Virus record (IMG/VR): IMGVR_UViG_3300034061_004170
Location: 1 to 39,619 of that record
Length of the DNA: 39,619 nucleotides
Strand: one strand, 5' to 3'
Source of the DNA: a virus
The first letter of the stretch is position 1; every line of letters starts with the position of its first letter. Shown here in pieces: positions 1 through 39,619 of the stretch. The translations under genes were made by a program, and so were the position numbers. The notes under the pieces are model-generated. The model was given only the letters and a program-made list of their open reading frames with translations. It was not told the DNA's origin and ran no database searches.

Positions 1-2197
1 CTTGACCACTGTTATTTTTTACGAATTGAGCAAAGTAAGAAAGTGGTAAATAGTCTTGCCAGTATCCTGCAACACCTATGTCTAAGAAATATTTTTCATA
101 TGCTTCTGATGGAAGGATTGTGTAACTTGCTGTGTGATCAATTAATTCTTGACCCTTGTCTAATTCAATAAAGCCGTTTGCGTCAATGTGGGTTGTTATT
201 TTTGTAGAATTTAGTGTTGTACCTAGCCCAACAGAATAAAGTCTTCCTGTAAAAGTATACTCTCCAGAGTCGTCTCCACATACATACATTTTTAATGAAC
301 TTTGATTTCCAAAGAAAGAACTTATATTACTACCAAATTTTTCTGACAATGTTTTTATGTTAAATCCAACTGCAAAAAGGCTGTTAGTGGTTATTGCGCT
401 AGAAGTAAATAACAGTTGCGTAGTTCCATTATAGGTTAATGAATATTTAATTAAATTGCCATCTTTAAGAATTGTAAAATAATTACTGTTTAGGGGATTG
501 TAGATTTTAAATAATATTTCATCTGATGCTAGGTTGTGGGAACTAAATACTCCATAACAACTCTCAACTTCACTTGATAACAAATTAAATCTTGAAAAAT
601 TAATATACGATTCAATAGAGTTCCAAGTGTTGTTAGGCTTAAAGGACAAAAATTTATCGCTAATAACAGGGCCAGATTCGTTATCTTGTGCTTCCTTGTT
701 GTCATCATATAATTCTTGTAATGTTTTACTACCCAAAAATATTTCTGGTAAGGTATACTCAGGTGTTCTTAAATTTGTTTGGCTAGTTGCTAAGTTATCA
801 AAACTTCCTTGATCCCAACCAGCAAAATCTGGATAGTTATAGTTAGCAGTGTAATTTGCAAATGGATAATCTATAAAAGCAGTTGTTCCCCCATATGATG
901 AGTTTATTCCTTCTGCAGAAACAACTCCTTGTCCATAAACCCACCTGCGTTTTGCAACTGTAACTGGAACCTGATAAGAATATATAGCAACACAGTCAAT
1001 TTCAAAAGGATATACAGTATTGCTTGCATAGAATCCCACCCAGTCTTGACTATCTCCGCTATTATCAAGTTCTTCTGGAAGAATTAAATTGGCGGTATCT
1101 AAGGATAATGATAAAACTTCTTCACCATTAACTAATAAAGATGCAGAATCTTTAATTAAACGAATATGAATAAGCATTGGCCTAAACCACTCACTAACAA
1201 AGTGTGATGCAAACTGATCGCCAATAACTAATGTTAAAAATCCATCTTCAACGTATAAGCCATCTTCGGATGCTATTGGTCCAAATATTTTAAATGGTGT
1301 AGATGTGTTTACTGCTACTCTTGCCCAGAACTCAATTGTATAGTCGTTATACTGCCCCTTTTTATTTAAAAATCCTTTGCCTGGAAGTATTAAGGATGCG
1401 TCAGTATTTGGCTCTAATCGTGTTACCCCACTTGCACCGTAAACTAAAGGAATTCCTGCATTTTTACATTTTAAACCATCTTCGGTAATGTAGTATCCAG
1501 AGTCTTCTGAAACTCCATATGCTTGTGCCTCTACTGCATCATATCCGCCATAAATACTTATGTTTGATGGGACTGTGGTTTCTGTTATTCCATTTAAAGA
1601 GTATGTATTAAATTCTTCATTCCATTGTCCGAAAGTAATGCCATTTATATAAAACTCATTTTCTGCTGATGTTCCTGAGCCTTCAAAAATTTTAATTTTA
1701 AAAACAATTCTTAATTGTGCAGAAACATTTGGAATTTCAAAAGTCTCAGAAATGAATCCCCATTTTTGATAAAGTGTGCTAGTAAAGGTTTTTAAATTTT
1801 GAACTATAGTTGATGTGTCTGGGTCTGTATATTCATAACCTATAGAAACAGTTTGCAAATAAATGCTATTTGAGTAAAAATATGATCCAATGGTAAATGT
1901 TCCAAGGTCTGCAAGGGTATTAATATTTAGTATGTTAGGACTAATAATTGATGCTTCAAGCGTTTGTGTTACTGGAACGTTAACTCTAATTCTTGATAAA
2001 TTACTATCTACAAATGGCTCATTTAAATCTTCAGAAGATACTGCAAGTGTTGCATCTGTTGGTGTCCACAATGTTGCAAGATTGCGCTGCGCTTCAGTAA
2101 TTAAACTTTTATAATCAAGGGTGTCATCTAATGCCCACAAAACTAGCGGATGCTCGGAATATATTTTTTCTGCATATAAATTTGATGGGGTAGACAT
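1..2197 (-). CDS. LamG-containing tail/structural protein (partial, C-terminus off the left edge)
   Basis: This is an open minus-strand frame of about 732 codons with no stop before the window edge. The start is the ATG at 2197, preceded by the Shine-Dalgarno sequence AGGAGA. Roughly residues 265-420 look like a LamG/concanavalin-like domain: a motif YTIEFWARV, then alternating beta strands with a motif LLVNGEEVL and a motif WVGFYASN, the usual order in phage minor tail proteins that bind sugars. The N-terminal quarter begins like actinophage tail proteins (a motif PSNLYAEKIYSEHPLVLWAL). No transmembrane segment or catalytic motif was seen. It lies downstream of nrdJ and has its own -10 box. 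The role as an adsorption protein is inferred from the domain type and the neighbouring fibres. Confidence 0.8.
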   Translation of the reverse strand, partial: MSTPSNLYAEKIYSEHPLVLWALDDTLDYKSLITEAQRNLATLWTPTDATLAVSSEDLNEPFVDSNLSRIRVNVPVTQTLEASIISPNILNINTLADLGTFTIGSYFYSNSIYLQTVSIGYEYTDPDTSTIVQNLKTFTSTLYQKWGFISETFEIPNVSAQLRIVFKIKIFEGSGTSAENEFYINGITFGQWNEEFNTYSLNGITETTVPSNISIYGGYDAVEAQAYGVSEDSGYYITEDGLKCKNAGIPLVYGASGVTRLEPNTDASLILPGKGFLNKKGQYNDYTIEFWARVAVNTSTPFKIFGPIASEDGLYVEDGFLTLVIGDQFASHFVSEWFRPMLIHIRLIKDSASLLVNGEEVLSLSLDTANLILPEELDNSGDSQDWVGFYASNTVYPFEIDCVAIYSYQVPVTVAKRRWVYGQGVVSAEGINSSYGGTTAFIDYPFANYTANYNYPDFAGWDQGSFDNLATSQTNLRTPEYTLPEIFLGSKTLQELYDDNKEAQDNESGPVISDKFLSFKPNNTWNSIESYINFSRFNLLSSEVESCYGVFSSHNLASDEILFKIYNPLNSNYFTILKDGNLIKYSLTYNGTTQLLFTSSAITTNSLFAVGFNIKTLSEKFGSNISSFFGNQSSLKMYVCGDDSGEYTFTGRLYSVGLGTTLNSTKITTHIDANGFIELDKGQELIDHTASYTILPSEAYEKYFLDIGVAGYWQDYLPLSYFAQFVKNNSGQ

Positions 2198-2214
2198 ATT
2201 TCTCCTATCCTCTT

Positions 2215-2220
2215 ATTATA
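2215..2220 (-). promoter_or_regulatory. -10 box for the LamG protein gene
   Basis: TATAAT on the minus strand lies about 18 bases upstream of the ATG, with the Shine-Dalgarno sequence AGGAGA between them. No convincing -35 was found. Its presence suggests the tail gene can be transcribed independently of nrdJ, which ends 13 bases upstream of the box. Confidence 0.45.
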
Positions 2221-2232
2221 GCAGGATGAAAA

Positions 2233-4263
2233 CTAGTATAGTTTGATTTCGCAGGCATCCGTACTACAATATTTTTCAGACTCTGCGTCAAGATTATCCT
2301 TACCATCATAAATAGCAGACCAATCAATTTTACCAATTTTACCAACATAAGAGTTATACTCTTCTCTTGTAATATTTGTATACGGTTGTTGTGGATAAGT
2401 TTGATTACCCATAGGTAAAAATGAAACTGCTTTTAATTGTCCCTCATACATATGTAATGCTGGAGCAATGTGCTTAGTCTCAGACTCTTTATCAAATGAT
2501 AAAGTTACAGATACTCCATTATCAGACCAATATTTTTGAGCGGTAGCAGCCAAACCAATCTTTTCAAAAAGACTTACATCTTTCTCAGAACGAGGATGTC
2601 CAGATGCTACTGGGAAATACACTACTGAAGTGTTTGCTGATACTACGTCATCTTCAATTTTATACCCTGCCGCTTTAAATAAATGCACCATTGGATCTGT
2701 ATTACCAAACCTTATAGCACGAAGATAGAATTCTCCTCCTGGACCCCAATGAACTCCTGGTGTTGCACCAGATAATAGCGAAACAGATCCTGAAGGTTTG
2801 ACGGTAGTTACACGAATTGATTCACGTACACATAACCACTCTGAATAGGTATGATCGTATGAACGAATCTTTTGATACCCTTCGTCCATCCATTGACGCA
2901 TTGTTGGCATACCTTTAGTATCTGCAAAAGATGCGATACCAGTAAGAGATGTTCCAATACGACGATTACGTTGCATAATTCCATTTGTGGCTTGCCAATG
3001 TGTTGGCATTAATGTAACGGTCTTGCCATATAAATATGCAAATTTTAATGTACGAAGAAAATCTTCTTTATCTTCATGACGATTTAAATGAACTTCTACA
3101 AGAGTACATAACTCATAAGATTCTAATGGTTGTTCAGCACATGGATTAAATCCCATAACACGAGAATCTTTATAGTCTGGAGCATCTGCTAGTCTTCCAT
3201 ACTCTCTAGCAACTCCTAGCCAAATAAATCCTGGCTCACCATTGTCTGCAATTAAATCAACATAGTCTTCATATTTTGTTCCAACTTCTGCAGCAATAGA
3301 GTTATTAGACATCCAAGCCCATCCTGGATTTTCTGAATCAAATGAATTTCTATCTGGAAAAACCTCTGCATTTTTTAAATTAATAAAATTTTTATCTTCA
3401 GCATTGCCTAAAGCAAGGGTAGCGGAACGACGAACATTGCCAGAAACAACGCATGTACCAATAAGATTTACAATGTCTACTATTGCACGAGAATCAAGAG
3501 TTTCTCCTGGTCTACCGCCGATTACTCTATCTATCTTGCTATGTAGTGCAATGAGTGGTTCTGGACCGCTAGCAACCCCTCCAAAGCCTTTTATGGGGGC
3601 ACCTAGAGGACGGATAAGATCATAGTTAAACTTCTGTATAGCCTGATTAGGGCGTAGGTATGAGTTTAAGAGCATTCTTACAGAGTCTACCCAACCTTCA
3701 CGAGTATCTGGAATATCCCAGATATTTTCTGGTTCTGTTGGAGCATGAATAGAGATTTCCTTGTCTTGACCAACAGTATCAAAACCTACACCTATACCTA
3801 ACATTAAAGCATCCATAACCCATGCAAATAACGCTCCTGGATCATTGCGATCAATATCACGAGTAGATACCATTGCACAATTTTGCAGGGAAGCAGAGTT
3901 ACGTTTTTCCATAGTCATAGGGGTTCCAAATGCCCAAAGACCTCTACCTGGTGGAGTCCATTTTAAATTAAACATACGGTCATATGCTTCTTGAGCAGAC
4001 TTTTGACTCTTATTATCGTTCCAGGGCAAACGATTGTCTTTAGCATGGTTCTTTTGTACTGAGTACATTCCTTCAATTACCCGCTTACAAACCTCATGCC
4101 ATCTTTCCTTTGTTCCGTCTTCTTTCATACGAGAATAGGTGCGTATAAAAGTAATCTCACCTAAAGAGTTTGATCCAGCATCTGAAAAACCAAATGGGGC
4201 TGGTAGGTTGGTGTATTTATTTACAAACTCATCTGACAAACGAAAAGAAAAGATATCTGACAT
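2233..4263 (-). CDS. nrdJ: adenosylcobalamin-dependent (class II) ribonucleoside-triphosphate reductase
   Basis: It reduces ribonucleotides to deoxyribonucleotides using a B12-derived radical. At 676 aa it is shorter than the well-studied monomeric Lactobacillus enzyme of about 739 aa. Expected residues are visible: the N-terminal active-site Cys129 (LQNCAMVS), the motif NPCAEQPL with Cys375 and Glu377, then Cys386 exactly 11 residues later as in the Lactobacillus enzyme. The phosphate-site motif TVKPSGSVSLLSG is near 487-499. The C-terminal shuttle pair Cys666/Cys671 (CX4C) sits five residues from the end. GNVRRSATLALG near 275-286 is also typical. All catalytic cysteines are present, so it is probably active. 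It lies among tail genes rather than replication genes, behind a terminator and with its own -10 box. Confidence 0.95.
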   Translation of the reverse strand: MSDIFSFRLSDEFVNKYTNLPAPFGFSDAGSNSLGEITFIRTYSRMKEDGTKERWHEVCKRVIEGMYSVQKNHAKDNRLPWNDNKSQKSAQEAYDRMFNLKWTPPGRGLWAFGTPMTMEKRNSASLQNCAMVSTRDIDRNDPGALFAWVMDALMLGIGVGFDTVGQDKEISIHAPTEPENIWDIPDTREGWVDSVRMLLNSYLRPNQAIQKFNYDLIRPLGAPIKGFGGVASGPEPLIALHSKIDRVIGGRPGETLDSRAIVDIVNLIGTCVVSGNVRRSATLALGNAEDKNFINLKNAEVFPDRNSFDSENPGWAWMSNNSIAAEVGTKYEDYVDLIADNGEPGFIWLGVAREYGRLADAPDYKDSRVMGFNPCAEQPLESYELCTLVEVHLNRHEDKEDFLRTLKFAYLYGKTVTLMPTHWQATNGIMQRNRRIGTSLTGIASFADTKGMPTMRQWMDEGYQKIRSYDHTYSEWLCVRESIRVTTVKPSGSVSLLSGATPGVHWGPGGEFYLRAIRFGNTDPMVHLFKAAGYKIEDDVVSANTSVVYFPVASGHPRSEKDVSLFEKIGLAATAQKYWSDNGVSVTLSFDKESETKHIAPALHMYEGQLKAVSFLPMGNQTYPQQPYTNITREEYNSYVGKIGKIDWSAIYDGKDNLDAESEKYCSTDACEIKLY

Positions 4264-4287
4264 TTATGTTCCAACTTTCTATTAAAT

Positions 4288-4293
4288 ATTATA
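4288..4293 (-). promoter_or_regulatory. -10 box for nrdJ
   Basis: TATAAT on the minus strand lies 24 bases upstream of the nrdJ ATG and just past the terminator at 4336-4370. This would let nrdJ be expressed separately from the tail-fibre genes. No good -35 is visible. Confidence 0.5.
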
Positions 4294-4335
4294 AGTACTT
4301 TGTAAAATCCAAAGTAGTGTTAAGTATATCATAGA

Positions 4336-4370
4336 ATTAAAAAGAAAAACACGCTTGTTTAAGGCGTGTT
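4336..4370 (-). terminator. intrinsic terminator after the tail-fibre genes
   Basis: Read on the minus strand, stem AACACGC (4370-4364) pairs with GCGTGTT (4354-4348), with extra pairing in the loop, followed by TTTCTTTTT. It lies between the 641-aa fibre gene and nrdJ and separates their transcripts. Confidence 0.8.
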
Positions 4371-4401
4371 AATCTTTAGTTAAGAGTTAGTGCTTTGTAT
4401 T

Positions 4402-6327
4402 TTATAAAGCGTCCATAATAATCATTGCTTCATCTACTCCTGCTGAGGCAGATGCAAATGATAAATTTCCAGAACCATCTGTTGTTAAAACTTGATTAGC
4501 GGTTCCATCTGCTGCAGGAAGTACCCAAACCTTATTTGCTGTAACAGTTCCTGGAGATTTAAAACCAACATAGTGGCTTGAATCTGTATCTGCCAATCTA
4601 AGTTCTGCTGTAGCATTAAGGGTAAATGCTGTTGTTGCTACCGCACTTCCTAGTGTTTTGTTAGTAAGTGTGTCAGTAGTTGCACGGCCTACTAGAGTAT
4701 CTGTATCTGTTGGAAGTGTCAGGGTTCCTGTATTAGAAATACTTGAAATAACTGGGGTTGTTAATGTTTTATTAGTAAGAGTTTCTGAAACATCTTTAAG
4801 TAAAGTTCCGTTTACGTAATATGATTTTCCTGAAGCAATGTTAATGTGCTCTGAAGATGTCCATGAATCTGTAGCGTCTACCCAGTTAAAGGTTTTGTCT
4901 GTTGCGCCTTTTAATGTTATACCGCCACCGTCTGCAGTTGTATCTGTAGGTGTGGTAACATCTCCAAGAGTAATATTCTTATCATCTACTGCAAGAGTAG
5001 TTGAGTTAATTGTTGTGGTTGTTCCGTTTACCGTTAAATCTCCAGTAACTACAAGATTGTTTGCTGCTGTTACTGTACCATTTAAAGTAATATTAGATGT
5101 TGCTCCAGAAGAAGAGCCAACTGTAATTGCTGTGGTTCCGCCTGTTGAGGCAGTTCCAATATCAATTGTTTTGGTTCCAGTTGATGTTGCACCAGTTCCA
5201 ATTCCAATTACACCAGTAGTTCTTTGTGTTCCGCCACCAATTGTAAGATTTCCACTTGTCTGTGAACCACCAAGTGTAATATGACCACTAGTTGTTGGGA
5301 ACAACAAATTAACTGATGTGCTAACACTTGGTCCATTTACTGTTGAAGGTAATACTAGTGTTCCTGTAAATGTTGGTGAGTCTGTAAGTGCTACGGTTCC
5401 TGTTGCGTCAGGAAAAGTAATTGTTCTGTCTGCTGTTGGGTCTGTAACTGTGAGTGTTGTTTCAAAATCGTTTGCTGTGGCACCTTCAAGAACAATACTT
5501 CCATCTGAAAGTGTAAGCCCTGAAACTACTGGACTTGTTAAAGTTTTGTTTGTAAGGGTTTGTGTTCCACTTTCTGTAACAACTCCTGCTGGAATATCTG
5601 TTGTAAGAGCAATTGTTCCTGTGCTTGTTGGTAAAGTAAGAGTAGCAGCACCATTGGTGATAGATGAAATTACTGGAGTTGTAAGTGTTTTATTTGTAAG
5701 AGTTTCTGATCCATCAATTGTAGCAAAATCTGCATCTGACATTGCTGTGTTAAACTCTGCCTTTGTGCCAGTTACAGTATTTGTTGCTAATGAAATTGAT
5801 TTGTTTGTAAATGTGCTGGTTGATGCTGCTGTTATTGTAATATCAGATGTTAGGGCAACTGTGCCTGTTGCGTCAGGAAATGTGATTGTCCGATCAGCAG
5901 TAGGATCTCCTGCAGAAAGTGTAAGTTCAAAATCATTTGCTGTAGAACCTTCCATTACTATTGTTGAAGTAAATACTCCAATGTTAGTAATATCTGAAAG
6001 GTTACCAGTTGTAATAACTGTACCAGTAACATCTGGAATAGTAATTGTTCGGTCAGCAGTTGGGTCTGTTATTGCAAGAGTTGTTTCAAAATCATTTGCG
6101 GTAGCGCCTTCAAAAGTAATGCTTGAACCAAAAGCGGGATTAACAGTAGAGTTAATATCAGAAAAGTAATCTAGACTTGTCCAGTTATTTACACCATCAC
6201 CAATTTTAAATTTATTTGTATCTGATTCCCATCCCATTTCACCAGCATTTAATACTGGTCCTGCTCCTGCATTTGTAGAGATCCACTGCGCTGCAGTTCC
6301 TCTGCGCTGTTGCATTCTGGTTGCCAT
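4402..6327 (-). CDS. tail fibre with Mtd-like N-terminal domain and internal repeats (641 aa)
   Basis: The N-terminus (MATRMQQRRGTAAQW, then GEMGWESDTNKFKIGDG to about residue 50) matches the short domain I know as Mtd_N, found at the virion-attached end of many phage fibres. The rest is low-complexity Thr/Gly/Ala beta-repeat sequence. A unit of about 37 residues ([12 protein letters not shown], then [17 protein letters not shown]) occurs at about 71-107, 122-158 and 277-313. A second unit, [13 protein letters not shown], recurs about six times. Such modules are common in fibres of aquatic phages. The start is supported by the Shine-Dalgarno sequence AAGGAG. The acidic, hydrophobic C-terminal tail (a motif VDEAMIIMDAL) ends the protein without a recognised tip domain. 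Confidence 0.85.
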   Translation of the reverse strand: MATRMQQRRGTAAQWISTNAGAGPVLNAGEMGWESDTNKFKIGDGVNNWTSLDYFSDINSTVNPAFGSSITFEGATANDFETTLAITDPTADRTITIPDVTGTVITTGNLSDITNIGVFTSTIVMEGSTANDFELTLSAGDPTADRTITFPDATGTVALTSDITITAASTSTFTNKSISLATNTVTGTKAEFNTAMSDADFATIDGSETLTNKTLTTPVISSITNGAATLTLPTSTGTIALTTDIPAGVVTESGTQTLTNKTLTSPVVSGLTLSDGSIVLEGATANDFETTLTVTDPTADRTITFPDATGTVALTDSPTFTGTLVLPSTVNGPSVSTSVNLLFPTTSGHITLGGSQTSGNLTIGGGTQRTTGVIGIGTGATSTGTKTIDIGTASTGGTTAITVGSSSGATSNITLNGTVTAANNLVVTGDLTVNGTTTTINSTTLAVDDKNITLGDVTTPTDTTADGGGITLKGATDKTFNWVDATDSWTSSEHINIASGKSYYVNGTLLKDVSETLTNKTLTTPVISSISNTGTLTLPTDTDTLVGRATTDTLTNKTLGSAVATTAFTLNATAELRLADTDSSHYVGFKSPGTVTANKVWVLPAADGTANQVLTTDGSGNLSFASASAGVDEAMIIMDAL

Positions 6328-6365
6328 TTATGACTCCTTATACTTAGTTACATTATAACAGATAG

Positions 6366-6836
6366 TTAGTTAAAGTTATCTGTTGCTATTCCGCCGTCGT
6401 AGGTTGCTTCAAATTCTGTAGTGTTATAAAGTCCACCACTTACAAGAACTCCAGGTTCATAATAAAACCCAGCATCAATAAATCTACTCACAACCAACCC
6501 AGTTCCATCAATTGATGTGTCATGAATATGATCTTGTAGCGTTTCTGCATCTTCAAGTGTTGCAATAGCAATCCATTGACTACTATAATAAACGTGAACA
6601 CGCTGTGTTACTGTGTCAAACCATAAATCTCCGTTATCTGGAGAAACTGGCTGTGTTTCACTAACTGGAATTTGTGGTGAGCCTACTGCAGTATCTACAT
6701 ATAATTTTGTTGCTGCATGTGTGTTTTCAGTAGGAGTGGCAACTGTGACAGTTCCTCCAAAAGTACCGCCATCGGCAACATTAATGCCGTGCTTTACTCT
6801 AAAGTCTCTATTAGTTGTAGTTGATCCAGGTGCCAC
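6366..6836 (-). CDS. small tail-fibre-related protein (156 aa, GTG start)
   Basis: The N-terminus (TNRDFRVKHGINVADGG) parallels that of the next large fibre ([14 protein letters not shown]), so both probably share an attachment peptide. It contains THAATKLYVDTAVGS, a motif common at the ends of fibre repeat blocks, then DNGDLWFDTVTQRVHVYY, a short beta-hairpin module frequent in fibre accessory proteins. The start is GTG at 6836 with a GAGG Shine-Dalgarno sequence; no upstream ATG fits. It lies between the two large fibres. Role by context: fibre assembly or tip protein. Confidence 0.7.
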   Translation of the reverse strand: MAPGSTTTNRDFRVKHGINVADGGTFGGTVTVATPTENTHAATKLYVDTAVGSPQIPVSETQPVSPDNGDLWFDTVTQRVHVYYSSQWIAIATLEDAETLQDHIHDTSIDGTGLVVSRFIDAGFYYEPGVLVSGGLYNTTEFEATYDGGIATDNFN

Positions 6837-6854
6837 TTCTGACCTCTATTCTAG

Positions 6855-9068
6855 TTATGCTTCAATATAAACTTTGTGTACTTTAACAGCAGTGTCTACT
6901 GATGTACCAGTAACTTGAAGAAGAACGTTTCCACCGCTGTAAACAGCGTTAGTTGTTCCTAGTACTGCGTTGCTAATTACATCTGCGTACTCTGTTAAGT
7001 AAACGTTATTTGATCCATCTACAGTAACTAAAACTTCAATTACTTCAATGTCATTACCAAGTTTCATCTGAACAAGATACTTTGCAGATGAATAAGTAGT
7101 TGCTGACCATGTATCAATTGTTGTTGCTGAATTTGAAGCGGTAGCAAGAGCAGAACCAACAAGAGCATCTGGTAGAGCAATACTTGTCGCTGCTGCTGCA
7201 CCAAGTACTGGAGTAACAAGTGTTGGTGTATTAGCAAATACTAGAGCACCAGATCCTGTTTCATCACTTACTGCTGAAGCAAGGTTTGCAGAAGATGGTG
7301 TTCCAAGGAAATCAGCAATTCCTGCTCCAAGTGATGTGATTCCTGTACCACCATTGGCTACTGGAAGAGTTCCAGTTACACCAGTTGACAATGGTAATCC
7401 AGTTACGTTTGTCATTGTTCCAGATGCTGGAGTGCCAAGGGCTGGAGTTGTCAGTGTTGGTGAAGTAAGAGTCTTATTTGTAAGAGTCTGTGTTCCATCA
7501 AGTGTGACTACAGTTGAATCAATATCAAGAGTGTTTCCAGTCTTGTCTAATCCTGTACCAGCAACGATTTGTCCCAAACCAGTAAACTGAGTAAATGTAA
7601 GTGCTGTAGTACCAACTGTAATTGCACCATCGTTAGTTAATACATAGCCTTGATCAGCGTTAACAGTTCCTTCTTCTACGAATACCGCAAAATTTGAAGT
7701 AAGTTCTGCTCCTGTATCTGCATCTGTAGAACGATCTGGAGCGCCAGATACTTTAACTACATAGATACCGTTTTCTGAACCAGTTGATTGATTTTTAACA
7801 AGAACACGGTTGCCTGTAGCAAGAGTTACTCCGTCAAGAACGTCTCCATTTTCAAGAGCAGAAGCAAGTGTTACGTTAGCAGTTGTTGCTGCACGTACTG
7901 ATGCTTTCCAGTCAATACCTTGTGCTGCTGAGTCTACATAAGCCTTTGTTGCTGCATCTGCTGCATCAGTTGGTGTTCCAAGACCTGTGATCTTAGATGT
8001 ACCCATTGCAATTGCGCCAGTCATTGTTCCGCCAGCAAGTGCTAACTTAGCATCTAGTTGAGTTTGAATTGGAGAAGTTACGCCATTTAGATATCCAATT
8101 TCTGTATCATCTACATCTGTAACTCTAAGTTGAACAGTACCTGTAGCATCTGGCAAAGTAATAGTGCGGTCTGCTGTAGGGTTTGTTACTGTAAGAGTTG
8201 TTTCGTTATCGTCTGCTGATGATCCTTCAAAAACAACGCTTGAATCTGAAAGTGCAAGTCCTGAAACTACTGGGCTTGTAAGTGTTTTGTTTGTAAGTGT
8301 CTGAGTATTTGTTGTTCCAACTACCGCACCAGTTGCACCGTGTGCTTCTGTTGCTCCAGTGTGAGTTGTAAGATCTCCAGAAGCAGCCTTAGCATCTAAC
8401 TGTGTTTGAATTGCTGAGGTTACGCCATCAACATAGTTAAGTTCTGTTGTTGAAAGAGTTGCTCCATCAAGAATATTAAGTTCTGTAGCAGTTGCCAACA
8501 TAGCAACATCTTCGTTAATCTTTGGTGATGTTAAACGCTTGTTAGTAAGTGTTTCTGTTCCAGCAATAGTAGCAAAGTTCTCATCTGAAAGTGCAGCGTT
8601 AAATTCTGCAAGAGTACCAGTTACTGTGTTTGTTGCTAGTGAAATTGATTTATTTGTAAAAGTATTAGTTGATGAAGCAGTTACTGTAATATCTGAAGTA
8701 AGTGCTACAGTTCCTGTTGCATCTGGAAATGTAATTGTACGATCTGCTGTAGGATCAGTTACTGCAACTGTTGTTTCAAAATCATTTGCTGTTGCACCTT
8801 CAAAAACAATGCTTGATTCAAATGATCCAACTGCTGCTGGTGCTGAAAACTTTAATCCTGTTGCTTCGTTGCTATCTACTGTTAAGACGTGTCCATTGGT
8901 TGCACCAACGGCTAATCTGACACCAGTGTTTGATCCTGTACCAACTATCAAGTCACCTTTTGCGTCAAAGATTTCTTTTGTGATTATATCGTGTGTGTTA
9001 ACGGTCGCAGTTGATCCCTCAACTACCAGTCCCGCTTTTACTCTAAAGTCTTTTGTTACGGTTGCCAT
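6855..9068 (-). CDS. long tail fibre with repeat modules (737 aa)
   Basis: It begins [18 protein letters not shown] after AAGGAGATATAAG. It contains the same [17 protein letters not shown] and [10 protein letters not shown] repeats as the 641-aa fibre. It also has two [18 protein letters not shown]-like units and a [33 protein letters not shown] block. After that comes the domain [11 protein letters not shown], ending in a motif [22 protein letters not shown], that is widespread in phage fibres. The last ~95 residues ([20 protein letters not shown] onward) form a separate beta domain that is also most of the neighbouring 148-aa protein. Long DNA-level repeats shared between the two fibres could recombine. 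Confidence 0.85.
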
Positions 9069-9083
9069 CTTATATCTCCTTGG

Positions 9084-9530
9084 TTAGGCCTTTAACCCCA
9101 TACGCATGTAGCGTAGAGTTATAGGTGTGATTCCCCCTACTGGAACAACAGTTAGTGAAACTGTATCTCCAGCCCTTGAAACAGAGATGGTGCCAATATT
9201 CCCATCGTTTTCAACTATTCCATATTGACTAACAGACACATCTGTTCCGTCAACTAGAATGGTTAATTCTGTAGCAGAGTATTTATTTCCTCCGCCTGTT
9301 ACATATTTGAGTGAGATCATATATTTCATTGATCTAAACTCACTTGCTGCAAAACTATCAAACACTGTTGAGTTTTCAATTCCATTAATCGTTAACTCAT
9401 TATTACCATCTGATCCAAGATCAGTAGACCTAGCAGAAGTACTATCAATTAAATCTACATAGTTTGCCTGAGTTGGTCTATCACCTGTTTCAAACAGGGC
9501 TTTTACGTTGGTGGTTGATATCTTTGCCAT
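9084..9530 (-). CDS. tail-fibre accessory protein paralogous to the fibre C-terminal domain (148 aa)
   Basis: Residues about 55-148 (FDSFAASEFRSMKYMISL, then LTILVDGTDVSVSQYG) align by eye with the last 95 residues of the 737-aa fibre ([18 protein letters not shown], then [15 protein letters not shown]). The N-terminal half (GDRPTQANYVDLIDST) is a short segment seen at the start of some fibre proteins. The -10 box ends exactly 6 bases before the ATG, so its mRNA may be leaderless. Role: fibre tip or trimerisation domain supplied separately (inference). Confidence 0.65.
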   Translation of the reverse strand: MAKISTTNVKALFETGDRPTQANYVDLIDSTSARSTDLGSDGNNELTINGIENSTVFDSFAASEFRSMKYMISLKYVTGGGNKYSATELTILVDGTDVSVSQYGIVENDGNIGTISVSRAGDTVSLTVVPVGGITPITLRYMRMGLKA

Positions 9531-9536
9531 GAGGCC

Positions 9537-9542
9537 ATTATA
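9537..9542 (-). promoter_or_regulatory. -10 box giving a leaderless transcript
   Basis: TATAAT on the minus strand is followed by six bases (GGCCTC) and then the ATG of the 148-aa gene. With the usual 6-7 base gap to the transcription start, transcription would begin at the start codon. No ribosome-binding site is present. Confidence 0.55.
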
Positions 9543-9550
9543 TCATTATG

Positions 9551-9772
9551 TTAAAGAATATAGTTATTGATTCCAATGATTTGAAGTCCAATTCCAGGTA
9601 TACCTGCGTTTGCTGGTGGTATTCCAATATTTGTAAACTTTACTCTAAAAGGTAAAACTTCTTGTATCTTTGTGAGTCTTACAAAACCACTTATCTTACT
9701 TTTAGGATAATCTATCCTAGAAATTGTTTCTGATCTTTTTTCAGATAAATCTATTATTGTTGCATAAGCCAT
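9551..9772 (-). CDS. hypothetical small virion-region protein (73 aa)
   Basis: I do not recognise a family. It is a beta-rich, basic 73-aa protein (KISGFVRLTKIQEVLPFRVKF) with no cysteine and no membrane segment. Its ATG overlaps the stop of the upstream 137-aa gene as TAATG, so it is translationally coupled to it and probably acts with it in tail structure. Confidence 0.6.
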   Translation of the reverse strand: MAYATIIDLSEKRSETISRIDYPKSKISGFVRLTKIQEVLPFRVKFTNIGIPPANAGIPGIGLQIIGINNYIL

Positions 9773-10185
9773 TACGACTCATCGCTGTTTGTAATATCTT
9801 CAATAACTGTTAATATGCCACGAGCAACTGTCCATACCCTCGTAGCATCGCTTAACTCAATATCAAAAATATCTCCAGTGTTTAAACTTTTTGATTGGGC
9901 AGATGTTAGAGATACTGTAAATTCTCCATCGCTATCTTCTGCTGTAGTTGATGGATTAAGAATTAAAACTCCTGCTGGACTTGCATCATTTAAATTACCC
10001 GAAATTGTTGGTCTTTTGATTTCCATTTTAATTGTCCAGTCCTCAATTACCAATGGATCTTTGTTGTCATCTGTTACATATACCCGAAATGCTGCTGTAT
10101 CGCCTTTTACAATCGTCCAGTTAACCGTAGGGGGTGCGGAACCAATTGAATAAGAACTAAGTGATTGATCTCTAAATGTAGCCAT
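9772..10185 (-). CDS. Ig-like tail accessory protein, paralog 1 of 3 (137 aa)
   Basis: The pattern W-x2-VKGDTAAFRVYV, a central DW-x5-EIKRP, then W-x4-GILTVIEDIT near the C-terminus recurs in the proteins at 15363-15713 and 16557-16955. This identifies a three-member family resembling the short beta-sandwich N-terminal domains of baseplate or upper-fibre proteins. It is coupled to the downstream 73-aa gene. An extended -10 box lies just upstream and would leave a leader of about 2 bases. Confidence 0.65.
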   Translation of the reverse strand: MATFRDQSLSSYSIGSAPPTVNWTIVKGDTAAFRVYVTDDNKDPLVIEDWTIKMEIKRPTISGNLNDASPAGVLILNPSTTAEDSDGEFTVSLTSAQSKSLNTGDIFDIELSDATRVWTVARGILTVIEDITNSDES

Positions 10186-10194
10186 AATCTTATC

Positions 10195-10203
10195 ATTATA
10201 CCA
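10195..10203 (-). promoter_or_regulatory. extended -10 late-type promoter
   Basis: TGGTATAAT on the minus strand (TGN extended -10) lies 10 bases upstream of the ATG at 10185. The same string precedes three other minus-strand structural genes (14771, 15729, 16964). No -35 is present. Confidence 0.6.
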
Positions 10204-10250
10204 TTAACTAAGATAATATTTAAAATATTTTTATATTTTATTGCTTTAAC

Positions 10251-10280
10251 TTGACCAAAAGGCCAAATTAGTGTTATAAT
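10251..10280 (+). promoter_or_regulatory. sigma-70-type promoter of the lysozyme gene
   Basis: TTGACC (10251-10256), 18-base spacer, TATAAT (10275-10280). It is the only plus-strand promoter inside the minus-strand virion block and starts a short monocistronic unit closed by the terminator at 10894. Confidence 0.75.
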
Positions 10281-10287
10281 TAATACA

Positions 10288-10305
10288 TGCTACCTATTGG
10301 TAGCA
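10288..10305 (+). promoter_or_regulatory. inverted repeat at the start of the lysozyme mRNA
   Basis: TGCTACC-TATT-GGTAGCA is a perfect 7-bp stem with a 4-base loop. It begins where transcription should start (about 7 bases after the -10) and ends 10 bases before the AGGAGG Shine-Dalgarno sequence. It could be a 5' stabilising hairpin or a repressor operator controlling lysis timing. Confidence 0.6.
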
Positions 10306-10330
10306 TTTGTTCTCTAGGAGGTATTTTACA

Positions 10331-10879
10331 ATGAGAGAATCTAATGCTTGGCTAGGGGTATTAACGTTGGTTATTTGCAGTACCGTTTTTTCGGCTACCG
10401 CAAATGCAACAAATGAAAATAACTTACTAATTAAAGAGTCTGTCAAGTCTGCCACCCAACAGGTGGCTTTTTTGGTTTCTAAAGACAAAAAATTAGAAAA
10501 GTATGAAAATGCTCATAATTTGACTGATGAGCAACTAGTTGATATGTTACGCCATGTAGGGTTTGAAGGAAAGGCTTTAAGGTCTGCTTGTGCTATTGCA
10601 AAGGCAGAGTCTAATGGTCGCCCTCTTGCTTTCAACGGCAGTATAAAGACTGGAGATAGTTCTTATGGCATATTTCAAATTAATATGCTTGGAGAACTTG
10701 GTCCAAATCGTAGGGAGAAATTTGAGTTAGACTCAAATGCTGAACTGCTAAATCCAGTAGTAAACGCACAAATTGCCTTACATATGACTAAGGGTGGAAA
10801 AGACTGGTCTGCTTGGAGTTCTGTAAATGGAACACGGTATCAAGAATGGTACAACAAATATCCCTGTGAATCAAAATAA
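10331..10879 (+). CDS. secreted lysozyme/transglycosylase-like endolysin (182 aa)
   Basis: It probably cleaves peptidoglycan. The start is ATG 10331, set by AGGAGG at 10316-10321; an upstream TTG at 10307 lacks a proper site. Residues 1-26 form a signal peptide (WLGVLTLVICSTVFSATANA), so export would be Sec-dependent. A coiled segment to about residue 75 precedes a lysozyme-fold domain: putative catalytic Glu93 in AKAESNG, SSYGIFQINM at 110-119, then NAQIALHMTKGGKDWSAW. These are typical of SLT/goose-lysozyme relatives. It has its own promoter and terminator, unlike the flanking minus-strand tail genes. It could act in lysis, or as a virion-associated hydrolase in entry. Confidence 0.85.
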   Translation: MRESNAWLGVLTLVICSTVFSATANATNENNLLIKESVKSATQQVAFLVSKDKKLEKYENAHNLTDEQLVDMLRHVGFEGKALRSACAIAKAESNGRPLAFNGSIKTGDSSYGIFQINMLGELGPNRREKFELDSNAELLNPVVNAQIALHMTKGGKDWSAWSSVNGTRYQEWYNKYPCESK

Positions 10880-10893
10880 AAGTTAAATAGAAT

Positions 10894-10930
10894 AACCCCC
10901 TTGCTTTTGGCTTGGGGGTTTTTGTTTTAA
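10894..10930 (+). terminator. intrinsic terminator of the lysozyme gene
   Basis: AACCCCC (10894-10900) pairs with GGGGGTT (10914-10920), loop of 13 bases, followed by TTTGTTTT. It ends the plus-strand lysozyme transcript before it meets the convergent glycosyltransferase gene. Confidence 0.85.
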
Positions 10931-11012
10931 ATAATTAAATTACTTTAACCTAATAGGAGTTCCTTTAGTAATTATTTTCTTAAAATTAAGGTCATTAACG
11001 ACAAAAAGAAAA

Positions 11013-11702
11013 TTAAACCTTGCTGTTCCAGTATAGATTGTAGTAATCAGCATTCAAATGAAATCTTTTTACGTGCGTAGCAATAGCCCCAGTATGAGCA
11101 TAAAGTGGAATTCCTACACTCTTTAGTTTTCTAAAAAAAGCCACATCTTCACTGATAAACTCTTCGCCTATCCCTTCATTTTCTGCAAATACAGCCTGAT
11201 TTGGATATTTTTCTTTCAATTTTTTAACAATAGACCTATGCATAAGCACCAACCCCATTCCAGCAGCATCGCATTTTATAATTTGATTTTCTGGTAATGG
11301 ATGAATGTATTGTACTTTAAAATCTTCAACATTATTAAATAGTACTGGAAATGGAACCATTAATGATCCATCATTACTCTTTGAAACAAAATATGTTCCA
11401 CTTAATACTGGGCAAGAATTTTTATCGGCAGTTTCCCACAGTTTTTTTAATGTTTCAACAGTTACATTAATATCTGAATCAATCCACAGTAACCAATCAT
11501 CTTCTATATTATTTGACCAATGATCAAATAAAGTTTGCCTTTGTCTTCCAATTTGATTTCCTTCTACTCTTACTACAGAATTAATAAAAATATTCTTTGC
11601 TTGTCCAGTTAGTAAAACATTTACAAGTCCATCTGTAAAACTTCCATCTGTCAATCCGTTATCACACCAACCAAGTGTTACTTTTTCATTTATGTTTATC
11701 AT
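11013..11702 (-). CDS. GT-A-type glycosyltransferase (229 aa)
   Basis: It probably transfers a sugar from a nucleotide-sugar donor. The metal-binding DxD is visible as WIDSDINV (Asp75-Ser-Asp77) after a strand-helix start with RQRQTLFDHW. An acceptor-side pattern GEEFISEDVAFFRKLKSVGI, then HTGAIATHV, follows in the last third, the layout of phage-encoded family-2-like transferases. At 229 aa it is a single catalytic domain without membrane helices. It precedes the DUF6065-like gene by 5 bases and both sit inside the fibre block, so virion or host-surface glycosylation is likely (inference). Confidence 0.8.
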   Translation of the reverse strand: MININEKVTLGWCDNGLTDGSFTDGLVNVLLTGQAKNIFINSVVRVEGNQIGRQRQTLFDHWSNNIEDDWLLWIDSDINVTVETLKKLWETADKNSCPVLSGTYFVSKSNDGSLMVPFPVLFNNVEDFKVQYIHPLPENQIIKCDAAGMGLVLMHRSIVKKLKEKYPNQAVFAENEGIGEEFISEDVAFFRKLKSVGIPLYAHTGAIATHVKRFHLNADYYNLYWNSKV

Positions 11703-11707
11703 ATTTT

Positions 11708-12385
11708 TTATTTATATTCTTTTTTAAACCAAAACATTTTTTTATATCTGTCAAAAAACATAGAATTTATTTTGTTTGAAACCTTTATTTGTTGTTTTAA
11801 TTCAAATGTAGATCCAATATTTAATTTCCATTTTTGACGTTTAAAAGGAATAACTTGAACTAAAGGTGTTCCTTTTGGAATTAATCCTTCAAAATTTGGA
11901 TCATTAATAACAAAAGGAAAGGTAACAGGTGCTGTATATGTGTCTGTATCTACAATGCCTGGAAATATAGTAAAGACTGACTCTCTGTGCATTGGCTGAA
12001 TAAATAAAGTTGAATATCCTGCTGGTGTTTTAATGGCCCAAGGATTTTTCCATTTAGGATAATGATGTGAATTACGTAATGGATGTTCAGGTGCTTGAAC
12101 AATAGGATGAAATTCTATTAATCCTAATGAAGGCCATTCAAAAAGTTGCACACCGTCTTTAACGCTTACGTATGTATCAACAGGTAAAGTAATAATATAT
12201 CCAGCAGTTATCGCATCAAAAACTGGCATACAACGTTTTATAGTTCCAGTAATTTGACCATTTTTTGGTTTTTTTTCGCCATCCACGTATGACTCTGTAT
12301 TAGTATACCAAGTAGGAATAGTTTTTGATGCTGGTTCTGGATAGTCTAAATCAACTTCAAGAGTATTTGTAAATATAATATTCAT
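11708..12385 (-). CDS. DUF6065-like protein, copy 1 (225 aa)
   Basis: It closely resembles the plus-strand protein at 33004-33711. Shared motifs: IPTWY near the N-terminus, TIKRCMPVFDAITAGYIITLP (about 48-68; T-K-C-P-DA-GY conserved), TPAGYSTLF-x-QP, GIVDTD, FEGLIPKGTPLVQVIPFKRQKW and a C-terminal FWFKKEYK. From memory this is the uncharacterised family DUF6065. The order DA-x-GY, P-GY, GIVD, GTP-Q-IPF resembles the motif order of dUTPase/dCTP-deaminase folds, but the catalytic residues of those enzymes are not evident. Function unknown. The Shine-Dalgarno sequence GGCGGAG supports the start. It lies directly upstream of the glycosyltransferase. Confidence 0.7.
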   Translation of the reverse strand: MNIIFTNTLEVDLDYPEPASKTIPTWYTNTESYVDGEKKPKNGQITGTIKRCMPVFDAITAGYIITLPVDTYVSVKDGVQLFEWPSLGLIEFHPIVQAPEHPLRNSHHYPKWKNPWAIKTPAGYSTLFIQPMHRESVFTIFPGIVDTDTYTAPVTFPFVINDPNFEGLIPKGTPLVQVIPFKRQKWKLNIGSTFELKQQIKVSNKINSMFFDRYKKMFWFKKEYK

Positions 12386-12428
12386 ATGCTCCGCCCCCTA
12401 TCATATTGTTTATAACTTATTCAGGCAA

Positions 12429-12608
12429 TTACCTTAAACCTGGCATTGGGATAAACTCACCATCAACATAAGTACCACCGATGTCTACAATATCTGTTTC
12501 AGAATATTGTACACACACTTTACTTGTTGCTTGTTCTGCAATTTCTTTAGAATCAGCAACTATTATATTAATTATGGTAATATCATCAAGCACTGCAAAA
12601 TTAGCCAT
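12429..12608 (-). CDS. small conserved phage protein (59 aa)
   Basis: MANFAVLDDITIINIIVADSK, then a motif VCVQYSET and a motif GGTYVDGEFIPMP, is a pattern I recognise from short hypothetical proteins near fibre genes of aquatic phages. Two ATGs are adjacent; the second (12608) is chosen because it lies 5 bases after AAGGAG, the first only 2. No cysteine pair or membrane segment. Its position after the glycine-rich fibre suggests a fibre chaperone or tip cap (inference). Confidence 0.65.
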   Translation of the reverse strand: MANFAVLDDITIINIIVADSKEIAEQATSKVCVQYSETDIVDIGGTYVDGEFIPMPGLR

Positions 12609-12617
12609 CATATCTCC

Positions 12618-13544
12618 TTAAAAGTTAATAACATAAACAGCCCCTGCTGAACCCGAGCCAGCATTACCAGTGGGAACAGCGCCAACTCTAGAACCACCGC
12701 CACCGCCACCTGCACCAAAACCAGTTCCATTTCCGCCATTATTTCCACCTTGACCACCAGCACCGCCAGTTCCAATTCCAGATCCAGCGCCACCGCCTGC
12801 AGAGCCATTATGGGCGTTATTAGCCCCACCACCGCCACCTGTGTTTCCGTTTACTATATTTTGTAGTGCAGAAGCAGTAGATCCAGAACCGCCGAGGCCA
12901 GGACCGCCACCTGCGCCACCACCAGGGGTACCACCACTAGTGCCAGGACCGCCTCCGTTGGCAGTTAGTGTTGAAAATCCATCTCCAGCAATTGAGGTTG
13001 TACCACCACCGCCATTTTCTCCAGCGCCTGCACCTATTGTAATTGTTGTAGAACCGTTAAAAAATACTGGCCCAGAAGTAATGCCACCAGAACCACCGCC
13101 AGTGCTATTGTTTCCACCTTGACCACCAGCACCGCCACCTACTACAACTGCAAATGCCGCACCGTTAACTGTTGAAATGTTTGTTGTTGAGGTAAAAGTA
13201 GTCACTGTACCCGAAGTAGTTAAAGTTAAAGGTACGCCAGCAGCGGTAATTGTTACTGTATTAGTTCCAGAGGATGTCGTTCTTGCTGCAAGACGTGTTG
13301 CAGTTCTAGCAAGAGTTACTGAAGAAGTTCCAGCGGATGTTGTAGTAGTGGCAAGGGCACCCGAATCATCTTCAAAAACGATAGTGGTAGGTATTGATGT
13401 ACTAGTACTTGTAACGTTATAAAGTGCTGGTGGTAAAGAACATGTTGATATATTAACATTTGAAGAAGACGTAATAGTTAATGAAGTACCAATTGTTGTT
13501 AATGCAGCGGATGATGTTGGTAAAGGGAATACTGATATGCCCAT
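12618..13544 (-). CDS. glycine-rich tail/adhesion protein (308 aa)
   Basis: The N-terminal half is Ser/Thr-rich beta sequence. From about residue 130 the protein is dominated by Gly blocks (VVVGGGAGGQGGN and GGGSGG repeats), and it ends SGSAGAVYVINF. This is the layout of glycine-rich domains in phage adhesins and fibre tips, where polyglycine sandwiches expose variable loops to receptors. GC is locally high for this AT-rich window because of GGN codons. It is a strong candidate for receptor binding, inferred from composition and context. Confidence 0.7.
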   Translation of the reverse strand: MGISVFPLPTSSAALTTIGTSLTITSSSNVNISTCSLPPALYNVTSTSTSIPTTIVFEDDSGALATTTTSAGTSSVTLARTATRLAARTTSSGTNTVTITAAGVPLTLTTSGTVTTFTSTTNISTVNGAAFAVVVGGGAGGQGGNNSTGGGSGGITSGPVFFNGSTTITIGAGAGENGGGGTTSIAGDGFSTLTANGGGPGTSGGTPGGGAGGGPGLGGSGSTASALQNIVNGNTGGGGGANNAHNGSAGGGAGSGIGTGGAGGQGGNNGGNGTGFGAGGGGGGSRVGAVPTGNAGSGSAGAVYVINF

Positions 13545-13546
13545 AG

Positions 13547-13849
13547 TTATGCTATCTCCACTCCACTGATATGGAAGTCTACGGTTGTGGCAGATGCTAA
13601 ACCTTTAATTGTATCTGTAGCCACTAAGACCTGCTTAAGATCAATGTATGCTGTTGTATTGGCAGCGACTGTTGAGTCTTTCTGTAATTCAACATCATCT
13701 AACAAAATAGTAAATGTTGCTGAAGTTGCTGCAGTATTAGCAACAGAAATATTTGTTACTACTGTTGTAGTTGCGGATGGGACCGTGTATAGTGTTGTGC
13801 TTGATGTTGCTGCTGATCCCCTAAAAAGCACCTTTGAAGTTGTAGCCAT
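13547..13849 (-). CDS. small beta-rich fibre-associated protein (100 aa)
   Basis: The pattern SSTTLYTVPSATTTVVTNISVAN, then FTILLDDVELQKDSTVAANTT, is typical of short virion proteins found beside fibre genes in aquatic phages. It is Thr/Ala-rich without cysteines. It stops three bases before the glycine-rich adhesin start, so the two are probably co-translated. Shine-Dalgarno AGAAAGGTAG. Confidence 0.65.
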   Translation of the reverse strand: MATTSKVLFRGSAATSSTTLYTVPSATTTVVTNISVANTAATSATFTILLDDVELQKDSTVAANTTAYIDLKQVLVATDTIKGLASATTVDFHISGVEIA

Positions 13850-13892
13850 TAGTTACTACCTTTCTGTGGTATGAGATTATTGTATCACCTTT

Positions 13893-14273
13893 TTATAAGG
13901 TATAAACACCCATAATAGTTTTAATTTCTAATTCGTCAACTAAAGACTGTTTTGCGATTGATACCCAGTTTGATCCATCATAAAGTTGTAAGGTGTTTAT
14001 AACATTACCCGATGAATCTTGTCTTATTACACAGATGGTTCCAGCGGTTGGAGAGGTTATTGAGGCATCCCTTGCTGCTGGGTTAAGATAATTATTTATA
14101 CCCTTTTTTGCAACTAACGCTTCAAGCATTGTTACAGCAGATAAATAACTTTGCAAACCAGCCCACTCAAAGGTTCCAGATGTATCTGTTTTGCCAGATA
14201 TTTCATACCATGTATCATCTGCTACATTATAAATAAATCCTGGTTTACCGTCTGTATTAAATGATGTTGGCAT
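13893..14273 (-). CDS. tail-region protein of unknown function (126 aa)
   Basis: A beta hairpin motif (GKPGFIYNVADDTWYEISG) is followed by a helix (LSAVTMLEALVAKKG) and a second hairpin motif (LQLYDGSNWVSIAKQ). The same hairpin style (D-x-W-x2-I) occurs in the 159-aa upstream neighbour and in fibre accessory proteins. Its ATG overlaps the stop of that neighbour as TAATG, so the two are coupled. Function unknown; structural by context. Confidence 0.6.
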   Translation of the reverse strand: MPTSFNTDGKPGFIYNVADDTWYEISGKTDTSGTFEWAGLQSYLSAVTMLEALVAKKGINNYLNPAARDASITSPTAGTICVIRQDSSGNVINTLQLYDGSNWVSIAKQSLVDELEIKTIMGVYTL

Positions 14274-14752
14274 TAGATTACCTGATCAAAAGCGCTAGTA
14301 TCGCCATTGTAGACATACAACTCTATTGGGCTTGATCCCTTTTTAATCCAAATAACTCCATTTGCTAATCCAGTTGTTGGCTGTGTTGTTGTGTAAACAG
14401 ATGTTGCCGATAGGTATCCTACTGGGGCTGCTGCATCTTTATCTACCCAAATATATCCGTCTGGAATTGTATTAGAAAATGCTGCAAAGGCTGCTGCAGT
14501 AGGAGCAGTCGTAGTTGCTCTTGAACTATCCCTTGCCGCCAACTCTAAAGCAACTTGGTCATCTATTTGATTTTGTAAATCATTAATTGTATAAGCAATA
14601 GATGGATTTAAAAGTTCTTCTGGATCTGTTTCTGCGGTATCAAAATCATAAGATCCATAGTGATATGCTTTTAGAGCATCTTGAATGTCAGCATCATCTG
14701 TCAATGCTGGAATCTTGGTTGGTACTAAACTTCCTATATTTTCTACAGCCAT
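14273..14752 (-). CDS. tail-region protein of unknown function (159 aa)
   Basis: It starts with VENIGSLVPTKIPALTDDADIQDALKAYHYGS, a segment common in small virion proteins preceding fibres. A helix (INDLQNQIDDQVALELAARDSS) and hairpins ending IWIKKGSSPIELYVYNG follow. The Shine-Dalgarno sequence GAGGTGA supports the ATG at 14752. An extended -10 box lies 18 bases upstream. Role inferred from context only. Confidence 0.6.
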   Translation of the reverse strand: MAVENIGSLVPTKIPALTDDADIQDALKAYHYGSYDFDTAETDPEELLNPSIAYTINDLQNQIDDQVALELAARDSSRATTTAPTAAAFAAFSNTIPDGYIWVDKDAAAPVGYLSATSVYTTTQPTTGLANGVIWIKKGSSPIELYVYNGDTSAFDQVI

Positions 14753-14770
14753 GAGGTCACCTCTTTAAAG

Positions 14771-14779
14771 ATTATACCA
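14771..14779 (-). promoter_or_regulatory. extended -10 late-type promoter
   Basis: TGGTATAAT on the minus strand lies upstream of the 159-aa gene, with AAATGG just before the box as at 10195 and 16964. Confidence 0.55.
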
Positions 14780-14787
14780 TTTTTATA

Positions 14788-15363
14788 TCAAACTATAGAA
14801 ATAAACAGATGAACTGTTTTACTTCCAGTAAGTGCTGACCAATTACCACCGCTATATTGGACTGCGTCAAAATTTATTACTAGATTTGTTCCAGCCCCTG
14901 CCAAAGCAGGAATTTCCATTGATGAAGCAATTGGATTTGCTCCTTCAATTTGAAACTGAACGTTAAAGTTTGAGGCGGTAAGTGGTGAACCGCTAACTGT
15001 TACTATGTTTGATATTGGAATAGTTGTTGATCCTGCGCCAGATGTAAAAGTAACTGTTCTTACAGATGAATAAATTGCTGGACTTACTTTTAAAACCTGA
15101 ACCCAGGTATTTGCACCAGCCTGGGAAATATATTGATACATATATCCATAATTTTCTCCTGGAGCGGTATTAATATACATATCATTTAAAATTAAAGTAT
15201 TTCCAAATAAAACACCACTTGCTGTTAATGTATTGGGTTCTCCAGAACCGACAATAAATTTACTACCACGAACTCCTTGAGGGCCAACATCAACTAATAA
15301 ATCAATTGAATCTGGTGGTCCTATAACAACAACATCATCGGTGTTAAGTAATACGTCAACCAT
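14788..15363 (-). CDS. tail-region protein of unknown function (191 aa)
   Basis: A short collagen-like peptide (VDVGPQGVRGSKFIVG, about 24-39) is followed by a region with GENYGYMYQYISQAGANTWVQV and beta-rich sequence to the end. The GPQG-type start resembles the linker used in the collagen-like fibre at 15738. Its ATG overlaps the stop of the 116-aa gene (TAATG). No enzymatic motif is seen. Confidence 0.6.
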   Translation of the reverse strand: MVDVLLNTDDVVVIGPPDSIDLLVDVGPQGVRGSKFIVGSGEPNTLTASGVLFGNTLILNDMYINTAPGENYGYMYQYISQAGANTWVQVLKVSPAIYSSVRTVTFTSGAGSTTIPISNIVTVSGSPLTASNFNVQFQIEGANPIASSMEIPALAGAGTNLVINFDAVQYSGGNWSALTGSKTVHLFISIV

Positions 15364-15713
15364 TATGAATCATCTGCTCCAGTAATATCATCTGTTACTG
15401 TTACAGTCCCCGTTAAAAGTGTAAAAACTAGTGTTGCGCCAGAATCTATTTGAACGTCATAGACATAACTTCCAGCGGCTAAAGTTTCTCCTGCGCCTGG
15501 TAGGATTGTGCAAGTTACAGTATCGGCAGAGCCATCAACAACAGCCTGCATTTCGTACTGAGTTTTATTTTCTCCTCTTGCATTGGCAATAAAAAATTGT
15601 GCGCTGTAACCTGTTAAATCAAATGCGTCACCATTTGCAGTTTTTGGACGGATTACAAACTCATACCTATCACCACGATAGTAATTAAAATTATAAGAAC
15701 CTGGAAATGCCAT
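15363..15713 (-). CDS. Ig-like tail accessory protein, paralog 2 of 3 (116 aa)
   Basis: The FNYYRGDRYEFVIRP, DLTGYSAQFFIA and GTVTVTDDITG motifs match the same positions in the proteins at 9772 and 16557. The family thus recurs three times in the block, each time next to a different fibre-type gene, suggesting one adaptor per fibre. Shine-Dalgarno AGGAGGA. Confidence 0.65.
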   Translation of the reverse strand: MAFPGSYNFNYYRGDRYEFVIRPKTANGDAFDLTGYSAQFFIANARGENKTQYEMQAVVDGSADTVTCTILPGAGETLAAGSYVYDVQIDSGATLVFTLLTGTVTVTDDITGADDS

Positions 15714-15728
15714 TATTCCTCCTGTAAC

Positions 15729-15737
15729 ATTATACCA
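15729..15737 (-). promoter_or_regulatory. extended -10 late-type promoter
   Basis: TGGTATAAT on the minus strand lies 16 bases upstream of the ATG at 15713. It overlaps the last codons and stop region of the collagen-like gene. Confidence 0.55.
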
Positions 15738-16454
15738 CTAAGATACTGATACATAGATACCTTTTAAAATAAAAGAGCACTCATTGTCGGTTCTGATTTG
15801 AGGTTGCCCTCCATAGTTTTTGATTTTATCGCTATTGATAAAAATGGTTTGATAATGTGAAATATCGTATAAGTACTGATATTTAAGTAATCCAACATAC
15901 CCAATTGGAGAAATTTTTTCATCTCGTAAAAAAGTTCTCATCCAAACCTCAGTATTTGATGAATAGGCTTCTATAGAAAAATCATACCTAATATCTACTT
16001 TAGCCCCAACCTTTAAGGTTTTCAAATTTATATTTCTTGCTGCTACATTTAATAAAGAGACAGATTTATTTGGCAAATAGGTTTCAATGGTTTTTGATTG
16101 GTCTATACTTAAGAAAAAATTTACCCAACCATCTTCTCCTCTTTCTGGACCTAGCCTATAGGTTTGCGTACTTTGGTTTGCATAATATGCCCAGCCAGGA
16201 TACTGACCAGATGGGCTATCGTATCCATCCCCTGCCCTTCCTGGCTCTCCACGTTCACCCTGTGGTCCTTGTGGACCCTGCTTACCAGCATCGCCCTTAT
16301 CGCCTTTTAAACCACGTTCTCCTTGTGGACCTATTGGACCGATATCGCCTTTTTCTCCAGTAATTCCAGGCACAGCAATATACTCTGTTGTTTTAACCTC
16401 TTGGATTGTTTCTAGATATTTTTTCTTTTGAGGAAAGTCCATGCTTTTAGCCAT
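15738..16454 (-). CDS. collagen-like fibre protein (238 aa)
   Basis: Residues about 30-72 are Gly-X-Y triplets ([19 protein letters not shown] and further [13 protein letters not shown]), the collagen-like triple-helix signature common in phage fibres. A 165-residue beta-rich C-terminal domain follows, with a motif [13 protein letters not shown] and a motif [12 protein letters not shown], and would be the trimeric head. The N-terminal 28 residues ([18 protein letters not shown]) probably attach to the virion. The putative ribosome-binding site is a G-run (GTTGGGGGTA), also seen before the halogenase. Confidence 0.8.
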
Positions 16455-16467
16455 GACTTACCCCCAA

Positions 16468-16557
16468 CTACTTTATTTTGATTTTAAATATTTTTTTGCC
16501 AATCTTAATTACTGGCGGAAGAAGCAGTGTTGGGTTTGAAACTTTTACTATTGGCAT
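16468..16557 (-). CDS. 29-aa microprotein, coupled to upstream gene
   Basis: The ATG at 16557 overlaps the stop of the 132-aa gene as TAATG and the frame runs to TAG at 16468. The peptide is basic and hydrophobic (MPIVKVSNPTLLLPPVIKIG, then Lys/Ile-rich). Precise coupling and filling of an otherwise empty 100-base gap argue for a real gene, but the length makes chance possible. Confidence 0.45.
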   Translation of the reverse strand: MPIVKVSNPTLLLPPVIKIGKKIFKIKIK

Positions 16558-16955
16558 TATAGACCTGGAGTCATATCACTTAAAACACAGATAGTTCCTA
16601 TAACTGGAGTCCAAACCGTGTCTGCATCTAGTCCGCTTCCACCCTCTATAATTACCTGAAGGTCAAACCTTAACTCTGCTGCTACTTGATTATAGCCTGC
16701 CCCCCAATTTTCTGTAATTGATGCAGGAGCAGTAATTGTTACCTCGTTGTCGTCAACAGTTGTAGTTAAGTTATCTAATACATTTCCCATTGGATCATAG
16801 GAGGTTGCTGTAAATGTCCAACTGTCGCAGTCAAATGGTGTTACTTCATCGTCTTCTAAAAACTCTACAAGCAGGGTTGCTGTGTCTCCACGGACTACCG
16901 TCCATTGAATGTTTGCTGGCGAGGCGCCATATTTTTCTATTGTAGGAGCACACAT
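16557..16955 (-). CDS. Ig-like tail accessory protein, paralog 3 of 3 (132 aa)
   Basis: IQWTVVRGDTATLLVEF, a central CDSWTFTATSYD and a C-terminal VIGTICVLSDMT correspond to the conserved positions in the proteins at 9772 and 15363. It is the first gene of the minus-strand virion block read from the right. A TATAAT box leaves a leader of about 2 bases. Confidence 0.65.
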   Translation of the reverse strand: MCAPTIEKYGASPANIQWTVVRGDTATLLVEFLEDDEVTPFDCDSWTFTATSYDPMGNVLDNLTTTVDDNEVTITAPASITENWGAGYNQVAAELRFDLQVIIEGGSGLDADTVWTPVIGTICVLSDMTPGL

Positions 16956-16963
16956 GATAATTG

Positions 16964-16972
16964 ATTATACCA
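16964..16972 (-). promoter_or_regulatory. extended -10 late-type promoter, first of the block
   Basis: TGGTATAAT on the minus strand, preceded by ATTTAA, lies 9 bases upstream of the ATG at 16955. The long hairpin at 16983-17029 lies immediately upstream, where a -35 would be. Confidence 0.6.
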
Positions 16973-16982
16973 TTAAATAAAA

Positions 16983-17029
16983 CTGGACACCTAGACGCAG
17001 TGGGGTGGGGGTTAGAATCTAGGTGCCAG
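16983..17029. other. long imperfect hairpin with G-rich loop
   Basis: CTGG-(A)-CACCTAGA pairs with TCTAGGTG-CCAG (12 bp, one bulge) around a 22-base loop containing TGGGGTGGGGG. It lies immediately upstream of the first late-type promoter. No T-run follows on either side, so it is not a standard terminator. It may be an operator or a cruciform. Confidence 0.5.
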
Positions 17030-17062
17030 CGTAAAAATTATAACATTGTATTATTAAAATAT

Positions 17063-17154
17063 AACAAATTATAACAAATCGTTATAAATAGGATAAATTG
17101 TAACAAAACGTTATAAACCAGACATTAAATAAATTGTTATAGAATCGTTATAAT
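17063..17154. repeat. GTTATAA/TTATAAC operator-like array
   Basis: Three imperfect units of about 19 bases, TATAACAAATCGTTATAAA (17070-17088), TGTAACAAAACGTTATAAA (about 17099-17117) and a GTTATA-GAATC-GTTATAA unit (17136-17153), have half-sites TATAAC and GTTATA. The first two are inverted, the third direct. Extra ATAACA half-sites flank them. The array occupies much of the gene-free 16956-17268 interval between two minus-strand genes. Similar TATAAC/GTTATA pairs occur at 26852-26868 and 29084-29101. It looks like a binding array for one phage regulator. The rest of the interval is AT-rich with nothing further recognised. Confidence 0.5.
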
Positions 17155-17268
17155 CATTTCTGCGTAAAGTGTAAAAAGTCCAGGGTATAAAAGTGTATAC
17201 TTAAAATATATAAAGAAAAGAATAACTAGCAAGTAAAGTTTTTAAAATATTTTATATATTATATATAC

Positions 17269-17541
17269 TTAGTCTTTAGTCTTAGTTTTAGTTTTAGACT
17301 TTTTAGCATTTTGACTAGCAACGAAATCAATCAATATTTCGTACATGTGATCTAATTTTGATTCCATTTTTTCAGTACGATTTTCAACTCTCATAATACG
17401 ACCCTCAAGATTGTGTCCACCGTTGCCATCAGGTTTTAGTTCGGACAAATAATTTTTTACTAGAAATCGGATTCCGCCAGCAACTAATACAACAATTGAT
17501 AAAATAGTAAGTGTGAGCGCTGCCCAGTCTGCTGGAGTCAT
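17269..17541 (-). CDS. small single-span membrane protein, possible holin-like (90 aa)
   Basis: The start is taken as ATG 17541: TATAAT at 17551-17556 places transcription start about 3 bases before it, and an upstream TTG at 17550 would fall inside the promoter. Residues about 7-30 form one hydrophobic span (WAALTLTILSIVVLVAGGI). A charged helix (VENRTEKMESKLDHMYEILID) and a Lys/Thr tail follow. One N-terminal span plus a charged coiled tail is seen in phage holin-like and lysis-accessory proteins. It is distant from the lysozyme gene, so the lysis role is uncertain. Confidence 0.65.
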   Translation of the reverse strand: MTPADWAALTLTILSIVVLVAGGIRFLVKNYLSELKPDGNGGHNLEGRIMRVENRTEKMESKLDHMYEILIDFVASQNAKKSKTKTKTKD

Positions 17542-17573
17542 TGTAAACAAATTATATCACTATTTGAGATTAA

Positions 17574-17612
17574 ATTTCGGAGGGAATTAATAAAGCCGAA
17601 AATAGAGTATTG
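17574..17612. repeat. direct repeat, copy 1, upstream of the halogenase
   Basis: TTCGG (17576-17580) and CCGAA (17596-17600) form a short stem, followed by AATAGAGTATTGAA. The same arrangement (TTCGG, 17-base loop, AAGCCGAAAATAGA) recurs at 19241-19280 right after the halogenase stop. The two copies bracket the gene exactly. The end of this copy overlaps the putative -35. Confidence 0.7.
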
Positions 17613-17630
17613 AATTATTATGGAATATGA

Positions 17631-17636
17631 TATAAT
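17631..17636 (+). promoter_or_regulatory. -10 box of the halogenase gene
   Basis: TATAAT preceded by GA. A TTGAAT at 17610-17615 is only 15 bases upstream, so the -35 is weak. The leader is short and contains TTGGGGGT as the likely ribosome-binding site. Confidence 0.5.
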
Positions 17637-17660
17637 TGTTAAATAGTTGGGGGTATTTTT

Positions 17661-19238
17661 TTGACTAATTTAAAAAAAATTGTTATAGTTGGCGGTGGCT
17701 CTTCTGGATGGCTCTCTGCTGCTGCATTAATTAAATATTGTCCAGAATTTGAAATAACTTTATTAGAGTCTAACAATATACCAACAATTGGTGTTGGTGA
17801 AAGTACTACTGCTTATATGAAGCATTTTATCAATGGTCATTTAGGTATACCCGATAAAGACTTTATGCCTGGTGTAGATGCTATATATAAGATGTCTGTT
17901 AAGTTTACCGATTTTTATTATGAAGGAGATGAGGGATTTCACTACCCTTTTGAAAGTCCTGACCTAAGTAATCTTGATTTTGGGTTAGAGTCTTGGGATA
18001 TTGTAAAAGCGCATAATCCAGAAATTCTTAGACAAGATTTTACAAAATCTTTTTTTTCCACATATAACCTATTTGAAAACAATAAGATAGACGATAATAT
18101 AAATAGGCAATTTGGAAATTATAATATAGAAACTGACAGAGGCTATCACCTAGATGCAAATAAACTAGGCGTATGGCTAAAGGATAACTACTGTTTGCCA
18201 AGGGGAGTTAATCACATATATGCTAATGTAATTGATGTGATTTCAAATGATGATGGAGTTTCAGGACTTATATTATCAAATAATACAGTGTTAGAAGCAG
18301 ATTTTTTTATTGACTGCTCAGGATTTAAAAGTATCTTGTTGTCTAAAGTAATGAAATCAAAATTTATTGATCTTTCTCACGAACTTCCAAACAATAGGGC
18401 CTGGGCAACACCAATTCTATATAAAGAAAAAGAAAAAGAAATGATTCCTTATACAAACTGCACTGCTTTAAAAAATGGATGGGCCTGGTACACTCCTATT
18501 TGGTCTAGAATAGGAAATGGATATACTTATTGTGATAAGTTTATTTCACCCGAAAACGCATTGGTTGAATTTAAGGAATACTTACTTTCTGGAAAAACTC
18601 CATTAAGCCTAAGTAAAGAAGAGGTAGACTCTCTTCCATTTTTTGAAATTAAAATGAATGCTGGGTATTATGAAGAAAATATGATAAAAAATGTTGCTGC
18701 GATAGGTCTTTCTGGAGGATTTTTAGAACCACTAGAAGGAACTGGTTTATATTTTATTACAGACGCACTACTGGCTTTACTTAAAGTTTTAAAGAGAAAT
18801 AATCAATTTTCTAGAGATGCGTTTAACAAGTATATGAGAAACCTATATGGTAGTTGGGCTGCTTCGCTTTCTATATTTTATGCACAAACAAACAGAGACG
18901 ATAGTCCTTATTGGAAAACAATAAAAAACAAAACATTTTTTCCCGAAAACAATAATATAACCTTTAATCAGTATATGGAAAAAACAATGTATGAATTTCA
19001 TTTAGATAGAAACCGATATAATCTTTGGACTGCAGTTACTCACGGCACAGATTTTTTTAATAAAGATTTAACAGTTATAGATAGGTGGCAAGTCTGGGAT
19101 TCGCATTTAAATTATAAAGCAATTTCAGAAAACTATAAACAAATATTTGATGAAAGAAAGAAGCGTTGGGAAGAAGCAGCAAAATCTTCTTTAAATAATT
19201 ATCAGTATTTAAAAAATAATCTTTACAAGAATTATTAA
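17661..19238 (+). CDS. flavin-dependent (tryptophan-halogenase family) halogenase (525 aa)
   Basis: The family uses reduced FAD, oxygen and halide to halogenate an electron-rich substrate. It has the N-terminal FAD-binding fold IVIVGGGSSGWLSA (G11-G16), the catalytic-lysine region AIYKMSVKF with Lys77 corresponding by eye to PrnA Lys79, DCSGFKS at 218, and GLSGGFLEPLEGTGL at 349-363. The family motif WxWxIP appears as WAWYTP (274-279), with Ile replaced by Thr, so substrate or activity may differ. Length is normal (about 510-540). The TTG start at 17661 is supported by GGGGGT 9 bases upstream and by the Rossmann strand beginning at residue 6. No flavin reductase gene is nearby. It is flanked by direct repeats. 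Confidence 0.9.
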   Translation: MTNLKKIVIVGGGSSGWLSAAALIKYCPEFEITLLESNNIPTIGVGESTTAYMKHFINGHLGIPDKDFMPGVDAIYKMSVKFTDFYYEGDEGFHYPFESPDLSNLDFGLESWDIVKAHNPEILRQDFTKSFFSTYNLFENNKIDDNINRQFGNYNIETDRGYHLDANKLGVWLKDNYCLPRGVNHIYANVIDVISNDDGVSGLILSNNTVLEADFFIDCSGFKSILLSKVMKSKFIDLSHELPNNRAWATPILYKEKEKEMIPYTNCTALKNGWAWYTPIWSRIGNGYTYCDKFISPENALVEFKEYLLSGKTPLSLSKEEVDSLPFFEIKMNAGYYEENMIKNVAAIGLSGGFLEPLEGTGLYFITDALLALLKVLKRNNQFSRDAFNKYMRNLYGSWAASLSIFYAQTNRDDSPYWKTIKNKTFFPENNNITFNQYMEKTMYEFHLDRNRYNLWTAVTHGTDFFNKDLTVIDRWQVWDSHLNYKAISENYKQIFDERKKRWEEAAKSSLNNYQYLKNNLYKNY

Positions 19239-19240
19239 TA

Positions 19241-19280
19241 AATTCGGCGGTAAATTAGATTAAGCCGAAAATAGAATATC
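19241..19280. repeat. direct repeat, copy 2, downstream of the halogenase
   Basis: TTCGG (19243-19247) pairs with CCGAA (19265-19269), followed by AATAGAATAT. It matches copy 1 at 17574-17612 in the stem and the AAGCCGAAAATAGA segment. It starts 3 bases after the stop codon and lacks a T-run. Confidence 0.7.
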
Positions 19281-19349
19281 AAACCATCATAAGACACAGT
19301 ATGCCTGCTACGCAGTCAAATAATGTCTAACTGGATGCAGTATCTATAC

Positions 19350-19378
19350 TTGCTTAATATCCCGATATGAGTTATAAT
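19350..19378 (+). promoter_or_regulatory. promoter giving a leaderless nuclease mRNA
   Basis: TTGCTT (19350-19355), 17-base spacer, TATAAT (19373-19378). Five bases later is the GTG start at 19384, so transcription should begin at or next to the start codon. An ATG at 19382 reads into a stop after one codon and cannot be the start. Confidence 0.7.
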
Positions 19379-19383
19379 GAGAT

Positions 19384-19980
19384 GTGCTAGATAACATTAA
19401 GCAAACCCTTATTGAAGGTTTGACAAGTAAATTAAAAATACATCATTCAGTCTACAGACTGCCTTGCACAAGTGAATTTCTAGAAGAACTTATTGCCAAC
19501 ACTTTCACAGAGGCAGGGTATATAAACGATTGGCAGCCTAATAGAAGCCATAGTATCAGCGTAGACATGTCTTTAGAGTCAGGCGAAAGTTTCTCTGTTA
19601 AATCAGGTGTATACGCAAATAACACACTAACTTTTTCTGGATCCAGGCTAGGCAAATATCAAACCTTAGATGCCATGATATCTAGCGTAGTGGATAATAG
19701 TGCTAAGTATTATGTGTGTCTTGCTAAGAGCGACCAGGATTGGTCTTCTGTCCCCGCCGAAAATGAGAAGAAGGTTTATTATTTATTTGTGTTTGATTCC
19801 CAAACCTTGATATATGATAGTGGGGTTTGGAACAAGGTTGAAACCAAGTCTGGAGGATATAACTACGTTATGGAGTCTATAGGTATGTCTGCTAGAATTA
19901 ATACCAGTATGTCGTCACAATTGTGGACCAGTGTTAATGAGAGTCTTATTGGTGCCCCGACAAAATTGGAAATATTGTAG
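19384..19980 (+). CDS. possible PD-(D/E)xK-type nuclease (198 aa, leaderless GTG start)
   Basis: The central block SHSISVDMSLESGESFSVKSG (55-75), with Asp61, Glu68 and Lys73, followed by LTFSGSRLGKYQTLDAM, resembles the core of restriction-endonuclease-like phage proteins. A Glu-containing helix (EFLEELIANTFTEAG, 31-45) precedes it, as is usual. The exact acidic residue before Lys73 is not canonical (S-V-K), so catalysis is uncertain. The C-terminal part is beta-rich (VYYLFVFDSQTLIYDSG). It stands alone after the repeat-bracketed halogenase. Alternative: an unrelated DNA-binding or defence-related protein. Confidence 0.5.
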   Translation: MLDNIKQTLIEGLTSKLKIHHSVYRLPCTSEFLEELIANTFTEAGYINDWQPNRSHSISVDMSLESGESFSVKSGVYANNTLTFSGSRLGKYQTLDAMISSVVDNSAKYYVCLAKSDQDWSSVPAENEKKVYYLFVFDSQTLIYDSGVWNKVETKSGGYNYVMESIGMSARINTSMSSQLWTSVNESLIGAPTKLEIL

Positions 19981-20112
19981 TTACTTTTTAAAGTACCAGA
20001 ATATAATTGTTACTCCCGCTAAAATTGCAAGAATTAACAAACCTCTATCCGAATGATCATATTTTCCGCTACAACCAACCCATTCTTGATTTACGTAGCA
20101 GTCTTTAAACAT
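19981..20112 (-). CDS. 43-aa membrane microprotein
   Basis: It begins MFKDCYVNQEWVGCSGKYD and then has one hydrophobic span (GLLILAILAGVTIIFWYF) ending FKK. Two cysteines lie on the N-terminal side. It converges with the nuclease gene, the stops being adjacent. The Shine-Dalgarno sequence is weak. The clean membrane topology and close packing with the next gene support it. Confidence 0.55.
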   Translation of the reverse strand: MFKDCYVNQEWVGCSGKYDHSDRGLLILAILAGVTIIFWYFKK

Positions 20113-20125
20113 ACCTGCATATTGA

Positions 20126-20293
20126 TTACTCTTCAAATGAGGTTTGTGTTTCCATTAGTTTATTAAACTTTTCTTCTTCAACCTGACCACACTCACAGGT
20201 ATCACAACATTTTGTTGATTTTGTTGTTTCACTTACAACGTTCATACCTTTAGGAGTATGTCTGCTCCATGATTCAGGATATTCAGATTCCAT
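20126..20293 (-). CDS. 55-aa cysteine-cluster microprotein
   Basis: The peptide contains KSTKCCDTCECGQVEEEKF, a CC-x2-C-x-C cluster that could bind a metal. The start at 20293 follows a strong GGAGG site lying inside the end of the upstream gene, and the two genes overlap by 11 bases. Function unknown. Confidence 0.6.
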   Translation of the reverse strand: MESEYPESWSRHTPKGMNVVSETTKSTKCCDTCECGQVEEEKFNKLMETQTSFEE

Positions 20294-20435
20294 GATCCTC
20301 CATGTATTTTAGTCGTTCCATAAGTTTGTGATGCTCTGGATCTTCAAGCATTTCTTTGATAGCGTCTGTAACTTTTTGACTTGGCATCCCGTCTTTATCT
20401 GCCATAGAGGATTCTAAGTTTTCTAGAAAAGCCAT
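20283..20435 (-). CDS. 50-aa acidic microprotein
   Basis: Helical sequence, MAFLENLESSMADKD, then VTDAIKEMLEDPEHHKLMERL. It overlaps the preceding membrane microprotein by 13 bases and the following gene by 11 bases, a chain typical of coupled phage genes. No clear Shine-Dalgarno sequence, so expression probably relies on coupling. Confidence 0.5.
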   Translation of the reverse strand: MAFLENLESSMADKDGMPSQKVTDAIKEMLEDPEHHKLMERLKYMEDHGI

Positions 20436-20488
20436 AGGAGTGCTGCCAAACCGATTATAACTATAGAGATCAGGATCTGTTGTTTCAT
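20423..20488 (-). CDS. 21-aa single-span membrane peptide (leaderless)
   Basis: After MKQQ the peptide is almost wholly hydrophobic (ILISIVIIGLAALLWLF). TATAAT at 20495-20500 is followed by exactly six bases before the ATG, the leaderless geometry seen elsewhere in the window. It could be a tiny holin- or toxin-like peptide, but no evidence beyond hydrophobicity exists. Confidence 0.4.
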   Translation of the reverse strand: MKQQILISIVIIGLAALLWLF

Positions 20489-20494
20489 AAAGTT

Positions 20495-20500
20495 ATTATA
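20495..20500 (-). promoter_or_regulatory. -10 box of the 20.0-20.5 kb microprotein operon
   Basis: TATAAT on the minus strand, six bases before the ATG at 20488. No clear -35. It would drive the genes at 20488-19981. Confidence 0.5.
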
Positions 20501-20503
20501 CTA

Positions 20504-20707
20504 CTAAATGGTCCACCAGAGGTTGGTGTTATAGAAGAAGCCCACCTTTTCCCTGTATTCAGAATAGCCTTTGTTTATGTTGTCCCAATTAGGGTCATTA
20601 GTTTTCAAACCACAATACCCACATAGTCCAGGACCTGTGTACTTATAGACGTGTTGGCACATATATTTATTATACCCCATCCCCTGAAAATCTGAAAAAT
20701 TTTTCAT
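20504..20707 (-). CDS. 67-aa putative zinc-binding protein
   Basis: The segment YMCQHVYKYTGPGLCGYCGL has C-x-H and C-x2-C pairs that could hold one zinc ion, followed by an aromatic C-terminus (GFFYNTNLWWTI). The start is ATG 20707; no Shine-Dalgarno sequence or leaderless -10 is obvious, so the start is uncertain. It lies after the terminator at 20765-20810 and must have its own promoter in the AT-rich stretch 20711-20765, or arise by readthrough. Confidence 0.5.
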   Translation of the reverse strand: MKNFSDFQGMGYNKYMCQHVYKYTGPGLCGYCGLKTNDPNWDNINKGYSEYREKVGFFYNTNLWWTI

Positions 20708-20764
20708 TTTACAAAAATCTGAATATTTTTCTTAGATGTATGATATGTGATTTTAAAAATAAAA

Positions 20765-20810
20765 AATAAAAAAAATAGTGAGCACACTACTCTAACTCTG
20801 TGTAGTGCGC
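20765..20810 (-). terminator. intrinsic terminator of the 20.8-21.4 kb microprotein operon
   Basis: On the minus strand GCGCACTAC (20810-20802) pairs with GTAGTGTGC (20790-20782), 9 bp with one G-U, then TCACTATTTTTTTTA. The stop codon of the last gene lies within the stem. Confidence 0.8.
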
Positions 20811-20888
20811 CCTGTCATAGTCTGCAAGTGTCCCACCATTTTCTAGGTGGGTCTTGCGTCTTAGTTGTTCAGCAGAATACTCAGCCAC
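20787..20888 (-). CDS. 33-aa microprotein (operon gene 5)
   Basis: The GTG start directly follows the preceding stop (TAAGTG). The peptide is hydrophilic (AEYSAEQLRRKTHLENGG, then TLADYDRAHYTELE). It is the last gene before the terminator. Unknown function. Confidence 0.5.
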   Translation of the reverse strand: MAEYSAEQLRRKTHLENGGTLADYDRAHYTELE

Positions 20889-21026
20889 TTATCTATCTTT
20901 TCTAATTAGTTTAACTGAATAGATAAATGCAATAGTGCCAACCAATAGCCATGTAGGTATATTGATCTGCAAGCCTATGCTGTCAGCATATAGACCAAAT
21001 GAGTTTAGATCTAGGTATAGTTCCAC
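20889..21026 (-). CDS. 45-aa membrane microprotein (operon gene 4)
   Basis: The GTG start overlaps the previous stop as TAGTG. One hydrophobic span (IPTWLLVGTIAFIYSV) is followed by a positive tail KLIRKDR, which suggests an N-out, C-in orientation. Function unknown. Confidence 0.55.
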   Translation of the reverse strand: MELYLDLNSFGLYADSIGLQINIPTWLLVGTIAFIYSVKLIRKDR

Positions 21027-21184
21027 TATGCCACCTGCTCTATCTTGTGCACCAAGTATTCAAATTTTAATGGTGGATTTACTGAATTGAATTCGTCAAT
21101 AGTCTTGACGATATCTTTAATGCTATTAGCGGTTAGCGTACCCTTTTGCAGGCTACCTTGCCAAATTGAATAAGTGATTTTCAT
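21026..21184 (-). CDS. 52-aa microprotein (operon gene 3)
   Basis: It begins MKITYSIWQGSLQKGTLTAN and continues as a short alpha/beta protein (IKDIVKTIDEFNSV). The ATG overlaps the upstream stop as TAATG. No cysteine or membrane span. Confidence 0.6.
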   Translation of the reverse strand: MKITYSIWQGSLQKGTLTANSIKDIVKTIDEFNSVNPPLKFEYLVHKIEQVA

Positions 21185-21294
21185 TAGTTGCTACCACCAA
21201 ACACTGCACCAGCGATAGCAATTAGAGTTATCGTAGCAAGCACGATAGGCAAAACAATATGAGGGTAATCCTCTACCCAATCAAAAAATAGCAT
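21184..21294 (-). CDS. 36-aa membrane microprotein (operon gene 2)
   Basis: One long hydrophobic span (HIVLPIVLATITLIAIAGAV) follows an acidic N-terminus (FFDWVEDYP). The Shine-Dalgarno sequence GAGGAG lies in the end of gene 1. A holin-like or membrane-regulatory role is possible, unproven. Confidence 0.6.
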   Translation of the reverse strand: MLFFDWVEDYPHIVLPIVLATITLIAIAGAVFGGSN

Positions 21295-21295
21295 C

Positions 21296-21448
21296 TTAGT
21301 TATTCTCCTCTACATTGTATTGAGCAGATAGATAAGCGTTAGCCTGACTTAGTGCATCAAGCAAAGACTTATCCTCTCTATCGTAGCGAGCCTGTTGGGC
21401 TGCTCTGATATCTGCAATAAGGTTATTGTTAGGGTTATTCTTTATCAT
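21296..21448 (-). CDS. 50-aa hydrophilic microprotein (operon gene 1)
   Basis: The start at 21448 follows AAAGGAT. The peptide is a charged helix (LIADIRAAQQARYDREDKSL, then LDALSQANAYLSAQY). It is the first gene downstream of the minus-strand TGTCAG promoter at 21486-21507, so it belongs to the same regulatory class as the plus-strand early genes. Confidence 0.6.
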   Translation of the reverse strand: MIKNNPNNNLIADIRAAQQARYDREDKSLLDALSQANAYLSAQYNVEENN

Positions 21449-21485
21449 TTAGTTATCCTTTCAAGATACTTTCTTTATACCTGCA

Positions 21486-21507
21486 ATTCTAGCAGGGGGG
21501 TCTGACA
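21486..21507 (-). promoter_or_regulatory. TGTCAG-type (RecA-NDp/PafBC-like) promoter, minus strand
   Basis: On the minus strand TGTCAG, 6 bases, CTG, 1 base, TAGAAT. The distance from TGTCAG to the -10 is 16 bases, the same as in four plus-strand promoters here. It drives the five-gene microprotein operon to the terminator at 20765. Confidence 0.7.
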
Positions 21508-21550
21508 ATTTAGGGGCTTTCCCTAGCGTGTCGTGATGTGATCTACACCA

Positions 21551-21613
21551 CTTGTGGAGGTCTTATTCGCTAGGCTCATCCTCTTGTAGAGGCTTACTTG
21601 CTAGGCTCATACC
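21551..21613. repeat. two tandem ~31-bp repeats
   Basis: The units at 21551-21582 and 21583-21613 share CTTGT-GAGG, TTA and GCTAGGCTCAT. On the minus strand each forms a small hairpin (for example CCTCT-ACA-AGAGG) and could encode only a 15-aa peptide. They lie in the gene-free 21449-21992 interval, beside DnaA boxes, so iteron-like use is possible. Confidence 0.6.
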
Positions 21614-21638
21614 TAATTCTTTATTTATTTATAGGAGT

Positions 21639-21667
21639 ATCCTATCAGATATAATCCTAAAAGTCAA
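21639..21667 (-). promoter_or_regulatory. candidate minus-strand promoter in the origin-like region
   Basis: TTGACT (21667-21662), 17-base spacer, TAGGAT (21644-21639), with TGA before the -10. Transcription would run leftward through the tandem repeats, where no convincing gene is seen; it may produce a non-coding transcript or priming RNA. Confidence 0.45.
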
Positions 21668-21764
21668 ATCTAAACACGGCGTGTCGCATGTGAGTTATAC
21701 CACAAGACAAATGGTGCAAATCGGACATTGTCTCGGGCAACGACACTCCCGACCTCGTTGTTAA

Positions 21765-21868
21765 GTATCCACAGGGGTTATCCACAGACACGCCCATACT
21801 GGCGGGTATACCAATAAGTATCCACATGACGCAGATCACACTACCATTTTACGCTCAAGTTATCCACA
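21765..21868 (+). other. DnaA-box cluster, candidate replication origin
   Basis: Four boxes in the same orientation: GTATCCACA at 21765 and 21818 (one mismatch) and TTATCCACA at 21778 and 21860 (perfect match to the classic consensus). Short hairpins (CAACGA/TCGTTG at 21739-21761, CGCC/GGCG at 21791-21804), tandem repeats and outward promoters accompany them. No replication initiator gene is adjacent, so host DnaA use is inferred. Replication start is not shown directly. Confidence 0.55.
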
Positions 21869-21882
21869 TGACATAGATCACA
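21825..21882 (+). promoter_or_regulatory. two CRP/GlxR-like half-matched sites fused to DnaA boxes
   Basis: CATGA-N6-TCACA occurs at 21825-21840 and 21867-21882. Each begins in the last bases of a DnaA box, giving a repeated composite TATCCACATGAC-x2-AGATCACA. The second site is centred about 76 bases upstream of the predicted start from the promoter at 21939. Confidence 0.5.
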
Positions 21883-21922
21883 AGACACAATGTCCGTTTT
21901 GTCCTACTTACTGGTCAGTAAA

Positions 21923-21944
21923 TGTCAGTGGTCGCTGTTATACT
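21923..21944 (+). promoter_or_regulatory. TGTCAG-type (RecA-NDp/PafBC-like) promoter of the first early operon
   Basis: TGTCAGTG, 8 bases, TATACT: an exact match to the consensus tTGTCRgtg-N8-TAnnnT as I remember it for mycobacterial RecA-independent DNA-damage promoters. CTG one base before the -10 adds an extended -10. A TGTCC box lies at 21891. Confidence 0.7.
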
Positions 21945-21959
21945 TCTAGTATAAAGAAA

Positions 21960-21980
21960 GTTAAATAAAGGTTATTTAAC
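21960..21980 (+). promoter_or_regulatory. 5'-UTR hairpin before the first early gene
   Basis: GTTAAATAA-AGG-TTATTTAAC, a perfect 9-bp stem with a 3-base loop, directly before the AGAAAGGA ribosome-binding site. It probably stabilises the leader or adjusts translation. Confidence 0.6.
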
Positions 21981-21992
21981 AGAAAGGACAAA

Positions 21993-22100
21993 ATGAAAGA
22001 TTTTGTTAAAAAGTTAGAATTAGAAAACTATCTTGATGAAAGTCAAGATGAGTTAAGTCTAAGACTAGATGAGTTAATTGCTCTTGGTTCATATAACTAA
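21993..22100 (+). CDS. 35-aa early microprotein
   Basis: An acidic helical peptide (MKDFVKKLELENYLDESQDE, then LSLRLDELIALGSYN). The Shine-Dalgarno sequence AGAAAGGA is well placed. First gene of the rightward early operon. Unknown function. Confidence 0.65.
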   Translation: MKDFVKKLELENYLDESQDELSLRLDELIALGSYN

Positions 22101-22113
22101 ATATAGAAAAAAT

Positions 22114-22182
22114 CCTAGTGAGCCTTACTAAAAAGTAAGCAAATAATCTAGGTCAAGGAAAAAGATAAACACAAGGTTTATC
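22114..22182 (+). promoter_or_regulatory. two intercistronic stem-loops
   Basis: The first has an outer stem CCTAG (22114-22118)/CTAGG (22148-22152) enclosing CTTACT (22124-22129)/AGTAAG (22134-22139). The second is GATAAAC-ACAAG-GTTTATC (22164-22182), perfect 7 bp. Both lie between the 35-aa and 57-aa genes, before the next AGAAAGGA site. They may be processing or translational control structures. Confidence 0.55.
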
Positions 22183-22203
22183 GCTTAAAGAAAGGAATTC
22201 AAA

Positions 22204-22377
22204 ATGAATTCACTAAAAAATAAAGTGTGTAAGCATACACCTAATAAAAATGCTATCTCTATCGTCAACGACGAAAGATTTACCTTCTGCGAGAATTGTG
22301 AGCAGAATATAACTTCTCACTATCGTGAGGATAATGACTTCATGTCTTATTGGACTTCTTGGAAGGTAGGTAAGTAA
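22204..22377 (+). CDS. 57-aa zinc-ribbon-like protein
   Basis: It has C9-x-H11 and C29-x2-C32 (FCENCEQ), a treble-clef-like layout, followed by an aromatic tail (FMSYWTSWKVGK). Shine-Dalgarno AGAAAGGA. It is followed without a gap by two further Cys-pair proteins, a microprotein family that may bind nucleic acid or host partners. Confidence 0.65.
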   Translation: MNSLKNKVCKHTPNKNAISIVNDERFTFCENCEQNITSHYREDNDFMSYWTSWKVGK

Positions 22378-22485
22378 ATGATAACTAAAAAATGTATATC
22401 ATGTAATGATACCGCTATGGTATCTAAAGTTTCTATCCCTGCTATTTGCGATAATTGTATCGCTAAGAATTGGAAGGTGTCCTAA
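22378..22485 (+). CDS. 35-aa zinc-ribbon microprotein
   Basis: Two C-x2-C knuckles (KKCISCND and AICDNCIAKNW) about 15 residues apart fit a minimal zinc ribbon. The ATG abuts the upstream stop, and its own stop overlaps the next ATG (TAATG). Confidence 0.65.
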   Translation: MITKKCISCNDTAMVSKVSIPAICDNCIAKNWKVS

Positions 22486-22586
22486 TGAATACCATAACAC
22501 TAAATTGTCGTTTATGCGATAATAAAGTTTCTAGTAATTTATTTGATGAGCAAGATATAATTACTTGCTCTAATTGTTGGGAGTAA
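22485..22586 (+). CDS. 33-aa zinc-ribbon microprotein
   Basis: Two C-x2-C pairs (LNCRLCDN and ITCSNCWE), as in its 35-aa neighbour, suggest duplication. It is translationally coupled through TAATG. Confidence 0.6.
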   Translation: MNTITLNCRLCDNKVSSNLFDEQDIITCSNCWE

Positions 22587-22587
22587 A

Positions 22588-22722
22588 ATGTTTAACAAAA
22601 TAAAAAATAAAGTAATTAGAATTCAAGAGTTGCGCCGTAGTAATGCGGCAACTCCAATTCCAAATAAAAAAAAATATTCTAGAAAAATAAAACATAAAAA
22701 TAAATTAGAACAAACGTTCTAA
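22588..22722 (+). CDS. 44-aa basic protein
   Basis: About one third Lys/Arg (MFNKIKNKVIRIQELRR, then KKKYSRKIKHKNK), so probably nucleic-acid binding. The last codons overlap the GAAC-N4-GTTC palindrome at 22708. Unknown family. Confidence 0.6.
   Translation: MFNKIKNKVIRIQELRRSNAATPIPNKKKYSRKIKHKNKLEQTF
22708..22719. promoter_or_regulatory. LexA-like palindrome, copy 1
   Basis: GAACAAACGTTC matches the Gram-positive LexA core GAAC-N4-GTTC. Extended, TTAGAAC/GTTCTAA is a perfect 7-bp inverted repeat, so it could instead be an RNA hairpin at the end of the operon. A second copy lies at 24072. Confidence 0.45.
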
Positions 22723-22735
22723 AAAACCCGAGGCG

Positions 22736-22850
22736 TTTTCCACAGGCTGTGGATAACTTACGATGTGTGGTTAAGATCACACAAAATCCTGTCCATATTT
22801 TGAGATTTACGGCGTGGCGATTTGCTTTCTTGGATTTTTTTTGGTAAACT
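22736..22850 (+). promoter_or_regulatory. regulatory cassette 1: DnaA boxes, CRP-like site, TGTCC box, promoter
   Basis: In order: TTTTCCACA (22736-22744) and an inverted perfect DnaA box TGTGGATAA (22748-22756); TGTGG-N6-TCACA (22766-22781); TGTCC (22790-22794); promoter TTGCTT (22822-22827), 17 bases, TAAACT (22845-22850). The CRP-like site is centred about 83.5 bases before the predicted start. Confidence 0.55.
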
Positions 22851-22887
22851 TACCTAGTAAGAAAATAAAGAAAGGAAGTGGCTAACA

Positions 22888-23088
22888 ATGGCTAACTTAT
22901 TTACAATCCCTCAATTACTGGTAGGACAAAACTACCGCAGTAATTCTATCTCTGGAGAAATTATCTCAGCAGAGAAATCTCCTCAACCAATTTGGTATGG
23001 AGAAAATACAGAAGCCTATTTAGTAGGCGTTGTTTCTAATACTGGTAAGTATTCTTACCGCACTTTAGCAGTTAAGGTGGGTGAATAA
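22888..23088 (+). CDS. 66-aa small beta protein, possible member of the SH3-like trio
   Basis: LLVGQNYRSNSISGEIISAEKS, then AYLVGVVSNTGKYSYRTLAVKV, resembles the pattern VGD-x-Y-x-S-x-ATGIIKEIVP of the 55-aa protein at 26127 and the 56-aa protein at 26896. The shared layout suggests a small beta-barrel (inference). ATG 22888 follows AAAGGAAG. Confidence 0.55.
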   Translation: MANLFTIPQLLVGQNYRSNSISGEIISAEKSPQPIWYGENTEAYLVGVVSNTGKYSYRTLAVKVGE

Positions 23089-23195
23089 TGTCTGATTACC
23101 TTAACTATCAAGATGAGGTCTATACTGACCTAGTCGCTGAGTATGGCGAGGGCATAACCCTTGCCTACCGTGAGGCAAATATCAAGGAGATGTGA
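23088..23195 (+). CDS. 35-aa acidic microprotein
   Basis: The peptide starts MSDYLNYQDEVYTDLVAEYG and ends LAYREANIKEM. The ATG overlaps the upstream stop (TAATG). The end of the gene overlaps a perfect TGTGA-N6-TCACA operator. Confidence 0.6.
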   Translation: MSDYLNYQDEVYTDLVAEYGEGITLAYREANIKEM

Positions 23196-23206
23196 GGCAA
23201 CTCACA
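23191..23206 (+). promoter_or_regulatory. CRP/GlxR-type operator (perfect palindromic arms)
   Basis: TGTGA-GGCAAC-TCACA. Its centre is about 64.5 bases upstream of the start predicted from the promoter at 23227-23256. Confidence 0.6.
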
Positions 23207-23226
23207 CTCCAACACGCCCCCTATAA

Positions 23227-23256
23227 TTGGAAAATGTCAGCGATAACTGATAGAAT
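23227..23256 (+). promoter_or_regulatory. TGTCAG-type promoter of the 23.3-24.0 kb operon
   Basis: TTGGAA (23227-23232), 18 bases, TAGAAT (23251-23256). The spacer carries TGTCAG (23235-23240) and CTG, at the same 16-base distance from the -10 as the other members. Confidence 0.7.
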
Positions 23257-23289
23257 TACTACTCAAACAAAAACGAAAGGTGGTCAGAA

Positions 23290-23472
23290 ATGACTTACAC
23301 TATAAATCTAGAAACCTACAATGGTGCTACTAAAAAAATAAACCTATCCACTAAAGGTCAGGTTGCTCAATTCATAAACACTTACCCTAATACTTTACCT
23401 GTTGGCGTATCTGTAAAAGTTGCTTGTGATGTGCTTGGTATTCGTGGCACACTAAGGGGCAAACAAAAATGA
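23290..23472 (+). CDS. 60-aa hypothetical protein
   Basis: MTYTINLETYNGATKKINL, then KGQVAQFINTYPNTLPVG and a basic C-terminus (GIRGTLRGKQK). Shine-Dalgarno GAAAGG. The stop overlaps the next start (ATGA). Looks like a small alpha/beta protein; family not recognised. Confidence 0.65.
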   Translation: MTYTINLETYNGATKKINLSTKGQVAQFINTYPNTLPVGVSVKVACDVLGIRGTLRGKQK

Positions 23473-23618
23473 TAAACTCTGTTATGTCTTTTGATTGTAA
23501 TGAGTGTTCAGGTTCAGGGTTAATCTTTTGGGGAGATAACCTTGACTACAATGTAGAAAAATGCGAGTGCGAAAATTTTGCCCTTGGAACTTTATTTACT
23601 AGCGGGGAGGCTGACTAA
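23469..23618 (+). CDS. 49-aa cysteine-pair protein
   Basis: C-x2-C in FDCNECSGSG and C-x-C in EKCECEN, with a GSG turn, resembles half of a DnaJ-type zinc finger. Coupled to both neighbours through ATGA and TAATG overlaps. Confidence 0.6.
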   Translation: MINSVMSFDCNECSGSGLIFWGDNLDYNVEKCECENFALGTLFTSGEAD

Positions 23619-23827
23619 TGAAAACAATTAAACACTACATAACACTAGAAACTGAAATTCTTAACGAAAACGATATAACTGCTAAGGCTCTTTTATCTTT
23701 ACCTAAAGAAACACAACAAATTAGACTAACTGAATTAGCCTATATTGCTTTATCTGAAACAATAGAAAAAGAGTTAATAAAGTTAAATAAAAACAATTCT
23801 TTTGCTGTCTTAAAGTTGGTTAAATAA
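23618..23827 (+). CDS. 69-aa hypothetical protein
   Basis: A mostly helical, Leu-rich protein (ALLSLPKETQQIRLTELAYI, then LSETIEKELIKLNK). No motif recognised. The stop overlaps the next start by one base. Confidence 0.65.
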   Translation: MKTIKHYITLETEILNENDITAKALLSLPKETQQIRLTELAYIALSETIEKELIKLNKNNSFAVLKLVK

Positions 23828-24039
23828 TGATGACTAGAAAATCTTATATCCAAACCGCAAACATCTTAAAAGGATTTGTAGATGAAATTCCACAAAATAC
23901 TTATGAGGATTTAGTTCAAGAATTTGCTGAGTGGTTTAAATCAGATAATGAAAACTTTGACTACGCAAGATTTGAGAAGGCTTGCGGAATTGATGAAATT
24001 GGTTTAATTCCTGTTGGTTCTGAAATGTTTAAAATATAA
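23827..24039 (+). CDS. 70-aa conserved phage protein
   Basis: The pattern YEDLVQEFAEWFKSDNENFD, then YARFEKACG, is one I recognise from short uncharacterised proteins of many actino- and cyanophages. Helical, acidic, no catalytic motif. Last gene of the operon; a covarying stem-loop follows 8 bases after the stop. Confidence 0.7.
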   Translation: MMTRKSYIQTANILKGFVDEIPQNTYEDLVQEFAEWFKSDNENFDYARFEKACGIDEIGLIPVGSEMFKI

Positions 24040-24046
24040 ATAAAAA

Positions 24047-24071
24047 TCCTGGACAAGATTTAAAACTGTCC
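24047..24071 (+). ncRNA. covarying stem-loop, copy A
   Basis: TCCT, stem GGACA, loop AGATTTAAAAC, stem TGTCC. One of five copies (others end at 26342, 27145, 27812, 28993) in which TCCT and TAAAAC-type loops are kept while stem bases change in pairs. Located just after an operon end. Confidence 0.6.
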
Positions 24072-24204
24072 GAACATTTGTTCTAAAAATCCTCGGGGGG
24101 TTTTCCACAGGTTATCCACAGGCTTTACGTGTGATTAAAAACACACCCCAGATTGTCCAGATTAAGGCGTCTAATTGGATTTTGTCAGTCGTATCTGATA
24201 GGAT
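24072..24204 (+). promoter_or_regulatory. regulatory cassette 2: LexA-like palindrome, DnaA boxes, CRP-like site, TGTCC box, TGTCAG promoter
   Basis: In order: GAACATTTGTTC (24072-24083); CCTCGGGGGG (24091-24100); TTTTCCACA (24101-24109); TTATCCACA (24112-24120); TGTGA-N6-ACACA (24130-24145); TGTCC (24154-24158); TTGGAT (24175-24180), 18 bases, TAGGAT (24199-24204), with TGTCAG at 24183. The element order matches cassette 1 at 22708-22850. Confidence 0.65.
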
Positions 24205-24227
24205 AAAGATATAACGAAAGGAAACAA

Positions 24228-24392
24228 ATGGGTAAAGTAAAAGAAGCACTAATGGATATATTAGAGCATGACCTATGCTATGGCTATGGTTGGTTATATT
24301 CAGGAAATAATGTAGACTTTGATAGTGAGGCTTGCGAGTGTAATCCTTATGCTATATCCGCTGACGAACTAATGGATTGGAAACTAAACTAA
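24228..24392 (+). CDS. 54-aa hypothetical protein
   Basis: It starts GKVKEALMDILEHDLCYGYG and has a C-x-C late (EACECNPYA). ATG 24228 follows CGAAAGGA. Stop and next start overlap as TAATG. Unknown function. Confidence 0.6.
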   Translation: MGKVKEALMDILEHDLCYGYGWLYSGNNVDFDSEACECNPYAISADELMDWKLN

Positions 24393-24601
24393 TGGAATAT
24401 ACTTATTCACTTACTACTTCATATGATGGAGAGTTAATAAATACCCTGCGAGTTAGCGATATGCTAGAAGCAGTTAGTGCTTGGGATAAATGCGTGGACT
24501 ATGGCTTTGCTAAAGAATACGCAACCTATAACTTGTCTGACCCAACAGGTAAGATGTATACTAAAACTTTCTACACCAACGGAGAGGTCGTAATTAAATA
24601 A
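24392..24601 (+). CDS. 69-aa hypothetical phage protein
   Basis: The start ATG 24392 is fixed by the TAATG overlap; an in-frame upstream TTG lies inside the previous gene. The sequence YTYSLTTSYDGELINTLRVS, then DMLEAVSAWDKCVDYG, is of the kind seen in small early proteins of other phages. Beta-alpha-beta layout; no catalytic motif. Confidence 0.65.
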   Translation: MEYTYSLTTSYDGELINTLRVSDMLEAVSAWDKCVDYGFAKEYATYNLSDPTGKMYTKTFYTNGEVVIK

Positions 24602-24888
24602 TGGGAAGCATAACAGCAATAGGTTTAGCAGATACAGCGCTAGACCTAGAAACACAATTAAAGTATCACTTGCAAGGTAATCATTATCCACCAATACCAA
24701 CAATAATGGTGCAACCTTGCATTGAGGCTATTGACGCATACTATGAGGAGGATTATTCTCGTAGAATAGAACTACCAGTTGTTGATGGCTTTCAGATTAG
24801 TTGGAAGGGCAACACTTGGACTACCGCCAGCGCATTGGTATCACACGCACACCTAGAGTGGTTTATTGAACCTAGTGATGAGGAATAA
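24601..24888 (+). CDS. 95-aa conserved phage protein
   Basis: HLQGNHYPPIPTIMVQPCIEA, then a motif RRIELPVVDG and a motif ALVSHAHLEWFI, is a pattern I recall from uncharacterised actinophage early proteins (PP-x2-P near the middle, a His-rich C-terminus). Function unknown. Coupled by TAATG. Confidence 0.65.
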   Translation: MGSITAIGLADTALDLETQLKYHLQGNHYPPIPTIMVQPCIEAIDAYYEEDYSRRIELPVVDGFQISWKGNTWTTASALVSHAHLEWFIEPSDEE

Positions 24889-24889
24889 A

Positions 24890-25129
24890 ATGATTGATTT
24901 AGAAAATGATGATACCATTCAAATTGTGGACTATGTTAAAGTTGATTTACTAACTTCAGGTCAATTAGAGATTGATGATTGTATTCTAATTGGCGATGAA
25001 GTTGTGTCTATTGTAGATATAGTCTCACTACCTGATGGATATACTTTAGAAATTGTAAATGATTTTGGTGAAAGAGAAATAATTGAAGTTGGTGAATACG
25101 ACCAATTTGATTTAATGATGTTACAGTAA
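24890..25129 (+). CDS. 79-aa acidic hypothetical protein
   Basis: ATG 24890, just after GAGGA and the previous stop, is chosen over an in-frame upstream TTG. A very acidic, beta-rich sequence (IQIVDYVKVDLLTSGQLEID, then DCILIGDEVVSIVDIVSLPD) suggests a small barrel, perhaps a DNA mimic or regulatory subunit (speculative). Confidence 0.6.
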   Translation: MIDLENDDTIQIVDYVKVDLLTSGQLEIDDCILIGDEVVSIVDIVSLPDGYTLEIVNDFGEREIIEVGEYDQFDLMMLQ

Positions 25130-25133
25130 GGGG

Positions 25134-25148
25134 CGCCCCGAGGGGGCG
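25134..25148. other. GC-rich hairpin after the 24.2-25.1 kb operon
   Basis: CGCCCC-GAG-GGGGCG, 6 bp with a 3-base loop and only ATTTG after it, so at best a weak terminator. Related CCYCGRGG strings occur at 22727, 24091, 27171 and 27822. Confidence 0.5.
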
Positions 25149-25178
25149 ATTTGTCCGATTTGTACTAATTAAGGGGAG

Positions 25179-25207
25179 TTGATATTTTTCCCATATTATG
25201 CTAGAAT
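25179..25207 (+). promoter_or_regulatory. promoter for a leaderless Gp88-like gene
   Basis: TTGATA (25179-25184), 17 bases, TAGAAT (25202-25207), then six bases to the ATG. The spacer begins TTTTTCCCAT, as in the promoter at 29151. A TGTCC box and TTTGTACTAATTAAG lie upstream at 25152-25173. Confidence 0.7.
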
Positions 25208-25213
25208 TTTTAT

Positions 25214-25942
25214 ATGACTACACCACAATTAAAAAGATCTAATGATAGAAAGGTTGCTAATCTTGTTACAAAAAATGGAAAGCAAGCCGCAATTGCCAAC
25301 ACCTTTGGATTACCTGCTGGAAAAAATTTCTCGTGCCCTGGTGCCACTAGTGTTTGTGAAAGCGTTTGCTACGCAGGAAGACTTGAAAAACTCTACAAAG
25401 CGGTAAAGGCTAATCTACTACACAATTGGGAATTACTTAAAGACGCAGATCAAAAAACTATGGAGGTTTTGTTATCTGCAATGATTGATGAATTTGTTAT
25501 TGATTGTAATAAAAAGAATGCACCTAAGTTATTTCGTATTCACTGGGATGGGGATTTCTTCTCTGATACCTATACCAACGCATGGCGCAATGTAATAACT
25601 AATTATCCTGATATACAGTTTTGGGTATACACTAGAGTGGAGGCTGCAGCCTTAATGCTTAAGGGTATACCTAATTTATCTTTATACTATTCTACAGATA
25701 GTGAGAATAAGCAGATAGGTGTTAGTCTTAAGAAAGATCATGGGATACGTCTTGCATACCTTGCCAAAAATTTTGCAATTGGGCAGGCAGATATGAAAGA
25801 GTTATTCAACCGCCCTGGTGCTAGGTGTCCTGAGAATCTAAAGGCTATCCCCCTTATCTCAAATGCTGGAAGCGCTTGCGTTTCATGCTCACTTTGTATA
25901 TACTCTAAGAGCGATGTCGTATTCTCATCATCTAAAAAGTAG
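25214..25942 (+). CDS. Gp88-like protein with Cys clusters (242 aa)
   Basis: It resembles the mycobacteriophage family I know as gene product 88. Visible: CPGATSVCESVCYAG (Cys41, Cys48, Cys52, the CX6CX3C cluster), FRIHWDGDFFSDTY near 107-120, and a C-terminal cluster Cys205, Cys222, Cys225, Cys228 (ACVSCSLC). Two cysteine clusters suggest Fe-S or zinc binding, perhaps radical-SAM-like chemistry, but no substrate is known. The ATG sits 6 bases after the -10 and there is no Shine-Dalgarno sequence, so the mRNA is probably leaderless. Confidence 0.75.
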   Translation: MTTPQLKRSNDRKVANLVTKNGKQAAIANTFGLPAGKNFSCPGATSVCESVCYAGRLEKLYKAVKANLLHNWELLKDADQKTMEVLLSAMIDEFVIDCNKKNAPKLFRIHWDGDFFSDTYTNAWRNVITNYPDIQFWVYTRVEAAALMLKGIPNLSLYYSTDSENKQIGVSLKKDHGIRLAYLAKNFAIGQADMKELFNRPGARCPENLKAIPLISNAGSACVSCSLCIYSKSDVVFSSSKK

Positions 25943-25949
25943 GAGATAT

Positions 25950-26015
25950 ATGGGTGAAATCCTTGTATTATTCTTTATATTATTATACATAATGTTTGCG
26001 GGTATGGGGCATTAA
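25950..26015 (+). CDS. 21-aa single-span membrane peptide
   Basis: MGEILVLFFILLYIMFAGMG is almost wholly hydrophobic. A strong TAGGAGAT site precedes it and it follows the Gp88-like gene by 7 bases, so it is probably translated from that mRNA. Confidence 0.55.
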   Translation: MGEILVLFFILLYIMFAGMGH

Positions 26016-26031
26016 TGTGATGTATCTCACA
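26016..26031 (+). promoter_or_regulatory. CRP/GlxR-type operator (perfect arms)
   Basis: TGTGA-TGTATC-TCACA, centred about 74.5 bases before the start predicted from the promoter at 26063-26091. A flanking ATCTCA-x-TGAGA inverted repeat is shared with the 27183 site. Confidence 0.65.
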
Positions 26032-26062
26032 TCTCAAATAGTGAGATTATTAGAAATATAAC

Positions 26063-26091
26063 TTGTATTTTTAGCCAAAAAATGTTAGACT
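26063..26091 (+). promoter_or_regulatory. promoter of the 55-aa SH3-like gene
   Basis: TTGTAT (26063-26068), 17 bases, TAGACT (26086-26091). The leader carries AAGGAG before the ATG. Confidence 0.65.
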
Positions 26092-26126
26092 TATACAGTA
26101 AGCAAAAACCAACAAGAAGGAGAAAC

Positions 26127-26294
26127 ATGTCAGTAGCAAACGCAATATACAAAGTAGGGGACACCTACACAAGCCAAAAGTCCAAAGCAACAGGCATTAT
26201 CAAAGAAATTGTGCCACAAGCCAATGGTAATGTTCGTGTTAAGTTAGATGTTGCTGGCGCAACACGCTGGACTACTTGGACAGCAAAGTCATAA
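26127..26294 (+). CDS. 55-aa small beta protein (SH3-like family)
   Basis: ATG 26127 follows AAGGAG. The sequence IYKVGDTYTSQKSKATGIIK, then EIVPQANGNVRVKLDVAG, pairs with the 56-aa protein at 26896 (YQLGDLFTTSKTGVTGRIVK). About 55 residues, basic, no cysteine: probably a five-strand barrel, a common nucleic-acid- or RNA-polymerase-binding fold. Followed by a paired stem-loop element also found after its paralog. Confidence 0.65.
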   Translation: MSVANAIYKVGDTYTSQKSKATGIIKEIVPQANGNVRVKLDVAGATRWTTWTAKS

Positions 26295-26296
26295 TC

Positions 26297-26342
26297 TTAG
26301 CCTAGTGGCTAAATGTCCTGAGCATGACTACTAAAACTGCTC
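26297..26342 (+). ncRNA. two-hairpin element including covarying stem-loop copy B
   Basis: TTAGCC-TAGT-GGCTAA (26297-26312), then TCCT, GAGCA (26320-26324), loop TGACTACTAAAAC, TGCTC (26338-26342). The same two-hairpin order follows the paralogous gene at 27084-27145. Confidence 0.6.
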
Positions 26343-26390
26343 AATTTAATACCCCCATCAAACCCACCAACAGAAACGGAAACCATCACA

Positions 26391-26813
26391 ATGGCAAGAA
26401 CTAAACCTATCAGCGTTAAAATCGCTACTGCTAAGGTTATTACAGCCTTAGAAAACAGGTTAGCAGAACTAGAGGCTAACTATAAAACACAAGACGAAAA
26501 CGAAGCAAAGTATCAAGCCTCACTAGACGCTTGGAAAAAAGAAATGTTTGCTTTTGCTATCGCTAATGTTGATAAGGCAGAAAACCTTAGAACTAACTTC
26601 CGCCAATGGACAGGAAATCTTAATGTAGATTTTGACCTAACAGTTAAGGAAGGGCAGTTCCCTGCTGAGCCTGAGCGTAAGTTTGAGCAACTTCATGCTC
26701 ATACCTATCGTGAGCAGAAAGAGGAAATGGAAAACGCTATCCGTATCCTTAAAATGACAGATGAGGAAACAGTTAGCACTAGCACATATAACGCTATTGC
26801 TCGTTATCTCTAA
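26391..26813 (+). CDS. 140-aa coiled-coil-like early protein
   Basis: Mainly helical and charged (VITALENRLAELEANYK, then a motif YREQKEEMENAIRILK), with a central short beta part (WTGNLNVDFDLTVKEG). No catalytic motif recognised. The ribosome site is weak (ACGGAAACC). No promoter was found in the 100 bases before it, so it may depend on the 26063 promoter. Confidence 0.65.
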   Translation: MARTKPISVKIATAKVITALENRLAELEANYKTQDENEAKYQASLDAWKKEMFAFAIANVDKAENLRTNFRQWTGNLNVDFDLTVKEGQFPAEPERKFEQLHAHTYREQKEEMENAIRILKMTDEETVSTSTYNAIARYL

Positions 26814-26820
26814 TAGTATT

Positions 26821-26859
26821 GGGGGGGTTCTTGACTTGCCCCCCCAAAAATGTTATACT
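26821..26859 (+). promoter_or_regulatory. G7/C7 hairpin enclosing a promoter -35
   Basis: GGGGGGG (26821-26827) pairs with CCCCCCC (26839-26845). The 11-base loop contains TTGACT (26831-26836), the -35 of a promoter with 17-base spacing to TATACT (26854-26859). GTTATA-CTTAA-TATAAC (26852-26868) overlaps the -10. Confidence 0.65.
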
Positions 26860-26895
26860 TAATATAACAAACCACCACAACAGAAAAGGAAAATC

Positions 26896-27066
26896 ATGAC
26901 ACTAGGCGGATACACATACCAACTAGGTGATTTATTCACCACCAGTAAAACAGGCGTTACAGGTAGAATTGTAAAGTTCGCACCTATTAACTCTAAACTT
27001 ACTAGAGTATCCTTACAGTTAGCAAACGGCTCTCGTCGTCTTGCTATGGTAAGCACAACTAAATAA
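26896..27066 (+). CDS. 56-aa small beta protein (SH3-like family)
   Basis: MTLGGYTYQLGDLFTTSKTG, then VTGRIVKFAP and VSLQLANGSRRLAMVS, is a paralog of the 26127 product. AAAAGGA precedes ATG 26896. It has its own promoter. Confidence 0.65.
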   Translation: MTLGGYTYQLGDLFTTSKTGVTGRIVKFAPINSKLTRVSLQLANGSRRLAMVSTTK

Positions 27067-27083
27067 TTTATCTCTGATAAGCA

Positions 27084-27145
27084 CTTGGCTTAATTGCTAA
27101 GTTATTCCTGAGATAAGACACCTGAGCATGTGTTCTAAACTGCTC
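27084..27145 (+). ncRNA. two-hairpin element including covarying stem-loop copy C
   Basis: CTTGGC-TTAATT-GCTAAG (27084-27101), then CCT, GAGCA (27124-27128), loop TGTGTTCTAAAC, TGCTC (27141-27145). It follows the 56-aa gene as copy B follows its paralog. Confidence 0.6.
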
Positions 27146-27170
27146 ATCTTTTAATTGCCCCTGCAAAAAT

Positions 27171-27259
27171 CCCCCGAGGGGGCGTGATCTAAATCACATC
27201 TCATTATGTGAGACTAATTAAGAACTGCATTTGCATTTCCACAACCTTGATGATATTAT
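27171..27259 (+). promoter_or_regulatory. regulatory cassette 3: CCCCCGAGGGGG hairpin, CRP-like operator, promoter
   Basis: CCCCC-GA-GGGGG (27171-27182) is followed at once by CGTGA-TCTAAA-TCACA (27183-27198), then TTGCAT (27231-27236), 17 bases, TATTAT (27254-27259). The operator centre is about 75.5 bases before the predicted start. Confidence 0.6.
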
Positions 27260-27283
27260 TGTATTAACAGAAAAGGAACCCCT

Positions 27284-27745
27284 ATGAGCGATGTACTAAC
27301 CCAAGATCAACTATCCGTACCGTATAACCCCAACCTACTTGTTACGTACAAGTATGTAAGTGAAACCTTACCATCTGATGTTCCAACATTTATGACTGAT
27401 AAGGTTACTGAGATTGAATACGAGTTACACAGAGCAAGATCATACGCTGACGCAGCACATGAGCGTCGTAAAGACATTGCGTGGCTTGAAGATCAGATCA
27501 GTGAATGGTATAACCCTAACTATGATAAAGAGGATGTGCTAAGAGAATTAGCAAACCACTTTAATATTAATCCTACTAAGCAGGTTAGTGTTTATGGAAC
27601 TGTTTCATTCAGCGGTACAGTTAATGTTCCAGTAGCAGAACTTGAAGACTTTGATCTAAGCAATGTAACGATTGATGTTGAACTAAGTTCATATGACTAT
27701 GAGGCGGACCTAACCGTAGACGACGTCTCACTGGAAGAGAACTAA
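27284..27745 (+). CDS. 153-aa hypothetical early protein
   Basis: The N-terminal half is helical with EYELHRARSYADAAHERRKD and a motif IAWLEDQISEWY. The C-terminal half is acidic beta sequence (VSVYGTVSFSGTVNVPVAEL). No cysteine. The Shine-Dalgarno sequence AAAAGGA fits ATG 27284. Family not recognised. Confidence 0.65.
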   Translation: MSDVLTQDQLSVPYNPNLLVTYKYVSETLPSDVPTFMTDKVTEIEYELHRARSYADAAHERRKDIAWLEDQISEWYNPNYDKEDVLRELANHFNINPTKQVSVYGTVSFSGTVNVPVAELEDFDLSNVTIDVELSSYDYEADLTVDDVSLEEN

Positions 27746-27787
27746 GCGCTGCAGGTACCGTTTAAATTTGATAGGGGGCTATCAACA

Positions 27788-27812
27788 TCCTGGCCATGAT
27801 GTAAAACTGGCC
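27788..27812 (+). ncRNA. covarying stem-loop, copy D
   Basis: TCCT, GGCCA (27792-27796), loop TGATGTAAAAC, TGGCC (27808-27812), then CACAAAAATCCTCGGGGGG. The middle stem pair is C-G here, A-T in copy A and G-C in B, C and E. Confidence 0.6.
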
Positions 27813-27838
27813 CACAAAAATCCTCGGGGGGCCTGAAA

Positions 27839-27917
27839 TGTCCGTTTTGTACCAATTAAGAAGATTAAACCATTTTTCCCAATCCTAGTTGACATTGTCA
27901 GTCCTGACTGCTAAACT
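27839..27917 (+). promoter_or_regulatory. TGTCC box and TGTCAG-type promoter of the DUF932 gene
   Basis: TGTCCGTTTTGTACCAATTAAG-type repeat (27839-27860), a TTTTTCCCA string, then TTGACA (27889-27894), 17 bases, TAAACT (27912-27917). TGTCAG at 27896 and CTG occupy the spacer. Confidence 0.7.
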
Positions 27918-27943
27918 TAGTTAAAACAACCGAAAGGATAAAA

Positions 27944-28960
27944 ATGGCTCATGATTTAGAAACTCAAAATGGCGTAGCAAGTTTTGCATCATTTAGAGAG
28001 CCTGCATGGCACAATCTTGGTACTGTATTTGATACTGAGAAAAATACAAGTGAAATGCTTGTTGCTGCTAATCTTAATAATTGGAATGTTAGACTAGAGG
28101 ATTTAGAAATCCCATCTAGTTTAGTATCTGACAAACAATATCAATATGTTGTTCGTACAAATCCTACTGATAAATCTCAAACTGATGTTTTGGGAATTGT
28201 TGGTCAGCGTTACGTTCCACTACAAAATGAGGATTTATTCGCATTTGGCGATAACATTCTTGATGGTGGTGGGCGTTGGGAAACCGCTGGTTCAATTAGT
28301 GGTGGGCGTGTAGTATTTGGCTCTCTTGCATTAGAGCGTGAAACTGTGTTAGACCCTAATGGCGTGGCAGATGTTGTAAAAACTTATTTACTCATCAACA
28401 CATCACATGATGGTTCTATTGCAATTCAAGCAAGCATAACACCTGTTCGTGTTGTGTGCGCTAATACTCTTAATGTTGCACTCAATCGTACTAAGAAAAA
28501 AGATGGCGTAAAGCAATCTTTCAAAATCCGTCATACCCAAACCGCTGAGGGCAAAATTGCAGTTGCTCGTCAGGCACTAGGCATGGCTAATTCTTACATG
28601 GACGAATTTGATAAGATGGCTCATGCTATGATACAAAAAGAAATATCAGCGAAAGACTTCAATGATATTATTCTTGCTGCTTATCCTAAGCCTGATAAAG
28701 ATACTAAGGGTGCAGTAAAGAAATGGGAAAACAAGGTAGATATGATTAACGATATCTATACTGGTGAGTTTAACGGAATGATTAGTGGAAATGCTTGGGG
28801 TGCGTTCAATGCACTAACTGAGCGTTTAGACTGGTATCGTTCTGCTCGTAGTGCAAATGGCGAAAGCATGTTTGCTGCTGCTTCTGGATTTGACCCTGCT
28901 ACTAATGCAGAAAAAAATCGTTTGCTAAGTATTGTTCAAAATACTTTACAAATAGTTTAA
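27944..28960 (+). CDS. DUF932 phage/plasmid-like protein (338 aa)
   Basis: It matches the family I know as DUF932 (phage/plasmid-like TIGR03299): FASFREPAWHNLGTVFD near the start, YQYVVRTNPTDK, LGIVGQRYVPLQNEDLFAFG (about 85-104), a motif SHDGSIAIQASITPVRVVC, NTLNVAL and a motif FKIRHTQTAEGKI. Length is typical. The family is common near replication and anti-defence genes of phages and plasmids, but its biochemical function is unknown to me. Shine-Dalgarno GAAAGGA supports the start. Confidence 0.85.
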   Translation: MAHDLETQNGVASFASFREPAWHNLGTVFDTEKNTSEMLVAANLNNWNVRLEDLEIPSSLVSDKQYQYVVRTNPTDKSQTDVLGIVGQRYVPLQNEDLFAFGDNILDGGGRWETAGSISGGRVVFGSLALERETVLDPNGVADVVKTYLLINTSHDGSIAIQASITPVRVVCANTLNVALNRTKKKDGVKQSFKIRHTQTAEGKIAVARQALGMANSYMDEFDKMAHAMIQKEISAKDFNDIILAAYPKPDKDTKGAVKKWENKVDMINDIYTGEFNGMISGNAWGAFNALTERLDWYRSARSANGESMFAAASGFDPATNAEKNRLLSIVQNTLQIV

Positions 28961-28968
28961 CAATAAAA

Positions 28969-28993
28969 TCCTGAGCAAGATTTAAAACTGCTC
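28969..28993 (+). ncRNA. covarying stem-loop, copy E
   Basis: TCCT, GAGCA (28973-28977), loop AGATTTAAAAC (identical to copy A), TGCTC (28989-28993). It ends four bases before the tRNA-Asp, so a role as a transcript-processing site is possible. Confidence 0.6.
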
Positions 28994-28997
28994 CGCT

Positions 28998-29071
28998 GGT
29001 CCCATAGATCAATTGGTTAGATCGTTACCCTGTCACGGTAAAGGCTACGGGTTCAAGTCCCGTTGGGATCG
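28998..29071 (+). tRNA. tRNA-Asp (GTC)
   Basis: A full cloverleaf: acceptor GGTCCCA/TGGGATC, D-stem GATC/GATC, anticodon stem TTACC/GGTAA with loop CTGTCAC (anticodon GTC), T-arm ACGGG-TTCAAGT-CCCGT. CCA is not encoded. It follows the DUF932 gene. Confidence 0.93.
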
Positions 29072-29083
29072 CAGGTGCCCGAG

Positions 29084-29101
29084 TATAACATTTTTGTTAT
29101 A
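29084..29101. repeat. TATAAC-N6-GTTATA inverted repeat after the tRNA
   Basis: TATAAC (29084-29089) and GTTATA (29096-29101) with loop ATTTTT. It could be a weak terminator for the tRNA or a site for the same regulator as the 17063-17154 array. Confidence 0.45.
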
Positions 29102-29150
29102 ATTGTATTACGTTGAGATGATATTTTTCCCATTTTCTTATTAAGGATAG

Positions 29151-29179
29151 TTGACATTTTTCCCATTTTGTAGGATAAT
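29151..29179 (+). promoter_or_regulatory. promoter for a leaderless 47-aa gene
   Basis: TTGACA (29151-29156), 17 bases, GATAAT (29174-29179), six bases to the ATG. The spacer TTTTTCCCAT matches the promoter at 25179. A partial duplicate (GATATTTTTCCCAT) lies about 33 bases upstream. Confidence 0.7.
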
Positions 29180-29185
29180 TAATTC

Positions 29186-29329
29186 ATGACCGCAATTAAC
29201 CAACTAATACAAACCATCTATCAGGATAACTCAGAACACTTAGACTTTATGGATAGCATGGCTAGTGGAGATTGTGATTGTCACATACATACCACATTAA
29301 ATACCATTGTCAAGTATGGGGAGGAATGA
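29186..29329 (+). CDS. 47-aa leaderless early protein
   Basis: TAINQLIQTIYQDNSEHLDF, then MDSMASGDCDCHIHTT, with a C-x-C-x-H-x-H cluster that could bind metal. The stop overlaps the next ATG. The pattern is familiar from small uncharacterised actinophage proteins. Confidence 0.65.
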   Translation: MTAINQLIQTIYQDNSEHLDFMDSMASGDCDCHIHTTLNTIVKYGEE

Positions 29330-29505
29330 TGTTAGGTTATACATATAAGGATATACAGGAGTTTGGCAATAGTTTAACTTGGGCTATTGATACCGCCAAA
29401 AACCAGGGGGATGAACAAAACTATAAACAATTACTAATAGTATGGGACTTCTTTGAAGGTTTGTTAGCAGAAGGGTATATAGATGAAAACACTTACTATG
29501 GATAA
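29326..29505 (+). CDS. 59-aa hypothetical protein
   Basis: Starts at ATGATG (29326 or 29329) after GAGGA. A helical, aromatic sequence (IQEFGNSLTWAIDTAKNQGD, then QLLIVWDFFEGLLAEG). No motif recognised. Overlaps both neighbours. Confidence 0.6.
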   Translation: MMLGYTYKDIQEFGNSLTWAIDTAKNQGDEQNYKQLLIVWDFFEGLLAEGYIDENTYYG

Positions 29506-29665
29506 GACCTGGACTAAGTATGAGTATCTATGTACTGATTGTGATGCATTGACTGAGATAACTACCTTGAAAAATTTAGATGATCACAGGGGCTGGTGTT
29601 CTTGTGGATCTGCTAACATTATTAGGATAAATAAACTTAATGTGACAGAGGTCACACACCAATAA
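29483..29665 (+). CDS. 60-aa zinc-ribbon protein
   Basis: C-x2-C (LCTDCDAL) and C-x-C (GWCSCGSANI), about 20 residues apart, give a short zinc ribbon. ATG 29483 follows AGAAGGG. The final codons overlap a perfect TGTGA-N6-TCACA operator. Confidence 0.65.
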   Translation: MKTLTMDKTWTKYEYLCTDCDALTEITTLKNLDDHRGWCSCGSANIIRINKLNVTEVTHQ

Positions 29666-29695
29666 CTTGACATTGCTACTTCATTAATCTAAAAT
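29641..29695 (+). promoter_or_regulatory. CRP/GlxR-type operator and promoter of the 29.7-31.3 kb operon
   Basis: TGTGA-CAGAGG-TCACA (29641-29656) followed by TTGACA (29667-29672), 17 bases, TAAAAT (29690-29695). The operator is only 10 bases from the -35 (centre about -53.5), closer than the others. Confidence 0.65.
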
Positions 29696-29727
29696 TAGTA
29701 TTAAGACACTAGAGAAAGAGACCCACA

Positions 29728-30291
29728 TTGCATACACTACATTATATAGCAGTTGAAGCAGATAGCAAACAAGAAGCATTTGATAAGGTTGTCGTATCCT
29801 TATCACCAAACGAAGACGGATATCGCCTAGCAGACTGGTCAGATTGGCATGTCGTAGGTGGGGGAAGGTGGAGCACTAATGCAAATAAAAAAAGCGAAAA
29901 CAACCTTATGGGGGGTTATAACGATGACCCTACTGATGTGTTGGGCTTTTCTGAAGATAAGGAAAAATTCCAAGAAGCGCTAGTCAGTGTAGGCAAATGG
30001 AAATCACAGGCCATGAACAGGGCAATCAAAGAGTTCAAGCCTGATAAGTTTATTAGTGATATGGTTGACTATGCCTCAGAGGGTGGTAGGTCAGAGTATA
30101 ACGGTGACACCATGATGTCTGCTTATACTATGAAAGAAACAGCAACAATGCTAATGGGTGGTTGGACACCTGATAGTGGGCTTTACGACCTTGATGAAAA
30201 TATTGCTGAAGCAACCTATCTTAAAGAGCGCCTTGACAAACCTGAGCAAGCCGTGAGACAATATCTAGTACCTGTAGATTTCCACTTCTAA
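29728..30291 (+). CDS. 187-aa conserved phage protein (TTG start)
   Basis: WSDWHVVGGGRWST near residues 37-50 resembles a D-W-x-V-GGRW signature I recall from uncharacterised actinophage proteins. The N-terminus HTLHYIAVEADSKQEAFD is ferredoxin-fold-like, and the C-terminus ends VRQYLVPVDFHF. The TTG start at 29728 gives the complete first strand; the AGAGAAAGAG upstream is a weak site. First gene of a five-gene operon. Function unknown. Confidence 0.65.
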   Translation: MHTLHYIAVEADSKQEAFDKVVVSLSPNEDGYRLADWSDWHVVGGGRWSTNANKKSENNLMGGYNDDPTDVLGFSEDKEKFQEALVSVGKWKSQAMNRAIKEFKPDKFISDMVDYASEGGRSEYNGDTMMSAYTMKETATMLMGGWTPDSGLYDLDENIAEATYLKERLDKPEQAVRQYLVPVDFHF

Positions 30292-30299
30292 GGAGACCC

Positions 30300-30758
30300 A
30301 TGAACGAACTTATAGAACTTACAGAGGAAGAGTGGTTTGATACCTTCAAGCCATTGCCAAACCTTATAGACCCTGACGCCTCATTTAATGATGGTGAGAA
30401 TGGCTATATGTTTGAAACATATGGTAAAGAGTTAGACTTTGTCAAAGCCCAAGACCCTGATAGGATATGGACTTATTGTGATGGAGATGTTGACGGTACC
30501 TATATATTTCAGGGTATGCGTATAGTTAATAGGATTGGGTACTTTGTAACTACCGTGCCCTTTGATGGTAGTAAGGACTATCAGATACAAATCAGTAGCG
30601 AAGATGTTTACGAATGCTCTAACTGTGGTGAGATGTGGGAAGATGAAATGGCTTCTCTACATTATGACAAGTTTGAGGATTTGGAAAAATGCGCTGGCTG
30701 TGCTACAGTAGAGGAACTTAAGGAACTAGAAGAAATGGAGAACCACACTCTTGGCTAA
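30300..30758 (+). CDS. 152-aa protein with C-terminal zinc ribbon
   Basis: The N-terminal 100 residues are alpha/beta with RIWTYCDGDVDGTYIFQGMR. The C-terminus has VYECSNCGEMWED and a motif KCAGCATVEEL, two C-x2-C knuckles forming a ribbon. AAGGAG precedes the ATG. It sits in a five-gene coupled operon. Confidence 0.65.
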   Translation: MNELIELTEEEWFDTFKPLPNLIDPDASFNDGENGYMFETYGKELDFVKAQDPDRIWTYCDGDVDGTYIFQGMRIVNRIGYFVTTVPFDGSKDYQIQISSEDVYECSNCGEMWEDEMASLHYDKFEDLEKCAGCATVEELKELEEMENHTLG

Positions 30759-30909
30759 ATGGGAAATAGAAGTAATCTTTGAACCAACAGGCGATTACAT
30801 GAACTTTGTGTATGAGACTGACACTGAAGACGAAGACAGCATTTTTGACGAGGTAGCAAACCAACTATCAATCGTACCATTTCTAGTAGAAAAGAACGAG
30901 GAAGAGTAA
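30751..30909 (+). CDS. 52-aa acidic protein (TTG start)
   Basis: AKWEIEVIFEPTGDYMNFVYE, then ETDTEDEDSIFDEVANQL. The TTG at 30751 overlaps the previous stop by eight bases, and the stop overlaps the next ATG (TAATG). A small beta-alpha protein; function unknown. Confidence 0.6.
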   Translation: MAKWEIEVIFEPTGDYMNFVYETDTEDEDSIFDEVANQLSIVPFLVEKNEEE

Positions 30910-31280
30910 TGGGAGCACGTTGCACATTTGTATTTAAACAATCAGAGGACCTTGGTGTAGCGCTGTACAGCCATTGGGGCGAAGACAGTATGTATGCAGA
31001 CCTAGCGCAGGCCCTGCAGCATGCAGCGGTACGTAAAGGGGACACTGAATACTACGTCCGTATGGCTATCAGTTACTTGATCCAAGACTCCATCTTGGAG
31101 GAAACAGGGTTTGGTATCTATGCATGCAATCCTAATGATCTGGGGTTTGCGGACCATCCAATATTAATTGATCTTACAGATAATACTATCAGTCATGATG
31201 GGGTAGACCACAAAGACATTGATAGTTTTATTAATTATAATTTGCCCAGCAGTGTCCTTTCCACTGTGGGGGCCTCATAA
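30909..31280 (+). CDS. 123-aa conserved actinophage-type protein
   Basis: It starts GARCTFVFKQSEDLGVALYS, then HWGEDSMYADLAQALQHAAV and a motif TEYYVRMAISYLI, a pattern I recall from uncharacterised early proteins of many actinobacteriophages. Coupled by TAATG, and followed by the strong terminator at 31314. Confidence 0.7.
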   Translation: MGARCTFVFKQSEDLGVALYSHWGEDSMYADLAQALQHAAVRKGDTEYYVRMAISYLIQDSILEETGFGIYACNPNDLGFADHPILIDLTDNTISHDGVDHKDIDSFINYNLPSSVLSTVGAS

Positions 31281-31313
31281 GGCAGAGGTAGGGTCACCTC
31301 TTGCTAAAGATAG

Positions 31314-31358
31314 GGGGAGAGCGGGTTTGTGGTGGGCTTGCTCTCCCCACACTTTTTT
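31314..31358 (+). terminator. strong intrinsic terminator
   Basis: GGGGAGAGC (31314-31322) pairs with GCTCTCCCC (31340-31348), 9 bp, followed by ACACTTTTTT. It ends the 29.7-31.3 kb operon. Its downstream arm overlaps the next promoter's -35. Confidence 0.9.
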
Positions 31359-31366
31359 GATAGAAT
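31338..31366 (+). promoter_or_regulatory. promoter overlapping the terminator, leaderless start
   Basis: TTGCTC (31338-31343), 17 bases, TAGAAT (31361-31366), six bases to ATG 31373. Confidence 0.6.
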
Positions 31367-31372
31367 TGGGAT

Positions 31373-31603
31373 ATGGGGTTTATGCGTAGGTCTATTAGGC
31401 TGGGAATAAGTAAAGAGGAAAAGGTTGCTGGTAGAGTTATTACTCTCCTCTCTGACCTGACCCTTGACTTAGAAGCCATAGGATTTTATTTAGCAAAAAC
31501 ATCTCCACATATTATTTATTCAAGGGCTAATGAAGTATTAGAAGCCATGCAGTATAATAAAGAGGTTGATGAATTAGATAGGGGTATGTATAATGGCAGG
31601 TAA
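31373..31603 (+). CDS. 76-aa conserved early protein (leaderless)
   Basis: FMRRSIRLGISKEEKVAGRV, then a motif LLSDLTLDLEAIGFYLA, is a pattern I recall from small actinophage proteins (RR, then DL-x-LDLE-x-G-YLA). Helical, no cysteine. The ATG is exactly 7 bases after the -10, so initiation is probably leaderless. Confidence 0.65.
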   Translation: MGFMRRSIRLGISKEEKVAGRVITLLSDLTLDLEAIGFYLAKTSPHIIYSRANEVLEAMQYNKEVDELDRGMYNGR

Positions 31604-31856
31604 TACTTTTGAAAATAAGATAACTATTCTTGCTGAGTTATGGATGAACTATCGTGATGATGAGGACTTGCAAGATTTTTTAGACTATAACGATTTAGGT
31701 TTGCCGTTAGCATATCTTTTAATGAACGAGATTGTTCTGCCAACAAGTCAGTCAGAGATTTATATTAACGAAACCTATGATTTATTAATTGCTTCTCTTA
31801 CTGTTGAGGATAGAGAGTGGCAAAGTCTTGACGGGTTGCTTAACAACCAGGAGTAG
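31593..31856 (+). CDS. 87-aa acidic helical protein
   Basis: NKITILAELWMNYRDDEDLQ, then DFLDYNDLGLPLAYLLMNEI. The ATG lies inside the end of the previous gene (11-base overlap). Function unknown. It is the last gene before the CAAACC repeat region. Confidence 0.65.
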   Translation: MAGNTFENKITILAELWMNYRDDEDLQDFLDYNDLGLPLAYLLMNEIVLPTSQSEIYINETYDLLIASLTVEDREWQSLDGLLNNQE

Positions 31857-32276
31857 CCCTGCCCCCTCGGGTAAACTATACCAAACCACCAAACCATTTT
31901 ACGAAAAGACATTAAGAACCTTTCCAAAAAAATCCCAGATCGTGGGACATTACGTAATCTGTAGAATTTTCCAGATTCATACCAAACCTTCAAACCTTCC
32001 TATCTCAAACCTTCAAACCTTTATATCTGCCAAACCTTTATATCCAGAAGATATGGTTTGTATACTACTGGGAGTATTGGTATATCTTTTTATCCCCGCC
32101 GTTTTTGCGTCCCTGCGGGGCGCCAAGTCCTAGTACTATTAGACATTACGAAGCGGGAATTTAAATTGCAAATTATTTAAAACTTTTACCATAGTTATCA
32201 AACCTTTCTAGATTTTTTGCTGGTGTTTTAAAAGATTTTGCTACATTTTTGTGGCATTTTTTTAGGCTATAAAGGT

Positions 32277-32305
32277 TTGACAAACCATGGTATTGGGGGT
32301 ATAAT
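32277..32305 (+). promoter_or_regulatory. consensus promoter inside the CAAACC region
   Basis: TTGACA (32277-32282), 17 bases, TATAAT (32300-32305): both hexamers perfect. The -35 is embedded in the palindrome GGTTTG-A-CAAACC, so whatever binds the repeat would compete with RNA polymerase. Confidence 0.7.
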
Positions 32306-32307
32306 GC

Positions 32308-32433
32308 ATGCCAGATATGCGGGATAAGAAGGTTTGGAAGGTTTGGGGATGGAAGGTTTGGCCGCCAGAGGATTACGACGCCATCTATAAAATCGCTCAA
32401 TCCCCCACTATGCTCCACTTTCCTCCCTTTTAA
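32308..32433 (+). CDS. candidate 38-41-aa Trp-rich peptide
   Basis: Directly downstream of the consensus promoter. ATGs at 32308 and 32317 open a frame whose middle (KKVWKVWGWKVWPPEDYD) is encoded by the AAGGTTTGG repeats. The start predicted from the -10 (about 32312) favours ATG 32317. No ribosome-binding site. The promoter is clear but coding is uncertain, since the repeat itself creates the sequence. Confidence 0.35.
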   Translation: MPDMRDKKVWKVWGWKVWPPEDYDAIYKIAQSPTMLHFPPF

Positions 32434-32683
32434 CTACAAATAAAAAATATCAGTAAGATTTATTTTGCTTATCAAACCTCCTAAACGGTATCAGATTAGC
32501 CTTCCAAGCCTTAAATTAGCGGGTATCAAACCATCGCCCTGGCTCCATATTGTCCATATCAAACCAGAGTTATTGGACACATGGTCAAACCTTTATATCT
32601 GGCTATCTGGCATATCAGGCTATAGGGTTTGAAAGGTTTGTATATATAAGGTTTGTTATTACACTAGGGATTATGGGTACTTC

Positions 32684-32712
32684 TTGCTATTCCCGCCGAT
32701 TTTTGGTATGAT
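32684..32712 (+). promoter_or_regulatory. promoter for the leaderless 49-aa gene
   Basis: TTGCTA (32684-32689), 17 bases, TATGAT (32707-32712), six bases to ATG 32719. Confidence 0.6.
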
Positions 32713-32718
32713 TAATAT

Positions 32719-32868
32719 ATGATACATACAAACCTTACTTGGGATGACGGGGATATATGGAAAGGCTGGACATATAGCCAAACCAAGAATCGTTACTACT
32801 TTGATGACATAGGCGATGAGTCTTTAATAGAACTTTGGTCACAGCCATTTTTGAGGCAGGCGGAGTAA
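32719..32868 (+). CDS. 49-aa Trp/Tyr-rich protein (leaderless)
   Basis: IHTNLTWDDGDIWKGWTYSQ, then a motif NRYYFDDIGDESLIELW. Beta-rich and acidic, with no Shine-Dalgarno sequence but perfect leaderless spacing. It contains two of the CAAACC copies. Function unknown. Confidence 0.55.
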   Translation: MIHTNLTWDDGDIWKGWTYSQTKNRYYFDDIGDESLIELWSQPFLRQAE

Positions 32869-33003
32869 AAGATACTAACCACTAGTGCCCTCTTAGGGCA
32901 TGGGGAGGTTTGTTATTTCTATTTTGCGCCGAACCCTTATTTGCTAGATATGATATGATTAGAATATAAAAAAACAAAAAAATGACTTTAGAACGGAAAT
33001 TAT

Positions 33004-33711
33004 ATGTTTAAAAAACAACCAATTATTAAATATGAGTCATCAATAGATTACATAGAGAACTCGCTCTCACCAGCAAGAAATTTTGTTCCAGAATGGTATA
33101 AAAAAATACCAAGAAATAAAACTGGAAAGATTTATGACAATGAAAAAGGTTTTACTAAAACCGTAAAAGTCTGTGTGCCTTTTTTAGATGCATTTACTAG
33201 CGGATATATGATTACAACAAATTATGATATATATATAAAAAATAATAACGGGGCGCCATATTTAGTTGGCATGAATGGAATTCCAGAAGAACAAATTCCT
33301 AGGTGGCGTGAGAATTTATCAGACGAAAATATAGTTCCAACGGGCTGCTATCCCTACGAATATACCTGGAATTATTGTATTTCTTATACTGTGCCTCCAG
33401 GATACAGTTTTTTGGCTACTCATCCTCTTAACAGACACGATCTTCCCTTTACTACGTTAACTGGCATTGTTGATGGCGGTCTTGTTATGCAACATAATGG
33501 AAATTTTCCCTTTTTTATTAAAAAAGATTTTGAAGGAATTATTCCTCAAGGAACTCCAATAATACAAATAATACCATTTCGCCAAGAAAAATGGAAATCT
33601 AAAAAACAAATAGGACTTGTAGCAGAAGGACAAAAACATGGCTATGCATCAGCAGCAAAATTAATTGGTTGGTATAAAAATACTTTTTGGACAAAAAAAG
33701 AATATAACTAA
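33004..33711 (+). CDS. DUF6065-like protein, copy 2 (235 aa)
   Basis: Paralog of the minus-strand protein at 11708. Shared: FVPEWYKKIP near the N-terminus, TVKVCVPFLDAFTSGYMI (about 57-74), VPPGYSFLATHPLNR, GIVDGG, FEGIIPQGTPIIQIIPFRQE and a C-terminal FWTKKEYN. The region between the GYMI and PPGY blocks differs and is slightly longer. As in copy 1, motif order resembles dUTPase-like folds without a clear catalytic set. -10-like boxes lie at 32949-32965, and a 9-codon upstream frame at 32982 overlaps the ATG. It converges with a zinc-ribbon gene (4-base overlap). Confidence 0.7.
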   Translation: MFKKQPIIKYESSIDYIENSLSPARNFVPEWYKKIPRNKTGKIYDNEKGFTKTVKVCVPFLDAFTSGYMITTNYDIYIKNNNGAPYLVGMNGIPEEQIPRWRENLSDENIVPTGCYPYEYTWNYCISYTVPPGYSFLATHPLNRHDLPFTTLTGIVDGGLVMQHNGNFPFFIKKDFEGIIPQGTPIIQIIPFRQEKWKSKKQIGLVAEGQKHGYASAAKLIGWYKNTFWTKKEYN

Positions 33712-33896
33712 AAATTATAGTTTAATTTTATATTAAAAGATTCTTGACATTTTATACAATATGATGTGGGGTCATGTTTAGTATGATAGGTAGTTGATAC
33801 TAAAAATATCAAACCCTGCTTGTGCATATCCACATACTTAGGGTTAGCGTATCCGTATAGTATTGGAATTAACGGGGTATTGCAATGAGGGCACAT
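33708..33896 (-). CDS. 62-aa zinc-ribbon protein
   Basis: It starts CPHCNTPLIPILYGYANPKY and ends with YCIKCQESF: two C-x2-C pairs about 42 residues apart with an IxYGY segment, a pattern I recall from small actinobacterial proteins of unknown function. Its host-like character suggests acquisition from a host. It follows the 115-aa membrane-protein gene by one base. Confidence 0.65.
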   Translation of the reverse strand: MCPHCNTPLIPILYGYANPKYVDMHKQGLIFLVSTTYHTKHDPTSYCIKCQESFNIKLNYNF

Positions 33897-33897
33897 A

Positions 33898-34245
33898 TCA
33901 AGGCACTGTTCTCATTATCTTATAAGAGTATGGGTTTAAAGTATCATAGTTATATCCACCAGTACTTTTGTTATACCGTCCAACTAACGCATTATATCTT
34001 TCAACCATATCTAAAATTACAGTATTGGCCCTATCAACATCTCTTCCATGTGCATCTTGCTCTCTTATCAAATCAAGACGACTGCTTGCAATAATATCAC
34101 TTGTGTATCTTATGCAGTAATTGCTTTGATCTAGACTCATCTTACGAGAGTGCTTTAGATCCCCTCCCAAAAATAACAAAGCGGTAGATAGGATTACGAT
34201 TAGGAAGGTTTGTACCCAAAGAATGCTTTTAAGTTTAAAACTCAT
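33898..34245 (-). CDS. 115-aa membrane-anchored protein
   Basis: One N-terminal span (ILWVQTFLIVILSTALLFLG, about 8-27) is followed by a polar helical domain (SRLDLIREQDAHGRDVDRAN, then a motif VERYNALVGRYN) that would lie outside the membrane. The layout is spanin- or anchor-like, without a lipobox. TATAAT at 34254-34259 leaves a 2-base leader. Confidence 0.6.
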   Translation of the reverse strand: MSFKLKSILWVQTFLIVILSTALLFLGGDLKHSRKMSLDQSNYCIRYTSDIIASSRLDLIREQDAHGRDVDRANTVILDMVERYNALVGRYNKSTGGYNYDTLNPYSYKIMRTVP

Positions 34246-34253
34246 ATTACTAT

Positions 34254-34295
34254 ATTATACCTTATCTTGACATACTGCTCAAATTTTGATATACT
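34254..34295. promoter_or_regulatory. overlapping divergent promoters
   Basis: Minus: TTGAGC (34282-34277), 17 bases, TATAAT (34259-34254). Plus: TTGACA (34267-34272), 17 bases, TATACT (34290-34295). The two -35 regions interlock, so the promoters should interfere with each other. Both yield leaders of about 2 bases. Confidence 0.65.
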
Positions 34296-34303
34296 TGGTA
34301 TAT

Positions 34304-34411
34304 ATGTCGGCTAACAGGGTTATTATTTGTAAGATATGTAGTGAAAAAACACAGGTAAGATCGGCAATGGCGTATCAAACTTTATATAATCACATGAAAG
34401 AGCATAAATGA
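34304..34411 (+). CDS. 35-aa C2H2-like zinc-finger protein
   Basis: The segments IICKICSEKT and YNHMKEHK carry C-x2-C and H-x4-H, the spacing of a single classical finger. ATG 34304 is 2 bases after the predicted start. The stop overlaps the next ATG. Confidence 0.6.
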   Translation: MSANRVIICKICSEKTQVRSAMAYQTLYNHMKEHK

Positions 34412-34575
34412 AAAAAATAAAAGAATTTGAAGAATTTGACAAGCCTGTTGATTTAATTGTTCATACTAAATGTCCAGATAAATGGTTGCTCATTGATAGG
34501 GAAACTGGAGAAATATATCAAGGAAGTTATGCGGGGCATTGGAATAGACTTGATCCAGTTATAAAAGATATTTAA
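34408..34575 (+). CDS. 55-aa hypothetical protein
   Basis: MKKIKEFEEFDKPVDLIVHT, then DKWLLIDRETGEIYQGS. A short beta protein with a DRETGEIY hairpin. Coupled to the zinc-finger gene through ATGA. Function unknown. Confidence 0.6.
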   Translation: MKKIKEFEEFDKPVDLIVHTKCPDKWLLIDRETGEIYQGSYAGHWNRLDPVIKDI

Positions 34576-34578
34576 AAC

Positions 34579-34607
34579 TTTACAAAACAATCTAAAAGGG
34601 GTATACT
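34579..34607 (+). promoter_or_regulatory. promoter giving a leaderless mRNA for a secreted protein
   Basis: TTTACA (34579-34584), 17 bases, TATACT (34602-34607), six bases to ATG 34614. Confidence 0.6.
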
Positions 34608-34613
34608 TATAAT

Positions 34614-35012
34614 ATGAAAAAAATAATTATAACAGTAATAGTTATGTCATTGTTGATTCCTGTTTCTTCAGCACAGGCTACAACAAAATCCTTAAATACC
34701 AAGAACAATAAAAACTCTTGTAAGTTTATTAAAACAAAATATAAATCAGAAATTATGATTAGTTGGTCTAATAATACTGCAAGTGATGATGATGTATTAA
34801 AAGAAATTGATCAAAATATAAAAATGTTATCTACAAGGGAAAAACTTACAAGTGGAGCAATAAAAACTGCCGTAAGATCTTGGATTGTTTCAGAAAAAAA
34901 CACTCAAAAAGCATTAGAAAATAAAAATATTGAAGAAATTTCAAAGGCAATGGAGTTAAAAATTTCTTCTGTTTCTAAGTTTGATAAATTGTGTAAGTCT
35001 ATAAAAAAATAA
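34614..35012 (+). CDS. 132-aa secreted protein of unknown function
   Basis: Residues 1-22 form a signal peptide (KKIIITVIVMSLLIPVSSAQA). The mature part is Lys/Ser/Asn-rich and helical with two cysteines (KNSCKFIKTKYK and DKLCKSIKK) placed to form one disulfide. No enzyme motif. A phage-encoded exported protein may alter the cell surface, for example superinfection exclusion (inference). Confidence 0.65.
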   Translation: MKKIIITVIVMSLLIPVSSAQATTKSLNTKNNKNSCKFIKTKYKSEIMISWSNNTASDDDVLKEIDQNIKMLSTREKLTSGAIKTAVRSWIVSEKNTQKALENKNIEEISKAMELKISSVSKFDKLCKSIKK

Positions 35013-35038
35013 TATAAAAATTATAAAAGTTATGGCAA

Positions 35039-35112
35039 ACACTAGTAGCCAAGTTGGTCAAGGCCCCGAACTCATAATTCGGATATCGTAGGTTCAAGTC
35101 CTACCTAGTGTA
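35039..35112 (+). tRNA. tRNA with CAT anticodon (Met or lysidine-modified Ile)
   Basis: Acceptor ACACTAG/CTAGTGT, D-stem GCC/GGC, anticodon stem CCGAA/TTCGG with loop CTCATAA (anticodon CAT), T-arm GTAGG-TTCAAGT-CCTAC, discriminator A. The paired A1-T72 rules out a typical initiator. Elongator Met and tRNA-Ile2 (CAU, read as AUA after lysidine modification) cannot be separated by eye; AUA codons are frequent in this window. Confidence 0.9.
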
Positions 35113-35120
35113 CGATCTGG

Positions 35121-35126
35121 TATTAT
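35121..35126 (+). promoter_or_regulatory. -10 box for the 33-aa zinc-ribbon gene
   Basis: TATTAT lies six bases before ATG 35133 (leaderless geometry). The -35 position falls in the tRNA T-arm and is poor, so the gene may instead be read from the tRNA transcript. Confidence 0.4.
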
Positions 35127-35132
35127 AGAGGT

Positions 35133-35234
35133 ATGTTTTGTGAAAGTTGTGGTGGCAAACTTATTAATGGAGACTGCTCCAATTGCTATACCAATTCTGC
35201 TGCTTTAAAAGAATTTGAGGAAGAAGATGACTAA
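35133..35234 (+). CDS. 33-aa zinc-ribbon microprotein
   Basis: FCESCGGKLINGDCSNCYT has two C-x2-C knuckles, a minimal ribbon, followed by an acidic tail (ALKEFEEEDD). It overlaps the next gene by 8 bases. Confidence 0.65.
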   Translation: MFCESCGGKLINGDCSNCYTNSAALKEFEEEDD

Positions 35235-35448
35235 CTGGACTGACGAACTTAATGATAAACAAAAAGAAGATGTATGGAACTTTGTTGTTTTTACTGTTAA
35301 AGAAATAAGAGAGCAGATAGCAAAAGATATTGAAGCAACTATCCCACTTTGGAAATCAAAAGGCCTATTAAAATCTCGTAGAACACAAAAAGCCTTTGAA
35401 GCATCTGCTGCGATTGCTAGGGGTCAGAATGAGACTTTAGATGGCTAA
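35227..35448 (+). CDS. 73-aa helical protein
   Basis: ATG 35227 follows GAGGAAG; an upstream TTG is rejected. NWTDELNDKQKEDVWNFVVF, then TVKEIREQIAKDIEATIPLW and a basic part (KSRRTQKAFEASAAIARG). Function unknown. It overlaps the glycosyltransferase start by 8 bases. Confidence 0.6.
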   Translation: MTNWTDELNDKQKEDVWNFVVFTVKEIREQIAKDIEATIPLWKSKGLLKSRRTQKAFEASAAIARGQNETLDG

Positions 35449-36400
35449 CATAGTATTTCTTGGCAACTTTGAAGTGCCTTATAGTAGTGAGAATCATCAT
35501 GCTAAGTCTTTGGAATCTCTTGGGCATACCGTTGAAAAATTGCAGGAAAAAAAAGCAGGTAGCACAGAAATATTAAATGCAGCATTAAAATCTAATCTAT
35601 TTATCTGGGTACACACACATAGATGGCAAACTCCAGGATCTAGGTCTATGACAGATGTGCTAAAAGAATTAAAGGCTGCTGGCGTACCAACTATGACCTA
35701 TCATTTAGATTTATGGTTTGGCATTGAGCGTGAAAAAGATTTAAAGGGCGATGATTTTTATACAAGCATAGGTCATTTTTTTGCTACAGATAAGTTAATG
35801 TGTGATTGGTTTAATGAAAACACACAGGTTAAAGGACACTTCTTGCCTGCTGGCGTATATGATAAAGAGTGTTATGTACATCAAGATTACGATCCACATA
35901 ACTTTGAACATGACATAATTTTTGTTGGTAGCAGAGGATATCATCCTGAACATAAATATCGTCCACAATTAATAGATTTCTTACGAAAAACATACGGTAA
36001 AAGATTTTTACATGTTGGTGGCGATGGAGACACTGGCACAGTTCGTGGAGATGCGCTTAATCGTATTTATGCAAAAAGCAAGGTAGCCATAGGTGATAGT
36101 TTAAACATTAACTTTAACTATCCATACTATACAAGCGATAGACTATTTGAAAGCACTGGTCGTGGTGGCTTTACTATATATCCTCGCATTAAAGGTCTTG
36201 ATGAATATTTTGAAGATGGGAAAGAGATTATATTTTATGAGCACGGTAATCTTGAAGATTTAAAACAAAAAATAGATTACTACATTTTAGATGGATTAAC
36301 TAGAGAAGAAATAAGGTTTGCTGGTCATGAAAGAACAAAGAGTGAGCATACATATGTTCATCGTTGGCATAGTATTATAAGTGAACTTGGTTTATCTTAA
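35441..36400 (+). CDS. GT-B-type glycosyltransferase (319 aa)
   Basis: Probably transfers a sugar to a surface or virion acceptor. The N-terminus MANIVFLGNFEVPYSSENHH is the first Rossmann strand. IWVHTHRW, TYHLDLWFGIEREKD and a motif GHFFATDKLMCDWF follow, then FLPAGVYD, a linker, and a second domain with HDIIFVGSRGYHPEH, RFLHVGGDGD and RLFESTGRGGFTIYPRIKG. The last motif is typical of the CgeB/YkvP-type C-terminal transferase domain (Glycos_transf_1-like). Length is normal. First gene of the surface-sugar cassette. Confidence 0.8.
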   Translation: MANIVFLGNFEVPYSSENHHAKSLESLGHTVEKLQEKKAGSTEILNAALKSNLFIWVHTHRWQTPGSRSMTDVLKELKAAGVPTMTYHLDLWFGIEREKDLKGDDFYTSIGHFFATDKLMCDWFNENTQVKGHFLPAGVYDKECYVHQDYDPHNFEHDIIFVGSRGYHPEHKYRPQLIDFLRKTYGKRFLHVGGDGDTGTVRGDALNRIYAKSKVAIGDSLNINFNYPYYTSDRLFESTGRGGFTIYPRIKGLDEYFEDGKEIIFYEHGNLEDLKQKIDYYILDGLTREEIRFAGHERTKSEHTYVHRWHSIISELGLS

Positions 36401-36404
36401 TAAA

Positions 36405-36941
36405 TTATTTATTTATAATAATCATTAAATCATCATATCTTCCAAGATGTCTTAGATCAACTATTTTATAGTTAAAATTAATTAAATGCTTCACAAGATC
36501 ATCAAGGTCCCTATCTGATGCAATATCTTCAATAAAGTACTTGCCACCAACAGATAATTTATTAAAATAAATATCAAAAGTTTTTATTTGAAATTCAGAT
36601 GTATGAACTCCATCATCTATAATATAATCAAACATATTATCTTCAAAAACATCTGCATCGTTTTTTATAGTTGAGTCAATTGTAAATACTTTATATGGCA
36701 AGTCAGATACTGATTTTGGAAGAATTCCATTTAATTCAAAATACGGATCTATTCCGTATATTTCTGCGTTGTTAAACCATTTTCCCCAAAGAATCAGGGA
36801 TCCGCCATTATGAATTCCAATTTCTAATAACTTTGGATTATTTTTTTTAGTCAACTCTTTATCATAAATTTCAATATAGTTATGACAAGTACCTTTATCT
36901 GTTGGTTTATTTAGTTTTTCAAACAATTCCATTAAAGTCAT
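36405..36941 (-). CDS. class I SAM-dependent methyltransferase (178 aa)
   Basis: SAM motif I LLEIGIHNGGSLILWGKWF (about 38-56) ends in the acidic strand IYGIDPYF. DYIIDDGVHTSEFQIKTFD (about 104-122) gives the motif-II-like DD-x-H of the macrocin-O-methyltransferase/CmcI group, followed by LSVGGKYFIEDI. At 178 aa it is shorter than CmcI-type relatives, but the core is complete. It overlaps the upstream glycosyltransferase by 4 bases and converges with the GT-B gene. Likely O-methylates a sugar (inference). Confidence 0.8.
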   Translation of the reverse strand: MTLMELFEKLNKPTDKGTCHNYIEIYDKELTKKNNPKLLEIGIHNGGSLILWGKWFNNAEIYGIDPYFELNGILPKSVSDLPYKVFTIDSTIKNDADVFEDNMFDYIIDDGVHTSEFQIKTFDIYFNKLSVGGKYFIEDIASDRDLDDLVKHLINFNYKIVDLRHLGRYDDLMIIINK

Positions 36942-37597
36942 TCGCTTAATATTCCTTTTATTTTTTTTAAATCTTCTTCAAATCTATTTTTTTTATACAG
37001 TATATAGTTTTCTTTATCTTGATGCTGTGTTGACCAACCACGTAAATATGTTTTATCAACCTCTGTTTTTTTATTATCTGGATGTATGTGTTCCCAAATA
37101 ACATTTTCAAAATAGTTTATATTGCTAATTTCTGTACCAAGATCTAACCAAAACTTATCAATGTAAGAATGTTTTAATTCTGGAGGAGCCATGTATCCAA
37201 GATGTTTGATAATATTAGAACTTAAAACTGCACAGGTTGGAAGTTCTTCTTTTTTATAAAGATCATTTCCATAAGATATTCCAATTTTTTCTGATAATGG
37301 ATTAATCAATATTTTATCCCAGGCATAAGTTTGTAGTAGATGGTCATCTCCAATAAAAGCAATAAACTTGTAACTATTGCAGTATTTATGAGACACAGCA
37401 TTTAATTTTTCATTCAACATAAGTGGTTCTAATATTTCATAAATTACTTTATTAAATCTAGGATAGTTAGACTCATCATCTGTATCTAAAACAAAGCATA
37501 TGTCACTGATCGTAGAGTTTTTAAAAAAATATTCTAAAAATCTTTCTTGGTTTTTGGGTCTTCCTCTTGATGGAACTATAACTAACATATCATTCAT
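36938..37597 (-). CDS. GT-A-like glycosyltransferase (219 aa)
   Basis: The start LVIVPSRGRPKNQERFLEYF, then ICFVLDTDDESNYPRF (DxDD) and FIAFIGDDHLLQTYAWD, is the layout of phage-borne GT-A enzymes in which GDD binds the metal-nucleotide. ELPTCAVLSSNIIKHLGYMAPP, a motif HSYIDKFWLDLG and WEHIHPD near the C-terminus complete the pattern. Coupled to the methyltransferase by a 4-base overlap. Confidence 0.75.
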   Translation of the reverse strand: MNDMLVIVPSRGRPKNQERFLEYFFKNSTISDICFVLDTDDESNYPRFNKVIYEILEPLMLNEKLNAVSHKYCNSYKFIAFIGDDHLLQTYAWDKILINPLSEKIGISYGNDLYKKEELPTCAVLSSNIIKHLGYMAPPELKHSYIDKFWLDLGTEISNINYFENVIWEHIHPDNKKTEVDKTYLRGWSTQHQDKENYILYKKNRFEEDLKKIKGILSE

Positions 37598-37627
37598 TTA
37601 ACTATTTTAGCATAAAAATTCCCATGC

Positions 37628-37633
37628 TATAAT
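37628..37633 (+). promoter_or_regulatory. -10 box of the epimerase operon
   Basis: TATAAT; the -35 is weak. The leader of about 19 bases includes GGGGAG, so this operon is not leaderless. It diverges from the minus-strand glycosyltransferase gene. Confidence 0.5.
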
Positions 37634-37658
37634 ATTATGAGACTAAATGGGGAGAACC

Positions 37659-38660
37659 ATGAACATATTAATTACTGGAGTTGCTGGGCTTTTAGGAAGC
37701 AATCTTGCAAAAAGCCTTTCTAATCATAACATTGTTGGTATTGATAGTTTAGTTGGCGGATATATAGACAACATTCCATCAGAAATTACTTTTACTAAAA
37801 AAGACTGCAACGACTTAACAAAAGAAGATTTTAAAGATATTGAGGTTGTAGTTCATGCTGCATGTACAGCACATGAAGGACTTTCTGTTTTTTCTCCTAA
37901 GTTTATTACTGATAATACTTATGGTAACTCTATGAATGTTTTAAGTTGTGCAATTCAGGCTGGTGTTAAAAAATTTATATTTACATCTAGTATGGCAAGA
38001 TATGGAACTCAAGATACCCTGCCCTTTACAGAAAACATGATACCAAAACCACAAGATCCATATGGCATTGCAAAACATGCTTTTGAATTAACACTAAAGA
38101 ATCTTTCAAAAACTCACGGTATGGAATTTGTTATTCTTGTACCGCACAACGTTGTTGGTCATGGACAAAACTATACAGATCCATTTAGAAATGTTGCTGG
38201 AATTATGATTAATAGAATGCTTCAAGGTAAGCAACCAATTATTTATGGCGATGGCAATCAAAAAAGATGTTTTTCTGATATGAGAGATATTATTGATCCA
38301 TTTCATAAAGTTATTTTTTCTGATGTGGCTAATGGAGAAGTAATTAATATTGGTCCAGATGATAATTTTATAACAATTAATAAGTTAGCAGAAGAGATAG
38401 CATCTATTATTGGTTTTGATTTAAATCCAATTTACTTAGACGCAAGACCATCTGAAGTAAGATTAGCCCACTGCTCTGCTGATAAAGCAAGAAAATTACT
38501 TGACTACTCAACACATTATGAGTTAAAAGAAATTTTGTCAAACATGATAGATTGGGTTAAGGTAAGAGGAACTGGACCATTTAACTTTAATTTACCAGTT
38601 GAAATTCAAAATAATTTAACTCCAAAAACTTGGGTAAATCAGGATATATTTAATAAATGA
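37659..38660 (+). CDS. NAD-dependent epimerase/dehydratase, extended SDR (333 aa)
   Basis: Converts nucleotide sugars (epimerisation or dehydration). The start is ATG 37659, because GGGGAG (37650-37655) lies between it and an earlier in-frame ATG at 37647. NAD site ITGVAGLLGS (G7, G10, G13), VVVHAAC at about 62-69, FTSSMARYG around 108-116, and the catalytic PYGIAK with Tyr135 and Lys139. YGDGNQKRCFSDMRDIID is the usual substrate-binding segment of UDP-sugar epimerases. Length is normal. It is coupled to the FkbM gene by ATGA. Confidence 0.9.
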   Translation: MNILITGVAGLLGSNLAKSLSNHNIVGIDSLVGGYIDNIPSEITFTKKDCNDLTKEDFKDIEVVVHAACTAHEGLSVFSPKFITDNTYGNSMNVLSCAIQAGVKKFIFTSSMARYGTQDTLPFTENMIPKPQDPYGIAKHAFELTLKNLSKTHGMEFVILVPHNVVGHGQNYTDPFRNVAGIMINRMLQGKQPIIYGDGNQKRCFSDMRDIIDPFHKVIFSDVANGEVINIGPDDNFITINKLAEEIASIIGFDLNPIYLDARPSEVRLAHCSADKARKLLDYSTHYELKEILSNMIDWVKVRGTGPFNFNLPVEIQNNLTPKTWVNQDIFNK

Positions 38661-39430
38661 AAAATAAATTAAAGTTTTCATCAACGCAAGAAAGACTATT
38701 AGTAGATGAATTAGTAGAACTGTTTTTTTTAATTCAAAAAGAAACAAAACCTAAAATTAGTATTGAAGTAGGAGCCAACTCTGCAGAGTTTTCTCAAAAA
38801 ATAATACAAGACTATCCAAATATTAGTTCCTGGGCGTTTGAGGCTAATCCGTATGTGCATAAACATTATGAAAACAGTTTGCAAAACCTTGGAGTAAAAT
38901 ATTTAAATACTGCAATTACAAATAAAATAGGTGAGACTAGGTTTCTTATTCAAGAAGCATATTTAAATAATGGAGAGTGGAACGGTAAAAGAACTAATAG
39001 GCTTATAGGTAACAACAGTCTTTTAATACGTAATCAAGATGATGTCTTGTACTCTGCTCCAAAAGTTAATTGCAACACTTTAGATGGATTTTTTATAGAT
39101 TCAGGTATTTTAAATAGTAGTGACACAGTTTGTATGTGGATTGATGTTGAAGGAGCAATTGAGCAAGTACTTAGCAATTCAAGTAAAATCTTAAAACAAG
39201 TAGACTCAATATTTATTGAAGCAGAACATTTTAAATTTTGGCAGGATCAATGGCTTGCTGAAGATGTTATAAAATTTTTAGTATCTCAAGATTTTTTTCC
39301 AATAGCCAGAGACTACGAATATGAAAAACAAAACAATTATATATTTATAAGGTCAAAACTTATGGACAACAACAAAATATTAGAACTTGTTCAAAATTGG
39401 CAAAACTTATATGAAAAGATTGAATACTAA
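38657..39430 (+). CDS. FkbM-family methyltransferase (257 aa)
   Basis: SAM-dependent O-methyltransferase type. It has the motif SIEVGANSAEFSQKI (about 34-48), SWAFEANPYVHKHYENSL, a motif TAITNKIGETRF, then the family-typical VNCNTLDGFF and VCMWIDVEGAIEQVLSNSS (D-x-EG). It lies in the sugar cassette next to an epimerase, so methylation of a surface glycan is probable. The start overlaps the epimerase stop by 4 bases. Confidence 0.85.
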   Translation: MKNKLKFSSTQERLLVDELVELFFLIQKETKPKISIEVGANSAEFSQKIIQDYPNISSWAFEANPYVHKHYENSLQNLGVKYLNTAITNKIGETRFLIQEAYLNNGEWNGKRTNRLIGNNSLLIRNQDDVLYSAPKVNCNTLDGFFIDSGILNSSDTVCMWIDVEGAIEQVLSNSSKILKQVDSIFIEAEHFKFWQDQWLAEDVIKFLVSQDFFPIARDYEYEKQNNYIFIRSKLMDNNKILELVQNWQNLYEKIEY

Positions 39431-39431
39431 A

Positions 39432-39619
39432 ATGAAATATGTTGTTGGTCTTCCTTATAGAATTAAGTCTTTTAGAGATGAACTTATGGAAACTTGTAAG
39501 TTAGAAAATGTTTTTGAAATTGACAATACTGAAAATAATATAGGATTTACAGCAAGTCATAACTTAGGTATAAAAAAAATGTATGACGAAGGCGCTGAGT
39601 GGTACATAGCCATGAGCGC
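39432..39619 (+). CDS. glycosyltransferase, N-terminal fragment (runs off right edge)
   Basis: An open frame from ATG 39432, one base after the FkbM stop, to the window end (62 codons). KYVVGLPYRIKSFRDELMET, then FTASHNLGIKKMYDEGAEWY, is typical of the first half of a GT-A (family-2-like) glycosyltransferase, with the N-x-G-I-x-GA segment before the DxD strand. The catalytic part is outside the window. Confidence 0.65.
   Translation, partial: MKYVVGLPYRIKSFRDELMETCKLENVFEIDNTENNIGFTASHNLGIKKMYDEGAEWYIAMS

Follow-up and report, generated by a model that had tools for sequence, protein, structure and literature searches.

The DNA considered here (the window) is a complete IMG/VR virus record of 39,619 bp, in which the hexamer CAAACC or, on the other strand, GGTTTG occurs 72 times. 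Twenty-four of these copies, on both strands, fall within one repeat tract at 31861–32912, exactly the number given in the sequence-only reading that had singled out this tract against an expectation of about one. Dinucleotide shuffling of the tract bears out that expectation (0.7), with a mean of 0.72 hexamers and a maximum of 4 in 1000 shuffles, and the best 1052-bp stretch in each of 300 whole-window shuffles averages 3.2 hexamers, with a maximum of 6. The tract is the densest cluster among all hexamers of the window; the density of CAAACC/GGTTTG elsewhere is also raised, but more mildly, and a second, weaker group of about ten in 1.3 kb is seen at 19280–20606, partly within an ORF. As had been noted, the tract is largely non-coding: one gene ends at 31856 and the next begins at 33004, with short ORFs between them (e.g., 32309–32434 and 32721–32870). 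The gene adjoining the tract (31593–31856) encodes a small conserved acidic protein of no known family with an NDLGLPLAY motif; 58 of 62 array-bearing loci have it, as do array-poor loci. A coding constraint, named in the earlier reading as a way in which the repeats might be explained away, was rejected, since 1-nt indels between sites in alignments of close relatives break the frame.

With flanking bases included, the hexamer becomes an extended site approximating GATAnnAAGGTTTGRnA, and the recurring longer copy already remarked upon is the 17-nt TCAAACCTTTATATCTG, at 32013 and 32585. Direct hexamer spacings cluster at 8–9, 15–17, 23–25 and 31–33, convergent pairs lie mainly 7 bp apart, and the position 8 bp upstream of a box is taken by either GGTTTG or GATAT/GATAG. 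The spacing of the boxes is that of an 8-bp lattice, not of helical phasing. Seven CAAACC boxes on the minus strand form an upstream array (31882–32036), followed by a single GGTTTG box (32055–32060, plus strand) and by the ATTACGA (32145–32151, plus strand) of a second repeated element, whose consensus is ATTACGAW with TTCCC ~22 bp on, and which occurs almost exclusively on the plus strand. Next comes the sole TTGACA-(16 to 18)-TATAAT of the window, a consensus-perfect TTGACA-17-TATAAT on the plus strand at 32277–32305; both this promoter and the palindromic, operator-like pair over its -35 (32274–32286, GGTTTGACAAACC) are present as previously described. Boxes are CAAACC-oriented upstream of the promoter and GGTTTG-oriented from the promoter to a conserved plus-strand core at 32371–32462 (GATTACGACGCC ... 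CTATGCTCCACTTTCCTCCC ... TCAGTAAGATTT), the last three of them, with spacings of 9 and 15, lying at 32331–32360 on the plus strand. Beyond the start of the core are four CAAACC boxes on the minus strand (32473–32591) and then three plus-strand GGTTTG boxes (32626–32655), again spaced by 9 and 15, upstream of a second promoter-like site, TTGCTA-17-TATGAT, on the same strand at 32684–32712 with CCCGCCG in its spacer. Among downstream promoters, some combine a CCGCC spacer with an upstream GGTTTG, namely 11 of 17 distinct ones. The exact promoter pattern, sought in bacterial genomes, gave no match, nor did a distant blastn search of the tract against phages.

The suggestion that the hexamer density be looked for at the same place in relatives proved informative. 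Eighty relatives were gathered via the DUF932 gene at 27944–28960, and, with a cluster defined as 8 or more hexamers in 1050 bp, 62 of the 67 loci long enough to cover the tract position have one, usually ~4 kb downstream from where the DUF932 gene starts. In most of the cluster-bearing relatives CAAACC is the top enriched hexamer of the region, and two long relatives with overlapping contig ends (104 and 114 kb) each have one clear cluster per genome. The five cluster-less loci make up a single group (L052–L055 and L073) that retains a core-like segment near 15920–16040; a candidate promoter near 14432 in L052 was dropped, as it falls in a coding region. Further phages came from a scan with an independent core 17-mer, for an overall comparison of 100 dereplicated cores, 97 of which keep the hexamer density. 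These were selected for ATTACG, for CAGTAA within 60–125 nt and for an upstream TTGACA, so that the presence of these three motifs in all cores is by construction; no such selection was applied to the narrow spacing, the -10 or the hexamers. In the core CAGTAA follows ATTACG by 78–83 nt, the exact TTGACA-17-TATAAT promoter is present in 83, and a hexamer overlaps the promoter in 81 of the 88 cores in which one is recognisable. About a hundred distinct uncultured phages share the tract as a conserved, non-coding control region. The core can do without the array, since three of the 100 have 3 hexamers or fewer. In a few lineages the boxes are also altered or lost while the core is kept, as in L233, with 21 copies of CAAACA, and L231, with none, as would be expected if a DNA-binding protein changes its specificity.

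What the sequence-only reading missed is the apparent positional and structural homology of the tract to a genome terminus, namely the end of the direct terminal repeat (DTR) in Stanwilliamsviridae. These phages have DTRs of 11–12 kb, and in the case of BE1 the genome ends were mapped from read starts (PMC5764925; PMC10690885). The terminase (~54% identical) and the DUF932 gene of the window phage have their closest counterparts in Streptomyces Stanwilliamsviridae phages. Its GP88-family early gene (25214–25942, plus strand) and the DUF932 early gene (27944–28960, plus strand) are 51% and 53% identical to their Bmoc counterparts, which lie in the same order inside the Bmoc DTR. The non-coding gap that follows GP88 and DUF932 in Bmoc spans the DTR boundary and carries four TTACGA elements, along with a 17-mer, GATTTATCTGTGGATAA, identical to the one at the close of the core in L070 and other relatives. 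Among six genomes of the BE cluster (Bmoc, Yaboi, Karimac, Jay2Jay, Wofford and Daubenski), the deposited DTR boundary falls directly before CATTACACAC in four, before CATTACATAC in Daubenski and before AATTACACAC in Bmoc; each of the six has 3–6 same-strand TTACGA elements within 750 bp before this boundary and DnaA boxes 60–105 nt beyond it. ATTAC at the boundary, read as ATTACA in those six and as ATTACG in the core here, and TTACGA before it are likewise found here, and DnaA boxes beyond it are found in the relatives, with the box TGTGGATAA within 200 nt of 61 of the 100 cores. These boundary features hold for the window's group taken together; in the window the sequence is GATTACG, its GATTAC being one base off the commoner CATTAC, and adjacent exact DnaA boxes are absent.

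The opposite end of the repeat is similar too. In the Streptomyces phages it reads TGTATG|ATACATGC, with TAGTGCGCCC 34 nt on, and in the window GTATG|ATATGTG is followed after 33 nt by TAGTGAGCACAC (20738–20787, plus strand), for a predicted cut at 20742|20743. The pattern TGTATG|ATAYRT with TAGTGnGCnC is seen at 31 loci, including the window at 20743, and the DTR lengths predicted among loci with this conserved second end, 10.7–13.4 kb, agree with the 11.06 kb of Bmoc and the 12.43 kb of Yaboi. End homology to the six Stanwilliamsviridae genomes thus strongly suggests that an 11.6-kb DTR, predicted to span 20743–32370 (11,628 bp) and to be present in the contig as a single collapsed copy, has the tract as one of its ends. 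The likeness to the Streptomyces DTR ends would place a predicted terminase cut, 32370|32371, within the array, 14 of whose 24 hexamers, the larger part, lie on the DTR side; the position of this cut to the base is predicted by analogy with the Streptomyces phages. The three GGTTTG boxes at 32331–32360 would then sit just inside the cut, and the four CAAACC boxes at 32473–32591 outside the DTR. The BE-cluster genomes differ from the window phage in having no GGTTTG array at the boundary and in the opposite orientation of their unique-side genes, and protein identity between them is only about 50%. Because the array is missing from the Streptomyces boundaries, its function cannot be borrowed from those phages. 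A caution for the DTR reading comes from Streptomyces phage Francob, whose DTR is only 764 bp and which has, away from its ends, a 1.8-kb non-coding gap (121027–122797 of its record) with TTACGA/TCGTAA and DnaA boxes; a control gap may therefore exist separately from a genome end.

Beside the observed density, conservation, lattice, promoter and conserved core, we think it probable that the tract is the genome-end control region and long-DTR boundary of Stanwilliamsviridae-like phages, and that its boxes serve mainly as operators on the junction promoter. On this proposal the terminase would cut concatemers at 32370|32371, and the hexamers would be boxes for a DNA-binding protein that loads side by side, cooperatively, on the 8-bp lattice, covering several hundred bp at the end of the DTR plus a very strong promoter pointing across the cut into the unique region. 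We infer that the boxes mainly switch this promoter and, in some genomes, would also switch promoters after it. The sequence-only reading had offered a multi-site repressor array as one possible role, and there is good support, from the conserved density, the lattice and the 81 of 88 overlapped promoters, for an array of protein-binding sites on a strong promoter. In favour of operators, too, GGTTTG-oriented sites peak in the 50 bp before the predicted cut, which hold 243 of the 633 between -900 and +700.

Tandem-box operators of this general kind have precedents. MetJ boxes are one such operator for RHH proteins. The heptads of pSM19035 parS are tandem boxes of RHH proteins as well (PMC9499535). 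RHH operators and centromeres share with the tract short asymmetric boxes on a fixed 7–8 bp lattice, direct and inverted, over promoters; the tract differs in that its 8-bp lattice has gaps and in that no RHH_1 or ParA gene was found (11 and 6 records, respectively). The stoperators of cluster A mycobacteriophages (PMC9283540) are likewise many asymmetric sites, probably for one protein, and also occur at promoters; those are spread genome-wide in temperate phages, as against one dense cluster per genome here, and no tyrosine integrase (PF00589) was found in 6 records of the present group. As to the binder itself, an RHH regulator was rejected, with PF01402 (RHH_1) nowhere over cut-off in the 11 records. 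A small, helical protein encoded at 31373–31603, for which a three-helix model (pLDDT 83) finds no PDB fold match, at first appeared to track the array, being present in 59 of 62 array-bearing loci and 0 of 5 others; a sensitive search then found it in array-poor L231, L270, L275 and L327 as well, and it too was set aside.

The boxes might instead be a packaging recognition array, bound by the terminase small subunit or a helper and placing the cut as cos or pac repeats do, an explanation that we regard as unlikely, although the boxes could serve it just as well. Across the 100 cores, the DTR side of the predicted cut has 1266 of the 1559 hexamers and the far side 293, with a sharp thinning at that point, and the GGTTTG-oriented sites reach the cut and then stop. 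The hexamer-free group has also diverged in the one record tested, with 42% identity in the putative TerS and 58% in TerL, versus 76–100% and 77–100% in others. Against this, sites go on past the predicted cut and at later promoters, and array-less L231 retains TerS with a nearly unchanged helix-turn-helix-like segment, for which reason TerS was also rejected as the binder; the putative TerS is, moreover, no more than a TerL-adjacent gene with such a segment, and matches a PHROG of unknown function. We give a similarly low probability to the array as a dedicated control centre for the genome end. In that case a single protein would assemble as a polymer along the terminal several hundred bp and would link transcription at the junction with the entry or packaging of DNA; its box specificity would differ from lineage to lineage (GGTTTG, TGTTTG or none), with the cut site unchanged.

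A T5-like injection-stop signal seems to us quite improbable. If the right end enters first, the tract would be the inner boundary of the first-entering DTR, and DNA transfer would pause there until early proteins act. The tract and its relatives do show the anatomy of the T5 signal, being non-coding, with repeats, inverted repeats, palindromes and DnaA boxes, and adjoining, as is predicted for the tract, the early genes of a long terminal repeat. The likeness is one of anatomy alone. Just as doubtful is a replication origin with iterons, for which DnaA boxes following 61 of 100 cores, an AT-rich stretch in the core and the one cluster per genome may be cited. While those DnaA boxes stand behind the earlier suggestion of replication iterons, the nucleotide-skew check that accompanied it does not, as GC skew shows no switch at the tract; the nearest exact DnaA boxes in the window are 8–11 kb away, and other early intergenic regions also hold them. 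Exact DnaA boxes at 21778, 21860, 22748 and 24112 lie close to the predicted second DTR end, within the early region, and such early-region boxes recur in relatives at several places, often as close pairs. A partition site, also once suggested, finds no backing in the absence of ParA-type AAA_31 (PF13614) from six long relatives, with related BE phages presumed virulent (PMC10690885), and no evidence was found for a recombination hot spot. An RNA hairpin after the promoter was likewise rejected: single sequences fold, but RNAalifold gives no consensus pair, and the covariation score is reached by 56 of 500 shuffles.

Genome ends, DTRs, tandem-box operators and injection-stop signals all belong to known kinds; no dense array on an 8-bp lattice at a predicted DTR end, like that of this undescribed phage group, turned up in the literature searched. 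Here a consensus-perfect promoter and a predicted packaging cut come together at one place with a conserved repeat array, and genome ends with an 11–13 kb DTR can be predicted, from sequence alone and with exact sites, for a large uncultured phage group. The coordination of entry, early transcription and end formation in long-DTR phages thereby becomes testable outside T5. Elsewhere in the window one sees a tryptophan halogenase-like phage gene at 17661–19238, and the gene that follows the tract (33004–33711) and that at 11708–12385 encode proteins that resemble each other in length and in style of sequence and may be paralogues sitting in different cassettes.
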